A stretch of DNA of 64,000 bases, taken from the NCBI GenBank assembly GCA_020849655.1, contig JADLFU010000069.1, positions 1-64,000 of the forward strand. Direction: 5' to 3'. The stretch is from Polyangiaceae bacterium. GTDB taxonomy: Bacteria; Myxococcota_A; Polyangia; Polyangiales; Polyangiaceae. Positions within the stretch are counted from its first letter, which is position 1. Each line of letters begins with the position of its first letter. The notes under the pieces were generated by a model that searched no databases, had not been told where the DNA came from, and saw nothing but the letters and a program-made list of their open reading frames with translations. Position numbers and translations under genes: made by a program. Positions 1 to 64,000 of the stretch are shown here, piece by piece.

Positions 1-270
1 GGTCCGCCGCCCGGCGCGGGAGGTCCGCCTCCTGGGTTTGGTCCGCCGCCCGGCGCGGGAGGTCCGCCGGCCGGGTTTGGTCCACCGCCTGGCGCGGGAG
101 GTCCGCCTCCTGGGTTCGGCGCTCCCCCTGGGTTTGGCCCCCCGGCGGCCGAGGCTCCGCCCGGGTTTGGTCCGCCGCCCGGCGCTGGAGGTCCGCCGCC
201 CGGGTTTGGCCCGCCGCCCGGCGCTGGAGGTCCGCCGCCCGGGTTTGGCCCGCCGCCTGGCGCGAGCGGC
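1..270 (+). repeat. In-gene tandem repeat encoding GPPPGAG/GPPPGF units
   Basis: Near-identical units of about 39 bases (encoding roughly 13 residues, GPPPGAGGPPPGF) repeat with small variations from base 1 to about 270. All stay in the reading frame of the FHA protein. It is a flexible Pro/Gly linker, not an intergenic array. Units differ mainly at synonymous third positions. Confidence 0.75.
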
Positions 271-714
271 CCGCCTCCCGGCGACAAGTTCGCGGGGCCC
301 GACGCGTTCGCGGCGACCGGGCTCGGAGCCGAGGGTCAGGCGGCCGCGCCGGGTGCGTCGGCTGCGGCCTCGCCTGCGTTGAAGGTGCTCGCTGCGTTCC
401 TGGTCTCGTACCAGTCCGACCCGACCGGCTCCTTCTGGAAGCTCAGCTCCGGGCGCACGCTCGTAGGGCGCGCCGGCGCGGCCGATGGCCTCGACATCGA
501 GATCAACGATCCTACCACCTCGTCGAACCACTGCGCCTTCCACATCGACGCGGGATCGCGCGCGGCGCACATCGAGGATCTCGGCTCGACGAACGGCAGC
601 TTCGTGAACGAGGAGCCCATCCCGGCGCACCAGCGCCGCGAGCTCCGCGACAACGACCGCGTGCGCCTCGGCGGCTACACGATGGTCATCAAGATCGTCC
701 CGAACCTGTCCTGA
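1..714 (+). CDS. FHA-domain protein, 5' end outside the window
   Basis: The frame is open from base 1, so the protein starts upstream; 237 residues are visible. Residues 1 to about 90 are a low-complexity linker of GPPPGAG/GPPPGF units, followed by an Ala-rich stretch. Residues about 127-237 form a forkhead-associated domain, with the characteristic GR, SSNH and STNGSFVN landmarks. FHA domains bind phosphothreonine peptides, so this is probably an adaptor or effector of Ser/Thr kinase signalling. Myxobacterial kinases and secretion-associated FHA proteins often have such Pro/Gly linkers. It precedes a VWA-FHA membrane protein and a PP2C phosphatase on the same strand with an 82-bp gap, so they probably work together. 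What the missing N-terminus carries (for example a zinc ribbon or GAF domain) cannot be seen. Confidence 0.85.
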   Translation, partial: GPPPGAGGPPPGFGPPPGAGGPPAGFGPPPGAGGPPPGFGAPPGFGPPAAEAPPGFGPPPGAGGPPPGFGPPPGAGGPPPGFGPPPGASGPPPGDKFAGPDAFAATGLGAEGQAAAPGASAAASPALKVLAAFLVSYQSDPTGSFWKLSSGRTLVGRAGAADGLDIEINDPTTSSNHCAFHIDAGSRAAHIEDLGSTNGSFVNEEPIPAHQRRELRDNDRVRLGGYTMVIKIVPNLS

Positions 715-796
715 GCGCCGCGTCGCGCAGCTCCACGAGGGCCGCCTGGCGCCTCCGCGCACCGGGCGGCCCGTCACCTTCCAGCGGCCGCACCTC

Positions 797-3097
797 ATGA
801 AAATCCGACCCTCTCAGCTCCTCGCCGTCCTGTCCGCGACCCTCGTCGCGCTGTTCGCCTCCCGGGCGACGGCCGCGCCCGAGGCGAAGATCCTCCGCAT
901 CGATCCGCGCGCCGCGCAGACGGACGGCGCGCCCATCATCACGACGGTCGTCGAGGTCGCGCAGCGCAAGCGCGTCAGCGAGGCCACGGCCGACTGCGCG
1001 TACATGCGCGGCGACGCGCAGCTCGTGTGCATGGGCGAGAAGCTCGCGCAGCCGCGGGCGCTGTTCGCGCCTTTCCCGCTGCCACCGAAGGAGAACATGA
1101 TCTTCACGGTGCAGGTCGACGGCGCGGACCAGCCCGCGAAGTACGTCGACGCGCACAAGTGGGATCAGGGCCAGAACATCAAGGGCGTCGGCACGGCGTG
1201 GCTGATCGTGATCGACGCCGCGGGGAGCATGGGCGCGCGCTTCGGCGACGCGCAGGCGGTCGCGCTCGCGTTCATCAACGCGATGGGCCCGCAGGACATC
1301 GGCAACGTCACGGTGATCGGCGAGCGCGGGATCGTCGCGGACTCGAAGTGGCAGCCCGCCGCGCAGCGGGCGACGCTCGCGCAGGCGGTGACGTCGGCGC
1401 GAGAGATGGCGAAGGAGGGCCGCGGGCGCCCGCTGATGACGACCATCCGCGCGGCCGCGACCGACGCCTTCAAGGATCTCGGCAGCGTCGGCAGCACGGC
1501 GGACGTGCCGCTGCACCAGGCGATGGTCGTGCTGTCGAACGGCGCCGCCGGGGGCGACGTGCAGACCAACGGCGCCGGCGCTACGCAGCTGTCGCAGTAC
1601 CTGACGAAGGGGAGGTTCCCCGAGGAGAACCCGACCGCGCCGAAGATGCCGCTGCCGGTCATCAGCATCCTCATGCCGACCGGCGGGATGAGCGAGGAGT
1701 TCACGAAGAACGCCCAGGATTTCATGGCGAACCTCGCGAACCCCGACATCGGCGGCTACTTCGGCGTCGTGCGGGGCAACGGCCAGCAGATGGGCCCCGC
1801 GATCGTGTCGGCCGTGCGCGACCGCTTCAACCAGATGTACGTCGTGCGCTGGCGGGTGTCGTGCGTCGCGCCGACGGTGCTGCAGACGTTCAACCTCGTC
1901 TTCAAGGACGTGAACCCCCCGATCGCGCCGGACGGCTACAAGGACGTCCCCGTCGGCATCGATCCGACGGTGTGGCCGCTCGACGTCAACGTCGCGTACA
2001 CGGTGCAGATGGCGAAGCGCGATCCGGTCGCGCCCGGCGGGAAATTCAAGGTCTACGGCGACTTCTGCTGGGGCTCCGACGCGGGGCGGGCGCAGGTCTA
2101 CTTCATCCCGAAGAACCAGGCGCCGCCGGCGAGCGCGGGCCGGGACGTCGAGAAGGCGAAGCAGGCTCAGCAGCAGCTGGTCGCGATGAAGATGGAGGGC
2201 AAGGCGCTGAAGGTCGCCGACACCTTCGCCGAGTTCGAGGCGCCGGCGAGCGAGAACATCATCCTCGGCAAGGGCGAGCAGGCCGTCTCGCGCATCGTCA
2301 TCTACGACAGCAAGGCGCGGCGGATGAGCGGCGTGACGGCGACCACGATCCTCACGCTGAAGGCCGGCGAAAAATCCATCCCCATCGAGTGGATCGTCGC
2401 GGGCGGCTTCGGCGCCGTCATCCTCGTGCTGCTCATCATCGTCATCGCGCGGGGCGGGGGAGGGGGCGGACGTCGCGCCGCCGCCGCGCCTGCGCCCGCC
2501 CCGCTCCCGCTGCCCGGCCAGGCGCCGCCGCCCGCCACGCCGGGGTACGCGCCGCAGCCCTACGTGGGCGCGGGCACGGCGCCGCAGCCGTACACCCCGC
2601 CCGCGCCCGCGGCGCCCGCTCCCTACCAGCCCGCCGGCCCGGCCCCCGGCGCCGCGGGAGGCACCGCGGTGCTCGGCGCGCACGGGGCGCCCGCGCAGGC
2701 CAACCCCGAGTTCATGTACGGCAACAAGCCTCCCCAGTACGGCCTCACCGCCGCGCAGCCGCAGGCGGGCGCCGGCGCGGCGCCGCCCGATCCCTACGGG
2801 GCCGCGTCGCGGGCCACGCTGTCGGGCTCGTCGGGCGTGTTCACGGTGCTCGCGGGGTCGGAGATGCGCGTCGGGCGCGACCCGTCGACCTCCCAGATCG
2901 TGCTCGGCGAGGCGCGTGTCTCGTCGCACCACGCGACCGTGAAGCTCGAGGGGGGCCAGCTGCTGGTGCGCGACGAGCGCTCGAACAACGGCACCCACGT
3001 GAACGGCACAAAGCTCACGCCGGGGGTGTGGATGCCGGTGCCGCCGGGCTCGATCGTGCGCTTCGGCCCCGTCGAGCTCTCCGTCAAGATCGACTGA
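797..3097 (+). CDS. Membrane protein with VWA-like ectodomain and C-terminal FHA domain
   Basis: 766 residues. An N-terminal signal peptide (about 1-26, ending ATAA) is followed by a large exported region holding a von Willebrand A-like fold. Its metal site reads DAAGSMG from Asp140, so the first Ser of the usual DxSxS MIDAS is Ala. A transmembrane helix lies near 532-553 (IVAGGFGAVILVLLIIVI), then a Pro/Ala-rich linker, then an FHA domain at about 682-766 (VGRDPSTSQ, VSSHHA, RSNNGTHVNG). The topology puts the VWA part outside and the phosphothreonine-binding FHA inside, so it could link an external binding event to cytoplasmic kinase/phosphatase signalling. It ends 3 bases before the PP2C gene, so the two are probably co-transcribed. 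The ligand is unknown. Confidence 0.8.
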   Translation: MKIRPSQLLAVLSATLVALFASRATAAPEAKILRIDPRAAQTDGAPIITTVVEVAQRKRVSEATADCAYMRGDAQLVCMGEKLAQPRALFAPFPLPPKENMIFTVQVDGADQPAKYVDAHKWDQGQNIKGVGTAWLIVIDAAGSMGARFGDAQAVALAFINAMGPQDIGNVTVIGERGIVADSKWQPAAQRATLAQAVTSAREMAKEGRGRPLMTTIRAAATDAFKDLGSVGSTADVPLHQAMVVLSNGAAGGDVQTNGAGATQLSQYLTKGRFPEENPTAPKMPLPVISILMPTGGMSEEFTKNAQDFMANLANPDIGGYFGVVRGNGQQMGPAIVSAVRDRFNQMYVVRWRVSCVAPTVLQTFNLVFKDVNPPIAPDGYKDVPVGIDPTVWPLDVNVAYTVQMAKRDPVAPGGKFKVYGDFCWGSDAGRAQVYFIPKNQAPPASAGRDVEKAKQAQQQLVAMKMEGKALKVADTFAEFEAPASENIILGKGEQAVSRIVIYDSKARRMSGVTATTILTLKAGEKSIPIEWIVAGGFGAVILVLLIIVIARGGGGGGRRAAAAPAPAPLPLPGQAPPPATPGYAPQPYVGAGTAPQPYTPPAPAAPAPYQPAGPAPGAAGGTAVLGAHGAPAQANPEFMYGNKPPQYGLTAAQPQAGAGAAPPDPYGAASRATLSGSSGVFTVLAGSEMRVGRDPSTSQIVLGEARVSSHHATVKLEGGQLLVRDERSNNGTHVNGTKLTPGVWMPVPPGSIVRFGPVELSVKID

Positions 3098-3100
3098 GCG

Positions 3101-4330
3101 ATGACGACGCCCTGGCCACGGATCGTCGTCGCGGAGCGCACCGACCCCGGACAGGAGCCCGAGAAGCAGGAGAACGAGGACGCCTCGCGCTACGTCGAGA
3201 CGCACGCGGGGCACCTCGTCGTCCTCTGCGACGGCATGGGTGGGCACAGCTCGGGGCGCGAGGCGTCGAACCTCGCCATCGAGACGATCGTCGCGCGCGT
3301 CGCCGCGGCGCCGGCCGGCGCAGATCCGGGGCTCCTGCTCGCGACGGCCATCGGTGAGGCGGGGCGGCGCGTGTTCGCGCTCGGCGGCGCGCCGGAGCGG
3401 GTGGGCAGGCCTGGCTCGACGTGCGTGGGGCTGCTGATGCACCCGGGCGGCACGGAGATCGCGCACGTCGGTGACAGCCGCATCTACGTGGTGCGCGCGG
3501 GGCAGATCTGGCCGCTGACGCGCGATCACAGCGTCGTGCAGGAGATGATCCACGCCGGCCTCATCAAGAAGGAGGAGGCGGCGGGGCACCCCGACAGCAA
3601 CAAGATCACGCGCGCGCTCGGCATGAAGGAGGAGGTCGAGGTGGAGCTCCGCCCCGACATCGTGCTGCAGCAGCGGGGCGACGTGTTCCTGACGACGAGC
3701 GACGGCGTGACGGACGTGGTCGCCGACTCGGATCTGCTCGCGATCTCGCTCCTCGCGATCGCCGCCGGCTCGCCCTCGCAGCTGTGCGAGCAGGTGGTGC
3801 AGCTCGCGAACGCGCGCGGCGGCCCCGACAACATCACGGTGCAGGCCGTGTTCGTGCACGATCCGGGGCTCCGACCCGGCGCCAGCGCGGCGCGGACGGA
3901 GGCTGCCCCCGTCGCGCCGCAGCCGCCCGCGACGGCTCCGGCCACCGCCACCCCGGCCGCCGCGCCCTCCCACCGCACGGTGCCGGACGCGCCCGCGCCC
4001 GAGGCCGTGACCCCGCTCGTGCGCGGCGGCACGATGCGGATGAGCGTGTTCCGCGCGCCGCCGGCGCCGCCCGCGACGTCCCCGGGCGCGGAGCCGAGCC
4101 CGGCGCCCCCGCCGCAGCCGAAGGGCGTCGCGTCGACGCTCGTCGATGTGGAGGATGAGCCTCCTCCCTCTCGACCTCCCCGCCGCGGCGCGCGCCTCCC
4201 GATCGGCCTCGTGGTCGCGGCGCTCGGCGTGGTCGCGCTCGTCGTCGGCGTGCGCCGCCTGCTCGGGGACGACGAGGCGCCGGCGCCCCTCGTCGAGAGC
4301 CCCGCGGCGAGCGCGTCGAGCGCGCGATGA
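3101..4330 (+). CDS. PP2C-family Ser/Thr protein phosphatase with C-terminal membrane anchor
   Basis: 409 residues. Residues 1 to about 255 are a PPM/PP2C phosphatase domain with the expected acidic metal-binding motifs: NED near the start, CDGMGGH, HVGDSRIYV, TSDGVTD and GPDNITV. A Pro/Ala-rich linker follows, then a single transmembrane helix at about 365-387 (IGLVVAALGVVALVVGV) and a short tail. It removes phosphate from Ser/Thr and presumably opposes kinases whose products the neighbouring FHA domains bind. It follows the VWA-FHA gene after 3 bases and overlaps the next gene by 4 bases (ATGA), so it sits inside one operon. The domain is complete and no key residue is obviously missing. 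Confidence 0.9.
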   Translation: MTTPWPRIVVAERTDPGQEPEKQENEDASRYVETHAGHLVVLCDGMGGHSSGREASNLAIETIVARVAAAPAGADPGLLLATAIGEAGRRVFALGGAPERVGRPGSTCVGLLMHPGGTEIAHVGDSRIYVVRAGQIWPLTRDHSVVQEMIHAGLIKKEEAAGHPDSNKITRALGMKEEVEVELRPDIVLQQRGDVFLTTSDGVTDVVADSDLLAISLLAIAAGSPSQLCEQVVQLANARGGPDNITVQAVFVHDPGLRPGASAARTEAAPVAPQPPATAPATATPAAAPSHRTVPDAPAPEAVTPLVRGGTMRMSVFRAPPAPPATSPGAEPSPAPPPQPKGVASTLVDVEDEPPPSRPPRRGARLPIGLVVAALGVVALVVGVRRLLGDDEAPAPLVESPAASASSAR

Positions 4331-4788
4331 AGCACGACAAGCGCGCGCTCGTCGCCCGGCTCCGCGCCGCGCTCGAGGGCGATCTCGCGGCGGCGCACGC
4401 GCGCGCGCGGGACGCGGCCGACGCGGCCACCCACGAGGAGAACCGCGCGGAGAGCGACAAGGACATGCGCTCGACCGAGTCGTCCTACATCGCGCGCGGG
4501 CACTCCCGCCGCGTCGCCGAGCTCGAGGGCGCGCTCGCGATGCTCGGCGCGATGTCCGTGCGCGACCTCGAGCGGGCCGCGCCGATCTCCGTCTCCGCGC
4601 TCGTGACGGTGGCCGACGGCGGCCGCGAGGCGACGTATTTCCTCGTGCCGGCCGGCGGCGGGGTGGACCTCGGCGGCGTGACGTCGCTCTCGACCACGAG
4701 CCCGCTCGGCGCGGCGCTGCTCCGCGCGGTCGAGGGTGACGAGATCACGCGCGGCGGGCGAACGCTCGAGATCGTGGCCGTCGGCTGA
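4327..4788 (+). CDS. GreA/GreB C-terminal-domain protein
   Basis: 153 residues. The N-terminal half is a highly charged, probably coiled-coil helix pair (rich in Ala, Arg, Glu). The C-terminal half from about 88 resembles the FKBP-like C-terminal domain of transcript cleavage factors GreA/GreB: VSALVTVADGG, TSPLGAALL, VEGDEIT and TLEIVAVG match the usual GreA order. Gre factors bind the RNA polymerase secondary channel and stimulate RNA cleavage, but the canonical N-terminal acidic tip is not obvious here. This may therefore be a Gre-like regulator rather than a true GreA. It overlaps the phosphatase gene by ATGA, an unusual context for a Gre-like gene. Confidence 0.75.
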   Translation: MKHDKRALVARLRAALEGDLAAAHARARDAADAATHEENRAESDKDMRSTESSYIARGHSRRVAELEGALAMLGAMSVRDLERAAPISVSALVTVADGGREATYFLVPAGGGVDLGGVTSLSTTSPLGAALLRAVEGDEITRGGRTLEIVAVG

Positions 4789-4927
4789 AGAGGTGCCGTG
4801 GGTCGGCCTCCTCGGCCTCCTCGAAATACGTTGGGTACTCCGGCGTCGGCCTCCCCTGGCCTCGCTCGCGTTCTTGCGCGCCTCCTTGGCATCGCCGGGC
4901 CGAGCGCCAGCGGAGATCTCGGCGTGC
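4789..4927. other. Convergent intergenic region with a weak hairpin
   Basis: These 139 bases lie between two convergent genes. They start with short direct copies of TCGGCCTCC and contain an inverted repeat, GCCGAG (4899-4904) with CTCGGC (4918-4923). There is no T-tract, so intrinsic termination is uncertain. No gene is seen. Confidence 0.3.
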
Positions 4928-5641
4928 TCAGTCGACCGTCGCGGTCACCTTCGCGGGCCAGCCGCCGGGCGAGGAGAACTTCAGCTTCGAGACCTCCCGC
5001 GCGAGGCAGTCGGCCGCCGCGTCGCCGCCGTCGGCCGCGCTCGCCGCGCCCGCGGTGATGACTTTGCCCTGCGCGTCCACGTAGAGCGTGACCTCGGCGT
5101 GGCCGCCCTTCGTGCACGCAGCGAGCGCAGCCCTCGCCTTCGCGAGCTCGCCGGCGACCTTGGCCGCGTCCCACGCGACGGCGTCGCGATCTCCCTTCAT
5201 CGGCAGCGTGAAGCCGTTCTTCGCGATGCCCTCGCGGCCGCCCTGGGGCTTCGGCCACGCCGCCGCGCCGAGCGCCGCGACGATGCACCGCTCGGTCGCG
5301 CGATCGCCGACGGTGCTCCGGGTCAGCCACACCGCGCGCGCCGCGCCGGCCTCGGTGACCCGGACCTCGACGGAGACCTCCCCGCTCAAGAAATCCAGCC
5401 GCTCGTCCGCGCGGCGACGGTCGTCCTGGCACGCCTCGACCTTCTTCATCGCGCCCTCGAACGTCGCGGTGACGGCCTTCGCGTCGAGCGCGCCGATCTC
5501 GCCCTTCACGTCGGGGGCGGCCTCGCGGCGAGCGCGCGCTGTCGGCGCGGCGTCGGGCGACCTCGGAGCAGGCTCGCTGCCCCCGCCGCCTCCGCAGGCG
5601 CACAGCAGCGTCAGCCACGATCCGGTGACGAGGGCGCGCAC
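4928..5641 (-). CDS. AgmX/PglI-type (TonB C-terminal-like) lipoprotein
   Basis: 237 residues from a GTG start. The N-terminus MRALVTGSWLTLLCACGGGG looks like a lipoprotein signal with a Cys-rich lipobox. Two halves share a pattern seen in myxobacterial AgmX/PglI C-terminal and TonB-like domains: a strand such as VEVRVTEAGAARAVWL, then a Cys (ERCIVAAL, ADCLAREV), then a final W/F-x-P-type strand. Such proteins are envelope components, some linked to gliding or energy transduction, but no specific role can be assigned. It lies 3 bases downstream of the acyl-CoA dehydrogenase gene on the same strand, which may reflect only compact packing. Confidence 0.6.
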   Translation of the reverse strand: MRALVTGSWLTLLCACGGGGGSEPAPRSPDAAPTARARREAAPDVKGEIGALDAKAVTATFEGAMKKVEACQDDRRRADERLDFLSGEVSVEVRVTEAGAARAVWLTRSTVGDRATERCIVAALGAAAWPKPQGGREGIAKNGFTLPMKGDRDAVAWDAAKVAGELAKARAALAACTKGGHAEVTLYVDAQGKVITAGAASAADGGDAAADCLAREVSKLKFSSPGGWPAKVTATVD

Positions 5642-5644
5642 GGC

Positions 5645-6790
5645 TCAGGCCTTCAGCAGGTTGGCGGCGATGACGATGCGCTGGATCTCGCTCGTCCCCT
5701 CGTAGATCTCGGTGATGCGCGCGTCGCGGTAGTGCCGCTCGACGCCGTACTCGGTCGTGTAGCCGTACCCGCCGTGGATCTGGATGGCCTTGTGCGCGAT
5801 GCGCGTCGCCGCCTCGCTCGCGTAGAGCTTCGCCTCCGCCGACTCCATCGAGTGGCGCTGGCCCTTGTCCTTCATCGAGGCCGCGCGCAGCGTGAGCAGC
5901 CGCGCGGCGTCGAGCTCGGTCGCCATGTCGCTCAGCATGAACTGGATCGCCTGGTGCTCGGCGATCGGCTTGCCGAAGCTCTTGCGCTCCTTCGCGTACG
6001 CGACGCTCTTCTCGTACGCCGCGCGGGCGATGCCGAGCGCCTGGCTCGCGATGCCGATGCGCCCGCCGTCGAGCGTCGCCATCGCGACCTTGAAGCCCGC
6101 GCCCTCGTCGCCGAGCACCATCTCCTTCGGCACGCGCACGTTCTCGAAGAAGGTGGTGCACGAGTGCGCGGCGTGGATGCCGAGCTTCTCGTCGTGCTTG
6201 CCCACGGTGTAGCCCGGCGCCGTCTTCGGGATGACGAACGCGGTGTGCTTCGCCTTGCCGCCCTCGCGCGAGGTGATCGCGAAGACGATGATGAAGTCGG
6301 CGTGCGGGCCGTTCGTGATGAAGTTCTTCGAGCCGTTGACGATCCACGACCCGTCGCCCTGCTTCTCGCCGACGGTCGCCATCGTCTGCGCGTCGGAGCC
6401 GCTCATCGGCTCGGTGAGGCCGAAGCAGCCGAGCGTCTCGCCGCGCGCGGTCGGGGTGAGCACGTCCTTCTTCAGGTGCTCGTTGCCGAACTTGTAGAGC
6501 GGATCGCAGAAGAGCGAGTTGTTCACGCTCATGATCACGCCCGTCGACGCGCACGCGGCGCTGATCTCCTCCATCGCGAGCACGTAGCTCACCGCGTCGA
6601 GGCCCGCGCCGCCGTACGTGTCCGGGATCGCGACGCCGAGGAAGCCGAGCTCGCCCATCCGCGCGACCAGCTCCGACGGCCACCGCCCCGTCTTGTCGAG
6701 CTCGGCGGCCTTCGGGGCGACCTCGCGGGCGGCGAAATCGCGCGCGGTCTGCAGGAGGAGCGACTGCTCTTCGGTGAGCGAGAGATCCAT
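5645..6790 (-). CDS. Acyl-CoA dehydrogenase
   Basis: 381 residues, the usual length for a soluble acyl-CoA dehydrogenase, with all three domains. The N-terminal helical part is MDLSLTEEQ to DTYGGAGLD, the middle beta domain includes CFGLTEPMSGSDA and NGSKNFITNG, and the C-terminal helical domain has RKSFGKPIAEHQ and IHGGYGY. The end reads IYEGTSEIQR, with the Glu that serves as catalytic base in short/medium-chain enzymes. It catalyses FAD-dependent alpha,beta-dehydrogenation of acyl-CoA and passes electrons to ETF. It resembles butyryl/short-chain dehydrogenases. No other beta-oxidation gene is adjacent. Confidence 0.92.
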   Translation of the reverse strand: MDLSLTEEQSLLLQTARDFAAREVAPKAAELDKTGRWPSELVARMGELGFLGVAIPDTYGGAGLDAVSYVLAMEEISAACASTGVIMSVNNSLFCDPLYKFGNEHLKKDVLTPTARGETLGCFGLTEPMSGSDAQTMATVGEKQGDGSWIVNGSKNFITNGPHADFIIVFAITSREGGKAKHTAFVIPKTAPGYTVGKHDEKLGIHAAHSCTTFFENVRVPKEMVLGDEGAGFKVAMATLDGGRIGIASQALGIARAAYEKSVAYAKERKSFGKPIAEHQAIQFMLSDMATELDAARLLTLRAASMKDKGQRHSMESAEAKLYASEAATRIAHKAIQIHGGYGYTTEYGVERHYRDARITEIYEGTSEIQRIVIAANLLKA

Positions 6791-6833
6791 GGCGGCGCGC
6801 TTCTAGCCCCGCGACCCGCCCGGTCCAAGCGGA

Positions 6834-8027
6834 TCAGCGACGGCGCCGGCGAGCGCGCGAGAGCGCCGCGACGAACGCGAGCGCTGCCCCCGCCGCGACC
6901 CCGCCTGGGCCCCCACGCGGGACGTCGCACCCGCACCCGCCGGCCGCGCCGCCGTCGTCGCGCGAGATGACGAGCTCGCCGGACGCGCCCGCCGCGCCGC
7001 CCGCGCCTGCCTGCGCCGCGCCGCCCGCGCCCGCCGCGACGACTTGCCCTCCCGCGCCGCCCGCGCCTGCCTGCGCCGCTCCACCCGCGGCGGGCTCACC
7101 GCCCGCGGCCTGGCCGCTCGCGCCCGCCTGCGCCGCGCCCGCGGCCGCGCCGCCTGGCCCCGCGCTCGTCGCGCCGGCCGTGCCCGCGCTCGGCGCTCCC
7201 GCCTGACCGCCGGGCGGCGCGCCTGCCTGCCCGGCCCCTGGCGCGCCGCTCGAGCCGCCCGCGCCGCCCGCGCCGCCCGCGCCGCACGGCGGGACGCTCG
7301 CGAACCCGTCGCCGGGGGACTGCTTCAGGCGGGCCTCCGTCATCGGGCCGTAGAGGCCGTCCTCCGCGATCTTGTCGCCCGCGTTGTTGTGGTTCCACAG
7401 GCGCTGGAAGGCCTCGATCGTGGTGGGGCGGAGATCGACCGTGCCCGGCCCGACGTAGTCGAAATGCACGACGTCGCCCGCGCCGAGCCACTTGAACCCG
7501 TGCTTCTCGAGCGTCGTCAGCCACGCGGCGTGGTCGCTCGTGTCGATCGCCTGACCCGTCTCGTGGTTGCTCTTGCCCGGCTCGGCCGCCGCGGTGATCC
7601 CGCACTGGCCCGCCTCGAACCACGCGCGCAGGAGGTACTGCGACGCGATGTTGCGCAGGATGCTGTTCGCCGTGAGCGTCATGTCGGTGCGCTCGTCGAG
7701 CGCCGCCACCAGGCCGTCCACGGCCGGCTTCTCCATGTACGCGAACGTCGACGCGCTCTTCTTGAAGTTCGGTCGATCCGGGATCGCGACGAGGATGCCG
7801 GGCTTCAGGCAGTTGACGACCGCGTTGATCTGCTCGGACAGCCCGAACACCGCCGTCGTCGAGCAGCCGCCCGCCGTCGCGGTCTCGCCGACGGTCGCCG
7901 CGAGGCTCACCTCGCCCGTGGGCTCGCGCTCCACTCCGTGGAAGTCGTCCTCGTGATCGGGGTCGGCGCCGAGGCAGGAGGAGAGCGCGAGCAGCGCGAG
8001 CGACGAGGCGAACGTGAGGCGGCGCAT
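6834..8027 (-). CDS. M15-family peptidase (VanY-like) with lipobox and MYXO-CTERM-type tail
   Basis: 397 residues from the ATG at 8027. The frame stays open upstream, but that part is not protein-like. The N-terminus MRRLTFASSLALLALSSC is a lipoprotein signal (Cys18). The core has M15 zinc-peptidase landmarks: SNHETGQAID (His155, Asp162) and DVVHFDY (His188), as in D-Ala-D-Ala carboxypeptidases. It is followed by a peptidoglycan-binding-like stretch (AFQRLW, GLYGPMTEARL). Residues about 250-355 are Gly/Ala-rich (GAGG, AGAPP). The end is GGCGC, a hydrophobic stretch and an Arg cluster, the pattern of the MYXO-CTERM sorting signal. Role inferred: peptidoglycan trimming at the cell surface. Having both a lipobox and a C-terminal sorting tail is odd. 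Confidence 0.8.
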   Translation of the reverse strand: MRRLTFASSLALLALSSCLGADPDHEDDFHGVEREPTGEVSLAATVGETATAGGCSTTAVFGLSEQINAVVNCLKPGILVAIPDRPNFKKSASTFAYMEKPAVDGLVAALDERTDMTLTANSILRNIASQYLLRAWFEAGQCGITAAAEPGKSNHETGQAIDTSDHAAWLTTLEKHGFKWLGAGDVVHFDYVGPGTVDLRPTTIEAFQRLWNHNNAGDKIAEDGLYGPMTEARLKQSPGDGFASVPPCGAGGAGGAGGSSGAPGAGQAGAPPGGQAGAPSAGTAGATSAGPGGAAAGAAQAGASGQAAGGEPAAGGAAQAGAGGAGGQVVAAGAGGAAQAGAGGAAGASGELVISRDDGGAAGGCGCDVPRGGPGGVAAGAALAFVAALSRARRRRR

Positions 8028-8074
8028 GGCGCGCCAGCTTTTCACCCCTGTCGGCGCGCTGGCAACCTCGCCGC

Positions 8075-8884
8075 TCACCCGAGCTCGATCTGGTACGCCG
8101 CCGGGTCCGCGCCGTGGACGCGCACGATCGCGCGCTCCTCGGTCAGCCTGGCGATCGCGAACGCCGCGGCGGGCCGGCCCGGCGCGTCGTCGTCGAGGTT
8201 CTCCACCAGGCTTTGTAGCGTCACATAGGTGATCCCGCGGACGACGTCGACGTGGTTGCGGTGGACGTGCCCGTTGAACACGAGCCGCACCTTGCCGCTC
8301 GCCTCGAGGACGCTCCGCAGCGCGCCCCGCTCCCGGACGAGCGCGAGGTGGGGCGCGCGCGAGAACCACCGCGAGTCATGGAGGTCTTGCTCCGACGCCG
8401 GGTGATGCATCAGCACGACGGTCGGCAGGCGCGTCTCGGCGAGGTCGCGCTCGAGCCACTCGAGCTGCGGCGCGTCGATCCGCACGTCGACGTCCTTCGT
8501 CTCGGTCGTCTGCAGCACGACGAGGTGGAACCCGAGCAGATCCTGGGAGTAGTACAGGTTGCCGACGCGGCCCCACGCGCGGTTCAGATCGGCGACGCCG
8601 AGGTGCACGCTGTCGTGGTTGCCGACGACGTTGAGCACGGGGCAGCCGGCTCGCCGCAGGATGGCCTGGCACTCGAGGTACCGCGCGAGATCGACGTCGC
8701 GCGCCTCGTCCTCGAGATCGTCGCCGAGGTTCACGAGGGCGTCGGGGCGGAGCTCGGCGCGCAGTCGGTCGATCACCTCCGACAGCAGCCGCGGCGCGTC
8801 GTGCGACAGCTTGCGGAGCTTGCCGTCGAAGCGCGCCGGCGGCCCGAAGTGGACGTCGGTGACCAGCGCGATCGTCGCAGCCAT
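8075..8884 (-). CDS. Metallophosphoesterase (calcineurin-like)
   Basis: 269 residues from ATG 8884. In-frame starts at 8896 (ATG) and 8905 (GTG) are possible, but MAATIALVTDVHFG is the natural beginning of this fold. Dinuclear metal motifs appear in order: DVH (Asp10, His12), NLGDD, VVGNHD, LMHHP and FNGHVHRNHVD. The protein is therefore a complete calcineurin-type phosphoesterase, of the group related to purple acid phosphatase/CpdA-like or ADP-ribose/CDP-alcohol hydrolases. The substrate cannot be told. It lacks a signal peptide, so it is cytoplasmic. It is divergent from the lipoprotein gene at 8935, with about 50 bases between. Confidence 0.85.
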   Translation of the reverse strand: MAATIALVTDVHFGPPARFDGKLRKLSHDAPRLLSEVIDRLRAELRPDALVNLGDDLEDEARDVDLARYLECQAILRRAGCPVLNVVGNHDSVHLGVADLNRAWGRVGNLYYSQDLLGFHLVVLQTTETKDVDVRIDAPQLEWLERDLAETRLPTVVLMHHPASEQDLHDSRWFSRAPHLALVRERGALRSVLEASGKVRLVFNGHVHRNHVDVVRGITYVTLQSLVENLDDDAPGRPAAAFAIARLTEERAIVRVHGADPAAYQIELG

Positions 8885-8934
8885 CGGCGGGAGCATACTC
8901 GCCACGGCGCTTCGCTCGGGGTATCTCTGGCGGG

Positions 8935-9354
8935 TTGCGTCGCCTGGTCCTCGCGCTCCCGTGCCTGCTCCTCGTCGGGTGCTCCGACCGCCCGCCCGCC
9001 GAGGACGAGTGCCCCGCCCGGCCGAGCCCCGCCTTCTTGCTCACGCTCCGCACCGAGTCGGGCGCGCCGCTCCCGCCGGACGCGCACCTCACGGTCGCCG
9101 CCGGCAGCGGCACCGAGGAGTTCGACGCAGACGAGCTGCCCGCCGCGCCGAACCTCGCGTTCTGCGCCGCGGCCGGCGACGGCGGGGTGACCGAGCTCAC
9201 GTGCAAGCTGTGGACGAGCGGCGCTGCCGAGCTCACCATCACCGCGACCGGCTACGAGCCGGTGCAGCGCCGCAAGCTCGTCGCCGAGGCGGATCCGTGC
9301 GGCATCAAGACGGTCGACGTGAAGATCGCGCTCACGCCGCTCGCGAAGCCGTAG
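8935..9354 (+). CDS. Small lipoprotein of unknown function
   Basis: 139 residues from a TTG start. MRRLVLALPCLLLVGCSDR is a clear lipoprotein signal with lipobox LVGC (Cys16). The mature part carries several Cys (CPARP, FCAAAG, LTCKLW, DPCGIK), likely disulfides, and reads like a small beta-sandwich (LTVAAGSGTEEFDADEL, ELTITATGYEPVQ). I do not recognise a family. The TTG start is chosen because it places the signal peptide exactly. A stop codon lies 5 bases before the end of the convergent lipoprotein gene. Confidence 0.65.
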   Translation: MRRLVLALPCLLLVGCSDRPPAEDECPARPSPAFLLTLRTESGAPLPPDAHLTVAAGSGTEEFDADELPAAPNLAFCAAAGDGGVTELTCKLWTSGAAELTITATGYEPVQRRKLVAEADPCGIKTVDVKIALTPLAKP

Positions 9355-9359
9355 TCAGC

Positions 9360-10466
9360 CTAGTCGACCCGCAGCCACACGCGGCGCAGCGGCACCGGCG
9401 GGCCCGCGTCGACGATGGAAGGGCGAGAGCCCACCGCTACCGCGACGAGCCGCGCGCCGGGCGCGAGCGCGTCGATCGTGAGGCCGGACGCCGCGAGCTC
9501 GTCCCCGATGGGCGTCGGCGCGAACGCGACGTCCGTCGTGGCGTCGCGCACCTCGAGCCTCGCCGACTTCGGCAGCGCGCCGAGCCACGCAGGATCGACG
9601 CCCGCGGGCGGCCTGGGCGCGACCGCGCCGAGGCTCGTCGCGTCGATGAGGGGCCGCGCGTCGCCCTCGGAGGACACGAGCACCGCCGTCAACGGAGGCA
9701 GGTTCATCGACGCGTGGACCAGCTGCACCGACGCCTGCCCCGGCGCGGGCGGGACGCGCGAGAGCTCCACGAGGGCGAACGCGGGCGACGGCTGCGTCGG
9801 CGACGCGAGCTGCGTGCACACCGCGGCCGGATCCGCGACCGTCGCGCCGCCGAGGCAGCCCGCCGCGACGAGCAAGAGCGAGCGCGGCGCCGCGAGCGCG
9901 CCCTCCGGGATCACCGGCGACCACATCGCGCGCACGCCCGCGGGCGGCGACGAGAAGGCGCTCGCGCAGTCGAGCTTCGCCAGCGCCGCGGGGTCCCCGG
10001 CGACGATCGCGGCGCGGTACGCCTTCGAGGGGTCCGCGGGCGTCACCGCGAGCGATCCTCCGAACGCGAGCTCGGCGGAGGGCGCGGCCGTGGTCGCCGG
10101 CGCGCCGCCGCTCCACTCGACGACGCAGAGCCGGACGACGGGCGTGTCCGCGACGCCATGCACGAACCGCAGCTCGCGCGGGCCGTCGGGCTCGACGACC
10201 ACGTCGGGCGCGGCGTCGACCGGCGCCGCGTCGGCCTCCGCGCTCGCGTCGGACGGCGCGTCGGGCCCGGCGTCGACGCTCGCCTTGCCGCCTGCGCCGG
10301 CCTTGCCGCCTGCGCCAGCCTTGCCACCCGCGCCAGCCGTCCCCGCGTCGGGCGCGGGGACGAACGTCTCGCCGCCCTCACGCGCGAGCGAGCTGCCGCC
10401 GACGCTGCACGCGACCGGCGCCGCGAGCGCGCAGACGAGCAGCCATCCCCGAGCGATGGTCGTCAC
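9360..10466 (-). CDS. Secreted lipoprotein, DUF4397-like repeats
   Basis: 368 residues from GTG. The signal peptide ends in a lipobox-like APVAC. A low-complexity spacer follows, with three GAGGKA units and an Asp/Ala-rich stretch (DAGPDAPSDASAEAD), a composition common in Polyangiales lipoproteins. The mature region has two similar segments beginning LRFVHGVADTPVVRL and VQLVHASMNLPPLTAVLV. This RxVHASPD-type pattern is seen in DUF4397 proteins. It probably sits on the outer face of the envelope; no activity can be assigned. It is 11 bases downstream of folC on the same strand, with unrelated function. Confidence 0.6.
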   Translation of the reverse strand: MTTIARGWLLVCALAAPVACSVGGSSLAREGGETFVPAPDAGTAGAGGKAGAGGKAGAGGKASVDAGPDAPSDASAEADAAPVDAAPDVVVEPDGPRELRFVHGVADTPVVRLCVVEWSGGAPATTAAPSAELAFGGSLAVTPADPSKAYRAAIVAGDPAALAKLDCASAFSSPPAGVRAMWSPVIPEGALAAPRSLLLVAAGCLGGATVADPAAVCTQLASPTQPSPAFALVELSRVPPAPGQASVQLVHASMNLPPLTAVLVSSEGDARPLIDATSLGAVAPRPPAGVDPAWLGALPKSARLEVRDATTDVAFAPTPIGDELAASGLTIDALAPGARLVAVAVGSRPSIVDAGPPVPLRRVWLRVD

Positions 10467-10477
10467 ACGCGCAGTCT

Positions 10478-11704
10478 TTACAGCGCGACAGGCGGATCAC
10501 AAGGCAGCCCGAGCAGGAACGCGCGCGCGGCGCCGACGAGGAAGATCGATCCGGTGACGACGACGACGCCGTTGCGCCCGACCCGTTGCCGCATCGAGAT
10601 CAGCGCCTCGGGGACGCTCTTCGCCTTCGCGCCGTCGAGGTACGCCGCCAGCTCCGTGACCGGCACCGCCTGCCGCCCCGCGGGCTCGACGTACACGCGC
10701 GGGCCCGTCACCTGCGTCAGGCGGTCGAGCATCGCGCGCCAGCCCTTGTCGGCCATCGCGCCGAACACGAGCCCGATCTGCGCTCTCGTGAAGCTGCTGG
10801 ACAGCCCGAGCATCGCGTTCTTCAGCGCGAGCGCGCCGTCGGGGTTGTGCGCGCAGTCGAACAAGACATACCCCTCGGCCGTCTCCAGCAGCTCGCAGCG
10901 GCCGGGCCAGCGCGTCGTCTGCAGGCCCGCCGCGAGCGCCTCGCGTGGCAGGCCGAGCTCGCGCCCGACAGCCGCCGCGACGAGCGCGTTCTGACGCTGG
11001 AACGCGCCGCCGAGCGAGGGCGGGTACGACTCGACCAGCAGCGCCTCTCGCTCGCCGTTCGCCTCGATCACGGGCGCAGAGAGCGCGGCGGCGCGCGCGT
11101 CGACGACCGCGCGCGCGTCCGGGTGCAGGCGCCCGACGATCACAGGGCGCCCGCTGCGCAGGATGCCCGCCTTCTCGCCCGCGATCGCCGCGAGCGAGTC
11201 GCCGAGCCTGTCGGTGTGATCGAAGGCCACGCGCGTGATCGCCGTCAGCGCCTCGCCCTCGGCGACGTTGGTCGCGTCGAGCCGCCCGCCGAGCCCCACC
11301 TCGAGCACCGCGAGGTCGATCGCGGCCTCGCGAAACGCGACGAGCGCGGCCAGCGTGACCACCTCGAAGAACGTGAGATCGTCGGGCAGGCTCATCACCC
11401 GCGTGAGCGCGTCCGCGAGCGCGTCGTCGGAGATCGGCGCGCCGTCGATCTGCACGCGCTCCGCGAGGCGGCAGAGGTGCGGGCTCGTGTAGAGCCCCAC
11501 GCGCAGACCCGCGCGCGCCGCCATCGTCGCCACGAACGCCGCCGTGCTGCCCTTGCCGTTCGTCCCGGCGACGTGGACGTACCGCCCGAGCCGGTGCACG
11601 CCGCCGAGGCGCTCGCTCGCCGCGTGTACCCGGTCGAGCCCGAGCAGCGCGCCTCGCGGGACGCGCTCGTAGAGGCGCCGGAGCGCCGGCGCGAGGTCGC
11701 TCAC
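10478..11704 (-). CDS. folC: Bifunctional dihydrofolate/folylpolyglutamate synthase
   Basis: 408 residues, near the usual family length. The ATP-binding loop GTNGKGSTAAF, the Mur-ligase segments TSPHLCRLAERVQIDG, VLEVGLGGRLDATN and DHTDRLGDSLAAIAGEKAGI, and the C-terminal CAHNPDGA are all present. The enzyme joins glutamate to dihydropteroate and extends the polyglutamate tail of folates in the cytoplasm. The start overlaps the end of accD by 4 bases; an accD-folC pair is a widespread bacterial arrangement, which supports both calls. The stop is TAA, rare in this window. Confidence 0.95.
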   Translation of the reverse strand: MSDLAPALRRLYERVPRGALLGLDRVHAASERLGGVHRLGRYVHVAGTNGKGSTAAFVATMAARAGLRVGLYTSPHLCRLAERVQIDGAPISDDALADALTRVMSLPDDLTFFEVVTLAALVAFREAAIDLAVLEVGLGGRLDATNVAEGEALTAITRVAFDHTDRLGDSLAAIAGEKAGILRSGRPVIVGRLHPDARAVVDARAAALSAPVIEANGEREALLVESYPPSLGGAFQRQNALVAAAVGRELGLPREALAAGLQTTRWPGRCELLETAEGYVLFDCAHNPDGALALKNAMLGLSSSFTRAQIGLVFGAMADKGWRAMLDRLTQVTGPRVYVEPAGRQAVPVTELAAYLDGAKAKSVPEALISMRQRVGRNGVVVVTGSIFLVGAARAFLLGLPCDPPVAL

Positions 11705-12546
11705 CGCCGCCCGCCGCCGAGGTGCGAGAGCAGCCGCGACAGCGACGCCTTCATCTGCTGGCGCGGCACGATGAGGTCGACCATGCCGTGCGCCCGCAGG
11801 AACTCCGACCGCTGGAACCCCTCGGGGAGCTTCTGCCGGATGGTGTTCTCGATCACGCGCGGCCCCGCGAACCCGATCAGGGCCCCCGGCTCCGCGACGT
11901 TCACGTCACCCAGCAGCGCGAAGCTCGCCGCGACGCCGCCCGTCGTCGGGTGCGCGAGCACGCTGAGGAAGGGGAGGCGCGCGTCGCGGTGCCGCCCGAG
12001 CGCGCCCACCGTCTTCGCCATCTGCATCAGCGAGAGGATGCCCTCCTGCATGCGCGCGCCGCCCGACGCCGACACGAGCACGACCGGCAGGCGCGCCTCC
12101 GTCGCGCGCTCGAAGAGGCGCGTGATCTTCTCGCCGACGACGGATCCCATGCTCCCGCCCATGAAGCCGAACTGGAACAATCCAAACGCGATGGCCGCGC
12201 CCTCCAGGCGGGCCTGCCCGATCATCACGGCGTCGGCGCGACCGCCGCGCTGGGCCGCGCGCAGGCGCTCGTCGTAGGGCTTGCCGTCGGAGAAGCCGAG
12301 CGGATCGCGCGCCCGCAGCTGGGCGTCCCACTCGTCGAGCGCGCCGCCGTCGAGCAGGAGCGCGAGCCACCCGGCCTCGTCGAGCTTGTGGTGGTGCCCG
12401 CAGCCCGCGCAGACGCCGAACGCCTCGGCGAGCACCGAGCCGTACGTCGTCTCGCCGCACCCGTCGCACTTGCGGAACACGCCCTTGGCGACGCTCCGCT
12501 TCTCGGAGGCGTCGGCGCTGGGCGGGGTCTTGTCCGGCAGCGGCAT
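11701..12546 (-). CDS. accD: Acetyl-CoA carboxylase carboxyltransferase, beta subunit
   Basis: 281 residues. An N-terminal four-Cys zinc ribbon (Cys27, Cys30, Cys46, Cys49) is followed by the carboxyltransferase crotonase-like fold: DALAFSDGK-like DPLGFSDGKPY, FQFGFMGGSMGSVVGEK, SASGGARMQEG and HPTTGGVAASFA. It forms the carboxyltransferase of acetyl-CoA carboxylase with AccA, making malonyl-CoA for fatty acid synthesis. accA is not in the window. It overlaps folC by 4 bases. Confidence 0.95.
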   Translation of the reverse strand: MPLPDKTPPSADASEKRSVAKGVFRKCDGCGETTYGSVLAEAFGVCAGCGHHHKLDEAGWLALLLDGGALDEWDAQLRARDPLGFSDGKPYDERLRAAQRGGRADAVMIGQARLEGAAIAFGLFQFGFMGGSMGSVVGEKITRLFERATEARLPVVLVSASGGARMQEGILSLMQMAKTVGALGRHRDARLPFLSVLAHPTTGGVAASFALLGDVNVAEPGALIGFAGPRVIENTIRQKLPEGFQRSEFLRAHGMVDLIVPRQQMKASLSRLLSHLGGGRR

Positions 12547-12555
12547 CGCCTGCGC

Positions 12556-13212
12556 CTAGGCGCGGATGACCGCGACGTCGGCCGGGACGACGAGCGGCGG
12601 CTCGGTGCGGGCGACGATGTCCTCTACCGACACGTCGGCCGCGCGCTCGCGGAGCACCAGCCCCTCGGGCGTGACGTCGAGGACCGCGAGCTCGGTGATG
12701 ATGCGGTGCACGACGCGCTTGCCGGTCAGCGGCAGGTTGCACGCGTGGAGGATCTTCGGGGAGCCGTCCTTTGCGGCGTGCTCCATGATGACGACGACGC
12801 GCTTCGCCCGCGCGACCAGGTCCATCGCGCCGCCCATGCCCTTCACCATCTTGCCGGGGATCATCCAGTTCGCGAGATCGCCCTCCTTCGAGACCTGCAT
12901 CGCGCCGAGGATGGCGAGATCGATGTGCCCGCCGCGGATCATCGCGAAGCTCTCGGCGCTCGAGAACGTCGCGGCGCCGGTGGCCATGGTCACCGTCTCC
13001 TTGCCGGCGTTGATGAGGTCGGGATCCTCGGTCCCGGCGACGGGGTAGGGGCCGATGCCGAGCAGGCCGTTCTCGCTCTGCAGCACCACCTCGACGCCCG
13101 CGGGGATGTAGTTCGCGACGAGCGTCGGCATCCCGATGCCGAGGTTGACGTAGTAGCCGTCGCGGAGCTCCTCGGCCGCGCGGGCGGCGATCTGTTCACG
13201 TGTGAGCGGCAT
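12556..13212 (-). CDS. scoB: 3-oxoacid CoA-transferase, subunit B
   Basis: 218 residues from ATG 13212; the frame is open further upstream only as an overlap with subunit A. The family opening ([26 protein letters not shown]) is present, with the catalytic glutamate region [14 protein letters not shown] and the later [14 protein letters not shown] and [12 protein letters not shown]. With subunit A it transfers CoA between succinyl-CoA and acetoacetate or related oxoacids (ketone body or branched acid use). It starts 2 bases after the end of subunit A, so the two are one operon. Confidence 0.93.
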
Positions 13213-13214
13213 GG

Positions 13215-13964
13215 CTATTTCCTCACCGTCCGGCGCTCGATGCGCTTCTCGTAGCCCTGTCCCTGGAAGATGCGCTGCACGTAGATGCCCGGCGTGTGCA
13301 CGTGGTCGGGGTCGAGCGCGCCGACGTCGACCAGCTCCTCGACCTCCGCGATCGTGACCTTGCCGGCGGTCGCCATCATCGGGTTGAAGTTCGCCGCGGT
13401 GTGGCGGTAGACGAGGTTGCCGAAGCGGTCGCCCTTCCACGCCTTCACGATCGCGAAATCTCCCGTGATCGCGCGCTCGAGGACGTAGTCGCGGCCGTCG
13501 ATCTCGCGGATCTCTCGCTTCTCGGAGTACCGCGCGACCGCGCCGCCGCCTGGCGCATAGAGGACGGGCAGGCCGCCGTCGCTGATGGCCGTGTGCGCGC
13601 CCGTCGGCGTGTAAAACGCCGGGATCCCCGCGCCGCCCGCGCGGATGCGCTCGGCGAGCGTGCCCTGCGGCGTGAGCTCGACCTCGAGCTCGCCCGCGAG
13701 GTACTGCCGCTCGAACTCCTTGTTCTCCCCGACGTACGACGAGATCATCTTCTTGATCTGCTTCGCGCGGAGCAGGACGCCGAGCCCGAAGTCGTCGACG
13801 CCGCAGTTGTTCGAGACGACGGTCAGGCCGGTGACGCCGAGGGCGCGGATGGCCGCGATCGCGCGCTCGGGGATGCCGCAGAGGCCGAACCCCCCCGCGA
13901 GGATCGTCGCGCCGCTCGGGATGTCGGCGCACGCTGCGTCGGCGGACGCGTAGACCTTGTCCAT
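13215..13964 (-). CDS. scoA: 3-oxoacid CoA-transferase, subunit A
   Basis: 249 residues from ATG 13964; the upstream open frame is antisense to panC. Typical SCOT-A features are [59 protein letters not shown] and [16 protein letters not shown]. It pairs with subunit B immediately downstream to form the active transferase. The gene diverges from panC with 88 bases between, which must hold both promoters. Some homologous pairs act on other oxoacids such as 3-oxoadipate, so the substrate is inferred. Confidence 0.93.
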
Positions 13965-14052
13965 GGCCCGCTCGAATAGCCGCGCCCGGCGCGCCGCGCC
14001 AGGCCATTTGTACCGCGCGGAGGGGCGCGCCGACCGGGTACAGTGCGCGCTC

Positions 14053-14919
14053 ATGATCGAGATCCACCACGAGGTCGCCGGCTTCCGGGCGAGGCTCGAT
14101 CGCGCCCGCGCCTCGGGAGCGCGCGTGGGCCTCGTGCCGACGATGGGCGCGCTGCACGACGGCCACCTGTCGCTGGTCGCGGAGGCGAAGGCGCGCGCGC
14201 GCTTCGTCGCCGCGACCATCTTCGTGAACCCGACGCAGTTCGGCCCCGGCGAGGATCTCGCCCGGTACCCGCGCGATCTCGACCGCGACGTCGCCCTGCT
14301 CGCGCGCGTCGGGTGTGACGCCGTGCTCGCGCCGCCGGTCGAGCAGATCTATCCGCCGGGCGAGCGCACGCGCGTGTCGGTCGGCGAGCTCGGCGACACG
14401 CTCTGCGGCCCGCACCGCCCCGGGCACTTCGAGGGCGTCGCGACCGTCGTGACGAAGCTCTTCGCGATCGCGGGCGAGCACACGGCCGTCTTCGGCCGCA
14501 AGGACTACCAGCAGCTCGCGATCATCCGCCGCCTCGCGATCGATCTGCTGCTGCCGGTGACCGTCGTCGGGGCGCCCACCGTGCGCGACCCGGACGGCCT
14601 CGCGATGAGCTCGCGCAACGCGTACCTGTCGCCCGAGGACCGCTGTCGCGCGCTGTCGCTCTCGGCGGGGCTGCGGGCCGCGCACGCGCTGTTCGTCGCG
14701 GGGGAGCGTCGTGCGTCCGCGCTGCGCGAGGCGGCGGCCGGGCCCGTCAGGCGCGCGGCGACGAGCGTCGACTACGTGGACGTCGCCGAACCTGACACCC
14801 TGCGCGTGCACGACGACGACGCGGTCGTCGGGGCGCGCGCGCTCATCGCCATCGCCGCCCGCGTCGGCGCGACGAGGCTCATCGACAACGTCGTCGCAGG
14901 AGAGGAGGGGTCGCCATGA
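14053..14919 (+). CDS. panC: Pantothenate synthetase (pantoate-beta-alanine ligase)
   Basis: 288 residues from ATG 14053. Nucleotidyl-transferase motifs are complete: [14 protein letters not shown] (HxGH), [38 protein letters not shown] and the KMSKS-like AMSSRNAYL. It condenses pantoate with beta-alanine using ATP, the last step of pantothenate and so of CoA precursor synthesis. The stop overlaps the ATG of the thymidylate kinase (ATGA), so the two are translationally coupled. A good purine-rich ribosome site (AGGAGAGGAGGGG) for the next gene is inside the panC end. Confidence 0.95.
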
Positions 14920-15566
14920 TCGAGGGGATGTTCTTCGTCGTCGAGGGGATCGACGGCGCCGGCACGACGACGCAGGTCGCGAGGCTCGTCGAGCGCCTCA
15001 CGTCGAAGGGGCTGCCCGCGATCGGCACGCGCGAGCCGACGTCAGGCCCCATCGGCGCGCTGCTGCGTCAGGCGCTCACGCACCGCCTGGTCGTGCCGGG
15101 TCATCACGGGCCGCGCCCGCCCGGGTGGGGCACGATGGCGCTCCTGTTCGCGGCCGATCGGCTCGATCACCTCGAGGCCACCGTCCTGCCGAACCTCCAG
15201 GACGGCGTCAGCGTGATCTCCGATCGCTACGATCTCTCCAGCCTCGCGTACCAGAGCGCGACCGCGAGCGATCCCGCGGCCGCCGTCGAGTGGGTGCGAC
15301 GGCTCAACCACCACGCGCGCCGGCCCGATCTCACCGTCGTCATCGACGTGCCGGCCGAGCTCGCAGCGCAGCGTCGCGCGGCCCGCGGCGCCGCCGAGGA
15401 GCTGTACGAGGGGGCCGAGCTGCAGCGCCGTCTCGTCGAGGCGTACCGGCGCGCCGAGGAACTCGTGCCCGGCGACCGCGTGGCGCACGTCGACGGCCGC
15501 GCGGCGCCCGACGAGGTCGCCGACGCGGTGTGGGCCGAGGTCGACCGCGCGAGGCGTGGGGGCTAA
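14916..15566 (+). CDS. tmk: Thymidylate kinase with altered Walker A
   Basis: 216 residues, usual length. The P-loop region reads [11 protein letters not shown], so the Walker A lysine position (Thr17) is Thr. The other family marks hold: [33 protein letters not shown] (DRY/F motif) and a final [15 protein letters not shown]. The enzyme phosphorylates dTMP to dTDP. The Lys-to-Thr change may define a subfamily or lower activity. It overlaps panC by 4 bases. The stop is TAA at 15564-15566, opposite a TTA codon of the convergent lipoprotein frame. Confidence 0.85.
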
Positions 15567-16394
15567 CGGGCCGGTCGCGCAGGCCCCGGTCTTCGCCGTC
15601 GACGGATCGAACGTGGTCACGATGCCGCCCGCCGTGCCCTCGAGATCGGGCAGGCACCGCTCGGCGCCGTCCACCGTGACCCCGAGCGCGTATTTCTTCG
15701 TGATGTCGACCGCGCCGGCCGCCTGCATCGTGGTCTCGGCGGCGCTCGCGGTGCGGTACACGAGCGCGACGTGCCCGGAGTCGACGTCGACGAGGCGGAG
15801 CTCGAGCGGCTTGCCGACGAGCGCGCCCAGCCCCTGGATCTTCACGGACAGCGGCGCGCCGAGCTCCTTCGGCGGCGACTCGGCGCCGGGGTAGCGGCTG
15901 ATGTCGGTGAACTCGAACGTGTGCACGAACGCGACGGAGACCTTGCCGTTCTGCGCCGTGAGGTCGTCGATACGCCAGGCGTGGTCGTCCGACGACACCG
16001 AGTCGATGCCGTCGAACCCGCCGGAGCCGTTGACGTCGGCGTAGAAATCGAGCCGGTACTTCTGCGAGGCGTCCCGCGGGACGAAGCGCTTGATGTCCAT
16101 CGAGACGCTCGCGCTCCCGAGCGGCGAGAGCACGATGCGCGAGCGCAGCGTGTTGTCGGCGTCGCCGACCACGCGCAGCTCGACCATGTGCGACGTGTGG
16201 ACCGACATGCCGTTCATCTGCAGCGACAGATCGTCGTAGGCGACCGGGGCGCCTCCTGCCCCACCGGCCCCCGCTGCCCCCCCGGCGCCCGCTGCTCCCT
16301 GCGCGGCCGCCGGCTGCGCGGAGTCGTCTCCGCCGCAACCCACGAGGGCCGCGAGCGCCGCCGCAGCGACGTAGGAACAATTGGATTTGTTCAC
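15042..16394 (-). CDS. Lipoprotein with calcium-loop-like motif (frame runs on into antisense of tmk)
   Basis: GTG start at 16394 overlaps the kinase stop (GTGA) and has a nearby GGAAGG ribosome site. The N-terminus ends in lipobox LVGC (Cys20), then a Gly/Ala spacer. Residues about 52-276 align with the lipoprotein half of the upstream gene: LQMNGMSVHTSHMVELRVVG, DFYADVNGSGGFDGIDS (Asp120 to Asp131, like an EF-hand/dockerin calcium loop), DDHAWRID and FDPSTAKTGAC. The conserved part stops at codon 276. Codon 277 is TTA (15564-15566), after which the frame stays open to 15042, entirely antisense to tmk. That last 175-residue part is not credible as protein. Function unknown; probably surface exposed. 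Confidence 0.55.
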   Translation of the reverse strand: MNKSNCSYVAAAALAALVGCGGDDSAQPAAAQGAAGAGGAAGAGGAGGAPVAYDDLSLQMNGMSVHTSHMVELRVVGDADNTLRSRIVLSPLGSASVSMDIKRFVPRDASQKYRLDFYADVNGSGGFDGIDSVSSDDHAWRIDDLTAQNGKVSVAFVHTFEFTDISRYPGAESPPKELGAPLSVKIQGLGALVGKPLELRLVDVDSGHVALVYRTASAAETTMQAAGAVDITKKYALGVTVDGAERCLPDLEGTAGGIVTTFDPSTAKTGACATGPLAPTPRAVDLGPHRVGDLVGRRAAVDVRHAVAGHEFLGAPVRLDETALQLGPLVQLLGGAAGRATLRCELGRHVDDDGEIGPARVVVEPSHPLDGGRGIARGRALVREAGEIVAIGDHADAVLEVRQDGGLEVIEPIGREQERHRAPPGRARPVMTRHDQAVRERLTQQRADGA

Positions 16395-18685
16395 AATTCC
16401 TTCCGGTACGTGCGGCCCGAGGTGCCCGTGGGCGCGGCGGTCGGAGGGGGCTCCGGGGTGGCCGGCGGGGTGTCGGGCTTCGCGTCCGGCTTCGACGGCG
16501 GCGCCTTCCCGCCCACGCCCGGCTTCGGCGCGGGGCCTCCCGCGACGGGCTTGGCGGTCGACGTGGGCTCGGGGGGCGTCTCGACCTTCGGCGCGGTCGA
16601 GGACGCGGCCGGCGGGGTCTCGGTCTTCGCGGGCGCGGCGGAGACCACCGGGGCCTTCTCCGGCTGAGCGGCGGCGGCGGGAGGAGGCGCGCTCCTCTGC
16701 GTGACGAAGAACACCGCGACCGCGGCGGCGGCGAGCCCCGCGCCGCCGAGAAGGAGCGGCAGCTTGCTGCCCGACCGCGGCGCGGGCGGCACAGTGCCGA
16801 TGCTCGCGCCGGTCGTCGTCTGCGGCGGCCGGTCCTGCATCATCGTGCCGGCGGTCGCCATCCTCGCCTCCGCCGCCGCGCCGCCAGGGCGCTTCGACGG
16901 ATCCTCCGTGAGCACCTTCACGCGCTCGATCGGCGGGGTCTTGCGGCGCTGGTGGTCGGGCAGCGACGCGCGCGACGGAGAGCTCTCCATCACGCTGTCG
17001 TTCGGGTGCTCGTCGAGCCAGTCCGCGAGCGCCTTCTGCAGCTCGCGCGCCGTCTGGTAGCGGTCGTCCGGCTCGCGCGCGAGCGCCTTGTCGACGATCG
17101 AGATGAAGTCGGCCGGGAGATCCGGCGCGACCTGCCCGAGCGGCGTCGGCGGCTCGAGCACGATCTTGAACAGCAGATCGTTCACGTTCTCCGCGCTGTG
17201 CGGCAGGTACCCCGACACGCACTCGTAGAGGATGACGCCGAGCGAGTAGAGATCCGCGCGGTGGTCGACCGATTTTCCGCGGGCCTGCTCCGGCGCCATG
17301 TAGTTCGGCGTGCCCATCACCGAGCCCGTCTGGGTCATCCCGCTCTCGCTCGACGAGTCGGTGAACTTCGAGATGCCGAAGTCGAGGATCTTGACGACCT
17401 CGTAGTCGCCCTCCTTCGTGATGTAGACGTTCTCGGGCTTCATGTCGCGGTGCACGATCCCGGCCTCGTGCGCCTTGCGCAGGCCGTCGAGGACCTGCAG
17501 CGACACCAGCGCGGCGCGCGCCGGGCTCATCAGCCCGCGGCTCTGCATCCGGTCGGCGAGCGCCTCGCCGTCGAGGAACTCCATCACGATGAACCGCGAG
17601 CCGTCCTCGAGATCGCCGAGGTCGAGCACGTCGACGATGTGCTTCGAGCCGATGCGCGCCGCCGCCTGCGCCTCGCGCTCGAAGCGCGTCACGAGATCGG
17701 TCTTCCGCGCGATCTCGGGGTGCAGCACCTTGATCGCGACCCGGCGCTTGATGCGCACGTTCTCGCCCTCGTAGACGACCCCCATCCCCCCCTCGCCGAG
17801 GACCTTCACGACCTTGTACTTGCCGTCGATGACTTGACCGGGCTCGAGGGACATCGTTCGCTCCTCTCCTAACTTGGGGCAGACGCCCGGGGTGGCGGTC
17901 GACGGGTCGAAGACCGTGACGAGCCCCGCGTCGGTGACCGTGGGGTTCGGGATGCAATACGGCGTCTTGTCGTCCACGATGACGTCGACCACGTAGGCGT
18001 TCCCCACCTCGATCATCCCCTTGACCTTCATGTTGTCGCCGTCCTTCGCCTGGGGGAACCGGTACAGCACCGCCGTGTGCTTCGAGCCGGTGTCGACGAC
18101 GCGCAGCTCGACGATCTTCGCGGCGCCGATGTTCTTCAGCGTGATGTCGGTCGGGGCGAACAGCTCCTTCGCGGGGTTCTGGTTGCCGTTGGGGTACTGG
18201 TAGAGATCGGTGAAGTCGAAGTTGTGGGTGAACTCGACGACGACCTGGCCCTCCTTGTTGGCCTTGGTCAGCGGGTCGATGCGCCACGCGTGGTCGTTCA
18301 TCGTGACGGAGTCGACGCCGTCGAAGTCGCCGGAGTTGTTCACGTCCGCGTAGAAATCGAGGCGAAAATCCTTGTCGTTGTGCGGCACCGCGCCCGGCGC
18401 GCGCAGCTCGAGCGTGGGGACGCCGAGCGGCTTGATGAACCCGCGGAAGTAGATGATGTTGTCCGAGCCGACGACCCGGTACTCCAGCATCTGGTTCTGG
18501 TGCGCGGTCATGCCCGTGAGGCGCAGCACGAGCTCGTCGTTCTGGCCGACCTGCTGGGGGCCGGTGCTCGAGTCTACCTGGGCCTCCTTGAAGCGGTCGA
18601 CGTCGACGGCGAGGGTGCACCCCGCGCTGAGGGCGAGCGCGGCGAGGAGCGCGGCGAAGGAGAAGGTCTGGTTCATCTGGGTCAT
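16391..18685 (-). CDS. One open frame: lipoprotein domain followed by Ser/Thr protein kinase
   Basis: 764 codons from ATG 18685 with no stop between two unlike parts. Residues 1-271 are a lipoprotein (lipobox LSAGC, Cys23) with a calcium-loop-like segment (Asp114 to Asp125) paralogous to the next gene. Codon 272 is TTA. From Met278 a complete Hanks kinase follows: GEGGMGVVY, Lys319, HRDMKPEN (Asp414), DFG (435) and APE (464). Then come a Pro-rich linker, a transmembrane helix (LLLGGAGLAAAAVAVFFV) and a Pro/Lys-rich tail. A lipid-anchored exported N-terminus cannot share a topology with a cytoplasmic kinase. Two proteins are therefore likely, the kinase starting at ATG 17854 behind its own ribosome site. 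It overlaps its neighbours by 4 bases on each side. Confidence 0.75.
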   Translation of the reverse strand: MTQMNQTFSFAALLAALALSAGCTLAVDVDRFKEAQVDSSTGPQQVGQNDELVLRLTGMTAHQNQMLEYRVVGSDNIIYFRGFIKPLGVPTLELRAPGAVPHNDKDFRLDFYADVNNSGDFDGVDSVTMNDHAWRIDPLTKANKEGQVVVEFTHNFDFTDLYQYPNGNQNPAKELFAPTDITLKNIGAAKIVELRVVDTGSKHTAVLYRFPQAKDGDNMKVKGMIEVGNAYVVDVIVDDKTPYCIPNPTVTDAGLVTVFDPSTATPGVCPKLGEERTMSLEPGQVIDGKYKVVKVLGEGGMGVVYEGENVRIKRRVAIKVLHPEIARKTDLVTRFEREAQAAARIGSKHIVDVLDLGDLEDGSRFIVMEFLDGEALADRMQSRGLMSPARAALVSLQVLDGLRKAHEAGIVHRDMKPENVYITKEGDYEVVKILDFGISKFTDSSSESGMTQTGSVMGTPNYMAPEQARGKSVDHRADLYSLGVILYECVSGYLPHSAENVNDLLFKIVLEPPTPLGQVAPDLPADFISIVDKALAREPDDRYQTARELQKALADWLDEHPNDSVMESSPSRASLPDHQRRKTPPIERVKVLTEDPSKRPGGAAAEARMATAGTMMQDRPPQTTTGASIGTVPPAPRSGSKLPLLLGGAGLAAAAVAVFFVTQRSAPPPAAAAQPEKAPVVSAAPAKTETPPAASSTAPKVETPPEPTSTAKPVAGGPAPKPGVGGKAPPSKPDAKPDTPPATPEPPPTAAPTGTSGRTYRKEL
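17852..17872 (-). promoter_or_regulatory. Internal ribosome site and kinase start after a TTA codon
   Basis: On the minus strand the order is TTA (17872-17870), the purine run GGAGAGGAG (17869-17861), six bases, then ATG (17854-17852). This is a strong Shine-Dalgarno at ideal spacing inside an open frame. It marks the likely real start of the 487-residue kinase. TTA stands exactly where a stop codon of the lipoprotein would be expected. Confidence 0.7.
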
Positions 18686-19698
18686 GCTCCTAAGAAGGCC
18701 ACGCGCACGGAGCCGAGGCAGCCGCTGCCGGTGCACATCGCGCCGCCGACCGCCCTCGGGGCCGCGCGGCCCGACTCCGACTTGCTCGCGGAGAGCAGCC
18801 ACACGCCGCCGCCGACCACCATCGCGCCGCCGCTGATCAGGAGGACGTCGGTGAGCGTGCGGAAGGTCTTCGCGGAGCTCTTCTTGTCCTCGAAATCGGA
18901 GCCCGCGGGGCACTGGTTGTCCGGGCAGAGCTTCTCGAGGTCCTTGACCTTGCCGAGCGTCATGAACCCGGTCGCCGCGCCGCCGAGCACCATCGCGCCG
19001 CCGATGCCCATCAGCACGTACGGGCCCGCGCCGACCTTGCGCCGGGGCGACGGGGGAGGGGGCGCGCCGGTCGCGGCGGCCGACGCCACGACCGGGGGCT
19101 TCAGCGTGAACGCGCGCTCGTGCTTCGAGCCGGCGGCCGCGTCGACCTCCCACACCTCGTCCTTCATGCCGGCCGCGCGCACCGTCAGCAGGTGCCGGCC
19201 GGGGCGGACGCCGATCGTCGCCGTGCCGCCCGCGACCGCGTAGATGTTCGAGACGTCGGCGCCCTTCACGGGCTTGCGCGTGTCGATCACGGTCGCCGTC
19301 TGGGGGGTGACCTGGATCGTGATCCTGACCAGCGACGTCTGCATCGCCTGCAGATCCCGCGTGATCTGCTCCCGCTCCGGCCCGGGGATGTCGGCGACCT
19401 CCTTCAGGTACCGGGAGTACGCGTCGACCGCCTCGCCCTCGCGCTCGAGCTTCAGCGCGCACAGGCCGAGGTTTCCGAGGATCTTCGGCGACGGGGAGGC
19501 CGCGTACGCCGCCTTGAACGCCGCGTAGGCCTCCTCGTACCGCGCGCCATCTGGGTCCTCGAGGAACGCGATGCCCGACTTGAAGTGCTGCTTGGCCTCG
19601 GGTGAGATCGGGACGTCCGCGGCCAGGGCGGACGACACGGACGCGACGGCGATCAAGAGCGCCGCGGCTGCATGGCGGAGACGAGTCACGCGGGGCAT
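18682..19698 (-). CDS. Exported TPR/PEGA-like membrane protein
   Basis: 338 residues from ATG 19698; the frame extends upstream but without protein character. A signal peptide (to about 26, SSALAAD) precedes a TPR-like region: FKSGIAFLEDPDGARYEEAY, AFKAAYAASPSPKILGNLGL and EREGEAVDAYSRYLKEV. A PEGA-like beta domain follows (VVIDTRKPVKGADV, VRPGRHLLTVRAAGM), then a first helix VLMGIGGAMVLGGAATGFM and a second, LLISGGAMVVGGGVWLL. Such proteins commonly accompany myxobacterial kinases; function is not established. The end, TTC TTA GGA GCA TGA, contains an in-frame TTA four codons from the stop, and TGA overlaps the ATG of the lipoprotein/kinase gene. Confidence 0.75.
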   Translation of the reverse strand: MPRVTRLRHAAAALLIAVASVSSALAADVPISPEAKQHFKSGIAFLEDPDGARYEEAYAAFKAAYAASPSPKILGNLGLCALKLEREGEAVDAYSRYLKEVADIPGPEREQITRDLQAMQTSLVRITIQVTPQTATVIDTRKPVKGADVSNIYAVAGGTATIGVRPGRHLLTVRAAGMKDEVWEVDAAAGSKHERAFTLKPPVVASAAATGAPPPPSPRRKVGAGPYVLMGIGGAMVLGGAATGFMTLGKVKDLEKLCPDNQCPAGSDFEDKKSSAKTFRTLTDVLLISGGAMVVGGGVWLLSASKSESGRAAPRAVGGAMCTGSGCLGSVRVAFLGA

Positions 19699-19838
19699 CT
19701 TATCGGACGGCGCCGCGGACACGCCATTCTTTCTTTCCGAACGCCCGGCCACGCGCGAGAGCTGCGCCTGGGTGTTGCCCTCGGCGGAGTTCTGCGGCAT
19801 CATTTTCGTCCGGCCGTCACGGCCCGCGAAAGAACCGC
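19699..19838. promoter_or_regulatory. Divergent promoter region
   Basis: 140 bases between the divergent starts at 19698 and 19839. It includes locally AT-richer stretches (CTTATC, CATTCTTTCTTTCC, CATCATTTTCG) that stand out in this GC-rich DNA and probably hold the promoters. No clear sigma-70 pair or operator could be fixed by eye. Confidence 0.35.
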
Positions 19839-22598
19839 ATGCTGATCTCCAGAACATCTTTGGTTTGGCTGGGTGGGTTGACCATGGCGGTGGTGGCTGG
19901 CTGCGGGGGCAGCGACGACTCCCCACCCCCGCTCTCGAGCGGCGCGGGCGGCTCGGGCGGGGCTGGCGGTCAATCCGCTGGCGTGGTCGCCTCCGGCCCG
20001 AGCCGGGGATCGGCCATCGCGCTCACGGAGGACGACTCGATCGCGGTGGCCGTCAACCGCGACGTCGGCAGCGTGTCCGTGTTCTCGGTCAACTATTCGT
20101 CCGGGGCGCCGCAGATGACCCGCACGGCCGAGGTCCCGGTCGGCGCCGAGCCCTGGGAGCTGGCGCTGCACCCGGACGGCGACACCGCGTTCGTCGTGCT
20201 CCGCCGCGATCAGAAGCTCGTCAAGATCACCGGTCTGAAGTCGACCCCGACGGTGGCCGGCAGCGTGGCGACCGGGTCGGAGCCGACGGGCGTCGCGCTC
20301 ACGCCCTCGGGCGCGACGGCGTGGGTCGCGAACTGGGTCGACGGCACCGTGCTCGGCGTCGACACCGCCACGATGGCGGTCACCTCGACGATCGATCTCA
20401 ACAAGGCCCTCGCGGCCTCGGGGTACCTCGGCGCCGTCGAGCCGCGGCCCGCGCTCGCGCACCCGCGCGCGCTGACGATCACGAACAAGAACGGCAAGGA
20501 CGACGACCAGACGCTGCTCGTGACCGAGTTCTTCTCCCAGCAGAAGGAGCCGCTCGCGGCCGACGGCTCGAACGCCGACACGAACCGCGTCGGCGTCGTC
20601 TACCGCGTGGCGCTCTCGGATCTCTCGGTCGCGGTCGTCGAGCTGCCCGCCGTCGCCGACATGGGCTTCAAGGATCACAACGGCGGCACCGCCGGCTGCT
20701 ACCCGAACCAGGTGACCGCGATCACGACCCGCGACGCGTTCGCGTACGCGGTCTCGACGTGCGCGTCGCCGCGCGGGCCCGTCGGGACGTACACGGGGCC
20801 CGCGTTCGCGTCGTGCAGCGACGACTCGAAGTGCCCCGGCGCCGTCCCCGGCTCGTGCGTCGCCGGCAAGTGCACGACGAACTGCACGACCCCGACGGAG
20901 TGCGGCGCGAACGGCGGCGTCTGCTCGGCGAACAAGTGCACCATCAACTTCGCCGACGTGAAGACCACGACCGCGCCGGTCGTCTCCGTCATCGATCTCC
21001 TGAAGAAGTGCGCGGGCCCCGCGCCGTGCACGGGCGCCGTGCTCGCGACCGTGAACCTCAACTTCGAGATGGACAAGCAGTTCGAGACCGGCGGCACGCT
21101 GGAGGACGCGCGCGCGTTCCCGCTCATGCCGACCGACATCGGGTTCACCTACGGAGGGACGGAGCTCGTCGCGTTCCTCCCCGCGAACGGCTCCGACTCG
21201 GTCTTCCGCGTGAAGTTCGACGAGACGTACCAGGCCGACGCGATCAAGGCGGTCGGCTGGGGGAACAAGAACCCCTTCGTCTCGCTCGGCGGCGGCGCGT
21301 CGCCCGGGCAGTTGCCGATCGGCGTCGCGGTCGCGCACAAGCCGCGCCCCGACGACATGGGCGCGACCTATGGGTTCGTCGCGAACGACGCGACCCGCAA
21401 CGTGACCGCGCTCGATCTCGACACGGGCAAGGTGGTGTCGGCCGCGTCGTCGGCCGATCTGCCCGCGGATCCGCTCGCGAAGATGGTGCTCGAGGGCCGC
21501 AGGTTGTTCCAGACGGGGCTCGGGCGGTGGTCGATGGATCAGCAGGGCTGGTCGGCGTGTCAGTCGTGCCACACCGACGGGCTCTCCGACGGCGTGACCT
21601 GGTACTTCGGGCGCGGGCCGCGCCAGTCGCTGTCGCTCGAGGGCACGTTCTCCGCCAACGGCGCGCAGCAGCGCGTGCTGAACTGGACGGCGCCCTTCGA
21701 CGAGGTGACCGACCTCGAGAGCGTGGTGCGCTCGACGATGGGCGGCGTCGGCCTGATCGTGAAGGAGGCGAGCTTCTCGACCGCGAGCCGCCTGCCGTAC
21801 GAGTCGCTCGGCCAGAGCGGCCTCAGCGGCTCGGCAGCGGCCGCCGCGGACTCGTCGAACCCCGGGAACCTCCCGGCCGCGTGCGTGATCGACGACTGGG
21901 CGAAGGTGGTCGAGTACGCGAAGACGGTGCGCTCTCCGCGCGCGCCGACGAACCTCGACCCGGCGAAGGTGACCGAGGGGCGCGGGCTGTTCCAGGCGGG
22001 CAAGTGCCAGGGCTGCCACTCGGGCGACCAGTGGACGACCTCGCACCTGTTCTACACCCCCGATCCCACGAACAAAGTCAACAACTCGCTGAAGACGACG
22101 TCGTGGGGCGCGACGGTCGCGAAGTCCGGCCTGCCGATGGCCGTCTGGCCCGCGGTCGACGCGCCCGCCCAGATGATGCGCTACTCGGGCTCGAACCCGG
22201 GGCCGAACGACCAGCTCACGTGCATCCTGCGCAACGTCGGCACCTACGGCGTCGGCGAGGCCGGGCCCGTGCCAGAGCTGAAGCAGGACATGACGGGCGC
22301 GGGCCAGGGCAACGACGCCGACGGCCGCGGGTTCAACCCGCCCTCGCTGCTCGGCGCCGCGACGGGCGCGCCGTTCTTCCACGCGGGCAACGCGCGCACG
22401 CTCGAGGGCGCGCTCAGCGCGTCGTTCGCGCAGCACCACGGATCGCTCGCGTCCGGGTTCTTGCCGGAGAGCGACGGCGCGCGCGCCGCCAACGTCGCCG
22501 CGCTCGTCCAGTTCCTGCTCTCGATCGACGAGAGCGCACAGCCCATCGCCATCCCCGCGCTCGGCCCCGAGGGCGGCGTGTTCTGCTCCACCCCGTGA
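19839..22598 (+). CDS. Lipoprotein: beta-propeller plus di-heme cytochrome c
   Basis: 919 residues from ATG 19839; the longer open frame upstream lacks a signal. MLISRTSLVWLGGLTMAVVAGC is a lipoprotein signal. Residues about 50-560 look like a YVTN/YncE-type propeller (AVAVNRDVGSVSVF, ELALHPDGDTAFVV, VALTPSGATAWVAN) with a Cys-rich insert (CPGAVPGSC, CTTPTEC). The C-terminal third has two heme c sites, CQSCH (574-578) and CQGCH (723-727), in segments like MauG/cytochrome peroxidase-type proteins (GRRLFQTG, GRGLFQAGKCQGCH, FFHAGNARTLEGAL). It is likely a periplasmic or surface electron carrier. It is followed after 7 bases by the copper protein gene, so electron donation to it is a reasonable inference. 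Confidence 0.8.
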   Translation: MLISRTSLVWLGGLTMAVVAGCGGSDDSPPPLSSGAGGSGGAGGQSAGVVASGPSRGSAIALTEDDSIAVAVNRDVGSVSVFSVNYSSGAPQMTRTAEVPVGAEPWELALHPDGDTAFVVLRRDQKLVKITGLKSTPTVAGSVATGSEPTGVALTPSGATAWVANWVDGTVLGVDTATMAVTSTIDLNKALAASGYLGAVEPRPALAHPRALTITNKNGKDDDQTLLVTEFFSQQKEPLAADGSNADTNRVGVVYRVALSDLSVAVVELPAVADMGFKDHNGGTAGCYPNQVTAITTRDAFAYAVSTCASPRGPVGTYTGPAFASCSDDSKCPGAVPGSCVAGKCTTNCTTPTECGANGGVCSANKCTINFADVKTTTAPVVSVIDLLKKCAGPAPCTGAVLATVNLNFEMDKQFETGGTLEDARAFPLMPTDIGFTYGGTELVAFLPANGSDSVFRVKFDETYQADAIKAVGWGNKNPFVSLGGGASPGQLPIGVAVAHKPRPDDMGATYGFVANDATRNVTALDLDTGKVVSAASSADLPADPLAKMVLEGRRLFQTGLGRWSMDQQGWSACQSCHTDGLSDGVTWYFGRGPRQSLSLEGTFSANGAQQRVLNWTAPFDEVTDLESVVRSTMGGVGLIVKEASFSTASRLPYESLGQSGLSGSAAAAADSSNPGNLPAACVIDDWAKVVEYAKTVRSPRAPTNLDPAKVTEGRGLFQAGKCQGCHSGDQWTTSHLFYTPDPTNKVNNSLKTTSWGATVAKSGLPMAVWPAVDAPAQMMRYSGSNPGPNDQLTCILRNVGTYGVGEAGPVPELKQDMTGAGQGNDADGRGFNPPSLLGAATGAPFFHAGNARTLEGALSASFAQHHGSLASGFLPESDGARAANVAALVQFLLSIDESAQPIAIPALGPEGGVFCSTP

Positions 22599-22605
22599 GG
22601 ACTCC

Positions 22606-24474
22606 ATGAAGCGTCTCTCTCCCCTCTTCGCGCTGTTGTCCCTGATGGTGCCCGCTTTGGGGTGCTCGGGCGGTGAGTCCGACACCCCGGGCACGAAGGC
22701 GCCGGCCGACGCGCCGGTCGCCGACTCGCTCGGCAGACTGGGGTTCTCGATGAACTTCACCCAGCAGCCTCACACCGACGAGCTGAACTGCCACTACATC
22801 AAGACGCCGAACGACGCGCCGGCCGAGGTGCGCCGCGTGCGGGTCACCTTCCCGCCGGGCAGCCACCACGTGCACATCTACCGGAGCACGCAGGCCGAGG
22901 ACAGGGACTACGTCGCGCCGTGCACCGGCGGCATCGACTGGGACCGGTGGCGCATGGTGGTCGGCGTCCAGACGGAGAACATCGACTGGACGCTGCCCGA
23001 GGGCGTGACCTTGCTGCTCGAGCCGCACCAGCAGCTGATGGTGCAGGTGCACTGGGTCAACATCGGCAACGAGCCGGTGAGCCCCACGGTCCGGGTCGAT
23101 TTCGAGGAGGTCCCGCCTGGCAACAGCAAGCACCTCGGCGTCGGCTTCGGGGTGTCGGAGGACGTGCGGATCGATCCGCACCTCCGCAAGTTCGTCGGCG
23201 GCTGGGTGCCGCTGCCGGAGGGCTCGCGGGTCATCGCGATCATGGGGCACTTCCACGAGCGCGGAGAGCAGTACACCGCCGACATCCGCAAGCGCGGCGC
23301 CTCGAGCGGGCGGGACATCTACGACGCGCAGGGCCAGCAGACGTTCGTGTTCCGCCACTACGAGACCCCCGAGCCCATCGGCAAGGACGAGGGCGTCGCG
23401 TACGTGTGCAACATCAACAACTTCACACAGAAGGAGATCACCTTCGGCGCGAACGTCGCGGACCAGGAGCACTGCAACATCGCCGTGTACTTCGAGCCGC
23501 CGGGGATGGACGCCGAGTCCGTCGTCTACAACCAGGGCTTCGTGAAGCCCGCCCAGACGCAGATGGTCGACGGCAAGCTCGTGAAGGTCCCCGGCACGAG
23601 CGGCCTCTCGACCTCCGTGAAGACCGCGGTCGCCGGCGAGACCCTCACCGGCAAGGTGGAGCTCGCGACCCCCGCTGGTCCGCTGCCCGTCGAGGTCTAC
23701 CTGCCGCCGCAGCCGAGCCGGCTCGATATCCCGCGCATCGTGACGGTGCCCGCGTGGGAGCAGTCGGTGACGTTCCCGATCCGAGGCCTGCGACCGGGCG
23801 CGGACGTCGAGCTGCAGGCGACGACGACGGGCCGCATCCGCGAGTCGGCGCACTTCTCGGTCTCGGGGCTCTCGCTGTCGGAGGTCGTGTACGATCCCGC
23901 AGATCCCAACCGCCGCTGGGTCGAGATCAGCAACACCTCGAGCCTGCCGATCAACCTCTGCGAGTACAGCCTGGGCGCCGGGACCGCGACGTACGCGGAC
24001 TTCGCGCGGCCGCTCGGCGAGTGCCAGGGCTCCACGCCTGTGTACCTCGCGCCCTCGGGGTGCCTCGTCCTCGGGCTGCCCGGCGCGCAGGCGAACCCGG
24101 CGACCGGGATGATGGTGATGTCCGAGCCGTTCGGCGCCGGCTTCGCGCCGCCCGCCGGCGGGGCGCTGGGCGTGGCGCTCGTCGACAACGTGCTCGGGGA
24201 GTGGATCTGGGACACGATGAACCCGCCGCGAGACGACGTGTCGGGGCTGCCGATGTACCCGCGGCCGTCGCTCCTCGACGCGGTCGCGTTCGGCGCCGCG
24301 CCGAACCCGAACCTCTACGGGCCTGACGAGGTGATGTTGCCCGTCGGCCAGCAGGTCGGGGTGGCGCCGCTGGCGCCCTCCGCCACCGAGGCGCACGAGC
24401 GCCGCGACTCGCTCGCGTGGTCGGGCGACGGCGCGGTGACCCCCGGCATCTGCCGCGTGAAGACCCTCCCTTGA
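22606..24474 (+). CDS. Copper type II monooxygenase-like lipoprotein with lamin-tail domain
   Basis: 622 residues; lipobox PALGC (Cys20). Residues about 45-310 match the two-copper fold of peptidylglycine/dopamine monooxygenases. GSHHVHIYR holds the His pair (His87, His88), VQVHW a third His (His149), and GHFHERG the HxHxxG pair (His215, His217). At the site of the sixth ligand, EHCNIAVYF (His289) lines up with the EMCNLYIMYY of PHM, so the CuM Met is His here. Residues about 421-545 are a lamin-tail domain (LSLSEVVYDPADPNRRWVEI, NTSSLPINL). It probably hydroxylates or binds a substrate outside the cell. It is flanked by two c-type cytochrome lipoproteins in one operon. Activity is unproven. 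Confidence 0.7.
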   Translation: MKRLSPLFALLSLMVPALGCSGGESDTPGTKAPADAPVADSLGRLGFSMNFTQQPHTDELNCHYIKTPNDAPAEVRRVRVTFPPGSHHVHIYRSTQAEDRDYVAPCTGGIDWDRWRMVVGVQTENIDWTLPEGVTLLLEPHQQLMVQVHWVNIGNEPVSPTVRVDFEEVPPGNSKHLGVGFGVSEDVRIDPHLRKFVGGWVPLPEGSRVIAIMGHFHERGEQYTADIRKRGASSGRDIYDAQGQQTFVFRHYETPEPIGKDEGVAYVCNINNFTQKEITFGANVADQEHCNIAVYFEPPGMDAESVVYNQGFVKPAQTQMVDGKLVKVPGTSGLSTSVKTAVAGETLTGKVELATPAGPLPVEVYLPPQPSRLDIPRIVTVPAWEQSVTFPIRGLRPGADVELQATTTGRIRESAHFSVSGLSLSEVVYDPADPNRRWVEISNTSSLPINLCEYSLGAGTATYADFARPLGECQGSTPVYLAPSGCLVLGLPGAQANPATGMMVMSEPFGAGFAPPAGGALGVALVDNVLGEWIWDTMNPPRDDVSGLPMYPRPSLLDAVAFGAAPNPNLYGPDEVMLPVGQQVGVAPLAPSATEAHERRDSLAWSGDGAVTPGICRVKTLP

Positions 24475-24482
24475 GCGCGACG

Positions 24483-25451
24483 ATGAACCAGGCGACGCGG
24501 TGGGTGGCGGTGCCGGCGCTCATGCTCCTCGGAGCGATGGCGAGCGCCGCAGGTTGCAGCTCGAAGGACTCGGACGCCAAGGTCGCGCTCGAGCCGACGT
24601 ACGAGAACATCCACAAGGAGGTGCTCCTCACCAGCTGCGCCTTCAGCTCGTGCCACGGAGGAGACTCGCCCGCGGCCGGGCTCAACTTCTCCGAGGTGAC
24701 CTCGTGCTCGCAGCTCGTGTGGCGTGACTCGTGCGTTCGCAACGACCGGTCGCGCGTGGTGCCTGGCGCGCCCGAGGACAGCTACCTGTACTCGAAGGTC
24801 ACCGCGACCGATCTCGGCACCCCGATGACGGCGGGAGAGTGCGCGCCGAAGGGCGATCTGCCCACGCACATGCCTCCGACCGACCGCCTCTCCGCCGACA
24901 AGATCGAGCTGATCCGCGCCTGGATCGACATCGGCGCGCCGTGCAACGCGGGGGTCGACACGACGCCCGTGGACGCGGGGATGGACGCGGAGGTCGACGC
25001 CGCGCCCGACGCATCCATCGTCGTCCAGCCCCCGGTGGCGATCACCTCCGAGTCGCCCACCGTCGGGGTCGGCAAGCAGGCGGTGCTGACGGTGAAGCTC
25101 GCCGGCGCCGTCGACTACGGCCCGACCACCGCGGCGCCGAAGAAGCTCGCGGAGTGCGCGGGCGTGCCCGCCGGCGCCGCGTGCTGCACGCCCGAGCTCT
25201 GTCAGGCGAACGGCCTCGCGCTCTGCTCGTCGAACGACAGCTGCGTGCCCAACGGAGGGCAGCAGGTCCAGATCAAGGTGTCGAACCCGGCCGCGCTCGC
25301 GGTGCCGCCGACGATGCTCGTGCCCTACTCGGCCACGGGGAACGACACGGGGCAGCTCGCGGTCCAGGGCATCGCCGAGGCGAAGGGCGTCGTGGTCACC
25401 GCGTGGGTCGGCGACACCTCCGTGAGCCTCACGCTCGACGTCGTGCCCTGA
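24483..25451 (+). CDS. Lipoprotein with CX4CH heme-type motif
   Basis: 322 residues from ATG 24483, 8 bases after the copper protein. Lipobox SAAGC (Cys25). The motif SCAFSSCHGG (Cys52, Cys57, His58) is CX4CH rather than CX2CH, a spacing common in myxobacterial surface c-type-like proteins. It is followed by THMPPTDRLSADKIELIRAW, with the distal Met and the helix typical of planctomycete/myxobacterial cytochrome-like domains. An Asp/Ala spacer (VDAGMDAEVDAAPDAS) leads to a beta-sandwich C-terminus with Cys pairs. It is probably an electron-transfer partner in the same operon as the propeller cytochrome and copper protein. Heme binding is inferred. Confidence 0.7.
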   Translation: MNQATRWVAVPALMLLGAMASAAGCSSKDSDAKVALEPTYENIHKEVLLTSCAFSSCHGGDSPAAGLNFSEVTSCSQLVWRDSCVRNDRSRVVPGAPEDSYLYSKVTATDLGTPMTAGECAPKGDLPTHMPPTDRLSADKIELIRAWIDIGAPCNAGVDTTPVDAGMDAEVDAAPDASIVVQPPVAITSESPTVGVGKQAVLTVKLAGAVDYGPTTAAPKKLAECAGVPAGAACCTPELCQANGLALCSSNDSCVPNGGQQVQIKVSNPAALAVPPTMLVPYSATGNDTGQLAVQGIAEAKGVVVTAWVGDTSVSLTLDVVP

Positions 25452-25454
25452 GCT

Positions 25455-26948
25455 TCAGGTGAGCTCGGAGAGCCGGCGCAGCGGATCGCGCAGCGCCGGG
25501 TAGAGCTTCGCGAAGACCTCGCGCAGCAGCCGCGCGTAGGCGGGGGCGTCGGCGCTCGGCGCGACGGCGTCGCCCGTGCGGCACATCGCGCGAACCGCGC
25601 AGGCGTGTGACGCGTGCGCGCCCGCGCCGACGGCCGCGAGCACGGCGGCGCCGAGGGAGGTGGACTCGGGAGACTCCGCGCAGACGAGGGGCGCGCCGAG
25701 GACGTCCGCGGCGATCTGACGGAGGAGCGCGCTCTTCGCCCCGCCTCCCAGCAGCACGATCTCGGCGAGGGGCCCCGCGTCGCGCTCGATCCCGTCGAAC
25801 GCGAGCCGCTGCTCGAACGCGAGCCCCTCGAGCGTGGCGCGGAGGAGGTGCGCCGCCGTGTGGTGGCCTCTCCACCCGACGATGGCGCCTCGCGCCGCGT
25901 CGTCCCAGTGCGGGTTCATCACGCCGCCCCAGTAGGGCAGGACCACGAGCCCCTCCGCGCCGGGCGGCAGGCGCGCCGCTGCCTCGATGAGCGCGTCGAG
26001 ATCGAGCCGGCCCGGGAACAAGCGCTCGGCGAGCCAGGTGACCGTGAACATACCGCCCTTCAGATCGGTCTCGAGGAAGTAGCGCCCAGGGCTCGCGGCG
26101 AAGAGCGTGCGGTACGCGCGCGACACGCGCGGGCTCTCCGAGATCACGCCGCCGACGAGCGCCGTCCCGAGGTTGAGGTACGCGCGCCCGGGCCCGTCGA
26201 CGCCCGCGCCGAGCCCCGCCGCTTGCCCATCTCCCGCGCCGGCGAAGAGCGGCGTCCCGACGGGGAGCCCCGTCCGCGCGGCCGCCTCGTCGGTCAGGTG
26301 GCCGAGCAGCGCGCCCGGCTCGACGAGCTCCGAGAGCTGCGCGAGCTCGACGCCCGCTGCCCGGAGCGCGGGCGGGTGATATCGACGCTCGGTGAGATCG
26401 ACGAGGCCGGTCGGATCGGCCGCGGCGAGCGAGGTGCGCCGCGCGCCCGTCAGGCGCCACGCGAGGAAGCCGTGCACGTCGAGCACGCGTGGCGCGCGCG
26501 CGGCGAGCTCGGGGCGGAGCCGGCGCAGCAGGAACCGCAGCTTGTACAGCGATGGCGTCGTGCACGGCGGCTTGCCCGTGACGGCGTGGAGGCGCGCGCC
26601 GTCGAGCTCGGCCTCGACCTCTCGCACCTCCTCGGCGCAGCGATCGTCCATCCAGGTGATCGCGGGCGCGACCGGCGCGCCGCGGTCGTCCGTGAGCACG
26701 ATGGTCTCGCGCTGGCAGGCGATCGCGACGCCCCGCACGCGCGCGAGATCGACCTCGGACCCGAGCGCGCGGCACGCGGCGGCGAGCGCGTCGACGTAGC
26801 TCTCCGCGTCCTGCTCCCAGGCGCCCGGCGCGGGGTTGTCGAGGGCGAGCGCCGCGCGTCCCTCCGCTGCCACGCGCCCGTCCTGTGTCCACGCGATGGC
26901 CTTGACCGCCGACGTGCCCGCGTCGACGCCGACGAACAGCGGCGTCAT
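25455..26948 (-). CDS. FGGY-family carbohydrate kinase (xylulokinase-like)
   Basis: 497 residues from ATG 26948, which overlaps the stop of the dehydrogenase (ATGA). The first ATPase domain starts FVGVDAGTSAVKAIAW with the phosphate loop, then CQRETIVLTDDRG and ITWMDDR. The second domain has FAGAGDGQAAGLGAG, LNLGTA and the adenosine motif LLGGGAKSALLRQI. Overall it is closest to xylulokinase-type FGGY kinases, but the sugar or polyol cannot be read from sequence. Its partner is a GpsA-like NAD(P)-dependent dehydrogenase, which suggests a pair acting on a polyol phosphate or glycerol-type substrate. It is cytoplasmic and no transporter is adjacent. Confidence 0.85.
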   Translation of the reverse strand: MTPLFVGVDAGTSAVKAIAWTQDGRVAAEGRAALALDNPAPGAWEQDAESYVDALAAACRALGSEVDLARVRGVAIACQRETIVLTDDRGAPVAPAITWMDDRCAEEVREVEAELDGARLHAVTGKPPCTTPSLYKLRFLLRRLRPELAARAPRVLDVHGFLAWRLTGARRTSLAAADPTGLVDLTERRYHPPALRAAGVELAQLSELVEPGALLGHLTDEAAARTGLPVGTPLFAGAGDGQAAGLGAGVDGPGRAYLNLGTALVGGVISESPRVSRAYRTLFAASPGRYFLETDLKGGMFTVTWLAERLFPGRLDLDALIEAAARLPPGAEGLVVLPYWGGVMNPHWDDAARGAIVGWRGHHTAAHLLRATLEGLAFEQRLAFDGIERDAGPLAEIVLLGGGAKSALLRQIAADVLGAPLVCAESPESTSLGAAVLAAVGAGAHASHACAVRAMCRTGDAVAPSADAPAYARLLREVFAKLYPALRDPLRRLSELT

Positions 26949-27994
26949 GCCGCCCCGAAGCGCGAGATCGGCAGCGCGACCGGCCGATCGTCGAGCGCGA
27001 CTTCCATCAGGTGCGAGAGCAGCGGCAGCGCGCCCGGCGAGAGCCGCCCCGACGCCTCGAGCGTCGGAACCGCGCGCCGGAGGACCGCGAGGATCTCGAG
27101 GCACTCGAGCGTCGCGCCTTCCATCCGGCGGACCGCCTCGTCGCGTCCGATGCCCAGCCCGAGCAGCCGACCGAAGCGACCGGTGCGCCCGCCGTTGCAA
27201 GTGACGTCGAGATCGCCCGCGCCGGGCAGACCGAGGGCCGTCTCGGCCCTGCCGCCGATCGCGACGGCGACGCGGGACATCTCGAGCACCGCCTGCGCGA
27301 ACACCGCCGACTCGAGGTTGTGCATCGCGACGCTCCCGGCCGCGCCGCCGCGCGCCTCATGCATGCCCGCGGGGAGCGCCACGCCCATCGCGTAGGCGTT
27401 CTTCAGGGCCGCGCACACCTCGACCCCCTCGACGTCGAGCGAGGAGAGCGGCACGTAGTACTCCGTCTCGAGCAGCCCGCGCAGGCGGTCGAGCGTGGGC
27501 TGGTGGCGCCCCGTGAGCACGACGACCGTCGGCGCGCGCCGCGCGAGCTCACCCGCGATGCACGGACCCGCGACGGCGACAGGCCACACGTCGCCACGCA
27601 CGTCGGCGGGGAGCGCGCGCTCGACGACGTCCGGCAGCGGCACGACGCGCTCGCCGTCGACGACGAGGCCCTTCGTGATCATCGCGATGGGGCGCCCGCG
27701 CCGGGCGAGCGGCCGCAGCGCCTCGCACGCCCACGGCACGCCCGCCGAGCTGACGCCGAGCGCGAGGACGTCCGCGTCCGCTGCGACGCCGGGGAGCTCC
27801 GAGACGTCGTGCGGCGTCACCCCCGCGGGGAGCGGCGTGCCGAGCTTCGGGTGCACGCCCGCGTCGCGGAGCGCGCGGATCACAGCGCCGTCGAGGGGCG
27901 TCCCGACGAGGCGGACGTCGTGCCCGCGGTCCGCGAGCGGCGTGGCGAGCGCGGTGCCCATCATCCCCGCGCCGAGGATCGCGATCTTGGCCAT
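26945..27994 (-). CDS. Glycerol-3-phosphate dehydrogenase-like protein (GpsA family)
   Basis: 349 residues from ATG 27994. The Rossmann loop GAGMMGTALATPL, the Lys region ITKGLVVDGE, the substrate segment AGPCIAGELARR and the catalytic-domain ALKNAYAMGVAL and GAGDLDVTCNGGRTGRFG are all in GpsA order. Several consensus positions differ from housekeeping GpsA, which usually reads GPSFA and TC followed by SRN. It may therefore be a paralogue acting on another polyol phosphate. It is coupled by ATGA overlap to an FGGY kinase. Only 43 bases separate its start from the divergent kinase gene. Confidence 0.8.
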   Translation of the reverse strand: MAKIAILGAGMMGTALATPLADRGHDVRLVGTPLDGAVIRALRDAGVHPKLGTPLPAGVTPHDVSELPGVAADADVLALGVSSAGVPWACEALRPLARRGRPIAMITKGLVVDGERVVPLPDVVERALPADVRGDVWPVAVAGPCIAGELARRAPTVVVLTGRHQPTLDRLRGLLETEYYVPLSSLDVEGVEVCAALKNAYAMGVALPAGMHEARGGAAGSVAMHNLESAVFAQAVLEMSRVAVAIGGRAETALGLPGAGDLDVTCNGGRTGRFGRLLGLGIGRDEAVRRMEGATLECLEILAVLRRAVPTLEASGRLSPGALPLLSHLMEVALDDRPVALPISRFGAA

Positions 27995-28037
27995 GAACGC
28001 TGTCAGCCTCGCGCAGAATCGAGGCATAGTCACGCCG

Positions 28038-29483
28038 ATGGCGACCGCCTCGACCTCGCGCGAGGGCAGCGTGCTCGCGGGCACGTGGCGGCTCGTGCGC
28101 GTGCTCGCGAGGGGCGGCATGGGCACCGTGTGGGAGGCGGAGCACCTGAAGCTGCAGAAGCGCGTCGCGGTGAAGCTCCTCGACGAGGACGGCCGCGACA
28201 CCGCCGCGTGCGCCCGGTTCGTCCGGGAGGCAGAGCACGCGAGCCGCGTCGAGAGCCCCGAGATCGTCGAGGTGTTCGACGTCGGCGCGGCCGACGACGG
28301 CACGCCGTTCTTCGTGATGGAGCTGCTGCGGGGCGAGACGCTGGGGCAGCGGCTCCGGCGCGAGGGGCGCCTGTCGCCGGCCGACGCCGTCGCCGTCGTG
28401 GCCCAGTGCGCGAGAGGGCTGTCGAGGGCGCACGCGGCCGGCCTCGTCCACCGCGATCTCAAGCCTGACAACCTCTTCCTGGTCGACAGGGGAGACGACG
28501 CGATCTGGTTGAAAATATTGGATTTCGGGATCTCGAAGGCGACGCGCGACGACGTGGGCCCGAGCACGCTGACGCGCGACGGGGTCGTGCTCGGGACGCC
28601 GCACTACCTGTCGCCCGAGCAGGCGATGGGCGAGCCGCTGGACGCGCGCAGCGATCTCTTCTCGGTCGGCACCATCCTCTTCGAGTGCCTGACGGGGCAG
28701 ACGCCGACCCAGGCCGCGGCGACCTACGAGGCGGTCGTCGTGGCGATCTGCACGAAGGACACGCCCGACGTGCGCGCGCACGCGCCGGGGATCTCGCCGG
28801 ACCTCGCGAGGATCGTCGCCCGCGCGCGCGCGAGGGATCGAGAGGCTCGCTACGACAGCGCCGACGCGCTGCTCTCCGCGCTGCGAGCGGCGATGCCGAC
28901 CGCCGTCTCCGTGCGGACGGGCCGCTCGTCCTCGGCCGACGCGGTCGACGTCGGCGCGCCGACGGAGCTCGCGCCGACGGGCTCGACCTGGTCGAACCGG
29001 CGCGCGCAGCGAGACCAGCGGCTGCGATCTGCCTTCGCGCTCGGGGGCGCCGTGATCGCCGCGGCGTTCGTCGCGACCGTGCTCGTGCTTCGCGCGAGGG
29101 AGCCCGCGCCTCGCGCGGCCGATCTCGCGCCCCGCCCGGCGCCCGCGCTGAGCATGCGCGTGGTCGCTCCCGCCGACGCGGTGGTGCGCGTCGACGGCGT
29201 CGCGAGCGAGGGCCGCGTGGTCTCGGGCGTCGCGCTCTCCGAGCACGAGATCGTCGTCGAGCTCCCCGGTGGTGAGAGGATCGTGCGTCGCGTGCGCCTC
29301 GACGGTAGCCCCGAGATCGTGGTCGCGGCCCATCCGTCGGCTCCACCGGCCGTGCCTCCGGCGTCCTCGATCGCGCCTGCGCTGCCGCCACCCGTCGCGT
29401 CACGACGGCTCCAGGCGCCGACGGCGACCGGCGCGGCGCCCAGCGCGAGCGGACCGACGCTCCAGCTGAAGGTCGATCCGTGA
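28038..29483 (+). CDS. Ser/Thr protein kinase with single transmembrane helix
   Basis: 481 residues from ATG 28038. Complete Hanks kinase: ARGGMGTVWEAE, AVKLLDED, HRDLKPDN, LDFGISK, GTPHYLSPEQ and DLFSVGTILFECLTG. A transmembrane helix lies near 335-355 (GGAVIAAAFVATVLVL), and the exported tail has a PEGA-like strand set (VVAPADAVVRVDGVASEG, EHEIVVELPGG). It is thus a receptor-type kinase with an external sensor or partner-binding part. It overlaps by GTGA with the next gene, which encodes an exported PEGA/barrel protein, so the pair likely functions together at the envelope. Confidence 0.9.
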   Translation: MATASTSREGSVLAGTWRLVRVLARGGMGTVWEAEHLKLQKRVAVKLLDEDGRDTAACARFVREAEHASRVESPEIVEVFDVGAADDGTPFFVMELLRGETLGQRLRREGRLSPADAVAVVAQCARGLSRAHAAGLVHRDLKPDNLFLVDRGDDAIWLKILDFGISKATRDDVGPSTLTRDGVVLGTPHYLSPEQAMGEPLDARSDLFSVGTILFECLTGQTPTQAAATYEAVVVAICTKDTPDVRAHAPGISPDLARIVARARARDREARYDSADALLSALRAAMPTAVSVRTGRSSSADAVDVGAPTELAPTGSTWSNRRAQRDQRLRSAFALGGAVIAAAFVATVLVLRAREPAPRAADLAPRPAPALSMRVVAPADAVVRVDGVASEGRVVSGVALSEHEIVVELPGGERIVRRVRLDGSPEIVVAAHPSAPPAVPPASSIAPALPPPVASRRLQAPTATGAAPSASGPTLQLKVDP

Positions 29484-30862
29484 AGGCGCGCCTCGTCGCG
29501 GCGCTGTGGCTGTGCGCGCGAGTGGCCAGCGCGGAGGCGCCGGGCATCGACGAGTTCCACGCGGGGGTCACCGCGTTCCAGGCGCGGGACTACGCGGCGG
29601 CGCTCGCGAGCTTCGAGGCGTCGTACCGGCTGCGCAGGGCCGCGACGGCGCTGTCGAACGTCGCCCTGTCGCAGAAGGCGCTGGGCCGGCCGGCGAGCGC
29701 GCGCGCGACGCTCCGCCGCTTGCTCGAGCAGCACGCGGCCGAGCTCTCCGACGCCGATCGCGCCGGCGCCGCCGCCACGCTCGCCGCGCTCGCGCAGGAC
29801 GTCGCGCACCTCTCCCTGGAGATCACGCCCGCTGACGCGTCGGTGTCCATCGATGGCGTCTCGATCGGCGCGGCGCGCGACGTCGAGGTGGATCCCGGCG
29901 CGCGCGTGGTCGTCGCGACCGCTCCCGGGTACCGCGAGGCGCGCCGCACCGTCGACGTCGCGTCGCGGGCGCGCGTGGAGCTGCGCCTCGTCGAGACGCG
30001 TGGACGCCTAGCGGTCACCGCCGACGATCCCGACGCGGCGATCGCCGTCGACGGCGCGCGGCGCGGCTACGGCGCGATCGACGTCGAGCTCGGCGCCGAG
30101 GTCGAGCACGCCGTGGAGGTCTACAAGCCCGGGTTCGAGAGCTCGACGGCTTCGGTGAAGCTCGGGGACGGCGAGCGCCGCGAGCTCCACTTGCCCCTCG
30201 GTCCGCGCCGGGCAGGGCCCGTCACGGCGCCCGCGCTGCCCTACGATCGCTCGCTCTCCGGGCCCTACGTCTTCGTCACCGCGACCTACTACGCGCTCGG
30301 CTCCGGCGATCCCGACAGGTTCGCGAGGTCGGGCAAGACGGGGCTGCTCGACACCACGTTCTTCGGCGCGCGCGCGGGCTACCTCCTCGTGCCGACGTTC
30401 GGCGTGGAGGCCACGCTCGAGACCGGGCGCCAGGTCGTCTCGCACGGCTGCTACCCGGCCGCGGGCGCCTGCTCGACGCCGGCGCCCGCCGAGCGCGCGT
30501 CCGCGTACGAGCTCGGCTCGGTGCGCGCCGGCCTGCTCGGTCGCTACGTGTCGCGGGCGCGCGGCGATCTGCGGCTCATCGCCCTCGGCGGCGTCGGGCT
30601 CGCGCACCACGCGCTGTCGCTCGATCCTACCTCGGCGTCCCGCGCGGAGGCGCTGCCGAGCGGCGACGGCGGCGCGTGGAACGCCTTCGTGCACGTCGAG
30701 GCCGGCGTCGAGCTGTCGGTCCGCCGCGTGCTCATCGACGGCGTCGTGGCCGCGACCGCCGAGGGCGCCGACGCGGTGAAGCTCGGCGGCCGCCGCGTGT
30801 ACACCGACGACGACAAGCTGTTCTCGATCGGCCTCGGCCTGCGAGCGGGCTACGCGTTCTGA
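29480..30862 (+). CDS. Exported TPR/PEGA protein with outer-membrane barrel-like end
   Basis: 460 residues from GTG 29480, which overlaps the kinase stop. A signal peptide (to about 18, ARVASAEA) precedes TPR-like helices (FHAGVTAFQARDYAAALASF, ALSNVALSQKALGRPASA). Two PEGA-like repeats follow (ITPADASVSIDGVSIG, VTADDPDAAIAVDGARRGYG), then a C-terminal beta-rich region of alternating polarity ending YAF, the terminal aromatic expected of outer-membrane barrels. Inference: an outer-membrane anchored partner of the kinase just upstream. No enzyme motif is present. Confidence 0.75.
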   Translation: MKARLVAALWLCARVASAEAPGIDEFHAGVTAFQARDYAAALASFEASYRLRRAATALSNVALSQKALGRPASARATLRRLLEQHAAELSDADRAGAAATLAALAQDVAHLSLEITPADASVSIDGVSIGAARDVEVDPGARVVVATAPGYREARRTVDVASRARVELRLVETRGRLAVTADDPDAAIAVDGARRGYGAIDVELGAEVEHAVEVYKPGFESSTASVKLGDGERRELHLPLGPRRAGPVTAPALPYDRSLSGPYVFVTATYYALGSGDPDRFARSGKTGLLDTTFFGARAGYLLVPTFGVEATLETGRQVVSHGCYPAAGACSTPAPAERASAYELGSVRAGLLGRYVSRARGDLRLIALGGVGLAHHALSLDPTSASRAEALPSGDGGAWNAFVHVEAGVELSVRRVLIDGVVAATAEGADAVKLGGRRVYTDDDKLFSIGLGLRAGYAF

Positions 30863-30888
30863 CCGCACCTTCGACGTTGCGGCCGCGA

Positions 30889-30902
30889 TAGAACACGTTC
30901 TA
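30889..30902. promoter_or_regulatory. KstR-like operator upstream of the SDR/MaoC operon
   Basis: TAGAACACGTTCTA is a perfect inverted repeat (TAGAAC, two bases, GTTCTA) that fits the published KstR operator shape TnnAACnnGTTnnA. It ends 11 bases before the ATG at 30914, so bound repressor would block initiation. It matches two sites in the 36.7-kb divergent promoter. Confidence 0.7.
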
Positions 30903-30913
30903 CTTTCGCGCGC

Positions 30914-31687
30914 ATGGTCCCCGCCCCTCCCGCGCCCCGCGCGCTGCTCGCCGGCAAGAACGTGGTCGTCACCGCGGCGGCGGGCACCGGTATCGGCTTC
31001 GCGCTCGCGAGGCGCTGCGTCGAGGAGGGCGCGCGCGTGTTCGTGAGCGACATCCACGAGCGGCGGCTCGTGGCGGCCGTCGACGAGCTCGCGCGCGTCG
31101 CGGGCTCGGCGCCCGGCTCGGCGATCTGCGACGTCTCGAAGCAGGGCGACGTGGACGGCCTCTTCGAGAAGGCGGGCGCCGCGCTCGGCTCGATCGACGT
31201 GGTGATGAACAACGCCGGGCTCGGCGGCACCGCGAACGTCGTCGACATGACCGACGAGCAGTGGGGGAAGGTGCTCGACGTCTCGCTGACGGGCACGTTC
31301 CGCATGATGCGCGCGGCCCTCGCCCACATGATCCCGCGCCGCGCGGGCGCGATCGTCAACAACGCGAGCGTGCTCGGGTGGCGCGCGCAGGCGGGGCAGG
31401 CGCACTACGCCGCGGCGAAGGCTGGCGTGATGGCGCTCACGCGGTGCGCGGCGGTCGAGGCGGCGCCGCACGGCGTGCGCATCAACGCGGTCGCGCCGAG
31501 CCTGGCGATGCACCCGTTCCTCGCGAAGGTCACGACCGAGGAGCTGCTCCGCGAGCTGACGTCGCGAGAGGCCTTCGGGCGCGCGGCCGAGCCGTGGGAG
31601 GTCGCGAACGTGATGGTGTTCCTCGCGAGCGATCTCGCGTCGTACATGACCGGCGAGGTGCTCGCGGTGAGCAGCCAGCGAGCCTGA
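30914..31687 (+). CDS. Short-chain dehydrogenase/reductase
   Basis: 257 residues. The cofactor loop TAAAGTGIGFALAR, the NNAGLGG motif and the catalytic Ser/Tyr/Lys (NNASVLGW, YAAAK) are intact, so it should be an active NAD(P)-dependent alcohol or 3-hydroxyacyl-CoA dehydrogenase. It heads a four-gene operon (SDR, two MaoC-like hydratase genes, Ddn-like protein) directly behind a KstR-like operator. In that context oxidation of a 3-hydroxyacyl-CoA or a steroid hydroxyl is a reasonable inference. There is no clear ribosome site before ATG 30914, so the leader may be very short. Confidence 0.85.
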   Translation: MVPAPPAPRALLAGKNVVVTAAAGTGIGFALARRCVEEGARVFVSDIHERRLVAAVDELARVAGSAPGSAICDVSKQGDVDGLFEKAGAALGSIDVVMNNAGLGGTANVVDMTDEQWGKVLDVSLTGTFRMMRAALAHMIPRRAGAIVNNASVLGWRAQAGQAHYAAAKAGVMALTRCAAVEAAPHGVRINAVAPSLAMHPFLAKVTTEELLRELTSREAFGRAAEPWEVANVMVFLASDLASYMTGEVLAVSSQRA

Positions 31688-31699
31688 CAGGAGCGAGAC

Positions 31700-32149
31700 A
31701 TGGTCGACAGAGCGGCAGAGGGGAGCGCGGGCGCGCCCTTCGAGATGGAGATCGAGCGCGGCAAGGTCTACGAGTTCGCGAGCGCCATCAAGGCGGACCA
31801 CCCGGCGTACTTCGCGGCGTCGCCCGTCGCGCCGCCCACGTTCCTCACGACGACGTTCTTCTGGGAAGACCGCGTGCCCGGCGCGAACCCCTGGGCGGCG
31901 GTGAAGATGGATCAGCGGCGGGGGATGCACGCCGAGCAGGAGTACGAGTTCTTCGGGCCGCCGCCGCGCGCGGGCACGAAGCTCACTTGCCGCTCGACGA
32001 TCACGCGCATCTTCGACAAGTCGGGCAAGCGAGGCGGGCAGATGACGTTCGTGGTGATGGAGACGGAGTTCGTCGACGCGGAGGGCAAGCTCGTCGCCAG
32101 GGCGAAGATGACGGGCGTCGAGACGGCGCCCGCGCCGGAGGGCGAGTGA
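31700..32149 (+). CDS. FAS1-like dehydratase / MaoC N-type half hydratase
   Basis: 149 residues. EIERGKVYEFASAIKADHPA, APPTFLTTTFFW and the later FFGPPPRAGTKLTCRSTIT match single-hotdog proteins of the FAS1-like dehydratase type, like HadA/HadC of mycobacteria. Such subunits usually lack the catalytic Asp/His and pair with a MaoC subunit. That partner is the very next gene, overlapping by GTGA. Together they would hydrate an enoyl-CoA to an (R)-3-hydroxyacyl-CoA. It is preceded by AGGAGCGAGAC, a good ribosome site. Confidence 0.8.
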   Translation: MVDRAAEGSAGAPFEMEIERGKVYEFASAIKADHPAYFAASPVAPPTFLTTTFFWEDRVPGANPWAAVKMDQRRGMHAEQEYEFFGPPPRAGTKLTCRSTITRIFDKSGKRGGQMTFVVMETEFVDAEGKLVARAKMTGVETAPAPEGE

Positions 32150-32565
32150 AGCCCTGGGGCGAGTGGCGCGTCGGCGACGCGCTCGAGACGAACCACCTCG
32201 GCGAGGTCACGCGCACCGACGTCGTGCGGTACCAGGGCGCCTCCGGTGACATGAACCCCATCCACCACGACGAGCCTTTCGCGCGGGCCGCGGGCTACGA
32301 GGCGCCGCTCGTCGTCGGGATGTTCCAGGCGGGCGCGCTGTGCGCGTGGGCCGCGGGCATCTTCGGCCCCGAGCGGACGCGGCGCGCGCGCATCCGCTGG
32401 CAGGCGCGCGTGTGGCCGGGCGATCGCCTCGTCTTCACCGGGAAGGTCACGGCGCGCCACGAGGACGCCGGCGAGTCGCGCGTCGAGGTCGAGCTCGCGT
32501 GCCACAAGGACGACGGCGAGCTCTGTGTCACCGCGTGGATGACCTTCGCCGGGCCGCCCGCGTGA
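32146..32565 (+). CDS. MaoC-family hydratase (HadB/ChsH-like)
   Basis: 139 residues from a GTG start overlapping the preceding gene by 4 bases. The hydratase-2 motif is present: VVRYQGASGDMNPIHHDEPF, with Asp and His in YAxASGDxNPIHxD order, then VVGMFQAGALCAWA. It is therefore the catalytic hotdog partner of the preceding half hydratase. It would add water to an enoyl-CoA in beta-oxidation of a bulky or branched acyl-CoA. It is cytoplasmic and overlaps the next gene by GTGA. Confidence 0.85.
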   Translation: MKPWGEWRVGDALETNHLGEVTRTDVVRYQGASGDMNPIHHDEPFARAAGYEAPLVVGMFQAGALCAWAAGIFGPERTRRARIRWQARVWPGDRLVFTGKVTARHEDAGESRVEVELACHKDDGELCVTAWMTFAGPPA

Positions 32566-33044
32566 GGCCGCCCAAGCCGAAGCCCTGGGACGAGCTGTCC
32601 GCGCTCGAGCGCCACGCCGCGAACGCTGGCATCAAGTGGTCATCGAGGCTGAACGTGCTCCTGTACCGCGCGACGGGCGGCCGCGTCGGCGGGAGGTTCC
32701 TCGCGGGCGAGCCCTTGTTGTTGCTCACGACCATCGGCCACAAGTCGAGGCAGCGCCGGACGGTGCCGCTCATTTACCTCACAGACGGCGACGCCCTCGC
32801 CGTCGTCGCCAGCAAGGGCGGATCGCCCGATCACCCCGCCTGGTATGCCAACCTCTCGGCCGAGCCCCGCGTGGAGGTGCAGGTGGGCCCGCGCCGCGAG
32901 CCGCGCGTCGCCGAGACGGCCGATCCGCCGACGCGCGCCCGCCTCTGGCCCGCGCTGTGCGCGCTCTACCCGCCCTACCAGGAGTACCAGGACGTCACCC
33001 GTCGCGAGATCCCGGTGGTGCTCCTCCGACGCGCGCCCGGCTGA
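32562..33044 (+). CDS. Ddn-like deazaflavin (F420)-dependent nitroreductase-family protein
   Basis: 160 residues from GTG 32562 (GTGA overlap). Split-barrel signature: LYRATGGRVGGRF, LLLLTTIGHKSRQRRTVPLIYL, DALAVVASKGGSPDHPAWYANL. This resembles the mycobacterial Ddn/FDOR-A group, which uses coenzyme F420 to reduce quinones, nitro groups or activated double bonds. Its place at the end of a lipid-CoA operon suggests a reductive step on a substrate ring or double bond. A second F420-type protein is encoded at 41558-42589. F420 use in this organism is inferred. Confidence 0.8.
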   Translation: MRPPKPKPWDELSALERHAANAGIKWSSRLNVLLYRATGGRVGGRFLAGEPLLLLTTIGHKSRQRRTVPLIYLTDGDALAVVASKGGSPDHPAWYANLSAEPRVEVQVGPRREPRVAETADPPTRARLWPALCALYPPYQEYQDVTRREIPVVLLRRAPG

Positions 33045-33070
33045 GCGCGCTCGGCCCAGGTCGGCGCTCA
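33042..33070. terminator. Candidate bidirectional terminator hairpin between convergent operons
   Basis: TGAGCGC (33042-33048) and GCGCTCA (33064-33070) form a perfect 7-bp inverted repeat around a 15-base loop. The repeat includes both stop codons of the convergent genes. No T-tract is visible, so intrinsic termination is only a possibility. Confidence 0.35.
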
Positions 33071-34615
33071 GATGGCGCGCGAGCGGCCGGCCCAGTAGGG
33101 ATCGCGCAGCTTGCGCTTGTAGAGCTTGCCGTTGGGATCACGCGGCATCTCGCTGGTGAAATCGATGCTCTTCGGCACCTTGAACCTCGCGATCCTCTCC
33201 GCGAGGAAGGCGGTGAGCTCGCCCGCCAGCGCGGCCCCAGGCTCGGCGCCGGGCGCGGGCTCGACGACGGCCTTGATCTCCTCGCCCCAGTCGTCGTTGG
33301 GCACGCCGAACACGGCGGCGTCGAGCACCTTCGGGTGGGCCAGGAGCGCGGCCTCGATCTCGGCAGGATAGATGTTGACGCCGCCGGAGATGATCATGTC
33401 GCTCTTGCGATCGACGAGGTACAGGAACCCCTCCTCGTCGAGGTAGCCCGCGTCGCCGACAGTGAAGAAGTCACCCGACCAGGACGAGGCCGTCTTCTCT
33501 TGGTCCTTGTGGTACTCGAACCTGTGGGCCCCCATGCTCATGTAGACGGTGCCCACCTCGCGCGGCGCGCACACCGAGCCGTCGTCCTTGCGCACCTCGA
33601 TCCGCGAGATCGGCCAGGCCTTGCCCACCGTGCCGGGGTGCGCGCGCCAGTCGTCCGGGCTCGCCACCGTGCCGCCGCCCTCGGACGCCGCGTAGTACTC
33701 CCAGATGGATGATCCCCACCAATCCAACATGGCCTGCTTCACGTCGACGGGGCAGGGCGCGGCGCTGTGGATGGCGTGACGAAACGACGAGACGTCGTGG
33801 CGCGCGCGCTCCTCGGCGGGCAGCGCCAGGAGGCGACGAAACTGTGTGGGCACCATGTGGGTCGCCGTCACCTTGTGCTTCGCCACCAGCTCGAGCATCC
33901 CCTCCGGCGTCCACTTGTCCATCAGCACCACGGCGTGGCCGTTGTGCAGGTGGTTGGTGCAGAAGTTGAGCACCGCTGTGTGGTACAGCGGCGAGACGAC
34001 GAGGTGCACGCCGTCGCGCGGGGTGATGCCGAACAACCCGAGGAACATCGCCTGCATCGTCGCCGTGACCTCCGGCGCCACGTCGGCGATCGGGCGGCGC
34101 ACGCCCTTCGGCTTGCCCGTCGTGCCTGAGGTGTAGCTCATCGGCGCGCCCGCGACGCGGTCGGCCGGCGCCCCGTCGGGCTGGCCGAGGAGCAGCGCCT
34201 CGAACGGCGCGAACCCGGGCACGTCGCCGGTCGCGAACCGCTGCGCCGCCGTGAGCCCCGCCTCGTCGGCGGCGGCGGCGACCACCCCGGCGACGGCGGG
34301 CGACGCGACGACCAGCCGCGCCTCGCTGTCGCCGAGGATGTACGCGATCTCGGGCGCCGCGAGGTTGACGTTGATGGGCGTGTAGTAGACGCCGATCTGC
34401 GCCGTCGCCATGAACAGCTCGACGACGGCGGCCTCGTTCTTCAGGACGACCGCGACGCTGTCGCCCCTCCTCACCCCGCGCGCGCGCAGGCCGTGCGAGA
34501 GGCGGTTCACGCGGGCGAGCAGCGCCCCCGCCGTCTGCGCGCGGCCCTTCGCGTCGACGAGCGCGGTGTCGTCGGGGCGCTCGGCGGCCAGCTTCCAGAA
34601 CCCGAGGTGGGACAT
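33068..34615 (-). CDS. Acyl-CoA synthetase (AMP-forming, FadD-type)
   Basis: 515 residues from ATG 34615. ANL-superfamily motifs are complete: SYTSGTTGKPKGV (P-loop), VVSPLYHTAVL, YYAASEGGG, GDAGYLDEEGFLYLVDRKSDMIISGG, and a C-terminal PRDPNGKLYKRKLRD with the catalytic Lys region. It activates a carboxylic acid to its CoA ester at the expense of ATP. It resembles FadD3/FadD-type enzymes in KstR-like regulons, but the acid is unknown. It is the last gene of the minus-strand operon (SCP2, MlaE, SDR, this). The SDR gene ends 11 bases before its start. Confidence 0.92.
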   Translation of the reverse strand: MSHLGFWKLAAERPDDTALVDAKGRAQTAGALLARVNRLSHGLRARGVRRGDSVAVVLKNEAAVVELFMATAQIGVYYTPINVNLAAPEIAYILGDSEARLVVASPAVAGVVAAAADEAGLTAAQRFATGDVPGFAPFEALLLGQPDGAPADRVAGAPMSYTSGTTGKPKGVRRPIADVAPEVTATMQAMFLGLFGITPRDGVHLVVSPLYHTAVLNFCTNHLHNGHAVVLMDKWTPEGMLELVAKHKVTATHMVPTQFRRLLALPAEERARHDVSSFRHAIHSAAPCPVDVKQAMLDWWGSSIWEYYAASEGGGTVASPDDWRAHPGTVGKAWPISRIEVRKDDGSVCAPREVGTVYMSMGAHRFEYHKDQEKTASSWSGDFFTVGDAGYLDEEGFLYLVDRKSDMIISGGVNIYPAEIEAALLAHPKVLDAAVFGVPNDDWGEEIKAVVEPAPGAEPGAALAGELTAFLAERIARFKVPKSIDFTSEMPRDPNGKLYKRKLRDPYWAGRSRAI

Positions 34616-34626
34616 CGGCGGCTCCG

Positions 34627-35379
34627 TCAGCAGGACATGGCGGCGTCGACGACGAGCGACGTGCCGCTGATGTAGGAGGCGTCCGAGGAGGCGAGGAACG
34701 CGATCGCCGCGGCGACCTCGTCGGGCGTCGCGTACCTGTCGAGGATCGGCGCGATGCGCGTGAGCTGCTGCGGGCTGCCGCCCGGCGGCAGCGAGAACTG
34801 GCTGATCATCGGCGTCTCGACGCCGCCCGGGCACACGCAGTTCACGCGGATCCCCTTGCGCGCGTACTCGACCGCGAGCGCCTTCATCAGCTGCACGACG
34901 CCGCCCTTCGAGGCGCAGTACGCCGCGCTGTACGGGTGGGACTTGAGCCCGGCGATCGACGCGCAGAGCACGATCGCGCCCTTCTGCGCGATGACGTGCG
35001 GCAGCGCCGCCTGCGCCATCAGGAACGACCCGGTCAGGTTGACGGCGATCATCCGGCTCCACATCTCGAACGTGACGTCGAGCGTGCGGTGAAACCCGCC
35101 GACGCCCGCGACGTTGGCGAGCACGTCGAGCTTGCCGAACGACGAGACGGCGCGCAGGACGGTGGCCTTGGCGTCGTCCGGGAGGGAGACGTCGCAGCGC
35201 ACGCTCTCGGCCGTCCCGCCCGCGTCGGTGATGAGCTTGACCGTCTCCGCAGCGCCGTCGACGTTGACGTCGGCGACGAGCACCTTCGCGCCCTCGAGCG
35301 CGAGCCTCCTCGCGGTCGCGCGGCCGATACCCGAGCCCGCGCCGGTGACGACGGCGGACTTGCCTTCGAATCGCTTCAT
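34627..35379 (-). CDS. Short-chain dehydrogenase/reductase
   Basis: 250 residues from ATG 35379, with a strong ribosome site (AGGAGGGCACC). FabG-like motifs are present: VTGAGSGIGRATARRLA, NVAGVGG, LCASIAGL and YCASKGGV (Tyr, Lys), with VCPGGVETPM. It is an NAD(P)-dependent oxidoreductase for a hydroxyacyl-CoA or sterol-type hydroxyl. It lies between MlaE and the acyl-CoA synthetase gene in the operon thought to be controlled from the 36.7-kb operators. It ends with AMSC. Confidence 0.88.
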   Translation of the reverse strand: MKRFEGKSAVVTGAGSGIGRATARRLALEGAKVLVADVNVDGAAETVKLITDAGGTAESVRCDVSLPDDAKATVLRAVSSFGKLDVLANVAGVGGFHRTLDVTFEMWSRMIAVNLTGSFLMAQAALPHVIAQKGAIVLCASIAGLKSHPYSAAYCASKGGVVQLMKALAVEYARKGIRVNCVCPGGVETPMISQFSLPPGGSPQQLTRIAPILDRYATPDEVAAAIAFLASSDASYISGTSLVVDAAMSC

Positions 35380-35450
35380 GGTGCCCTCCTGGGCGCGCCG
35401 ACGGAGAGCCCGGCGGCGGCGTGTGTGCGTGGTGAGTGAAGGGCGCCGCG

Positions 35451-36284
35451 TCAGCCGGGGAACACGATGACGCCGGCGCCCGAGATGAAGAAGTTCAACA
35501 TGATGACGGCGAGCGAGCAGCTGACGACCGCGCGCGTGGTCGCCCAGCCGACGCCCTCGCTGCCGCCGTAGGTCGACAGGCCGCAGTAGCCCGCGACGAC
35601 GGGGATGGCCGTCGAGTACGCGACGCACTTGGTCGCGCCGACGGCGATGTCACCCCAGTCGACGAGCGCCGCGTTGAGGAACGTGCGCGGCGCGACGTCG
35701 AAGTACATCGCCGCGACGAGCGTGCCCGAGGCGATGGCCATCGCGCCGCCGCAGATGATGACCGCGGTCGACATCACGATGCTCGCGAGCATCCGCGGCT
35801 TGATGAGGTAGTCGATCGGATCCGCGCCGCACATCCTGAGCGCGTCGACCTGCTCGGTCACCATCATCGCGCCGATCTCGGCGGCGATGCCCGCGCCGAC
35901 GCGCGTCGCGATCATCAGCGACGCGATCGACGCCGCGAGATCGCGGATGAGCAGCTCGAGGTACATCGCCCCGAGCATCGTCAGATCGGGCACGACGCGG
36001 TTCGCCTGGATCCCCGCCTGGAACACCACGATGCCGCCGAAGAACGCCATCACGATGCAGATGAAGAAGAGCGACTTGTTGCCGATCTCGTACATGTAGT
36101 GGGCGAGCGCGCCCGGCTCGCGGCGCCCGCGCACGACGTAGTAGAGCGTGCGGACGAAGACGCCGTAGATGCCGGCGAAGTCGCCCCACACCTCGATGCC
36201 GGCCTGACCGATCGAGCCGAGCGTCGCCGTGACGACGCCCGCCTCTGGCTCCTCTCGATCGATCGTGCCGGCGCTCTCGCTCAT
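35451..36284 (-). CDS. MlaE/YrbE-family ABC transporter permease
   Basis: 277 residues with about five to six membrane segments (FICIVMAFFGGIVVFQ, IASLMIATRVGAGIAAEIGA, STAVIICGGAMAIASG, AVVSCSLAVIMLNFFISG). The family signature is clear: RVGAGIAAEIGAMMVTEQVDALR. It is the permease type of the Mla lipid transporter and of mycobacterial Mce/YrbE systems, of which YrbE4 imports cholesterol under KstR control. No ATPase or MCE substrate-binding gene is adjacent, so partners must be elsewhere. Its start overlaps the SCP2 stop (ATGA). Lipid import or retrograde transport is inferred. Confidence 0.88.
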   Translation of the reverse strand: MSESAGTIDREEPEAGVVTATLGSIGQAGIEVWGDFAGIYGVFVRTLYYVVRGRREPGALAHYMYEIGNKSLFFICIVMAFFGGIVVFQAGIQANRVVPDLTMLGAMYLELLIRDLAASIASLMIATRVGAGIAAEIGAMMVTEQVDALRMCGADPIDYLIKPRMLASIVMSTAVIICGGAMAIASGTLVAAMYFDVAPRTFLNAALVDWGDIAVGATKCVAYSTAIPVVAGYCGLSTYGGSEGVGWATTRAVVSCSLAVIMLNFFISGAGVIVFPG

Positions 36285-36625
36285 TTCCCGGAGTTGGGCG
36301 GAAGGAAGGCTTGCATCTTCTGCGCGAGCATCACGTTACCCGAAACCTTCAGCAGGCCGCGCATGAACGCCATCGTCCCGCCGAGATCGCCGTTGACCAT
36401 CTTCACGTAGTTCGGCGCGTCCATCTTGATGGTCGTCGTCGGGGAGGCCGTCGCCCCCTCCGTCACCTTCATCGTGCCGTCGTCGATGTCGACGTGCCAC
36501 GTGCCGCCGCCGTCGCCCGTGATCTCGAACTGGAAGGTCGCCTTCACGCCCTTCGCCGCGCTCGCGATGAAGCGCTCGTTCAGCGTCTCGAAGTAGTGCT
36601 GCACGCTGTTGACCCTGATTCCCAT
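36281..36625 (-). CDS. SCP2 sterol-transfer family protein
   Basis: 114 residues from ATG 36625, chosen because the AGGAG box is 8 bases upstream of it and only 2 from the ATG at 36631. The SCP2 fold shows as VQHYFETLNERFI, ATFQFEITGDGGGTWHVDID, GMKV-type GTMKVTEG, TTTIKMDAPNYVKMVNGDL and GLLKVSGNVMLAQKM. These small proteins bind sterols, fatty acyl-CoA or other lipids in the cytoplasm. It is the first gene of the minus-strand operon; upstream lie two KstR-like operators. Pairing with an MlaE permease supports a lipid uptake role. Confidence 0.88.
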   Translation of the reverse strand: MGIRVNSVQHYFETLNERFIASAAKGVKATFQFEITGDGGGTWHVDIDDGTMKVTEGATASPTTTIKMDAPNYVKMVNGDLGGTMAFMRGLLKVSGNVMLAQKMQAFLPPNSGK

Positions 36626-36674
36626 CGGCATTTCTCCTGTTCGGCGGCCCGCGGCCGGCCCGTAGAGCACGATG

Positions 36675-36688
36675 TAGAACATGTTTCA
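36675..36688. promoter_or_regulatory. KstR-like operator 1 in the divergent promoter
   Basis: TAGAACATGTTTCA fits TnnAACnnGTTnnA with one imperfect arm. It lies 50 bases upstream of the SCP2 start on the minus strand, and with the identical copy at 36720 spans the divergent promoter. It probably controls the minus-strand operon. Confidence 0.65.
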
Positions 36689-36719
36689 CTCCATCCGACA
36701 AGCGGGTTGACCGCCTGAG

Positions 36720-36733
36720 TAGAACATGTTTCA
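36720..36733. promoter_or_regulatory. KstR-like operator 2 in the divergent promoter
   Basis: This is an exact copy of the site at 36675 (TAGAACATGTTTCA), 45 bases away. It ends 10 bases before the GTG at 36744, nearly the same distance as the operator upstream of 30914 has to its ATG. An ATG lies inside the operator itself (36726), which argues against that ATG as the true start. Confidence 0.65.
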
Positions 36734-36743
36734 GTCGTGGCCC

Positions 36744-38768
36744 GTGACCGACGACGACCAGGCCCCGCCCGAGCCGCCGGCGCTGCTGTCGCGCGAGGGC
36801 GCCGTGGCCGTCGTGACGATGAACCGCCCGCGCTACCGCAACGCGCAGAACATGGCGATGACGTACGCGCTCGACGACGCGTTCGCCGAGGCGGTGCGCG
36901 ACGACGCGGTGAAGGTGATCGTGCTCGCGGGCGCGGGCGATCACTTCTCGGCGGGGCACGACATCGGCACGCCGGGGCGCGACATCCACCAGCCGTTCGA
37001 CGGGCGCGCGACGGTGAAGTGGGAGCACGCGGGCCGGCCTGGCGCGGAGGGCACGTTCGTGCGGGAGGCCGAGGCGTACCTCGGCATGTGCCGTCGCTGG
37101 CGCGAGCTGCCGAAGCCGACGATCGCGATGGTGCAGGGCGCGTGCGTCGCGGGCGGGCTGATGCTCGCGTGGTGCTGCGATCTCGTGGTCGCGGCCGACG
37201 ACGCGTTCTTCGCCGATCCGGTCGTGAAGATGGGCATCCCCGGCGTCGAGTACTTCGCGCACCCGTACGTGATGGGCCCGCGCTTCGCGAAGGAGCTGTT
37301 GTTCACCGGCGAGCGCGTGCCCGCCGCGCGCGCGCTCGCGATGGGCATGGTCAACCGGGTCGTGCCGCGCGCGAGCCTGCGCGACGAGGCGCTCGGGCTC
37401 GCGGCGAAGATCGCGGAGATGCCGCGGTTCGGCCTGTTGCTCGCGAAGCGCGCGGTGAACCAGGCCGAGGACAGGATGGGCCTGCGCGACTCGATGGACG
37501 CCGCGTTCGGCCTGCACCACCTCGCGCACGCGCACAACTCGCTCTCGTCGCCCGACCACCTGCAGGGGCACGACGCGAAGAGCATGGCGAAGGGGCTGAA
37601 GTTACCGATGGATCTCGAGCTGTCGCCGAGCGAGCTCGCGTTTCGCGACGACGCGCGGCGGTGGCTCGCCGACAACGTGCCCGAGGGGCGGCTCTCCGGC
37701 GACACGGCCGACGGGTTCCGCGCGCTCCGCGCGTGGGAGGCGCGCCTCTTCGACGCGCGGTGGGCCGTGGTCTCGTGGCCGGAGGTGTTCGGCGGGCGGG
37801 GCGCGTCGGCCGTCGAGTGGCTGCTCTTCGAGGAGGAGTACTACCGCGCCGGCGCCCCGCAGCGCATCGCGCAGAACGGCATCTTCCTGCTCGCGCCCAC
37901 GCTGTTCGAGTTCGGCACCGACGAGCAGAAGGCGCGCGTGTTGCCGCGCATGGCGGCCGGCCTCGACGTCTGGGCGCAGGGCTGGAGCGAGCCCGGGGCC
38001 GGCAGCGATCTCGCCGGCGTGTCGAGCCGCGGCGTGCGCGACGACGCCCGCGGGGGGTGGCGCCTCACCGGCCAGAAGACCTGGTGCACGCGCGGCGCGT
38101 TCTGCGACTACCTGTTTGGATTGTTTCGTACGGATCCGTCGTCCGAGCGGCACAAGGGGCTCACGTACCTGATGGCGAGCCTGCGCGCGCCCGGCGTCAC
38201 GGTGCGGCCCGTCGGTCGGCTCGACGGCGAGCCGGGCTTCGCCGACGTGTTCTTCGACGACGTGTTCGTGCCGGACGCCGACGTCATCGGCGCGGCGGGC
38301 GAGGGGTGGACGGTCGCGATGACCACGGCGTCGAGCGAGCGCGGCCTCACGCTGCGCAGCCCCGGCCGGTACGTCGCGGCGGCGCGGCGGCTCGTCGAGC
38401 TCGTGCGCCGTCACCCGTCGCCGCACCCGGCGCTCCGCGACGCGGTCGCGCGGGTGCACATGGAGGCCGAGGCGAACCACCTCTACACCCTGCAGACGGT
38501 GACGAAGGTGCAGCGCGGAGAGGCGCTCGGCGCCTCCGCGAGCATCAACAAGATCCTCTGGTCGGAGCTCGACGTCGCGCTGCACGACGCGGCGCTCGCG
38601 CTGCTCGGCGACCGCGCCGAGCTCGTCGCCGGCGCCCGCCTGGCCGAGGACGACGGCGCGTGGATGAAGGGCTTCCAGTTCGCGCTGGCGGGGCCCATCT
38701 ACGCAGGCACCAACGAGATCCAGCGCAACGTGATCGCCGAGCGATTGCTGGGGCTGCCGCGCAAATGA
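36744..38768 (+). CDS. Enoyl-CoA hydratase in one open frame with acyl-CoA dehydrogenase
   Basis: 674 codons from GTG 36744; the ATG at 36726 is inside an operator. Residues 1-286 are a crotonase: MNRPRYRNAQN, FSAGHDIG (oxyanion region), QGACVAGGLMLAWCCDLVVA and FTGERVPAARA. Codon 287 is TTA (37602-37604). Two codons later ATG 37608 starts a full 386-residue acyl-CoA dehydrogenase: LELSPSELAFRDDARRW, QGWSEPGAGSDLA, KTWCTRGAFCDY and YAGTNEIQRNVIAERLLG. Here the usual YEG catalytic Glu is Ala. Each half has normal length, so two proteins or a rare fusion are both possible. The stop overlaps the next gene (ATGA). Confidence 0.8.
   Translation: MTDDDQAPPEPPALLSREGAVAVVTMNRPRYRNAQNMAMTYALDDAFAEAVRDDAVKVIVLAGAGDHFSAGHDIGTPGRDIHQPFDGRATVKWEHAGRPGAEGTFVREAEAYLGMCRRWRELPKPTIAMVQGACVAGGLMLAWCCDLVVAADDAFFADPVVKMGIPGVEYFAHPYVMGPRFAKELLFTGERVPAARALAMGMVNRVVPRASLRDEALGLAAKIAEMPRFGLLLAKRAVNQAEDRMGLRDSMDAAFGLHHLAHAHNSLSSPDHLQGHDAKSMAKGLKLPMDLELSPSELAFRDDARRWLADNVPEGRLSGDTADGFRALRAWEARLFDARWAVVSWPEVFGGRGASAVEWLLFEEEYYRAGAPQRIAQNGIFLLAPTLFEFGTDEQKARVLPRMAAGLDVWAQGWSEPGAGSDLAGVSSRGVRDDARGGWRLTGQKTWCTRGAFCDYLFGLFRTDPSSERHKGLTYLMASLRAPGVTVRPVGRLDGEPGFADVFFDDVFVPDADVIGAAGEGWTVAMTTASSERGLTLRSPGRYVAAARRLVELVRRHPSPHPALRDAVARVHMEAEANHLYTLQTVTKVQRGEALGASASINKILWSELDVALHDAALALLGDRAELVAGARLAEDDGAWMKGFQFALAGPIYAGTNEIQRNVIAERLLGLPRK
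37602..37610 (+). other. TTA-CCG-ATG junction inside the hydratase/dehydrogenase frame
   Basis: The hydratase sequence ends with KGLK just before TTA (37602-37604). CCG and then ATG (37608-37610) open a typical acyl-CoA dehydrogenase N-terminus. There is no stop in this frame and no strong ribosome site; the nearest purine run is AAGGGG, over ten bases upstream. If TTA were TAA, two ordinary genes would result. Confidence 0.6.
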
Positions 38769-39751
38769 GGTTCGCGCTCTCCGACGAGCAGGTGCAGGCG
38801 GCCGCGTCGCTGCGCGGCCTGCTCGCGCGCGAGTTCCCCGCGACGAGGCTCCGCTCGCGGTGGGAGGGCGCGCCCGACGACGGCGCCGTCTGGCGCCACC
38901 TGACCGCGATGGGGCTGCCCGCGATGCTCGTGCCCGACGCCGACGGCGGGCTCGGCGGCGACGAGCTCGATCTCGTGTCGCTGCTCGAGGAGTGCGGCCG
39001 CGCGGGCGTGCCGGGCCCGGTCGTCGAGACGTGCGCGGTCGCGCCGAGGCTGCTCGCGTCCCGTGGCGGCGCGCTCGCGGCGGGCGAGCTCCAGGTCGCG
39101 TGCGGGGACGGCGAGGCGCCGCTCGTCGCCGACGCCGACGTCGCCGAGTGCCTCGTGCTCTGCCTCGGCGACGACGCGTTCGCGCTCGATCGGGCCGCCG
39201 TCACGCTGTCCGAGCGGCAGCCCTCGGTCGACGGCGCGCGCTCCCTCTTCGAGGTGCGGTGGAGCCCGGCGGACGGCGAGCGCGTCGGGGACGCGGCGGG
39301 CGTGCGCGCGCGCATGTCGGCGGGGCTCGCGGCGGCGCTGGTGGGCCTCTCGCGCCGGATGCTCGACCTGGCCGCGGAGTACGTGCAGGTGCGGCGGCAG
39401 TTCGGCGTCCCGGTGGGGAGCTTCCAGGCGGTGAAGCACCCGCTCGCGACCGCGCTCGTGCGCCTGTCGGTCGCGCGGCCGGTCGTGCTGCGCGCGGCGT
39501 ACTCGCTCGCGCGGCGCGACCCCGCGGCGGCCCTGCACGCGTCGATGGCGAAGGCCTTCGCGGCCGAGTCGGCCCTGCTGTCGGCGCGCGTGGCGCTGCA
39601 GGCGCACGGCGCGATCGGCTACTCGTTCGAGCATGATCTGCACCTCTTCATGAAGCGCGCGTGGGCGCTCTCCGCCGCGTTCGGCGGCCCGCTCGAGCAC
39701 CGCGAGCGCGTCGCCTCTCACCTGTTCGACCTCACCCCGGAGACACCCTGA
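38765..39751 (+). CDS. Acyl-CoA dehydrogenase, short partner subunit
   Basis: 328 residues, shorter than the 380-400 usual for the family. MRFALSDEQVQAAASLRGLL and LPDADGG-type VPDADGGLGGDELDL begin it; the middle beta domain is reduced. The C-terminal domain has QVRRQFGVPVGSFQAVKHPL and LQAHGAIGYSFEHDLHLFMK, the style of the second subunit of heteromeric FadE enzymes of steroid catabolism. It overlaps the preceding dehydrogenase by ATGA, so an alpha2beta2 complex is a strong inference. The YEG-type catalytic Glu is absent here as well, replaced by the FEHD region. Confidence 0.85.
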   Translation: MRFALSDEQVQAAASLRGLLAREFPATRLRSRWEGAPDDGAVWRHLTAMGLPAMLVPDADGGLGGDELDLVSLLEECGRAGVPGPVVETCAVAPRLLASRGGALAAGELQVACGDGEAPLVADADVAECLVLCLGDDAFALDRAAVTLSERQPSVDGARSLFEVRWSPADGERVGDAAGVRARMSAGLAAALVGLSRRMLDLAAEYVQVRRQFGVPVGSFQAVKHPLATALVRLSVARPVVLRAAYSLARRDPAAALHASMAKAFAAESALLSARVALQAHGAIGYSFEHDLHLFMKRAWALSAAFGGPLEHRERVASHLFDLTPETP

Positions 39752-39752
39752 C

Positions 39753-40904
39753 ATGGCCCAGGCCTACCTCATCGACGCAGTCCGCACGCCCGTCGGCAAG
39801 CGCAACGGATCCCTCGCGAAGGTGCACCCGATCGATCTCGGCGCGCACGTGCTCTCCGCGCTGATGGAGCGCACGAAGATCGATCCCGCGGCCGTCGAGG
39901 ACGTGGTGATGGGCTGCGTCGACACCATCGGCCCGCAGGCCGGCGACATCGCGCGCAACTGCTGGCTCGCGGCCGGCCTCCCCGACGAGGTGCCCGGCGT
40001 CACGGTCGACCGCCAGTGCGGCTCGTCGCAGCAGGCGCTCCACTTCGCGGCGCAGGGCGTGCTCAGCGGCACGCAGGACCTCGTCGTCGCCGCGGGCGTG
40101 CAGAACATGAGCATGGTGCCCATCGGCGCGGCGATGATCACCGGCAAGGAGTTCAACCTGCCGGAGCGCCTCGCGGGCTCTGCCGGGTGGGTGAAGCGCT
40201 ACGGCGACGGGCCGGTGTCGCAGTTTCGCTCGGCCGAGATGATCGCCGAGAAGTGGGGCCTCTCGCGCGAGGACATGGAGCGCTTCGCGTATGACAGCCA
40301 CCAGCGGGCGGTGCGCGCGGGCGACGAGGGGCGCTTCGCGCGGGAGATCGTGCCGATCGCGGGCCTCGCCGCGGACGAGGGCCCGCGGCGCGAGACGACG
40401 CTCGAGAAGATGGCGACGCTGAAGACGATCGAGCCCGGCGGGCGCCTGACGGCGGCGGTCTCGAGCCAGATCTCGGACGGCGCGTCGGCCGTCCTGCTCG
40501 CCTCCGAGGCGGCCGTGAAGACCCACGGCCTGCGGCCTCGCGCGCGCATCCACCACCTCTCGGTGCGCGGCGCCGATCCGATCTGGATGCTGACGGCGCC
40601 CATCCCGGCGACGGCGTACGCGCTCTCGAAGGCGGGCCTGAAGATCGACGACATCGATCTCGTCGAGATCAACGAGGCGTTCGCGTCGGTCGTGATGGCC
40701 TGGGAGAAGGAGACGGGCATGTCGCACGACAAGGTCAACGTCAACGGCGGCGCCATCTCGCTCGGCCACCCGCTCGGCGCGACGGGGCTGCGGCTGATGT
40801 CGACCCTGCTCTGCGAGCTCGAGCGCACCGGCGGGCGCTACGGCCTGCAGACGATGTGCGAGGGCGGCGGCCAGGCGAACGTGACCATCATCGAGCGCCT
40901 CTGA
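39753..40904 (+). CDS. Thiolase (acetyl-CoA acyltransferase)
   Basis: 383 residues. The nucleophilic Cys is in VTVDRQCGSSQQA (Cys89). The His motif is NGGAISLGHPLGATG, the second Cys is TMCEGGGQ, and the NEAF loop is present, so all catalytic residues are intact. It cleaves 3-oxoacyl-CoA with CoA, releasing acetyl- or propionyl-CoA. It starts 1 base after the short dehydrogenase and completes a beta-oxidation set (hydratase, dehydrogenase pair, thiolase) in one operon. It resembles FadA5/FadA6-type thiolases, but the chain or ring substrate is not known. Confidence 0.92.
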   Translation: MAQAYLIDAVRTPVGKRNGSLAKVHPIDLGAHVLSALMERTKIDPAAVEDVVMGCVDTIGPQAGDIARNCWLAAGLPDEVPGVTVDRQCGSSQQALHFAAQGVLSGTQDLVVAAGVQNMSMVPIGAAMITGKEFNLPERLAGSAGWVKRYGDGPVSQFRSAEMIAEKWGLSREDMERFAYDSHQRAVRAGDEGRFAREIVPIAGLAADEGPRRETTLEKMATLKTIEPGGRLTAAVSSQISDGASAVLLASEAAVKTHGLRPRARIHHLSVRGADPIWMLTAPIPATAYALSKAGLKIDDIDLVEINEAFASVVMAWEKETGMSHDKVNVNGGAISLGHPLGATGLRLMSTLLCELERTGGRYGLQTMCEGGGQANVTIIERL

Positions 40905-40916
40905 TAGAAGGGCGCC

Positions 40917-41561
40917 ATGCGACCGCAGCGACAGAGCAGGCGCGGCCCGCCGAAGGGCAAGGTCAGCCGGCGCGACGCGATCATGGACGTCGGCATCGAG
41001 CTCGCGGAGGCCGGCGGCTACGACAACGTGCGCCAGCGCGAGGTCGCGGAGCGCGCGGGGATCGCGCTCGGCACGCTGTACAAGAGCTTCCGCAGCAAGG
41101 AGGACATCCTCGTCGCGGCGCTCGCGCGCGGCGCCCAGGAGACGGAGGACCGCCTCGTCGCGCACCCGCCCCGCGGCCGCACGCCCGCCGCGCGCGTGGC
41201 GGCCTTGTTCGCGGATCTGACCTCGACGATGCTCGCGCGCCCCCACTTCGCTCGCGCCGTCATCCGCGCGATGGCGTCGGGCGAGCCCGAGGTCGCCGGC
41301 AACATCGCGTCGTACTACGGGCGCATGAGCGGCCTCGTCGTGGCTGCGCTCCGCGGCAAGGCGGTGCTCGGTGACGACGACGACGCGCCGTCCGACGCGG
41401 AGCTCACGGTCGCGTCGCTCCTGTTGCAGATATGGTTCTCGTCGCTCGTGGGCTGGTCCGCGGGGCTGACGGACGAGCAGGGCGTGGGCGCGCGCGTCGG
41501 CGGCGCGGTCGACATCCTGCTGCGCGGGGTCGCGGAGAAGAAGAAGGAGAGGAACAAATGA
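40917..41561 (+). CDS. TetR-family repressor, KstR-like
   Basis: 214 residues. The N-terminal basic arm is followed by a TetR HTH at about 35-62: GGYDNVRQREVAERAGIALG then TLYKSFRSKEDILVAAL. This pattern and the C-terminal helix (VASLLLQIWFSSLVGW) resemble actinobacterial KstR, the repressor of cholesterol catabolism. KstR is released from DNA by a steroid-CoA thioester. The gene is inside the operon it probably regulates, and KstR-shaped operators lie at that operon's promoter and at 30889. The ligand is inferred to be an acyl-CoA. The next gene overlaps by ATGA. Confidence 0.85.
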   Translation: MRPQRQSRRGPPKGKVSRRDAIMDVGIELAEAGGYDNVRQREVAERAGIALGTLYKSFRSKEDILVAALARGAQETEDRLVAHPPRGRTPAARVAALFADLTSTMLARPHFARAVIRAMASGEPEVAGNIASYYGRMSGLVVAALRGKAVLGDDDDAPSDAELTVASLLLQIWFSSLVGWSAGLTDEQGVGARVGGAVDILLRGVAEKKKERNK

Positions 41562-42589
41562 AGCTCGGGCTGATGATGGGGTACTCCGGTGCCCAGCTCT
41601 CCATCGACATCGACATGATCAAGGAGGCCGAGCGCCTCGGCTACGACTCCGTGTGGACCGCGGAGGCGTGGGGCTCGGACGCCGTCTCGCCGCTCGCGTG
41701 GGTCGCCGCGCAGACGACGAAGATCCGCCTCGGCACCGGGATCATGCAGCTGCCCGGGCGCTCCCCCGCGAACACCGCGATGACGGCGATGACGATGGAC
41801 GCGCTCTCGAAGGGCAGGTTCATCCTCGGCCTCGGCACCTCGGGCCCGCAGGTCGTCGAGGGCTGGCACGGCGTGCCCTTCGGCAAGCCGCTCACCTGGC
41901 TGAAGGAGTACGTCGCGATCGTGAAGCAGATCCTCGCGCGCGAGCAGCCGCTCACGTTCGAGGGCGAGCGCTACCAGATCCCCTACCGCGGGCCGGGCGC
42001 GACGGGCCTCGGGAAGCCCCTGAAGAGCATCCTGCACGGGACGAAGAACATCCCCATCTACACGGGCTCGATGGCGCCGAAGAGCCAGGCGTTCGCCGCC
42101 GAGCACGTCGACGGCCTGTTGCTCACGTGCATGCACCCGGAGCGCTTCGATGTCCTCAGGCCCAACCTCGAGGAGGGGTTCAAGGCGAGCGGCGGCGCGA
42201 AGAGCCTCGCGAACTTCGACGTCGCGCCGACCGTGGCCGTCATCGTAGGCGACGATCTCGACGCGTGCCGCGGCCCGCTGAAGGCGAGCCTGTCGCTCTA
42301 CATCGGCGGCATGGGCGCGAAGGACAAGAACTTCTACGCCGACTACATCCGCAAGATCGGCTTCGAGGCGGACGCCAACAAGATCCAGGAGCTGTACCTC
42401 GCCGGCAAGAAGGGCGAGGCGATGGCCGCCGTGCCGGACGCGCTCGTCGATGCGCTGCACCTCGTGGGGCCCAAGGAGCGCATCCGCGACAGGTTCCAGG
42501 CGTGGAAGGCGTCGCCCGTCGGCACGATGATCATCGGCGCGATGCAGCCCGAGGCGATCCGCCTGGCGGCTGAGCTCGCGGCGAGCTGA
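41558..42589 (+). CDS. LLM-class F420-dependent oxidoreductase
   Basis: 343 residues from ATG 41558, with AAGAAGGAGAGGAAC just upstream. TIM-barrel luciferase-like features: KLGLMMGYSGAQL, AERLGYDSVWTAEAWGSDA, IRLGTGIMQLPGRSPANTAM and FILGLGTSGPQVVEGWHG. This is the pattern of F420-dependent members such as mycobacterial LLM enzymes (including glucose-6-phosphate dehydrogenase-like and reductase forms). It is the last gene of the KstR-like operon, overlapping the regulator by ATGA. It could oxidise or reduce a ring or alcohol of the substrate. Confidence 0.88.
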   Translation: MKLGLMMGYSGAQLSIDIDMIKEAERLGYDSVWTAEAWGSDAVSPLAWVAAQTTKIRLGTGIMQLPGRSPANTAMTAMTMDALSKGRFILGLGTSGPQVVEGWHGVPFGKPLTWLKEYVAIVKQILAREQPLTFEGERYQIPYRGPGATGLGKPLKSILHGTKNIPIYTGSMAPKSQAFAAEHVDGLLLTCMHPERFDVLRPNLEEGFKASGGAKSLANFDVAPTVAVIVGDDLDACRGPLKASLSLYIGGMGAKDKNFYADYIRKIGFEADANKIQELYLAGKKGEAMAAVPDALVDALHLVGPKERIRDRFQAWKASPVGTMIIGAMQPEAIRLAAELAAS

Positions 42590-42617
42590 GCACGCGCGCG
42601 CCGCGAGCGCCGGCCCG

Positions 42618-43787
<1,170 letters not shown>

Positions 43788-43847
43788 GCGCAGGGATGTG
43801 GATCAGTCTGCCGCTCGCGCCAAGGGCCGGGACGCGGGACCGCGGCG

Positions 43848-44576
43848 TCAGGGCGCGACCACGTCGAGCTCGACGTCCAGGCGCTTCGCGCCGTCCTCGT
43901 CGCGGCGCGCGGGGCCGCAGAACCTCACGCGCCGCTCGCCCTTCCCGATGAGCGCGAACGACCCCGGCAAGAGGCGGTACTGCTCGTGCCCCGCGGCGGC
44001 GTCGAAGCGCGCGCGGGCGGCCGCGAGCGTGGCCTCCGCGGAGGGCTTGCCGAGCACGTCCTCGAGCCGCAGCGCGCGCCCGTGCTTCAGGTCGACCGTC
44101 AGGCACTTCGAGTGGGCGAACGGCATCAGCGCGCCCGTCTCGCCCTTGTCGGTGATCTCGACCGAGACGTAGCGATCGCCCTCGCCGAGCACCGCGAGGC
44201 GCCGCTCCTGGAGGACGCTGCGCCCGGCCGATCGCGCGTGTTGATAAAGCTCCTTCGTGTCGCTGACGAGATCGTGGGGGAACAACACCCGCTCGCCGTC
44301 GTGGCGCCGCAGGTACTCGCCGACGTAGCGCGTGTTGACGCCCTTCTCCGGTCCGAAGCTCCCCTCCGCGCGATCGCGCATGCAGCAGGTCGGCGTGATC
44401 GGCGTCGGCGGCGGGGCGCCGGCGGTCGCGGGCGCGCTCGAGGCGGCCGGCGCGGCGCTGGCGGGCGGCGCCGCAGACGCGCTCGTCGCAGGGGCCGCCG
44501 CGCGCTCCCCGGGCGGGTCGATCTGCCCGCGACAGCCCGAGAGCAGGGCGAGCGCGAGCGCGGAGGCGAGCCTCAC
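43848..44576 (-). CDS. Lipoprotein of unknown function
   Basis: 242 residues from GTG 44576, which overlaps the upstream gene's stop (GTGA). MRLASALALALLSGC is a lipoprotein signal (Cys15), then a Pro/Ala/Ser-rich spacer to about 62 and CCMRDRAEGSFGPE. The mature part has alternating beta strands (VSVEITDKGETGAL, RRVRFCGPARRDED). No family is recognised. Its overlap with the XPB-N-like gene suggests they are co-transcribed, which says little about function. Confidence 0.55.
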   Translation of the reverse strand: MRLASALALALLSGCRGQIDPPGERAAAPATSASAAPPASAAPAASSAPATAGAPPPTPITPTCCMRDRAEGSFGPEKGVNTRYVGEYLRRHDGERVLFPHDLVSDTKELYQHARSAGRSVLQERRLAVLGEGDRYVSVEITDKGETGALMPFAHSKCLTVDLKHGRALRLEDVLGKPSAEATLAAARARFDAAAGHEQYRLLPGSFALIGKGERRVRFCGPARRDEDGAKRLDVELDVVAP

Positions 44577-46654
44577 GACGTCTGGCGCCGCGGGCCCGTC
44601 CGGCGGCGCTCGGCGGGCTCCGCGACAGGAGGGAAGCTGCTCCTCGTGCGGAGCACCTGGCCCGCCTGGACGATCTCGATGCCGAGCGCGCGGCACCGCG
44701 CGACGACCTTGTCGAGATCGACGCCCGGCGCGAGCAGCAGGCCCGACGGGGGCGAGTCTTCGACGAAGAGATCCGCCGTCTGGCGCCGCGTGCGCAGCAG
44801 CTCACGCGTCGTCGGATCGTCGATCGCGAGGTAGCCCGAGCACGGGACGAAGGGCGCGCGCGCGAGCACGACGCCCGCCTGCTCGAGCTGCTTCGAGAGC
44901 TCGGGCGGGAGATCCGCGAGCTGCGCGAGCCTCGATCGGAGCGCCTCGGCCTCCACGCCGTGCGCGAGCCCGCGCGCGACGCTCTGCGGCGTGACGAGCA
45001 GCGAGAGGCCTCCGTCGACCCGGCCCACCTCGACGAACGTCGAGAGGGTGAGCACGGCGGCGACGGTCGCGCCCGAGCCGATCTCGAGCGTCTCCGGCGA
45101 CGTGAACGCGCTCTTGCCGAGCTCCTGCGGCTTCGTCGCGCCGCCGAGCAGCGCGCGTCCACGCGGCGTGAGCCGCACCGACATCGCCTCCTCGTCGCCG
45201 TCGACGTCGCCGAGATCGAGCACGCCGAGCAGCGGCAAGCTCTCGAAGGCGAGGCGTCGCAAGAGCGGCATCATCTCGGGCGCCGGCACCTGCGCGCGCT
45301 CGGCCCACCGGCGCATCAGCCGCGAGATGCCGGGCAGCCGCTCGTCGTCGAGCACGTAGCGCGCGACGGCCGACCAGGGCACCCAGCGGTCCTCGCCGAG
45401 CTCGCGGAGAGCGGCGAGCAACAGCTCGCGGAGGCGCCCGCTCGGGCTCGCCTCGCGCGCCTCGGGCGGCAGACGGAACAGCTCGGCGCTCTCCCTCGCC
45501 TCGTCCCACGCGCCCCCGCGCCGCCACACCTCGAACAGCTCGCGCGTGAGCGCGAGGCCGCTCAGGCTGCCCGGCGGCGCCGCGGGAGACGAGGCCGACG
45601 CCTCCCACAGGCCGACGGCGCGCGACAGCGCCGCGAGCATCATCACGCGATCGAGCTCGCTGCCGAAGCGCTGCGACAGCTTGGAGGAGAGCGAGCGCGG
45701 CGTGCCGATCGAGGGCCGGAGCTCAGCCGCGCCCTCGCGCACCGACAGCGCCATCGCGATCGCGAGCGGCGCCGGATCGTCCGCGAAGCGCGCGCGCCGC
45801 GGGTGGTAGTCGCCGTCGCGCACCGCCGCCCGCACCGCCGCGCGCCGCGCCTCTCGCTCCCGCGTCGCCGCGCCGCCCAGCACCTCGGCGACCTCGGACG
45901 GGACGAGGTGGCGGTTGGGGTGCACCGGCACGAGGAAGCCCCGGCGCTCGAGCGAGAACCCCGCGCCGCGCCGCGACGGCGTCGGCCCCATCGCGGTGCG
46001 CAGGCGCATCGGCTCGCGCTCGAGATCGAGCAGCTCCTCCGTCACGACCTCGCCGCCGTCGTCGAGCACCGCGTCGAGCAGCCGCCGCTCGGCCGGCGGC
46101 AAGGCATCGAGCTCCTGCTTCAGCGTCGCGTGATCGCTGATCGCCTCGTACGCCGCCTCGAGCGCGAGCGGCAGCGGCGGGGTCGCGGGGCGGCCGAGGT
46201 AGTGCGACGCGATCGCGGAGCAGCTCTCGAACGACGCCTGCGACAGGAGCGCGCGGAAGCACCGCGGGTCCTCGCTCTCCCACGTCCGCAGCTGCACGAT
46301 GAACGCCGCCGGCAGCAGGAGCTCCACGCCGCGCCGCTCGGCCATCCGCGCGAAGACGAGGCCGCGCGCGACGAGCGGCCCGACGGCCGGGGGGAGCGTC
46401 GGCACGACGAGCCGGCCGCGCGCCTCCGCGAGCCGATGCAACAGCTCCCGGCTCGCGCTCGGCAGGAGCGATCCGTCCCGCAGCTCGGGCCGCGCGACGA
46501 GCGCCCGCGCGACCTGCCCGGCCGGGTCGAGGCGCTTCTGCGGGTCGAGCTTCATCGAGAGGCGCGTCGTCAAGAGCCCGAGCTCTCGCTCCGGCAGCGC
46601 GCGCAACACCTCGATCAATCGCACCGGTTCGACTCGAGTCCTCTGCGACGACAC
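44573..46654 (-). CDS. Helicase XPB/Ssl2 N-terminal domain-like protein
   Basis: 693 residues from GTG 46654. It is all helical, rich in Leu/Arg, with winged-helix-like stretches (LPPAERRLLDAVLDDGGEVV, RRGFLVPVHPNRHLVPSEV). The C-terminal part reads TLEIGSGATVAAVLTLSTFV, PFVPCSGYLAIDDPTTRELL and GLLLAPGVDLDKVVARCRAL. That C-terminal layout resembles the XPB/Ssl2 N-terminal/helicase-associated domain found alone in some bacteria, without Walker motifs. Role may be in DNA repair or transcription, but is unproven. It diverges from the HD phosphohydrolase gene across 133 bases. Confidence 0.55.
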   Translation of the reverse strand: MSSQRTRVEPVRLIEVLRALPERELGLLTTRLSMKLDPQKRLDPAGQVARALVARPELRDGSLLPSASRELLHRLAEARGRLVVPTLPPAVGPLVARGLVFARMAERRGVELLLPAAFIVQLRTWESEDPRCFRALLSQASFESCSAIASHYLGRPATPPLPLALEAAYEAISDHATLKQELDALPPAERRLLDAVLDDGGEVVTEELLDLEREPMRLRTAMGPTPSRRGAGFSLERRGFLVPVHPNRHLVPSEVAEVLGGAATREREARRAAVRAAVRDGDYHPRRARFADDPAPLAIAMALSVREGAAELRPSIGTPRSLSSKLSQRFGSELDRVMMLAALSRAVGLWEASASSPAAPPGSLSGLALTRELFEVWRRGGAWDEARESAELFRLPPEAREASPSGRLRELLLAALRELGEDRWVPWSAVARYVLDDERLPGISRLMRRWAERAQVPAPEMMPLLRRLAFESLPLLGVLDLGDVDGDEEAMSVRLTPRGRALLGGATKPQELGKSAFTSPETLEIGSGATVAAVLTLSTFVEVGRVDGGLSLLVTPQSVARGLAHGVEAEALRSRLAQLADLPPELSKQLEQAGVVLARAPFVPCSGYLAIDDPTTRELLRTRRQTADLFVEDSPPSGLLLAPGVDLDKVVARCRALGIEIVQAGQVLRTRSSFPPVAEPAERRRTGPRRQTS

Positions 46655-46787
46655 ATTTGGGCCTCTAACCTAGGTCACGCGCCCGCGCCCATGAATTTTC
46701 GAGGCGCCAATGTGGTGAAAACACTTCGATCGTCGCCAACCGCCCGCGTGTTCGTGGAATTTTCTCGAAGCCCGTGGGTCGGCTGGT
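46655..46787. promoter_or_regulatory. Divergent promoter region, locally AT-rich
   Basis: 133 bases between divergent starts. It contains two near copies of GAATTTTCGA (about 46692-46701, and GGAATTTTCTCGAA near 46756-46769) and CTCTAACCTAGG near 46662-46673, all unusually AT-rich here. These probably mark promoters or a regulator site. No sigma-factor consensus was fixed. Confidence 0.4.
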
Positions 46788-48083
46788 ATGGCACCTCGCG
46801 TGATCCTCCGTGATCCCGTGCACGGCCTCCTGGCCTTCGAGTCGGAGGAGTCACGGTGCGTGCCGCGCCTCCTGCAGACGGAGCCCCTGCAGCGGCTGCG
46901 GCGCATCAAGCAGCTCGGCGTCACGTCGCTGGCGTTCCCTGGGGCGGAGCACACGCGCTTCTCGCACGCGCTCGGCGCCGCGCACGTGATGCAGCGCCTG
47001 CTCGGGCGGCTGCGGGCGCTCCACGAGGCCTTGCCCTACTGGCAGCGCGTGACCAGCGAGCGCGCCGAGGACGCGATCTCCGCCGCGCTCCTGCACGACG
47101 TCGGGCACGGGCCGCTGTCGCACCTGTTCGAGTCCGCGCTGCCGGGCCTGCCGCACCACGAGCGCTGGTCGACCGAGATCCTGCTCGATCCGTCGGGGCA
47201 GGTGTTCCAGGCGCTCTCGCGCGCGGACGCGGGGCGCCCGATGCGCGTCGCGGAGCTCGTCAACGGCCGCGGCGAGCTGCCGTACCTCGCGCGCGCGGTG
47301 AGCGGCGTGCTCGACGTCGATCGGTGCGACTATCTCCTGCGCGACGCGCACGCGACCGGCGTGCGCTACGGCATGTACGATCTCGACTGGCTGCTGCAGA
47401 GCCTGCGGTTCGGCGAGGGCGACGCCTCGACCGCGCCGCCCCTCGCGGTCGACGGGTCGAAGGGCCTCGTGGCGATCGAGGAGTTCCTGCTCGCCCGGTT
47501 CTTCATGTTCCAGCAGGTGTACTTCCACAAGTCGACGCGCGCGGCCGAGCGCATGATCAGGAGCGCGCTCGCGCTCGGGGTGTCGTGCCTCGCCGACGGC
47601 GTCGCGCTCCCCGACGCGCCGCGCGCGCTCGTCGTGGCCGCGCGGGGCGAGCGGCCGTCGCTCGGCGAGTACCTCGATCTCGACGACGCCGTCGTGTGGC
47701 AGGCGCTGCACGCGTGGGAGCGCGCGCCGCACCCCGTCCTCGCCGATCTCTGCAGGCGCGTGCGCGCCCGCTCGCTGTGGAAGACCGTCGAGCTGCTCGA
47801 CGAGGACGCCGCGCACCCGGAGCGCGCGCTGTCGATCGCCCGTGACGTCGCGAGGCACGCCGGGCTCGATCCCGAGGTGTACGTGCAGCTCGACGTCGCG
47901 GAGGACACGCCGTTCGAGGAGGACGACGCCGCGCCGGTGGTCGTCTCGGCCCACGGCCCGCCGCGCCGCCTCTCCGAGGCGTCGTTCCTGCTCGGTCGGC
48001 TCGCGGGAGAGACCCTGTCGAAGACGCGCCTCGTGCTCGCGCCGGAGCTGCGCGACCCGGTGCGGAGGGCGCTCGCGGCGTGA
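46788..48083 (+). CDS. HD-superfamily phosphohydrolase (dNTPase/SAMHD1-like)
   Basis: 431 residues. The opening RVILRDPVHGLLAFESEE, the LQRLRRIKQLGVTSLAFPGA and TRFSHALGAAHVM segments, the HD motif LLHDVGHGPLSH, and DRCDYLLRDAHATGV follow the YdhJ/SAMHD1-like family order. The metal ligands (His, His-Asp, Asp) are therefore present. These enzymes hydrolyse nucleotides or nucleoside triphosphates; the exact substrate is open. It overlaps the next gene by GTGA. Confidence 0.88.
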   Translation: MAPRVILRDPVHGLLAFESEESRCVPRLLQTEPLQRLRRIKQLGVTSLAFPGAEHTRFSHALGAAHVMQRLLGRLRALHEALPYWQRVTSERAEDAISAALLHDVGHGPLSHLFESALPGLPHHERWSTEILLDPSGQVFQALSRADAGRPMRVAELVNGRGELPYLARAVSGVLDVDRCDYLLRDAHATGVRYGMYDLDWLLQSLRFGEGDASTAPPLAVDGSKGLVAIEEFLLARFFMFQQVYFHKSTRAAERMIRSALALGVSCLADGVALPDAPRALVVAARGERPSLGEYLDLDDAVVWQALHAWERAPHPVLADLCRRVRARSLWKTVELLDEDAAHPERALSIARDVARHAGLDPEVYVQLDVAEDTPFEEDDAAPVVVSAHGPPRRLSEASFLLGRLAGETLSKTRLVLAPELRDPVRRALAA

Positions 48084-48628
48084 GGCGCGCGGCCGCGCTC
48101 GTCGTCGCTGCGCTCGCGCTCTCGGCGCCGGCCCGCGCGGACGATCGCGTCGCGTCGGATCTCGCGCTCGCCCCCGAGCTGGTCGGCGCGGCGTCGGGCG
48201 GGGGTGCCCGCGCCGGGGTCGGCGCGCGGGGGCACTACCTCGCCACGGTGGGCGCGTACGCGCGCGCGTTCCCGTCGTCCCCCGCGCGCGCCGCCGTCGG
48301 GGTCGACGCGCGCCCGCTGTTCCTGCCGCGGTGGCTGAAGAACCAGGAGGGGGAGCGATCCTTCCTCGAGCTCGTGATCGACTCCCTGCACCTGTCGATG
48401 GGCGCGGTGCTGGAGGCGCGCGCGCGCCCGTCGTTCGAGATCGGCGGCGGTCTCGAGGTGCCGGTGCAGGCGACGTTCACCGGGGCGTACGTCGGCGTCG
48501 AGGCGATGTGGTGGGCGCGGCAGCCCGCGCTCGCCGGCGCGGGCGAGGGCGCGTGGGTCGGCGTCGTGTCGCTGGGCTACCGGTTCGGCGTCGTGTCGCA
48601 CGCGGTCGACGCACGCGACAGGAGGTGA
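48080..48628 (+). CDS. Exported outer-membrane-like protein
   Basis: 182 residues from GTG 48080. A signal peptide (to about 20, SAPARADDR) is followed by beta-rich sequence with Gly/aromatic alternation (GARGHYLATVGAYAR, GGGLEVPVQATFTGAYVGV, WVGVVSLGYRFGVV). This is compatible with a small outer-membrane barrel or lipid-binding beta protein. I do not recognise a family. It overlaps the HD gene, and 3 bases separate it from the convergent SDR gene. Confidence 0.55.
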   Translation: MRRAAALVVAALALSAPARADDRVASDLALAPELVGAASGGGARAGVGARGHYLATVGAYARAFPSSPARAAVGVDARPLFLPRWLKNQEGERSFLELVIDSLHLSMGAVLEARARPSFEIGGGLEVPVQATFTGAYVGVEAMWWARQPALAGAGEGAWVGVVSLGYRFGVVSHAVDARDRR

Positions 48629-48631
48629 TCG

Positions 48632-49486
48632 TCACGCGTGCGACAGCGCCTCGCACGCCTCCCACAGGCGGCCCTCCAGCCGCTCGTCGCGCAGCTCGCA
48701 CCGGGCGATCTTCCGGCGCTCGTAGAGGTTCCCGCGGGACATCTCGCAGTCGGGGCTCGTCGCGACCCAGAGCGCGGTGTCGGCGCCGTCCCGCGAGGAC
48801 CGGCCGAACAGGCGGAAGAACGGGCCCGACACGCGCCGCAAGAGGCCCGTCTCGGGGTCCACGCGGGCGCACTCGGCCTCGCGCATCCCCTGGTGGACGA
48901 CGTTCGCGTAGACGCGCTCTCCCTCGAGGCGCCGGTCGAGCTCCCACGTCAGCAGGCGCAGCGCGCCCGCGCTCCTCGCCTGCGCGTCCCTCGCCGTGTA
49001 CGCCCGCGCCTCCTCTGCGAGGTCGTCGGGGTCGGGCCGGCGCGCGAGCCGCGAGGCGACCGTGACCACGCGCGCGTGCGGGGTCTGCCGGAGCATCGGC
49101 GTGAGCGCGCGGGTGAGCGTGAACATGCCGAGCGCGGTCGTCGCGAACGTGCGCTCGACGCCCGCGTCCGTCAGCTCGCGCCGCGCGCGCCACGCGGTCG
49201 CGCCGTGGACGAGCACGTCGAGGCGCCCGTGGCGAGCCCCCACGCGCGCCGCGAGCTCCTGGATGTCAGCCCCGCGGGCGAGATCGACGAGCTCGAGCTC
49301 CACGCGATCGTTGCACGTGTCGGCCTGGAGCTCCTCGACGACGGCAGCGCCTCGCTCGCGGGTGCGGCTCACGAGGACCACGCGGGCGCGGCGCATCGCG
49401 AGGCCCCGCGCGACCTCGAGGCCCACGCCCACGGTCGCCCCGGTGACGAGCGCGACCTTGCCGGCGAGGTCGACGCGCTCGGCCAT
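48632..49486 (-). CDS. Short-chain dehydrogenase family protein lacking catalytic Tyr/Lys
   Basis: 284 residues from ATG 49486. VALVTGATVGVGLEVARGLA is a good Rossmann loop and DLARGADIQEL the Asp region. However, NNAG is replaced by VHGATAW, and the position of the YxxSK motif reads QARSA before ALRLLTWELDRRL, so both catalytic residues seem lost. A pseudoenzyme or binding role is possible. Its closest layout is retinol-dehydrogenase-like SDRs, such as the intact one at 58210. It starts 2 bases after the end of the TerB-like gene. Confidence 0.75.
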   Translation of the reverse strand: MAERVDLAGKVALVTGATVGVGLEVARGLAMRRARVVLVSRTRERGAAVVEELQADTCNDRVELELVDLARGADIQELAARVGARHGRLDVLVHGATAWRARRELTDAGVERTFATTALGMFTLTRALTPMLRQTPHARVVTVASRLARRPDPDDLAEEARAYTARDAQARSAGALRLLTWELDRRLEGERVYANVVHQGMREAECARVDPETGLLRRVSGPFFRLFGRSSRDGADTALWVATSPDCEMSRGNLYERRKIARCELRDERLEGRLWEACEALSHA

Positions 49487-49488
49487 GG

Positions 49489-50556
49489 TCAGGCCCCGGC
49501 GAGGCGCGCGAGCGCGCGCTCGACGTGGCGATCGACCAGCTCCCGCACGCGCGCGCCGTCGTCCTCCGCGCCGAGGGACTTCGCGGCGTGGTCGTGCCTC
49601 GCGGCGAGCACCGCGCGCCGCGTGAACGGCGGGTCGCCGCGGAGCGCCGCGGCCCACGCGATCGCGAGCGCCGCGCCTCGCGCGTGCTTGTCGGCCGCCT
49701 TCTCGGACACCTCTGGCGTCGCACCCGTCGCGAGCGGCGCGAGCACCGCGGCGCGGTACGGGGAGGGCACGCCGAGCCACGCGACGAGCTCGCACACCTC
49801 GGCGACCCTCGGCAGATCGTCGCGCGCGACGAGCGTCGTCGCCTGGACGGCCGCCTTCGCGAGCGCGTGGCGCGCGTCGCCGAGCTTCTTCACGTCGGCG
49901 CCGATCGCGCCGGTCTCTTCCATCGCGATGCCCATGCGGTTGGCGAGCAGCGCGACGGCGCCCTCGTCGGGGACGTCGAGGCCGTCCTGGATCGCGGCCA
50001 GCCACGCGCCGCGCACGATCGCGCGCGCCGACTTCGCGTCGATCTCGGCGGGCACGGGCGCGGTGTCCGCGGGCAGGGCCGGCACGCCCGCGATCAGCGC
50101 CTCGTCCTCGGCCGAGAGCCCGAAGCACGCGGCCGCCGCGCGGAGCGTCGAGCGCTCGTCGACCGTGAGCGCGCCGTTCGCCGCCATCGACGACGCCGCG
50201 ACCGACATCGCGCCCGAGGCGATCGCGCGGACGCGCGCGAGATCCTTGTCGCTCGGCTTCGACGTGAAGAGGGACTTCAGCCCGCGCGCCCCGCCCGCCA
50301 GCCCGACGGCGTCGGCGAGCTCGTGCATCGGCAGGAAGCGCGGCGCGTGGGTCGGCGCGAGCGCCCGAGAGAGCGCCACCGCGATCGCCTCCTGCCCCAC
50401 GAGCGCCGGCGCGCCCGCGACCGCGGCCCTGTGCGCCTCCTCTCGTCGGCTGGCCAGCTCGCCCCAGACCTCCGGGTCGGCCTTCTCCGAGGCGAGCGTC
50501 GCGAACGCGACCTCCGTGGCGAGCAGATCGAGCGCGTGCGCGAGCGGTTGCGTCAT
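49489..50556 (-). CDS. TerB-like helical protein of unknown function
   Basis: 355 residues, helical, without signal or membrane segments. Residues about 113-150 (SGAMSVAASSMAANGALTVD, TLRAAAACFGLS) resemble the TerB/DUF-type tellurite-resistance-like fold, which begins with a helix and an acidic turn. The rest is not recognised. It could bind metal through the acidic turn, but no enzyme activity is suggested. It is upstream of the SDR pseudoenzyme gene on the same strand. Confidence 0.45.
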   Translation of the reverse strand: MTQPLAHALDLLATEVAFATLASEKADPEVWGELASRREEAHRAAVAGAPALVGQEAIAVALSRALAPTHAPRFLPMHELADAVGLAGGARGLKSLFTSKPSDKDLARVRAIASGAMSVAASSMAANGALTVDERSTLRAAAACFGLSAEDEALIAGVPALPADTAPVPAEIDAKSARAIVRGAWLAAIQDGLDVPDEGAVALLANRMGIAMEETGAIGADVKKLGDARHALAKAAVQATTLVARDDLPRVAEVCELVAWLGVPSPYRAAVLAPLATGATPEVSEKAADKHARGAALAIAWAAALRGDPPFTRRAVLAARHDHAAKSLGAEDDGARVRELVDRHVERALARLAGA

Positions 50557-50615
50557 CGCGCGAGCTTACGCGATCGGGGCGCGCGCGCTCAGCATGGATT
50601 CCGGGAGCCCGAGGC

Positions 50616-52853
50616 TCAGAGAAACAGCGGCGCGACGACCAGCGTGACCGTCGCGAGCAGCTTGACGAGCACGTGCAGCGAGGGCCCCGCGGTGTCCTTG
50701 AACGGATCGCCCACGGTGTCCCCGACGACGGCGGCCTGGTGCACCGGGTTCTTCACGCGGCGCCCGTCGGGCAGGAGGAGCAGCTTGCCGCCGTGCGCCC
50801 CGCTCTCGATGTACTTCTTCGCGTTGTCCCACGCGCCGCCCGCGTTGTTGAGGAACAGCGCCATCAGCACCCCCGTCACGGTGCCGACCATCAGGAACGA
50901 CATCGTCGCCTCCGCGGCGAGCAGCGGATCGTTCGCGGGGCGCAGGTACTTGAAGAAGAGCCCGACCGCGACGGGCGCCGCGACCGCGAGCAGGCCGGGG
51001 AGCACCATCTGCTTCTGCGCGTCGGCCGTCACGATGTCGACGCACCTGCCGTAGTCGGGCTGGTACCCGTCGGGGAACACGATGCGCCCGCCCTCGCGCG
51101 GCAGATCGGCGAACTGCCGGCGCACCTCCGCGATCACGGCCTGCGCGCTCTTGCCCACCGCGCGGATGCACATCGACGAGAACCAGAACACCAGCATCGC
51201 CCCCAGCATCGCGCCGACGAACACCGCGGGCTTGTTGAGGTTGATGGATGACAGGATGCGCCCGGTCGGCCGCGCGTAGTTGTTCACCTCGTCGATCACC
51301 GCCGAGAAGAGGAGGAACGCCGCGAGCGCCGCCGAGCCGACGGCGTAGCCCTTCGTCAGCGCCTTCGTCGTGTTGCCGGCGGCGTCGAGCTTGTCGGTCC
51401 GCTCGCGCACGGACGGCTCGAGGTGCCCCAGCGACATCTCGACGATGCCGCCGGCGTTGTCGGTGATCGGGCCGAACGTGTCCATCGCGAGCACGTAGCC
51501 GGACGTGCCCAGCATCCCCATCACCGCGACCGCCGTGCCGAACAGGCCTCCGTGCGTGAGGCCGCTCATGTCGCCGAGCTTGTACGCGCCGAGGATGGAG
51601 GCCGCGACGACCAGGATGGGCAGCACCGTCGACTCGAGGCCGACCGCGATCCCGCCGATGACGTTGGTCGCCGGGCCGCCCTCGCTCGCCTCCGCGATGC
51701 GCTGCACCGGGCGCCGGTCGGCCTCGGTGTAGTGCAGCGTGATCCACACGAACGCGAGGCTCGCGCCGAGCCCGATCGCGCCGCACGCGAAGAACATGAA
51801 CCAGTAGGGCCCGAACATCCAGATCGTCGCGCCCGCGAACGCCGTGAGCGAGAGCGTCACCGTCACGTAGAACCCGCGCTTCAGCGCGTCGGTCGGCGCC
51901 TCGTCGCCGTCGGTCTTCACGCTGAGCACCCCGAAGACGCTCGCGAGCACGCCGAACGCGCTCATCACGAGCGGGAACATCAGCACGCCGAGCGCGCTCG
52001 TCCCTAGCTTGTTGGGGTTGGCCTGGTAGAGGCTCGCGGCGAGGATCATCGCGCCGATGTTCTCGGCGCTGATGCTCTCGAACAGATCCGCGCCGCGGCC
52101 CGCGCAGTCGCCGACGTTGTCGCCGACGAGGTCCGCGATGACGGCGGGGTTGCGCGGATCGTCCTCGGGGATGCCCGCCTCGACCTTGCCGACCAGGTCC
52201 GCGCCGACGTCGGCCGCCTTCGTGTAGATGCCGCCGCCGACCTGCGCGAACAGCGCGACGAAGCTCGCGCCGAACGCGTACCCGGCGATCATCAGCGGGA
52301 TCTTCGGCAGCACGCGCGCCGCCTCGGCCGCCCTGCTCGGCGAGAAGCCCCCCTTGAGCGCGTACGCCGCGACGAACAGCCCCGCGAGCCCGAGCATCGA
52401 GAGGATGACGACGAACAGCCCCGCGACCGCGCCGCTCCGCAGGGCCGCCCGGAGCGCGTGATCGAGCGAGCGCCGCGCGCCGCCGGCGACGCGGAGGTTC
52501 GCGCGGATGCTGATCCACATCCCCACGTACCCCGCGAGCACCGAGAAGAGCGCGCCCACGGTGAACGCGCCCGCCGTCCACCCCGCGAGCTCGAGCTTCG
52601 TCGCCGGGTCGAACGCCTGCGGCTTGCGGACGAACCCGACCACGGCGAAGAGCGCCGCCGCGACCGCCGCCGCGAGCAGCAGGATCGTGCGGTTCTGCCG
52701 GCGCAGGAACGCCTCCGAGCCCGACCGGATGGCGTCGGACACGGCCTGCATCTCGCGTGTCCCGCCGTGCGCCCCGAGCGCGCTGCGCGAGAAGAACGCC
52801 GCGAACCCCAGGCCCAACAACGAGATGCCGACGACCAGGCCGAGCTCGATCAT
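50616..52853 (-). CDS. hppA: Membrane-bound proton-translocating pyrophosphatase, K+-independent type
   Basis: 745 residues with about 16 membrane helices. The pyrophosphate-binding motifs are complete: DVGADLVGKVEAGIPEDDPR, NPAVIADLVGDNVGDCAGRG, DNAGGIVEMS and the C-terminal DTVGDPFKDTAGPS. The AAGNTTKALTKG segment carries Lys where K+-dependent enzymes have Ala, which marks the K+-independent, proton-pumping type. It hydrolyses pyrophosphate made in biosynthesis and pumps H+ out, conserving energy. It is a single-gene unit divergent from the TatT gene. Confidence 0.95.
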   Translation of the reverse strand: MIELGLVVGISLLGLGFAAFFSRSALGAHGGTREMQAVSDAIRSGSEAFLRRQNRTILLLAAAVAAALFAVVGFVRKPQAFDPATKLELAGWTAGAFTVGALFSVLAGYVGMWISIRANLRVAGGARRSLDHALRAALRSGAVAGLFVVILSMLGLAGLFVAAYALKGGFSPSRAAEAARVLPKIPLMIAGYAFGASFVALFAQVGGGIYTKAADVGADLVGKVEAGIPEDDPRNPAVIADLVGDNVGDCAGRGADLFESISAENIGAMILAASLYQANPNKLGTSALGVLMFPLVMSAFGVLASVFGVLSVKTDGDEAPTDALKRGFYVTVTLSLTAFAGATIWMFGPYWFMFFACGAIGLGASLAFVWITLHYTEADRRPVQRIAEASEGGPATNVIGGIAVGLESTVLPILVVAASILGAYKLGDMSGLTHGGLFGTAVAVMGMLGTSGYVLAMDTFGPITDNAGGIVEMSLGHLEPSVRERTDKLDAAGNTTKALTKGYAVGSAALAAFLLFSAVIDEVNNYARPTGRILSSINLNKPAVFVGAMLGAMLVFWFSSMCIRAVGKSAQAVIAEVRRQFADLPREGGRIVFPDGYQPDYGRCVDIVTADAQKQMVLPGLLAVAAPVAVGLFFKYLRPANDPLLAAEATMSFLMVGTVTGVLMALFLNNAGGAWDNAKKYIESGAHGGKLLLLPDGRRVKNPVHQAAVVGDTVGDPFKDTAGPSLHVLVKLLATVTLVVAPLFL

Positions 52854-52959
52854 GAGAGGTCGCGGGCCTTACGACACTTCGCCCGCCAGGCCAAAGGCGA
52901 TCGTCCGCGCCGTATCGGCGCTTTACCTCGTCGCTGTGCGCAGGTAATCGTGGTGCCCC
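52854..52959. promoter_or_regulatory. Divergent promoter region
   Basis: 106 bases between the divergent pyrophosphatase and lipoprotein genes. It includes CCTTACGACACTT, a small inverted repeat GCGCC-GTATC-GGCGC (about 52907-52921), and CTTTACC and GGTAATC. These are the AT-richest bases nearby and probably hold the promoters. Confidence 0.35.
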
Positions 52960-53892
52960 ATGCGACTCGCCAAGCTCGCGCTCATCGCCGCCCTCGGCCT
53001 CGGCTCCACCGGCTGCATCAAGAGCATGCTGCTGAAGGGCCAGATCAAGAGCACCCGCCAGGCCTCGAGCGCCGTCGACACCCTGCACGACTACGAGGTC
53101 GCCCGCGCCGCGGCGTACGCGGGCCTCGCGCAGTTCGAGGGCATGCACAAGCTCGCCCCGACGAACGTCGACGCGCTCTTCATGCTCACGAAGGGCTGGA
53201 CAGGCGCGACCTTCGCGTTCACCGAGGACGAGTGGGAGGTCGCCGAGGACCTCAAGCAGCGCGAGGTCGCCGAGTACCACCGCCTGCGCGCCATCGCCGG
53301 CTACGAGCGCGCGATCGCCTACGGCATCGAGATGTTCGCCGCGATGGGCAAGGACGGCTGGGCCGACGCGCGCAAGAGCCCCCAGGCCATGACGAAGTGG
53401 CTGAAGGACAGCTTCGACGACAAGGACGACGCGGCGCCGCTCTTCTGGGTCGGCTACGCGTGGCTCGGGAAGACGAACGTGAACAAGGAGGACCCGGACA
53501 CCGTCGCCGATCTGTGGGTCGCCATCGCGATCCTCGAGCGCAGCGTCGCGCTCGACCGCACGTACAACTTCGCGTCCGGCCTGACGGCGCTCGCCGCGTA
53601 CCACGCGCGCACGCCGATGGCCGAGCTCGACGAGGCGAAGGCGCTCTTCGACGAGGCGATGGCCCAGACCGGCAACCGCTCGCTCATCCAGAAGGTCAAC
53701 TACGCCACGCGTTACTTGTGCGCGAAGTCCGACAAGGCCGGCTACATGAAGGCGCTCCAGGAGGTCCTCGACGCCGGCGACGTCCTGCCCGAGGCCCGCC
53801 TGACGAACGCCATCGGCAAGCGTCGCGCGCGGCGCTATCTCGGCAAGGCGCGGCTCGACGACGCCCGCGAGAACTGCGCCTTCCCCGATTGA
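52960..53892 (+). CDS. TRAP-associated TatT-family lipoprotein
   Basis: 310 residues. Signal and lipobox GSTGC (Cys19). The body is helical with TPR-like pairs: YEVARAAAYAGLAQFEGMHK, APTNVDALFMLTKGWTGATF and WVAIAILERSVALD. This is the layout of TatT, a TRAP-transporter-associated trimeric lipoprotein of spirochetes and delta-type bacteria. The next gene encodes a TRAP substrate-binding protein, which supports the call. It ends 85 bases before that gene. Confidence 0.8.
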   Translation: MRLAKLALIAALGLGSTGCIKSMLLKGQIKSTRQASSAVDTLHDYEVARAAAYAGLAQFEGMHKLAPTNVDALFMLTKGWTGATFAFTEDEWEVAEDLKQREVAEYHRLRAIAGYERAIAYGIEMFAAMGKDGWADARKSPQAMTKWLKDSFDDKDDAAPLFWVGYAWLGKTNVNKEDPDTVADLWVAIAILERSVALDRTYNFASGLTALAAYHARTPMAELDEAKALFDEAMAQTGNRSLIQKVNYATRYLCAKSDKAGYMKALQEVLDAGDVLPEARLTNAIGKRRARRYLGKARLDDARENCAFPD

Positions 53893-53977
53893 TTGGAGCG
53901 TCTCTGCCGCGGTCGTGCGCCGCGGTTGCTTCGAATCCGACGGTCCGCCGTCCAACCCCACCGAGGTACGACAAGAC

Positions 53978-55012
53978 ATGAGCATGACCCGCAAGATCAC
54001 CTCCCTCGCCCTCGCCGCGACCGCGGCCTTCCTCGCCGTCTCGCCGTCCCAGGCCGACGAGAAGGAGATCCGCTTCGGCACGCTCGCGCCGAAGTCCAGC
54101 ATCTGGGGCAAGGTGTTCCAGATCTGGCAGGACGCCGTCGCCGAGCAGTCGCAGGGCGCCGTCAAGGTCACGTTCTACTGGAGCGCCAGCCAGGGCGACG
54201 AGAAGACGATGGTCAAGGACAAGATGCTCGGCGGCAGCCAGCTCGACGGCGTCGCGTGCACCGCGGTCGGCCTGTCGCAGATCTGGCAGCCGATCCTCGC
54301 GTTGCAGTCGCCGGGCCTCTTCCGCACCTGGTCGAAGCTCGACGCCGCGCGCGACGGGATGAAGTCGCAGATCGTCGCCGGCTTCGCCGCGAAGGGCGTC
54401 GTCCAGCTCGGCGGCGGCGACGTCGGCGTCGCGCACCTGATGTCGAAGGGCTTCGAGGTGCGGGGCCCCGAGTCGCTCCACGGGCACAGCCCCTACTACT
54501 GGGCCGACGACCCGGTCGCGCCGCATTTCTACACGGCGCTGAAGGGCTACGCGTCCGAGAAGAAGAGCGATTTCTCCGTCACGCAGAAGGGCAAGCAGGT
54601 GCCCGAGGTGCTCCACGGCCTGCGCACCGGTGACATCGACGTGATCAACGTCCCGGCGCTGGCCGCGCAGCAGCTGCAGTGGGCGAAGGAGATCACCCAC
54701 ATCGTCGTGCAGCCGTCGGGCATCGGCATCGGGGCGCTCGTCGTCAAGCAGTCGACGCTCGACAAGCTGACCGAGGACGAGAAGAAGCTGGTGCTCTCGA
54801 CCGGCGGCGTCGCGGGCGCGGATCTCTCGGCGCGCGTCCGCAAGGCCGACGCGTCCGCCTTCGCGAAGATGAAGAAGGAGAAGACCGCGGTCGACCTCAC
54901 GGACGACGAGAAGGCCGCCTGGGAGAAGGTGTTCGACCGCGCCCGCGCGAAGCTGAAGGAGGGCACGTTCGACGCGGCGCTGCTCTCGTCCCTCGAGGCG
55001 CACAAGGGCTGA
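53978..55012 (+). CDS. TRAP transporter substrate-binding protein (DctP-type)
   Basis: 344 residues from ATG 53978. A signal peptide (to about 26, SPSQADE) is followed by the DctP fold: EIRFGTLAPKSSIWGKVF, DEKTMVKDKMLGGSQLDGV, LQSPGLFRTW and GDVGVAHLMSKGFE. The DctP spot usually reads with an Arg for carboxylates; I could not fix that residue by eye. No DctQ/DctM permease is in the window. With TatT immediately upstream it forms a two-gene unit, so the permease is either elsewhere or absent. Confidence 0.85.
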   Translation: MSMTRKITSLALAATAAFLAVSPSQADEKEIRFGTLAPKSSIWGKVFQIWQDAVAEQSQGAVKVTFYWSASQGDEKTMVKDKMLGGSQLDGVACTAVGLSQIWQPILALQSPGLFRTWSKLDAARDGMKSQIVAGFAAKGVVQLGGGDVGVAHLMSKGFEVRGPESLHGHSPYYWADDPVAPHFYTALKGYASEKKSDFSVTQKGKQVPEVLHGLRTGDIDVINVPALAAQQLQWAKEITHIVVQPSGIGIGALVVKQSTLDKLTEDEKKLVLSTGGVAGADLSARVRKADASAFAKMKKEKTAVDLTDDEKAAWEKVFDRARAKLKEGTFDAALLSSLEAHKG

Positions 55013-55016
55013 CGGT

Positions 55017-56837
55017 TCAAGGGCCGACGAGGCGAGCGGCCAGCGCGCGCCTCGTCGGGTCGTCCGAGTCGAGCGCTCTCCTGGCGGCGCTCCGGAGCGG
55101 CGCCGACGGGTGGGCGTCGAGCACCGACAGCGCCACCTCGCGCGCGCGCGCGCCCGCCTCTACCAGCAACTCGAGCAGCGCCTCGCCGGCGTCGGGATGA
55201 GAGATCTGCGCGAGCGCGCGGAGGGCCGCGGGCGCGACGTGGGGGTCGGGTGAGCGGGCGAGCTCCAGCAGGACGTCGATGCCGTGCGCGAACGCCAGGC
55301 GCTCGATCGACGGCGCGAGGCGCGGCGCGAGCGCGGGGTCGACGGCGAGCGCTCGCGCGACGCGGAGGGCCCGCTTGAAGCGAAACCTCCCGAGCGCGTC
55401 GGCGACCGCGGCGCGCACGTCGGCGTGCGGCGAGCGGGAGAGGCGCTCGAGCGGCGAGAGCATCGCGTAGACCTCGAGGCAGGCGACCTGCGACACGAGC
55501 GCCACGCCGGCCTCGGGGACGCGGTCGAGCCCAGGCTCGCAGAGCAGCCCCGCGAGCTGGACGGTCAACGCGCGCCGCCGTGTGAGGATTGTGCATGCCG
55601 GATCGAGCAGCAGATCGACCGCCGCCTCCGCCGCGCTGCCGCCTGCCTCCCACTCGGCGAGATCGACGTGGAACAGATCGAGGGGCGGCGGGCGCGCCTC
55701 GACCCCGAGCGGGGCGGGCCACGGGCGGTCCGTCAGCCCCTCATATCGCGCCCGCGCTCGGGCGTAGTAGTCGCGGCGCGCCTGCGTGGGCGCGCGCGCG
55801 GCGAGCTCCGCGTAGACGACGTCGACCCGCGAGAACGCGCCGAGCTCCGCGTACGCGCGCGCCGCGGCGAGCAGCATCGGCTCGACGAGCGCGTCGGGGC
55901 GTCCAGTCTCCGCCGCCGCCATGCGCGCGGAGTCCGCCTCTTCTCGGCGGGCGCGCCGGGCGAGCGCGTCGTCCCCGTCGGCCTGCGCGAGGCTCGCGAG
56001 CTCCCGCGCGAGCTCGGCGGCCGCGGCGTTGTCGCCCGCCTGCCGCGCGTGCGCGATGGCCTCGGCGAACGTGGCGGTCGCGAACCGGACGAGGCGGTCG
56101 CGCCGCAGCGTGCGGGCTCGGCCCACGTATCCAGGGAGCGCGTGCTCGAAGCGCCTCGTGTGGCGCCCGAGCAGCACGAGGATCTCGAGCGCGTCCACGG
56201 CCCGCTCGCGCTCGTCGGCCCGGCGGGCGGCGTCCGCGGCGATCTCCGCGCGCTCGACGACGAGCTCGGCCGCGCGTCGCTGCGCGTCGGCGTCGCCGAG
56301 CCGGATCGACGCGCGGACCACGTTCAGCCACGCGAGCGCCGACTCGTACGAGAGCGCGCCGTCGTCGAGGCGAGACGCGAGGCGCGACCAGAGCGCGCGC
56401 GCCTCGCCCCACGCCTCCGCGCGCTCGAGCGCGCGCGCCGCCGAGACCACCCTGTCGTCCTCTTGCCAGAGCGCGGCCGCCTCCCGGAGCCGCGGAGCGC
56501 CGCCCGAGCCGACGCCCAGCGCGGCGGCCGTCGCGCGATCCCTCGGCGGGACGCGCGCGCCGAGGCCCGCGACCAGCCGCTCGTCGCCGAGCGCGATCGC
56601 GCACGCCATCGCTGGCCGGGGCAGATCCGCCGCGAGGAGCGCGGGCACGAGCGCCGAGAGCGCGCGCTCGTGGTCGACGTCACGCGCGCCCGGGCGCGCC
56701 CGGGCGTCGAGCAGATCCGTGATCCCGCGGGCGCGCTCGCGCGGATCGCCGCTCGCCACGCGCCGCTGCCCGCGCGAGACGAGCTGATCCACCGGCGTCG
56801 CGCCCGGCGTCCCTGGCAGCAGCTTGTGCCCGTTCAC
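55017..56837 (-). CDS. HEAT-repeat-type helical protein
   Basis: 606 residues, all helical, rich in Ala and Arg. The C-terminal third has HEAT-like repeats (HADVRAAVADALGRFRFKRA, DPHVAPAALRALAQISHPDA, HPSAPLRSAARRALDSDDPT). The middle is TPR-like (EAWGEARALWSRLASRLDDG, AADAARRADERERAVDALEI). No signal or enzyme motif is visible; it is probably a scaffold. It overlaps the VWA gene by 4 bases, so the two proteins likely form a complex. Confidence 0.65.
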   Translation of the reverse strand: MNGHKLLPGTPGATPVDQLVSRGQRRVASGDPRERARGITDLLDARARPGARDVDHERALSALVPALLAADLPRPAMACAIALGDERLVAGLGARVPPRDRATAAALGVGSGGAPRLREAAALWQEDDRVVSAARALERAEAWGEARALWSRLASRLDDGALSYESALAWLNVVRASIRLGDADAQRRAAELVVERAEIAADAARRADERERAVDALEILVLLGRHTRRFEHALPGYVGRARTLRRDRLVRFATATFAEAIAHARQAGDNAAAAELARELASLAQADGDDALARRARREEADSARMAAAETGRPDALVEPMLLAAARAYAELGAFSRVDVVYAELAARAPTQARRDYYARARARYEGLTDRPWPAPLGVEARPPPLDLFHVDLAEWEAGGSAAEAAVDLLLDPACTILTRRRALTVQLAGLLCEPGLDRVPEAGVALVSQVACLEVYAMLSPLERLSRSPHADVRAAVADALGRFRFKRALRVARALAVDPALAPRLAPSIERLAFAHGIDVLLELARSPDPHVAPAALRALAQISHPDAGEALLELLVEAGARAREVALSVLDAHPSAPLRSAARRALDSDDPTRRALAARLVGP

Positions 56838-58198
56838 GGCGGGGCGCTCCTCGTCGCTCGCGGGCGAGGCGTCGAGACGAGCTCGACGATCCGCGCCGCC
56901 GCGCGCGCCGGATCGCCGGCGTCGGAGAGCGAGACGACGGACGCCGACGTCGCCTGCTCGACCCAGGTGGGCGGGGCGTCGTCCGCCGCGCCGACGCGCG
57001 TGACGTGGAGCGCCGCGACCGCGAGCAACCGGGACACGACCGCCCGCGGGACGACCGTCGCGCCGTGCGTGACGAGGTGAGCCTCCACGCCTGCGCCCGC
57101 TCGCCCGCGGCGCGCGCCGAGCTCGCAGGCGAGCGCGTCGAGCGCGCGGCCGACGTCGCGCCCCTGCTCACCCGAGAACGACGCCACCTCGGCGACGGGC
57201 AGCGCCGCCCCGACCAGGATCGGCTCGTACAGGCGCGCGTCGAAGAACCGGATGACGACCTCGTCGCCGCCCTCGCGCAGCCGCGCCGCGAGCGAGAGGC
57301 ACAGCGCTCGCGCGAGCACCGCCCGGTCGCCGCGCATCGCGGCCGACGCGTCCACCGCGATCACGTGGCGAACCGGCTCGGGCCGCGCCGGCGCCTCGCG
57401 TGTCGAGTAGAGCGCCTCGTCCAGCAGCAGGCGTCGCGTCAGCTCGTCGTCGTCCCACGCGAGCTCGCTCGCCAGCAAGGCGCCGAGCTCTCCCCGCAGG
57501 CCGATCCCGAGGACGCCGCCGTGCTCTTCCGCCCGCGCGCCGCGGGGTCGGCGTCGCCCGAGCGCGGCGGGGACGACGTCCAGCGTCATCCGCGAGATGA
57601 GCTCCGCCTGCGGCTGCTCGAGCGCGGCGACGAGCGTCGCCACCGCGTCGCGCCCCATCCTCGCCGACAGCCGCAGCGTGTCGACGTCGAGCGCGTCGAG
57701 CCGCGTGAGGAGCGCCGGCGCGTCCTCGAGGAGCGCGTCGATGGTCCGCCGCACGAGCGCGCGAGGCGCGCCGCTCCACATCACCGCGAGCTCGTCCGAC
57801 CCCGCGAGCAGCTCGCTCGGTGAGCACGGCGGGAGAGCGTGCCCCGTGTCGTGGCGGTGCAAGAGCGCCGCCATCGCGGCGATGAGCAGCTCGTCCCGCG
57901 GCGCGAGCGCGACGAGCCGCTCGCGGGTGAGCGTCTCCCGCACGCCGTCGATCAACGCCGCGAGCCCGCGAGCTCGCCGCTCGTCGTCCCCCGTGAGCTC
58001 CGCGCGCCGCCCCGCGAGGATCTCGCGATCCGGGAGCGCCAGGCAGAGCCCGAGGTCGTGCACCACCACGAGCGGCAGCGACACACCGAGCGCGTCGAGG
58101 CCTCGCCACCACGTGAGCGCCCGCGCGGCCACGGCGTCCGACGGCGCGGTGATCGATCCGAGGGCGAGCGAGCTGGACGCGACGCCTGCCTCTGCCAT
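56834..58198 (-). CDS. VWA-domain protein with altered MIDAS
   Basis: 454 residues from ATG 58198; an upstream frame start at 58261 would overlap the SDR gene. The N-terminal half is helical. The C-terminal half is a von Willebrand A domain: VRHVIAVDASAAMRGDRAVL (MIDAS reads DASAA instead of DxSxS), then VVIRFFDARLYEP, FSGEQGRDVGRAL and EAHLVTHGATVV. Proteins of this layout occur with HEAT-type partners and MoxR ATPases in other bacteria; no MoxR is here. It overlaps the HEAT gene by 4 bases. Function unknown. Confidence 0.75.
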   Translation of the reverse strand: MAEAGVASSSLALGSITAPSDAVAARALTWWRGLDALGVSLPLVVVHDLGLCLALPDREILAGRRAELTGDDERRARGLAALIDGVRETLTRERLVALAPRDELLIAAMAALLHRHDTGHALPPCSPSELLAGSDELAVMWSGAPRALVRRTIDALLEDAPALLTRLDALDVDTLRLSARMGRDAVATLVAALEQPQAELISRMTLDVVPAALGRRRPRGARAEEHGGVLGIGLRGELGALLASELAWDDDELTRRLLLDEALYSTREAPARPEPVRHVIAVDASAAMRGDRAVLARALCLSLAARLREGGDEVVIRFFDARLYEPILVGAALPVAEVASFSGEQGRDVGRALDALACELGARRGRAGAGVEAHLVTHGATVVPRAVVSRLLAVAALHVTRVGAADDAPPTWVEQATSASVVSLSDAGDPARAAARIVELVSTPRPRATRSAPP

Positions 58199-58209
58199 CG
58201 GCGTCGCGG

Positions 58210-59070
58210 CTACGGCTCGCCGTACCGAGCGATGCGGGTCAGGCGCTCGCTCTCGCGCCACAGCGCGCGCCGCACCTCGACGTCGTACGACGCGCGGGAG
58301 CTCTTCACGGCGCGCTTCTTGTCGAAGTACTGGCCCGTCACGCCCTCGACCTCGGGCGACGTCGCGAGGTGGATCTGCGTCGCGGCGCCGGCCTCGGGTG
58401 TCATCATGAAGGGGTGGGCGAGGCGCACGAGCGCGCGGAAGATGCCGCGCTCCTTCTGCCCGAAGTCCGTGCCGACGACGCCCGGGTGCAGGCAGTTGAC
58501 AGTGACGGGCTCGCCGCGCAACCGCTCCGCGAGCTCGTACGTGAAATAGACGTTGCAGAGCTTCGAGCGCCCGTACGTCCCGAGCGGCGAGAAGCTCCGC
58601 TCGCTGTCGAGATCGTCGAGCTCCAGGCGCTGCCCTCGGTGCGCGGCCGACGCGACGTTCACGACGCGCGCGCTGCCCGCCGCGCGCAGGAGCGGGAGCA
58701 ACAGGTGCGTCGTGAGGAAGTACCCGAGGTGGTTCGTCTGGAACATCGTCTCGTGGCCGTCCTCGGTCAGGGCGCGCGACGTCAGCATCAGGCCGGCGTT
58801 GTTCACGAGGACGTGGAGGCGGTCGACGCGCGCGCGCACCTCGTCACCGAACGCGCGGGTCCTCGCGAACGAGGCGAAATCGGCCGAGACCAGCTCCACC
58901 TGCTCGTTGCCCGAGCGGCGCTTGATCTCGTCGACCGCGGCGGCGCCCTTCGTCGCGTCTCGGCACGCGATGAGCGTGCGCGCCCCCGCTCGCGCGAGCG
59001 CGACGGCGGTCTCCTTGCCGATGCCGACGTTGGCGCCCGTGACGAGCGCGACCTTCCCGGAGAGGCTCAC
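58210..59070 (-). CDS. Short-chain dehydrogenase (retinol dehydrogenase-like)
   Basis: 286 residues from GTG 59070 (GTGA overlap with the upstream gene). Motifs are complete: VALVTGANVGIGKETAVALA, NNAGLM, NVASAAHRG and YGRSKLCNVYFTYELAERL (Tyr, Lys), with LHPGVVGTDFG. It is an NAD(P)-dependent dehydrogenase or reductase of the RDH11-14-like group. The substrate is unknown. It lies between the VWA gene and a small membrane protein gene. Confidence 0.85.
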   Translation of the reverse strand: MSLSGKVALVTGANVGIGKETAVALARAGARTLIACRDATKGAAAVDEIKRRSGNEQVELVSADFASFARTRAFGDEVRARVDRLHVLVNNAGLMLTSRALTEDGHETMFQTNHLGYFLTTHLLLPLLRAAGSARVVNVASAAHRGQRLELDDLDSERSFSPLGTYGRSKLCNVYFTYELAERLRGEPVTVNCLHPGVVGTDFGQKERGIFRALVRLAHPFMMTPEAGAATQIHLATSPEVEGVTGQYFDKKRAVKSSRASYDVEVRRALWRESERLTRIARYGEP

Positions 59071-59426
59071 CACGCGCCCTGGGTCTTCAGGTAGGCGAGG
59101 GCGCCCACGCCGCCGGCGATGAGCAGCGACGTCACGACGAGGTAGAGCTTCGCCCACGCGGGCGCGCCCTGCTTCAGGTTCGTGATGTGCGTCGCGGCGC
59201 CGGGCTCGCGCAGCGCGGGGAGCGGCGCGGGCGCAGGGAACGGCGCAGGCGGCGGGAACGGCGCGGGCGGCGGGAAGGCCGCGAGCGGCTGGGTCGCCCC
59301 GCGGCGGGAGGGCGGCGCGGGGGCTCCCGCGGCGGGCAGCGGGTTGAACACGCCGTCGCCGAGCACCTTGCGCGCCGGGGCGATCACGGTGGCGACGTCG
59401 TCGTCGTCGTAGTCTTCGGAGGACAT
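59067..59426 (-). CDS. Small Pro-rich single-pass membrane protein
   Basis: 119 residues from ATG 59426. Residues 1-15 are acidic (SSEDYDDDDVATVIAP). The middle is a Pro/Ala-rich stretch of APFPPP units. A transmembrane helix near 94-113 (LYLVVTSLLIAGGVGALAYL) ends the protein. It follows the kinase gene by 14 bases and likely belongs to its operon. Possibly a kinase substrate or partner; no family recognised. Confidence 0.65.
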   Translation of the reverse strand: MSSEDYDDDDVATVIAPARKVLGDGVFNPLPAAGAPAPPSRRGATQPLAAFPPPAPFPPPAPFPAPAPLPALREPGAATHITNLKQGAPAWAKLYLVVTSLLIAGGVGALAYLKTQGAW

Positions 59427-59440
59427 GTCTCGTCTCGTGC

Positions 59441-61021
59441 TCAGAACCCGTCGTCGACCTTGGGCTTCTTGCCAGCGGGCTTCGGCGCGGGCGGCTTCGC
59501 CACGGGGGGCGGGGACGGCGGCGCGACGGCGGGTGGGGTCGCGGCTGGCGGCTTCGGGGCGGGCGGCGCTGCCGGAGGCGGCTCCGGCTTCGCGGCAGGC
59601 TCTGGCTTCGCGACGGGCTCCGGCTTCGCGACAGGCTCTGGCTTCGCAGGCTCCGGCTTCGCGGCAGGCTCTGGCTTCGCCGGCTCCGGCTTCACGGGCT
59701 CGGCGGTCGCGGCCTCGGAGGTCGCCGCGGGAGGCGGCGGCGCGGCCAGCTGGGGCTGCGCGTTCGCGGGCCTCGCGGGGTGCACCACGACGACCATCGC
59801 GACGAGCCCCCACACGAAGGCCGCGAGCACCGTCGTCGCCGCCATCGCGGTCTTGTAGCCGGTCGAGAGCGGCGAGGGCCCGGCGCCCGGCGGCGTCGTC
59901 GGCAGGGAGGTCGCCGAGGGCGGCGCCAAGGCGGGCGCGGGAGCGGCGGCCGCCTGCGCGACCCAGTCGCCGATGGGCGGGGCCGCGTTCGGGGTCGACG
60001 GGAGCGCGGCGCGCGGCTGCCCTGCGCGCTGGGCCGCCTCTTGCTTCGCGCGCAGCACGAGCTGCCGCCGCTCCTCGATGCGCGGCGCGAGGTACGCGCC
60101 CATGAACGCCGCGACGTCGCCCGCGCCGAAAGGCTGGGTCATCACGGCCTCGATGGCGCGCTGCATGTCGAGCGCCGTCTGGAACCGCTCCTCGGGCGCG
60201 GGGCGCATCGCGCGCGCGACGATGTCGGCGACCTCGCGCGGCACCGTCGGCGGCAGCGGCGCGGGCGGGCGCCCGCTCGCGATGAGCTTCAAGGTGTCGA
60301 GCTCGTTGCGCCCCTGGTACGGAAGCCGGCCCGACAGCAGCTGGTACATCATCGCGCCGACGGCCCAGAGATCGGTGCGCGCGTCGAGCGCCCGCGAGTG
60401 CACCTGCTCGGGCGCCGCGTACTCGATCTTGCCCTTCAGCATGCCGGTCTTCGTGCGCTCGCCGAGGCGGTCGCGCGCCTTCGCGATGCCGAAGTCGATC
60501 ACCTTCGTCACGCCCGCGGTGCTGATGAGCACGTTCTGCGGCGAGACGTCGCGGTGCACGACGTTCAAGAGGTGGCCGACCTCGTCGCGCAGCCCGTGCG
60601 CCGCGTGCAGCCCCGCGCAGGTGTCCGACGCCACGCGCAGCAAGAAGGCGAGCGGAAACGGCTGCCCGCTCTCGACGACCGACTGGTGGAGCCGCGCGAG
60701 CGAGTCGCCGTCGATCCACTCCATCACGAGGTACAGCGTCGCGCCCTCCTCGCCGAGATCGTCGATCTCGGCGACGTTCGGGTGGCGGATCTTCGCGGCG
60801 ATGCGCGCCTCGTCGAGCATCATCATGCGGAACGCCGGGTCGCCGGCGATCTCGCGGTTCATCGTCTTGATCGCGACGAGCTTCTCGAAGCCGTGCTTGC
60901 CCTGCAGGCGCGCGAGCCACACCGTGGCCATCCCGCCCTGCGCGTACGGACAGAGCAGCTCGTAGCGATCGAGGCGGACGCCAGGGGCGAGGTGCGCCTC
61001 ACGGGACGACAGCGGCGGCAT
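59441..61021 (-). CDS. Ser/Thr protein kinase with KPEP-repeat tail
   Basis: 526 residues from ATG 61021. Hanks kinase features: YAQGGMATVWLARL, VAIKTMN, HRDVSPQN (Ser for the usual Lys, common in myxobacterial kinases), IDFGIAKARD and AAPEQVHSRALDARTDLWAV. A transmembrane helix lies near 388-408 (AATTVLAAFVWGLVAMVVVV). The outer tail consists of AKPEPA/VKPEPA repeats and ends in a Lys-rich stretch. It is receptor-like, phosphorylating Ser/Thr of unknown targets. The small membrane protein gene follows. It is divergent from the HExxH gene with 48 bases between. Confidence 0.9.
   Translation of the reverse strand: MPPLSSREAHLAPGVRLDRYELLCPYAQGGMATVWLARLQGKHGFEKLVAIKTMNREIAGDPAFRMMMLDEARIAAKIRHPNVAEIDDLGEEGATLYLVMEWIDGDSLARLHQSVVESGQPFPLAFLLRVASDTCAGLHAAHGLRDEVGHLLNVVHRDVSPQNVLISTAGVTKVIDFGIAKARDRLGERTKTGMLKGKIEYAAPEQVHSRALDARTDLWAVGAMMYQLLSGRLPYQGRNELDTLKLIASGRPPAPLPPTVPREVADIVARAMRPAPEERFQTALDMQRAIEAVMTQPFGAGDVAAFMGAYLAPRIEERRQLVLRAKQEAAQRAGQPRAALPSTPNAAPPIGDWVAQAAAAPAPALAPPSATSLPTTPPGAGPSPLSTGYKTAMAATTVLAAFVWGLVAMVVVVHPARPANAQPQLAAPPPPAATSEAATAEPVKPEPAKPEPAAKPEPAKPEPVAKPEPVAKPEPAAKPEPPPAAPPAPKPPAATPPAVAPPSPPPVAKPPAPKPAGKKPKVDDGF
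59575..59705 (-). repeat. In-gene tandem repeat encoding KPEP units
   Basis: Units of 15-18 bases (complement of GGCTCCGGCTTCGC with small variations) repeat about seven times and encode AKPEPA or VAKPEP. They stay in frame within the kinase tail and likely form a stiff extended periplasmic spacer. Confidence 0.7.
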
Positions 61022-61069
61022 CGCGGCGGAGTATGGCGCAGCCGTGCGCCTCTGCGCTACCGTCACGTC

Positions 61070-62212
61070 GTGCGACTCCCCGAGGTGTGCGACCTCACAG
61101 CGCCGCGCCCTTCGTCGACCACCCTGCGCTCGCTCCTGTCGGCGGCGCTCTCCGTCTCGCTCGGCGTCGCGAGGGAGCTGGGGGGCGCGGGCCCGGCGCT
61201 CGGCTGGTACCGCGAGCGCGTGCGACCCCGGCTGCTCGCCGAGCCGGGGCTGCTGTCGGCGAGCCTGCTCGCCCCCTCTCGCCACACGCTCGCGCGGCTG
61301 CTCGCGTTCGCCCCGCGCGCGCCCGCGGCAGCGCGCGCGGCGTGGGAAGAAGCGCTCGCGGCGTCGCTCGCGCTCGACGTCGCGACCGCGCTCGAGCTCG
61401 ACGTGCCCATCACGCTGGCGGCCCCGCGCACGCTGGTGGACGAGCGCGCCGGGCTCGCGTTCGACGTGCCCGCGGGCGACCTCATCCTCACGCCTGCCGG
61501 GCCCGTCGTCGCCGGCGCGAGGCTGACGGGGCGAGCCGCCGCGGCGGAGCTCGTCGGGCCCATCCGGCTCGCGCTCGTCGACACGAACCCGATCTCGGGC
61601 CTCGAGGCCCACCCCGACAAGCTCGGCAACGCGCTCGATCTCGGCGGCAAGTCCGTCGACGAATGGCGGCGCGCGGTCGTCGACGCGCTCCGGCTCATCG
61701 ACGAGCACCTCCCCGCGCTCTCCGGTGAGCTGTCGCTGATGCTCCGGCACGTGGTGCCCGTCGGCTACGACGAGGAGCGGCACCTCTCCGCGTCCTACCT
61801 CGAGGCGGTGGGCGTCGTGTACCTCACCTTGCACCCGCAGCGGATGACGATGGTGGAGGCGCTCATCCACGAATTCCAGCATAACAAGCTCAACGTCCTG
61901 CTCGGCCTCGATCCCGTGCTCGAGAACGGCGAGACGCCGCTCTACGCGTCGCCCGTGCGGCCCGATCCGCGCCCCCTGCGCGGGGTGCTGCTCGCGGTGC
62001 ACGCGTTCCAGCCGATCGCGCTGCTGTACGAGCAGCTCCGCGACCGCGCCGGCGAGGGGCGCGGCGAGCTCGATCGTCGCCTCACGCAGATCGCGCGCAC
62101 GTGCCGGGAGGGGTGCGACGTGCTGCTCCCGAACGCGCGCCCCACGCGCGTCGGGCGCGCGCTCTTCGACGAGATCGCCGAGCTCGATCGCCGCCTCGCG
62201 CGGCACCTGTGA
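61070..62212 (+). CDS. HExxH-motif protein (peptide modification/beta-hydroxylase-like)
   Basis: 380 residues from GTG 61070; no strong ribosome site is visible. The zinc-type motif ALIHEFQHNKLNVLLGLDPV (His267, Glu268, His271) and downstream GETPLYASPVRPDPRPLRGV match the HExxH domain linked to ribosomal peptide modification, which in other genomes is fused to or near radical SAM enzymes. There it is reported as a 2-oxoglutarate-type peptide hydroxylase. No precursor or radical SAM gene is in the window, so the role is inferred. The gene just downstream starts after 6 bases. Confidence 0.7.
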   Translation: MRLPEVCDLTAPRPSSTTLRSLLSAALSVSLGVARELGGAGPALGWYRERVRPRLLAEPGLLSASLLAPSRHTLARLLAFAPRAPAAARAAWEEALAASLALDVATALELDVPITLAAPRTLVDERAGLAFDVPAGDLILTPAGPVVAGARLTGRAAAAELVGPIRLALVDTNPISGLEAHPDKLGNALDLGGKSVDEWRRAVVDALRLIDEHLPALSGELSLMLRHVVPVGYDEERHLSASYLEAVGVVYLTLHPQRMTMVEALIHEFQHNKLNVLLGLDPVLENGETPLYASPVRPDPRPLRGVLLAVHAFQPIALLYEQLRDRAGEGRGELDRRLTQIARTCREGCDVLLPNARPTRVGRALFDEIAELDRRLARHL

Positions 62213-62218
62213 GCGCGC

Positions 62219-62638
62219 GTGGGGTTCCTCGTCTTCGAGCGCGAGGCGCCGCGGGATCTGGCGGCGGCGATCGAGCGCGCCGCGTCGCAGCTCGGCGAGC
62301 AGGTCGCGGCGTCGTCGGCCGCTCCGACGTCGCTCCGCGTGGGCGACGCTCGCCTGTCGATGGTGGCCCGCGCGGCGACGGCGGCGGACCACGACGAGGC
62401 GACGGCGCGCGCGGCGGCGTGCGGCGCGGCCGGCCTCGATCTCCTCGCGCGGAGGTGCGCGCGGGTCCACCGCGTCACGCGCGAGGGCGGCGTGCCCCGC
62501 GACGAGCTGGTCGCGCAGGCGGCGCTCGCGCTCGCGCTGCTCGGGCCGGTGATGCCGGACGACGAGCTGACCGTCTACGGCGTGCGGGGCGCCCAGGCGC
62601 GGCTCAGGGCGATGGGGGCGGCGGGGTCGTCTCGCTGA
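62219..62638 (+). CDS. Hypothetical protein downstream of the HExxH gene
   Basis: 139 residues from GTG 62219, 6 bases after the HExxH gene, so probably co-transcribed. It is Ala-rich and helical (LAAAIERAASQLGEQVAASS, QAALALALLGPVMPDDELTV) with no signal or motif. Its tail overlaps the convergent lepB end by 35 bases. No family is recognised. Confidence 0.5.
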   Translation: MGFLVFEREAPRDLAAAIERAASQLGEQVAASSAAPTSLRVGDARLSMVARAATAADHDEATARAAACGAAGLDLLARRCARVHRVTREGGVPRDELVAQAALALALLGPVMPDDELTVYGVRGAQARLRAMGAAGSSR

Positions 62639-63911
62639 GCGGCGGGCGCTCGCGCAGGCACCTCTCGACGCCGGGCCCGAGGCTGGCCTGCAGCTCGGCC
62701 GGCAGCTTCGGCTTGCCCATCACGTTGACCGCCAGGCGGTCGAAGGCGAGCTTCGAGCCGTTGAAGCTCAGCCACACGAAGAGCGCCTTGCCCTTGATGT
62801 TCGCGAACGGCACGCCGCCGCCGCGCCCCTCGAACCACCCGCGCGAGTCGTGGCTGTTGTTGCGGTTGTCGCCCATCACCCAGACCTCACCGGGCTTCGC
62901 GTGATACGGGCCCTGCATCTCGCTGTACGAGTACGTGTGGCGCTCGTGGAGCGCGAGGAAGGCCTTGTCCTCGAGGTACTCGACCGTCAGCTCCGCGCGC
63001 CGCTGCATCGAGCCGTCGGTCTCGCGGTAGTGGTACGTGCCGGCCGAGCAGTAGGGGACCCGCAGCCCGTTGATGATCGGGTGGCCGTCGCGCACCTCGA
63101 GCTTGTCGCCCGGCACCGCGATGACGCGCTTGATGAAGTCCTGCTCGGGGTTCTCGGGGTAGATGAACACGATGACGTCGCCGCGGCGGGGCGGCAGCGC
63201 GTTGAACAGGCGCGTCTTCGTCCACGGGATGAGCGGCCCGTACGAGAGCTTGTTCACGAAGATGTGATCGCCGATCTGCAGCGTCGGGATCATCGAGCCG
63301 CTCGGGATCTTGAACGCCTCGACGAAGAACCCGCGGAGCAGGAGCGCGACGGCGACCGCGATGCCGATCGACTCCGCGTACTCGCGCAGCTCGCCCTTCC
63401 TGTACGCGTCGAGGCGAAGATCGACGGCGGCGTCCGCCTGGTCGAACGCGCGCGTGAAGCGCTCGGTCTCGAACGGCTCGGCGCGCATCGCGGCGCGCAG
63501 CTCGTCGAGCTTCGCGTCGAGATCCTTGCGCTCGTCGCCCGAGAGATCGGCCGACAGGTCCGCCGCGCGCGCCTTCTTGATCTTGTCCGCCTCCTCGAGG
63601 AGGCCCGCGGCCCGCTCGAAGTCGGCCTGCAGCTCGCGCGGCACGTCGGCGCGGCCCGGCGTCGTCAGCAGGTGCGACCACGGGAGCCGCTCGCGCAGCT
63701 GCCAGAGCGACACCTCGATCAGCGTGAACAGGCCGATGCCCGTCGGCACGCGCTGATCGCGGAACCACACCCGCACCGTCCCGAGGACCGACGTCGCCAC
63801 GTAGGAGTCGTCGGGGGCGAGCGCCATCACGAGCGCGATCGCGCCGATGAGCGGGATCACGAAGAAGAACGCCGCCATGTACAGGCGACGGAGGAGGTGC
63901 GGGAGTGTCAC
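62604..63911 (-). CDS. lepB: Signal peptidase I
   Basis: 435 residues from GTG 63911, longer than the usual 250-330. Two membrane helices at about 11-31 and 182-200 flank a charged, helical cytoplasmic insert (about 90-175, e.g. ERAAGLLEEADKIKK). Catalytic motifs: PSGSMIPTL (Ser206), FIKRVIAVPGD (Lys261) and GDNRNNSHDSR, all intact. It cleaves signal peptides of exported proteins on the outer face of the inner membrane. The convergent overlap at the 3' end is unusual, but the catalytic core is complete. Confidence 0.92.
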   Translation of the reverse strand: MTLPHLLRRLYMAAFFFVIPLIGAIALVMALAPDDSYVATSVLGTVRVWFRDQRVPTGIGLFTLIEVSLWQLRERLPWSHLLTTPGRADVPRELQADFERAAGLLEEADKIKKARAADLSADLSGDERKDLDAKLDELRAAMRAEPFETERFTRAFDQADAAVDLRLDAYRKGELREYAESIGIAVAVALLLRGFFVEAFKIPSGSMIPTLQIGDHIFVNKLSYGPLIPWTKTRLFNALPPRRGDVIVFIYPENPEQDFIKRVIAVPGDKLEVRDGHPIINGLRVPYCSAGTYHYRETDGSMQRRAELTVEYLEDKAFLALHERHTYSYSEMQGPYHAKPGEVWVMGDNRNNSHDSRGWFEGRGGGVPFANIKGKALFVWLSFNGSKLAFDRLAVNVMGKPKLPAELQASLGPGVERCLRERPPLSETTPPPPSP

Positions 63912-64000
63912 GGAGGTGGGTGGTCGGGCGCCACGACCAGCGGGCCCCTCATACCCGAGGAGGCCACCCCCGGCAAAGCGCGCGGGGACGTGATGTATGT
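63912..64000. other. Right-edge stretch, no gene seen
   Basis: 89 bases upstream of lepB on the minus strand. No coding region or clear promoter could be supported, and the window ends here. Confidence 0.3.

Follow-up and report, generated by a model that had tools for sequence, protein, structure and literature searches.

A single-origin bacterial clade of predicted PHM-fold dicopper lipoproteins with histidine in place of the CuM methionine

Our analysis indicates that a lipoprotein gene in the contig JADLFU010000069.1 of a Polyangiaceae bacterium, of which a stretch of 64,000 nucleotides (hereafter, the window) was analysed, belongs to a widespread bacterial clade of PHM-fold proteins in which the methionine ligand of the CuM site, Met314 of rat PHM, is replaced by histidine. 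PHM, peptidylglycine alpha-hydroxylating monooxygenase, is the copper enzyme of hormone amidation in animals. We refer to these proteins with histidine as His-type and to the relatives that keep the methionine as Met-type. By homology and predicted fold the His-type proteins are members of the PHM/DBH superfamily of type II copper monooxygenases, with the Pfam domains PF01082 and PF03712, and by the definition of the CuM ligands they are non-standard. The original prediction had described a natural Met-to-His variant in this protein; the replacement proved to be real, but it belongs to a whole clade of single origin and not to this protein alone. The unit of importance is the clade rather than the single protein.

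The window gene opens with an ATG at position 22606, and its stop codon ends at position 24474, giving a protein of 622 aa (Table 1). Judging from the lipobox PALGC20, the protein would be lipid-anchored. In the Pfam search, only Cu2_monoox_C (E 0.001) and LTD (E 3e-5) were matched, both below the gathering score. Single-sequence searches came up empty (no PHM was retrieved by phmmer from the PDB, and a scan of genome contigs with the window protein gave no match); the divergence of the protein was too great for them, and profiles had to be used. With a profile of 30 homologues, the E-values were 1e-22 for rat PHM and 2.5e-19 for human DBH; when the profile was built from His-type members alone, PHM was reached at ~1e-6. 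The AlphaFold2 model of the window protein had a block pLDDT of ~90–96 over most of residues 45–300, except for the edges and a loop near residues 241–250, and residues 310–622 were modeled with low confidence (pLDDT mostly <60). All of the first 31 foldseek matches of this model were PHM or DBH structures (best 8.8e-13), and the same was true of the His-type protein L102 from Minicystis rosea (pLDDT 91, pTM 0.85; best match 3.3e-13). Both the profile matches and the structure comparison with PHM, in which PHM/DBH was the only fold among the top matches of the two His-type models, agree with the earlier proposal of a PHM-type copper protein.

Table 1. Positions of the described features in the window.
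Feature	Position	Strand	Evidence or remark
Upstream lipoprotein gene, YVTN beta-propeller and two CXXCH haem motifs, 919 aa	19839..22598	+	
CQSCH haem motif, upstream gene	21558..21572	+	
CQGCH haem motif, upstream gene	22005..22019	+	
His-type PHM-fold dicopper lipoprotein gene (predicted)	22606..24474	+	ORF, PHM/DBH profile match, foldseek
Putative signal peptide with lipobox, predicted lipidated Cys20	22606..22665	+	Sequence MKRLSPLFALLSLMVPALGC; Cys20 nearly invariant among homologues
PHM-like catalytic core, residues 45–300, two jelly-roll domains (predicted)	22738..23505	+	AlphaFold2 pLDDT
His87-His88 codons, putative CuH ligands (PHM H107/H108)	22864..22869	+	Invariant in every homologue covering the pair; PHM alignment
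His90 codon	22873..22875	+	PHM equivalent Leu110; Asn in 36/40 sampled His-type members
His149 codon, putative CuH ligand (PHM H172)	23050..23052	+	113/113 homologues
His215-x-His217 codons, putative CuM ligands (PHM H242/H244)	23248..23256	+	113/113 homologues
His289 codon at the CuM Met314 position	23470..23472	+	Profile alignments; 97 His / 16 Met among 113 homologues
Asn291 codon (PHM Asn316)	23476..23478	+	40/40 His-type vs 0/42 bacterial Met-type sampled
Partial lamin-tail-domain match, residues 420–460	23863..23985	+	PF00932 E 1.7e-5, below cut-off
Downstream lipoprotein gene, CX4CH cytochrome-like domain, 322 aa	24483..25451	+	PSCyt1 E 0.01, below cut-off
CAFSSCH motif (CX4CH), downstream gene	24636..24656	+	

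The six histidines proposed as copper ligands (H87, H88, H149, H215, H217, and H289) were each found at their positions in the translation. In both profile alignments, the EHC/EMC motif of the query was placed on EM314C of PHM, and column 289 thus corresponds to Met314, as had been predicted. Across the 113 aligned homologues, the HH pair, H149, H215, H217, and E288 were invariant wherever covered. This conservation exceeds what chance would give, as does that of His289 within the His-type clade. At the sequence level, the invariance provides the three histidines of a CuH site (H87, H88, and H149), whereas the standard CuM set of two histidines and one methionine is altered: the HxH motif is kept, and the methionine is replaced by histidine in all 97 clade members. 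Exactly six histidines, three per copper, are invariant in the 85 distinct His-type sequences. In the same 85 sequences no column had methionine at >75%; a methionine elsewhere in the chain as the CuM ligand, which would have spoken against the predicted role of His289, is ruled out at the sequence level on this ground. Four cysteines conserved in the myxobacterial members are lost in other phyla, and the six histidines stay. At position 90, a histidine (in the motif HHVH) occurs only in the genus of the window, with Asn or Ser in the other His-type members; His90 is a possible extra, fourth CuH ligand peculiar to this genus.

Homologues were present in 53 of 97 related genomes, and a His-type profile scan of public genomes added 80 more loci. 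Comparison of the bacterial homologues at the CuM column, suggested along with the original prediction, gave 97 His (85 distinct sequences) and 16 Met among 113 homologues; the public scan used the pattern GHFH[SE]RG, so that His-type proteins were enriched in this set on purpose. According to the labels of the public records, His-type carriers belong to Myxococcota, Ignavibacteria/Bacteroidota, Latescibacterota, Armatimonadota (Armatimonadetes), and cyanobacterial relatives, and cultured carriers include Sorangium, Polyangium, Archangium, and Minicystis. One record labelled as a Bifidobacterium breve MAG (L094, CALQBK020000004.1) has a core-myxobacterial His-type gene, and its label or binning looks wrong. 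An independent PF03712 draw covered 141 Myxococcota genomes, of which 72 contained a match; this draw, which favors Met-type proteins as the Pfam model itself does, yielded 32 further members that were read, all 32 with methionine, and three of them are paralogues in the window's own genome. One Met-type paralogue of this genome (G000:C11:72176-73072) is broken by an in-frame TAG. In a genome of the same class (G181), 15 PF03712 proteins were counted, and Myxococcota show a strong expansion of Met-type copper monooxygenases. The His-type proteins mostly fall below the Pfam cut-off, and no NCBIfam model matched them, which makes the clade largely invisible to annotation.

In a tree built from 31 His-type rows and 30 Met-type rows, rat PHM being among the latter, the His-type proteins formed one clade even with the CuM column masked (ultrafast bootstrap 100, SH-aLRT 99), and 99% of the bootstrap trees needed one change at this column. 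In a larger tree, made quickly from 83 rows, the His/Met split had an SH-aLRT of 94. The sequences read as a single Met-to-His change in the history of the clade; this direction follows from the position of PHM on the Met side of the tree, the root itself not being inferred by the data. That His289 is a singleton or a sequencing error is excluded by the 78% identical orthologue and by the clade sharing the histidine. The window protein and the orthologue from its own genus lie on a long branch near the base, which would suit a degenerate or chance feature, with His289 neutral or disabling in one lineage. We consider this explanation highly improbable, being already contradicted by the invariance of the histidine in the distinct sequences of several phyla, with the other ligands kept. 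Given the long branch, the function of the window protein may have shifted within the clade.

Other positions known from PHM changed in part along with the ligand. Gln170 of PHM is kept in 38 of 40 His-type rows, and Leu110 is replaced by Asn in 36 of them. Arg240 is lost, with N, T, S, or M at its position, and Tyr318 is replaced by Phe, or by Ala in the window protein. PHM holds the peptide carboxylate with Arg240, Asn316, and Tyr318. Since Arg240 and Tyr318 are missing, peptide amidation by the His-type proteins appears unlikely, and a peptide-amidating function was dropped from consideration. No PAL lyase partner was found among the immediate neighbours scanned.

The window gene is the middle member of a tight three-gene operon; it starts 7 bp after the propeller/di-haem gene and ends 8 bp before the CX4CH gene. 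The genus is represented by one other genome, in which the gene order is the same (84, 78, and 75% identity, respectively). The upstream protein matched a surface-layer propeller (1l0q, 1.5e-24) and, weakly, a di-haem enzyme (6e1c); it carries the CXXCH motifs of a c-type cytochrome, and its Pfam cytochrome matches were below cut-off. The downstream protein contains no CXXCH, and its motif, CX4CH, is an atypical, putative site of haem attachment. Domains related to it gave E-values of 5e-5 and 3e-4 with the model of SO2930-family di-haem cytochromes, well short of its cut-off. The expectation of two flanking c-type cytochromes was thus supported by CQSCH and CQGCH for the upstream gene, but the downstream gene shows only the atypical CAFSSCH. 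Cytochrome c assembly genes are present in the window's genome. The neighbour genes were called by frame composition because high-GC shadow ORFs swamped ORF clustering; very long antisense or overlapping ORFs in the window at 12556-14811 (-), 15042-18620 (-), and 19800-22760 (-) are such shadow ORFs and not genes.

The propeller/di-haem gene was not found beside other His-type genes. For 15 of 81 His-type genes, however, a CX4CH homologue is located no more than 1.4 kb away or is part of the same gene, as against 0 of 45 Met-type genes (Fisher p 0.001), and this contrast is partly confounded by phylum, as within Myxococcota alone the counts are 4/66 and 0/45 (p 0.15). The pairing spans Myxococcota, Ignavibacteria, Bacteroidota, Latescibacterota, Tanganyikabacteria, and Armatimonadetes, and in one armatimonadotal protein (L040, Armatimonadetes/Armatimonadota) the CX4CH domain forms an N-terminal fusion with the copper domain. 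This adjacency, together with the fusion, points to electron donation by a cytochrome and not by ascorbate. In core myxobacteria the majority of His-type genes lack a nearby CX4CH gene, and the cytochrome partner is not universal in the clade.

Other genes recur beside His-type genes. In core myxobacteria (relatives of Polyangium, Minicystis, and Byssovorax), a gene for a lipoprotein of ~200–235 aa without a Pfam match often lies 3' of the His-type gene (L103:8967-9737, L102:9037-9741, and 11 other loci), and it is a possible partner. In three deltaproteobacterial genomes, a DsbD_TM and thioredoxin gene is found directly upstream of the His-type gene (L037:6441-7796; also L038 and L039). In Ignavibacteria/Bacteroidota, an FG-GAP/UnbV_ASPIC repeat protein accompanies the cytochrome and the His-type gene (L052:155-1597, L062, L048, L054, and L055).

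The reading that we favor, and to which we give about an even chance, is that of a secreted, lipid-anchored PHM-fold enzyme with two three-histidine coppers, which is fed by cytochromes, activates O2, and acts on a non-peptide substrate. CuH would be held by His87, His88, and His149, and CuM by His215, His217, and His289. The protein would be an outer-face or periplasmic lipoprotein receiving electrons from the c-type cytochrome proteins of the same operon instead of ascorbate, and the reduced CuM would activate O2 (or peroxide) for the oxidation of a small molecule or an exported substrate other than a glycine-extended peptide. The change from a thioether to an imidazole should favor Cu(II) and alter the reduction potential of CuM, which a cytochrome donor would fit. 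The copper occupancy, the ligand role of His289, the electron donor, the O2 chemistry, and the substrate are all inferred here. The extracellular redox complex with changed redox chemistry that was originally put forward is plausible as a putative assembly.

Retention of all the other ligands, Gln170, and Asn316, and the lack of an adjacent cytochrome gene in most core-myxobacterial members, would also be expected of a conventional type II monooxygenase with the non-coupled mechanism of PHM and DBH, in which a small-molecule reductant is used, His289 simply replaces the methionine, and the cytochromes are incidental. We regard this as rather unlikely, as the pairing with a cytochrome gene is seen in several phyla and once as a fusion, and as PHM and DBH are reported to keep their copper ligands without exception from a green alga (Chlamydomonas) to human (PMC6123673). 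It is also conceivable that the His-type protein is not an oxygenase but a cytochrome-fed module for copper binding, electron transfer, or small-molecule reduction (e.g., copper storage, or nitrite or peroxide reduction). Copper held by three histidines occurs at other type 2 sites as well, and the upstream propeller/di-haem protein weakly resembles di-haem peroxidase-type enzymes; nevertheless, both full sites are retained along with Gln170 and Asn316, which is more than storage needs, and this explanation is in our view distinctly improbable.

Three histidines per copper are the ligand set of haemocyanin and tyrosinase as well, and the possibility of a coupled, type-3-like dicopper oxidase, with the two domains in a closed arrangement and the coppers acting as a pair, was also weighed. 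Coupled type-3 proteins have their two coppers, each with three histidines, at a distance of no more than about 5 angstrom. Of the structures compared, the closed conformer 6ala gave the highest TM-score with both models, 0.70 for the window protein and 0.69 for L102 (1phm, 0.61 and 0.64), and the closed DBH chain A scored above the open chain B (0.34 vs 0.30 and 0.54 vs 0.46, respectively); this comparison covers two models, both of the His-type, AlphaFold2 places no copper, and 6ala is not singled out when the foldseek matches are ranked by E-value. The likeness of the His-type models to the closed conformer is therefore suggestive only. A coupled copper site in the closed form has been proposed for DBH (PMC4846438), but the closed form has been seen only in one-copper structures and was argued to be a one-copper loading intermediate (PMC6123673). 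We consider the coupled oxidase improbable, and similarly doubtful is the broader proposal that the His-type proteins are an ancient, widespread, cytochrome-driven PHM-fold class whose six-histidine copper pair is able to work as a closed, coupled, type-3-like site. If true, such a site would represent chemistry that has been proposed but is disputed for DBH and is not known from the PHM fold.

The C-terminal part of the window protein had been predicted to be a fused lamin-tail domain. A weak match of 41 residues was found in both members of the genus, but it is partial and below the Pfam cut-off (PF00932, 25.5 and 21.7 bits in the two orthologues vs 34.3 required; E 2.7e-4 in the sister genome). 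The region 310–622 was found only in the genus of the window, the other His-type proteins ending 6–24 residues past the core, and no relative of the lamin-tail region was found in the PDB. The lamin-tail fusion was rejected as a defining part of the system, and we regard the domain as an uncertain accessory tail confined to this genus.

The single CuM methionine of PHM and DBH is regarded as necessary for activating O2. The His-type clade offers a natural experiment, in which this methionine was replaced once and the result was kept in many species beside Met-type paralogues in the same genomes. With these proteins, the role of the Met–Cu bond and the question whether the two coppers can couple become directly testable, and the cytochrome neighbours hint at a route by which bacterial members could receive electrons without ascorbate. 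The CuM ligands have been described as two histidines and one methionine, and a 2016 paper introduced DBH as a member of a small class that occurs in eukaryotes (PMC4846438). No description of a natural His variant or of a bacterial PHM-like enzyme was found in the open-access literature searched, and other papers may contain one.

In comparison with the known systems, the His-type proteins share with rat PHM (PDB 1phm, 1opm, and 1sdw) the fold, the three-histidine CuH set, the HxH motif of CuM, and the positions of Glu313, Gln170, and Asn316. They differ from it in the replacement of Met314 by His, the loss of Arg240 and Tyr318, and the change of Leu110 to Asn (His in the window protein), as well as in being predicted lipid-anchored bacterial proteins with cytochrome-like neighbours. 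Dopamine beta-hydroxylase and tyramine beta-monooxygenase have the same catalytic core (4zel was among the top matches), whereas no DOMON or dimerization domain was matched in the His-type proteins and their CuM methionine is replaced by histidine. The Met-type bacterial PF03712 proteins of Myxococcota, including the three paralogues in the same genome, belong to the same family, share five of the six histidines, and are often lipoproteins; they carry EMC in place of EHCN, and the CX4CH cytochrome gene was absent from the vicinity of all those sampled. Engineered variants of the CuM methionine concern the same ligand position (M314I of PHM, structure 1yi9; Met471 of tyramine beta-monooxygenase); among the latter, the Cys variant is reportedly active and the His variant nearly inactive, and the low activity of the His variant counts against the reading that we favor. 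Those are laboratory mutants, whereas the His-type proteins represent a natural, conserved, and ancient replacement.

Follow-up and report, generated by a model that had tools for sequence, protein, structure and literature searches.

The repressor KstR (Rv3574) has been described from actinomycetes together with its mycobacterial regulon, whose operators follow a 14-bp palindrome with the core TnnAACnnGTTnnA and the best form TAGAAC(N2)GTTCTA, according to the accessible text of PMC1995591. Going by the title of a solved structure, KstR has been crystallised with 3-oxo-4-cholesten-26-oyl-CoA. The KstR2 regulon covers the HIP, C/D-ring part of the pathway, as stated in the accessible sections of PMC3068626 and PMC5380842. 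Two surveys, in the parts available, place the 9,10-seco pathway in Actinobacteria and Proteobacteria only (PMC4810484, PMC5790920), and one of them finds all ten genes in no other phylum (PMC5790920). The words deltaproteobacteria and myxo- are absent from what is accessible of the main texts of both, and no report of such a steroid-degradation system in Myxococcota was found in the open-access literature. Myxobacteria are documented as sterol producers in the available part of PMC6678751.

Here we analysed a window of 64,000 nucleotides from an uncultured, Polyangiaceae-like myxobacterium, in whose assembly no 16S rRNA was detected. The window probably belongs to a KstR-type regulon for steroid degradation that extends across the genome, with the regulator and three of the operons inside it; DNA binding, ligand and growth are inferred.

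Operons and operators of the window

The initial annotation placed three KstR-shaped sites at the promoters of three operons. Exact palindromes do stand at 30889, 36675 and 36720 (n=3), while shuffled windows held a mean of 0.04 and none of 100 dinucleotide shuffles reached three. The three operons are also there, but not three separate promoters; because 36675 and 36720 are operators of one divergent promoter, the three sites belong to only two promoter regions. The features are as follows.

30889..30902, + strand: KstR-type operator TAGAACACGTTCTA, exact match 12 bp upstream of the called start 30914, in the promoter of the SDR-MaoC-MaoC-Ddn operon
30914..31687, + strand: SDR oxidoreductase, NCBIfam PRK07831 (419.1 bits, cut-off 336), presumably IpdF-like
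31700..32149, + strand: MaoC/FAS1-dehydratase-like hydratase subunit (PF13452, E 6.3e-19)
32146..32565, + strand: MaoC hydratase subunit (PF01575, E 3.8e-15)
32562..33044, + strand: deazaflavin-dependent oxidoreductase, Ddn-like (PF04075 on the longer ORF 32340-33044; TIGR00026 104.3 bits, cut-off 46.35)
33068..34615, - strand: AMP-forming acyl-CoA synthetase (PF00501 on the longer ORF 33068-35062; best model FadD4, 478.1 bits, below the cut-off of 850)
34627..35379, - strand: SDR oxidoreductase (PF13561 on the longer ORF 34627-35628; PRK07231 232.4 bits, cut-off 215)
35451..36284, - strand: MlaE-family lipid permease (PF02405, E 1.2e-49)
36281..36682, - strand: SCP2 sterol-transfer domain protein (PF02036, E 7.3e-20)
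36675..36688, + strand: KstR-type operator TAGAACATGTTTCA, exact match, for the leftward SCP2-MlaE-SDR-FadD operon
36720..36733, + strand: KstR-type operator TAGAACATGTTTCA, exact match, for the rightward operon holding the regulator gene
36726..38768, + strand: enoyl-CoA hydratase::acyl-CoA dehydrogenase fusion (PF00378 with PF02771/PF02770/PF00441; PRK08290 433.2 bits, cut-off 280)
38765..39751, + strand: acyl-CoA dehydrogenase, best model IpdE2 (120.4 bits, below the cut-off of 450)
39753..40904, + strand: thiolase PRK07801 (695 bits, above the cut-off of 591), which we take to be FadA6-like
40917..41561, + strand: TetR-family regulator of KstR type, P0001 (profile, PDB sequence, fold, tree)
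41558..42589, + strand: LLM-class F420-dependent oxidoreductase, Rv3520c subfamily (TIGR03559 377.3 bits, cut-off 335, on the longer ORF 41432-42589)

Domain or family profiles matched every one of the SCP2, MlaE, acyl-CoA synthetase, SDR, paired MaoC and F420-type proteins named in the initial annotation. Its operon of a hydratase, two acyl-CoA dehydrogenases and a thiolase with the TetR gene has the expected content, except that the hydratase is not a separate protein and is fused to the first dehydrogenase (36726-38768). The called starts of SCP2 (36682) and of the fusion (36726) each share 8 bases with an operator. Judged by the homologue start in a relative (L057), which also has the 36675/36720 site pair, the real SCP2 start probably lies near 36625, and the start of the fusion is uncertain because its called ATG falls within the operator. 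In the window, no operator immediately precedes the TetR gene, which is the fourth gene behind the 36720 site.

A regulator of KstR type

The TetR protein had been proposed to be KstR-like, and it is. KstR was the best NCBIfam model for P0001 (107.6 bits, E 5.5e-31; next model 29.7 bits), and the best PDB sequence matches were likewise KstR, to which P0001 is 26-28% identical. When the predicted fold was searched with Foldseek, the first 17 matches were all KstR chains with TM (target) values of 0.84-0.93, and FadR came next (Thermus FadR, E 2.2e-5, TM (target) 0.66). In all three comparisons, then, KstR is the family nearest to P0001. The score nevertheless stays below the curated cut-off of the KstR model (NCBIfam NF033703; 107.6 versus 280 bits), as do those of two relatives (L066, 114.2 bits; L058, 113.9 bits) and of an Acidimicrobiia-titled protein (L135, 172.7 bits). 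The FadR/PsrA-type TetR regulators of fatty-acid breakdown share the TetR fold and an acyl-CoA context with P0001, whereas the Bacillus FadR model gave it 28.0 bits versus the 107.6 of KstR; no PsrA model was among the ten families listed for P0001.

In the regulator tree, P0001 fell within a supported (98/99), mostly Myxococcota clade near actinobacterial KstR. A phylogeny against KstR2, PsrA and FadR-like regulators had been suggested; the grouping with KstR was obtained, but KstR2, PsrA and FadR sequences were left out of the tree. Only two outgroups were used, and the root is weak because both are long branches. This weakly rooted tree gives no support to a recent acquisition of the regulator from a single actinobacterium. 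Grouping with a different TetR family, which would have refuted the proposal, was not seen, since profile, PDB, fold and tree all lead to KstR, the tree without KstR2 and PsrA sequences.

Operators across the genome

Genome-wide, the loose motif TnnAACnnGTTnnA had 45 matches versus 12 for the reversed motif, and 17 of the 45 fit the tight form TRRAACRYGTTYYA, versus 1 reversed. All 17 tight matches lie at most 83 bp from the nearest called start, spread over 14 promoter regions, and their loci are 7.1% non-coding by our gene calls. The genes behind these regions are nearly all of steroid, acyl-CoA or redox type. The loose-only matches lie mostly inside called genes (24/28), and just 2/28 fall outside genes and less than 100 bp before a start. 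The suggested genome scan therefore returned tight sites at starts, and the outcome that would have refuted the regulon, a motif equally common at unrelated promoters, did not appear.

The tight form was built from the window sites and the genome matches of the loose form, so its enrichment here is partly by construction. The phylum-wide motif count and the regulator-upstream motif test are more independent, with the caveat that several of the 80 regulator loci share genomes with the phylum sample. The KstR2 palindrome AnCAAGnnCTTGnT was not enriched genome-wide (3 forward versus 4 reversed), and a second, KstR2-like regulator was rejected on this ground.

Genes of steroid-pathway type behind the operators

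From sequence comparison, the greater part of the gene set for a 9,10-seco steroid pathway seems to lie behind the operators of the genome. One gene run stands in pathway order, KshA-HsaA-HsaC-HsaD-HsaE-HsaG-HsaF. Its HsaA-like protein scored 448.2 bits, just under the cut-off of 450, the HsaD-like protein 193.1 bits, under 400, and the HsaC-like protein 217 bits versus 450, with a higher score from a biphenyl dioxygenase model (301.5, cut-off 366.45). The aldolase (555.9, cut-off 286), the acetaldehyde dehydrogenase (468.1, cut-off 282.25) and the hydratase (377.4, just under 408.8) are of kinds that act as general meta-cleavage enzymes. An EchA19-like protein also belongs to the regulon, and a double operator lies between KshA-HsaA and EchA19. 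Four KshA-type oxygenases stand behind operators, assigned at domain level only (PF19298 KshA_C 133-183 bits, cut-off 23.3, with a Rieske domain), as does a KshB-like reductase gene. The only KstD seen in the genome is a 148-residue N-terminal fragment at the end of contig C83 (151.4 bits versus the cut-off of 789), whose best model is 3-ketosteroid-delta-1-dehydrogenase.

For the C/D rings, an EchA20-like protein (PRK07938, 404.2 bits, cut-off 260) is fused to a CoA_trans domain (PF01144, 100.9, cut-off 23), and there are a second PF01144 protein (25.9 bits) and a FabK-like protein (247.9, below its cut-off of 453.1); the names IpdA, IpdB and IpdC-like are our assumption from gene order. The divergent SDR/echA20-type promoter carries two KstR-type sites (8747 and 8847 in L014). 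Side-chain-type genes behind operators comprise Ltp-type thiolases, ChsH2-like domains and FadD. Neither FadD3 nor HsaB was recognised among the proteins scanned, a scan that was not genome-wide. The best plasmid-borne relatives of HsaA and HsaC are a Novosphingobium protein (54.5% identical) and a Rhodococcus protein (48.8%), respectively. It counts against a steroid regulon that P0001 and the HsaA-, HsaC-, HsaD- and IpdE2-like proteins are all under their family cut-offs.

Co-occurrence in relatives and across the phylum

Across 377 genomes of the phylum, the regulator, the palindromes and HsaC co-occur. At least three motifs were found in 86/108 genomes with a KstR-like protein versus 12/269 without, and at least eight in 27/35 genomes with strong HsaC versus 9/342 without. 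The line for strong HsaC, 235 bits, was set after the scores were known, and the nearest score below it is 231.6 (G305). The majority of KstR-like genomes in this sample lack strong HsaC. Two genomes, G163 with 24 motifs and G314 with 10, gave no HsaC or HsaA match; the HsaA search covered 16 chosen genomes only. Because 17 of the 24 motifs in G163 are intragenic, raw motif counts can mislead, and the count was rejected as a sole proxy for the regulon.

The 80 related regulator loci (1.17 Mb) contain 127 forward motifs versus 0 reversed, and in 57 of them the motif lies at -250..+10 of the regulator match. Only one (L058) has an HsaA-to-HsaF run nearby; there the KshA-HsaA-C-D-E-G-F run shares one contig with the regulator, and two operators separate the regulator from a divergent acyl-CoA dehydrogenase, not shown to be FadE34. 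In L066 the regulator adjoins a full-length KstD homologue (509.1 bits, cut-off 789) and an MlaE/MlaD operon.

Discussion

As far as the mycobacterial KstR regulon is described in the accessible text, it shares with ours the TetR fold, side-chain- and ring-type genes, and the same 14-bp palindrome at regulon promoters, many of them divergent. A site at the regulator's own gene is also common to both, found here in most relatives examined, while the operon of P0001 starts at the 36720 site. Two operators serve one ring-degradation promoter in each, KshA-HsaA/EchA19 here and Rv3570c/Rv3571 there. P0001 differs in its Myxococcota origin, its low identity and its place under the NCBI KstR cut-off; KstR is divergent from fadE34, whereas the P0001 gene lies within a fadA6-like operon. 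C/D-ring-type genes carry the same operator here, and MlaE and SCP2 genes are included. With the KstR2 regulon, in its accessible descriptions, ours appears to share EchA20-, IpdA/B-, IpdC-, FadA6- and IpdE2-like genes, and the regulator adjoins a fadA6-like gene as kstR2 does. However, the divergent SDR/echA20 promoter has a KstR2 site in mycobacteria and KstR-type sites here, the KstR2 palindrome is not enriched, and a fusion joins the EchA20-like part to the IpdA-like one. Ring cleavage of the KshA, HsaA, HsaC and HsaD type is shared with the 9,10-seco pathway of Actinobacteria and Proteobacteria; the phylum differs, and no KstR-type regulon is described for Proteobacteria in the accessible text of PMC4810484 and PMC5790920.

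Instead, P0001 might serve Myxococcota as a repressor that answers to acyl-CoAs in general (of fatty acids or branched lipids), with a fatty acyl-CoA as ligand, the steroid genes being a later addition in some lineages, a possibility that we think unlikely but cannot dismiss. It draws on the 108 KstR-like genomes among the 377, 76 of which have fewer than eight motifs and only 5 of these 76 strong HsaC. It also draws on tblastn of the 80 regulator loci: Ltp4-like genes occur in 33 of them, Ltp3-like genes in 27 and FadD-like genes in 25, in part with low identity, against 1 locus with HsaA- and HsaC-like genes. Yet Ltp- and ChsH2-like genes equally fit sterol side-chain breakdown, the predicted fold is far nearer KstR than FadR, and in this genome operators precede KshA-, KshB-, KstD-, HsaA-G- and IpdABC-like genes.

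The palindromes could also be real operators bound by another TetR protein, since the genome has four further weak P0001 matches (five in all); this is improbable, because none of the four is among the matches listed, down to about 54 bits, and 57/80 relatives carry the motif immediately upstream of the regulator match. An assembly of 307 contigs with 4.17% contamination, and the description of KstR from actinomycetes in the available text of PMC1995591, leave room for actinobacterial contamination or recent transfer of the steroid genes. We give this very little credence, given that eight genes of the window operons have 79-95% protein identity in the Myxococcota-titled L057, that the clade around the regulator is supported and consists mostly of Myxococcota, and that regulator, motif and HsaC occur together in many assemblies of the phylum. 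The intragenic matches in G163 show that the palindrome can also turn up where it does not act as an operator, but chance can hardly be entertained with 3 sites in the window versus 0.04 expected, 17 versus 1 reversed in the genome, and all 17 at called starts.

The initial annotation had suggested that a sterol or complex-lipid regulon exists in parallel outside Actinobacteria, and the KshA-, HsaA-, HsaC-, HsaD-, IpdAB- and KstD-like genes support this; steroids as the actual substrate are inferred from these proteins in the regulon, as are DNA binding and ligand. In a KstR-type steroid regulon, dimeric P0001 would bind the TRRAACRYGTTYYA site on or next to each operon's start and turn the regulon off, its own operon included through the 36720 site. 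By analogy with KstR, a steroid acyl-CoA intermediate of side-chain degradation would release it. Uptake would use SCP2 and MlaE of the window and, in the relative L066, the MlaE/MlaD operon beside the regulator. Because the KstR2 palindrome is unenriched and C/D-ring-type genes lie behind KstR-type operators, a single protein may fulfil the tasks of both KstR and KstR2.

More broadly, we lean slightly towards the view that Actinobacteria did not invent KstR-type repression: Myxococcota would own an old KstR branch with the same palindrome, and in their steroid-eating members a single repressor would cover uptake (MlaE/MlaD, SCP2), the side chain and the A/B to C/D rings, versus KstR plus KstR2 in Actinobacteria. 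As the palindrome is common to distant phyla, common origin versus transfer is directly testable, and a second KstR branch offers material on the evolution of operator and ligand recognition. The 14-bp tag provides a way to find unknown steroid genes, transport included, in many assemblies. The candidate steroid degraders gain a new group in the Myxococcota, known here from environmental assemblies only, and if the broader view is true, the regulon would help myxobacteria to feed on prey that is either eukaryotic or bacterial and sterol-making.

Operators and operons around the regulator

The palindrome TnnAACnnGTTnnA, the core of the KstR palindrome TAGAAC(N2)GTTCTA in the accessible sections of Kendall and colleagues (PMC1995591), matches the window (73% GC) exactly three times, against 0.04 expected from 100 shuffles, and the three KstR-shaped sites of the initial annotation are exact.

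30889: operator heading a rightward operon that encodes an SDR, two MaoC-type hydratases and a Ddn-like enzyme
36675 and 36720: operator pair in a single divergent promoter; the leftward operon has SCP2, MlaE, SDR and acyl-CoA synthetase, the rightward operon a hydratase-dehydrogenase fusion, IpdE2-like dehydrogenase, thiolase, TetR and F420-type LLM enzyme
40917-41561, + strand: P0001, the TetR-family regulator
42618-43787, - strand: second thiolase, FadA-type, adjoining the regulon but lacking its own operator

Three operons are indeed served, as had been claimed, but 36675 and 36720 are a pair in one divergent promoter rather than two promoters. Likewise, the thiolase, TetR and dehydrogenases listed for the regulator operon were found, except that the hydratase and one dehydrogenase are a single fusion. 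The host (6.56 Mb in 307 contigs, completeness 96.94%, contamination 4.17%) was rightly called myxobacterial-type: of the regulators in the best 80 of 141 related loci, the one most similar to P0001 from any other genome (74% identity) comes from L057, whose record bears the title Myxococcota bacterium KLAP97 and where eight window-operon genes recur at 79-95% identity and both operators of the divergent promoter are kept.

Genome-wide operators and the genes behind them

A whole-genome scan, proposed earlier as a check, bore the motif out. There are 17 matches to the tight form TRRAACRYGTTYYA against 1 for the reversed form, and with a simple gene caller all 17 lie no more than 83 bp from the nearest called start (two overlap it, by 8 bases each), the non-coding share of the operator loci being 7.1%. 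The loose form alone accounts for 28 further matches: 24 fall within called genes, and two (contigs C33 and C139) are outside genes and at most 100 bp before a start. The 17 tight operators are spread over 14 promoter regions, of which three have a double site.

Genes behind the tight operators, by contig
C11: FAD_binding_2 oxidoreductase
C39: ChsH2-type OB proteins, Ltp-type thiolases (PRK07937, PRK08313), acyl-CoA synthetase (PRK07798), two acyl-CoA dehydrogenases; thiolases and synthetase all above cut-off
C66: GMC oxidoreductase
C69: the two window regions; also KshA-type protein with divergent alpha/beta hydrolase
C83: N-terminal fragment of a KstD-like protein, truncated at the contig end; a divergent gene resembling L-aspartate oxidase (named by eye)
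C94: aldehyde dehydrogenase and SDR
C120: 4Fe-4S ferredoxin
C159: KshA-type protein and P450
C218: KshA-type protein
C230: KshB-like reductase (best model PaaE, under cut-off)
C230, double site: between EchA19 and the run KshA-HsaA-HsaC-HsaD-HsaE-HsaG-HsaF-ACAD-ACAD-SDR
C247, double site: between SDR and EchA20::IpdA-IpdB-IpdC-like genes

The KshA_C domain (PF19298) scored far above cut-off in all four Rieske proteins scanned, and both SDRs at contig ends were identified by eye. The Ipd, FadA6 and IpdF names are presumed, from gene order and model names. On C139 (L009 4792-4838), a one-mismatch pair (TGTAACGTGTTCTA, TGATACGTGTTTCA) flanked by divergent acyl-CoA synthetase and acyl-CoA dehydrogenase genes probably marks another regulon member. 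A one-mismatch site on C33 (L187 1993), TGCAACGTGTTTCA, stands 9 bp before the called start of a putative exported protein and is possibly a further operator.

Comparison with the KstR and KstR2 regulons

According to the available part of PMC1995591, many mycobacterial KstR palindromes lie between divergent genes, with two copies between Rv3570c and Rv3571; here, two copies similarly lie between KshA-HsaA and EchA19. KstR2, in the portions available of PMC3068626 and PMC5380842, recognises AnCAAGnnCTTGnT, for instance between Rv3549c and Rv3550 (echA20). The similar divergent pair here, SDR / EchA20::IpdA, has a double KstR-type site instead; genome-wide, the KstR2 palindrome is not enriched (3 versus 4 reversed). 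Therefore, one repressor appears to cover both regulons. At this locus (L014 7127-8734), an EchA20-type hydratase is fused to a CoA-transferase (IpdA-like) domain and followed by IpdB- and IpdC-like genes, whereas EchA20 and IpdA-type proteins are separate in the actinobacterial systems, as far as those same two sources extend.

Relationship of the regulator to KstR

The claim that the TetR protein is KstR-like held by profile, solved sequence and predicted fold. KstR was the top NCBIfam model for P0001 (107.6 bits; MftR 29.7, Bacillus FadR 28.0, BetI 26.6), although the score is under the 280-bit cut-off, so strict membership by the NCBI cut-off fails. KstR entries took the top four places among all solved sequences with the single sequence (one, 3mnl, is listed as a TetR protein and titled KstR elsewhere) and again with a 25-sequence profile (127.5 bits), followed by an unnamed Rhodococcus TetR (86.7) and Mce3R (56.2). 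With the AlphaFold model (pLDDT 90.9), the predicted fold placed KstR chains in the first 17 Foldseek positions, led by DNA-bound 5fmp (E 3.6e-10, TM target 0.90, rmsd 1.6), before six chains of Rhodococcus TetR 3bjb and then FadR (E 2.2e-5).

A regulator phylogeny (85 rows, four of the 80 loci being left out for a stop or short length) supports a clade (98/99) made up of Myxococcota-type proteins and some rows whose titles read Dadabacteria, Binatota, Hydrogenedens, Spirochaeta, Proteobacteria or simply bacterium, adjoined by two MAG proteins with actinobacterial titles (86/91). M. tuberculosis KstR groups with Nocardia and Tsukamurella proteins and a Mycolicibacterium plasmid TetR (96/96), and Embleya and Nonomuraea proteins branch separately; the root is weak because both outgroups are long branches. 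A profile from the Myxococcota-type set alone gave 94-134 bits for six actinobacterial plasmid or PDB sequences, 148 and 164 for the two MAG proteins, and 34 and 14 for the two outgroup TetRs. Records L107, L132, L133, L135 and L136, whose titles name Dadabacteria, Binatota, Hydrogenedens, Acidimicrobiia and Actinomycetes, also encode KstR-like proteins; L107, L133 and L135 have the palindrome no more than about 130 bp upstream of the regulator match.

Conservation across related loci and the phylum

In the best 80 of 141 loci kept from a genome-collection scan for regulator relatives, there are 127 tight motifs over 1.17 Mb (0 reversed); 68 loci have the motif, and 57 have it at -250 to +10 of the regulator match. 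Ltp4-like genes occur in 33 of these 80, Ltp3-like in 27, FadD-like in 25, and HsaA- and HsaC-like in one. Only in L058 does the regulator share its contig with a KshA-HsaA-HsaC-HsaD-HsaE-HsaG-HsaF run and a second KshA-type gene; two operators separate this regulator from a divergent acyl-CoA dehydrogenase. The L066 regulator (locus 6881-12903) has an operator on either side, one located between the regulator and a divergent KstD-like gene and the other before an ABC-MlaE-MlaE-ABC-MlaD-MlaD operon. This operon recalls mce4 and is by analogy a candidate steroid importer of Myxococcota. A Tsukamurella gene annotated kstR also precedes two ABC permeases and MlaD-family genes.

Across 377 genomes of the phylum, the window's included, a limited number of candidates was scored per genome; counts were transcribed by hand, and the total of 184 motif-bearing genomes agrees. 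KstR-like proteins (E 1e-28 or better) occur in 108 genomes and strong HsaC (235 bits or more) in 35. The median motif count is 4 with a KstR-like protein versus 0 without, and at least three motifs were found in 86/108 versus 12/269 (Fisher 4e-50); at least eight were found in 27/35 genomes with strong HsaC versus 9/342 others (Fisher 1.4e-26). Both tests ignore kinship and overstate the case because the genomes are related.

The nine genomes with eight or more motifs but without strong HsaC do not fit the pattern: five have no HsaA match either (G163, G314, G331, G218, G273), three have a good HsaA (G293, G052, G277, the first two also an HsaC fragment), and G288 has weak HsaA matches only. 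G163 (L161-L183) possesses a KstR-like regulator and 24 exact palindromes, 17 inside genes, with neither HsaA nor HsaC match; in its genus the palindrome may be there for another reason. Because 76 of the 108 KstR-like genomes have fewer than eight sites, and 5 of these 76 a strong HsaC, steroid degradation is not established for most KstR-like Myxococcota. G089, G321 and G348 have a strong HsaC-like dioxygenase without motif excess, with no HsaA match (G089) or only ones about 35% identical (G321, G348), and the dioxygenase probably belongs to a different aromatic pathway.

A probable steroid regulon outside actinobacteria

The portions available of Bergstrand 2016 (PMC4810484) and Holert 2018 (PMC5790920) place the pathway in Actinobacteria and Proteobacteria only, and the terms deltaproteobacteria and 'myxo' are in neither main text. 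Among the matches listed in open-access PMC literature that pair KstR or steroid degradation with Myxococcota, with myxobacteria or with Deltaproteobacteria, no report of such a regulon appeared; those examined, as far as their available text goes, concern the synthesis or hydroxylation of sterols, gut surveys, cobalamin makers in sludge, or reference lists. By sequence logic, the Myxococcota repressor would work like KstR, its ligand and DNA binding being inferred. The initial annotation suggested a parallel regulon outside actinobacteria; with operators before KshA-, Hsa-, KstD- and Ipd-like genes, and even without ligand, binding or growth data to prove the substrate, a KstR-like repressor of a sister branch and an operator-defined steroid regulon are very likely real in Myxococcota.
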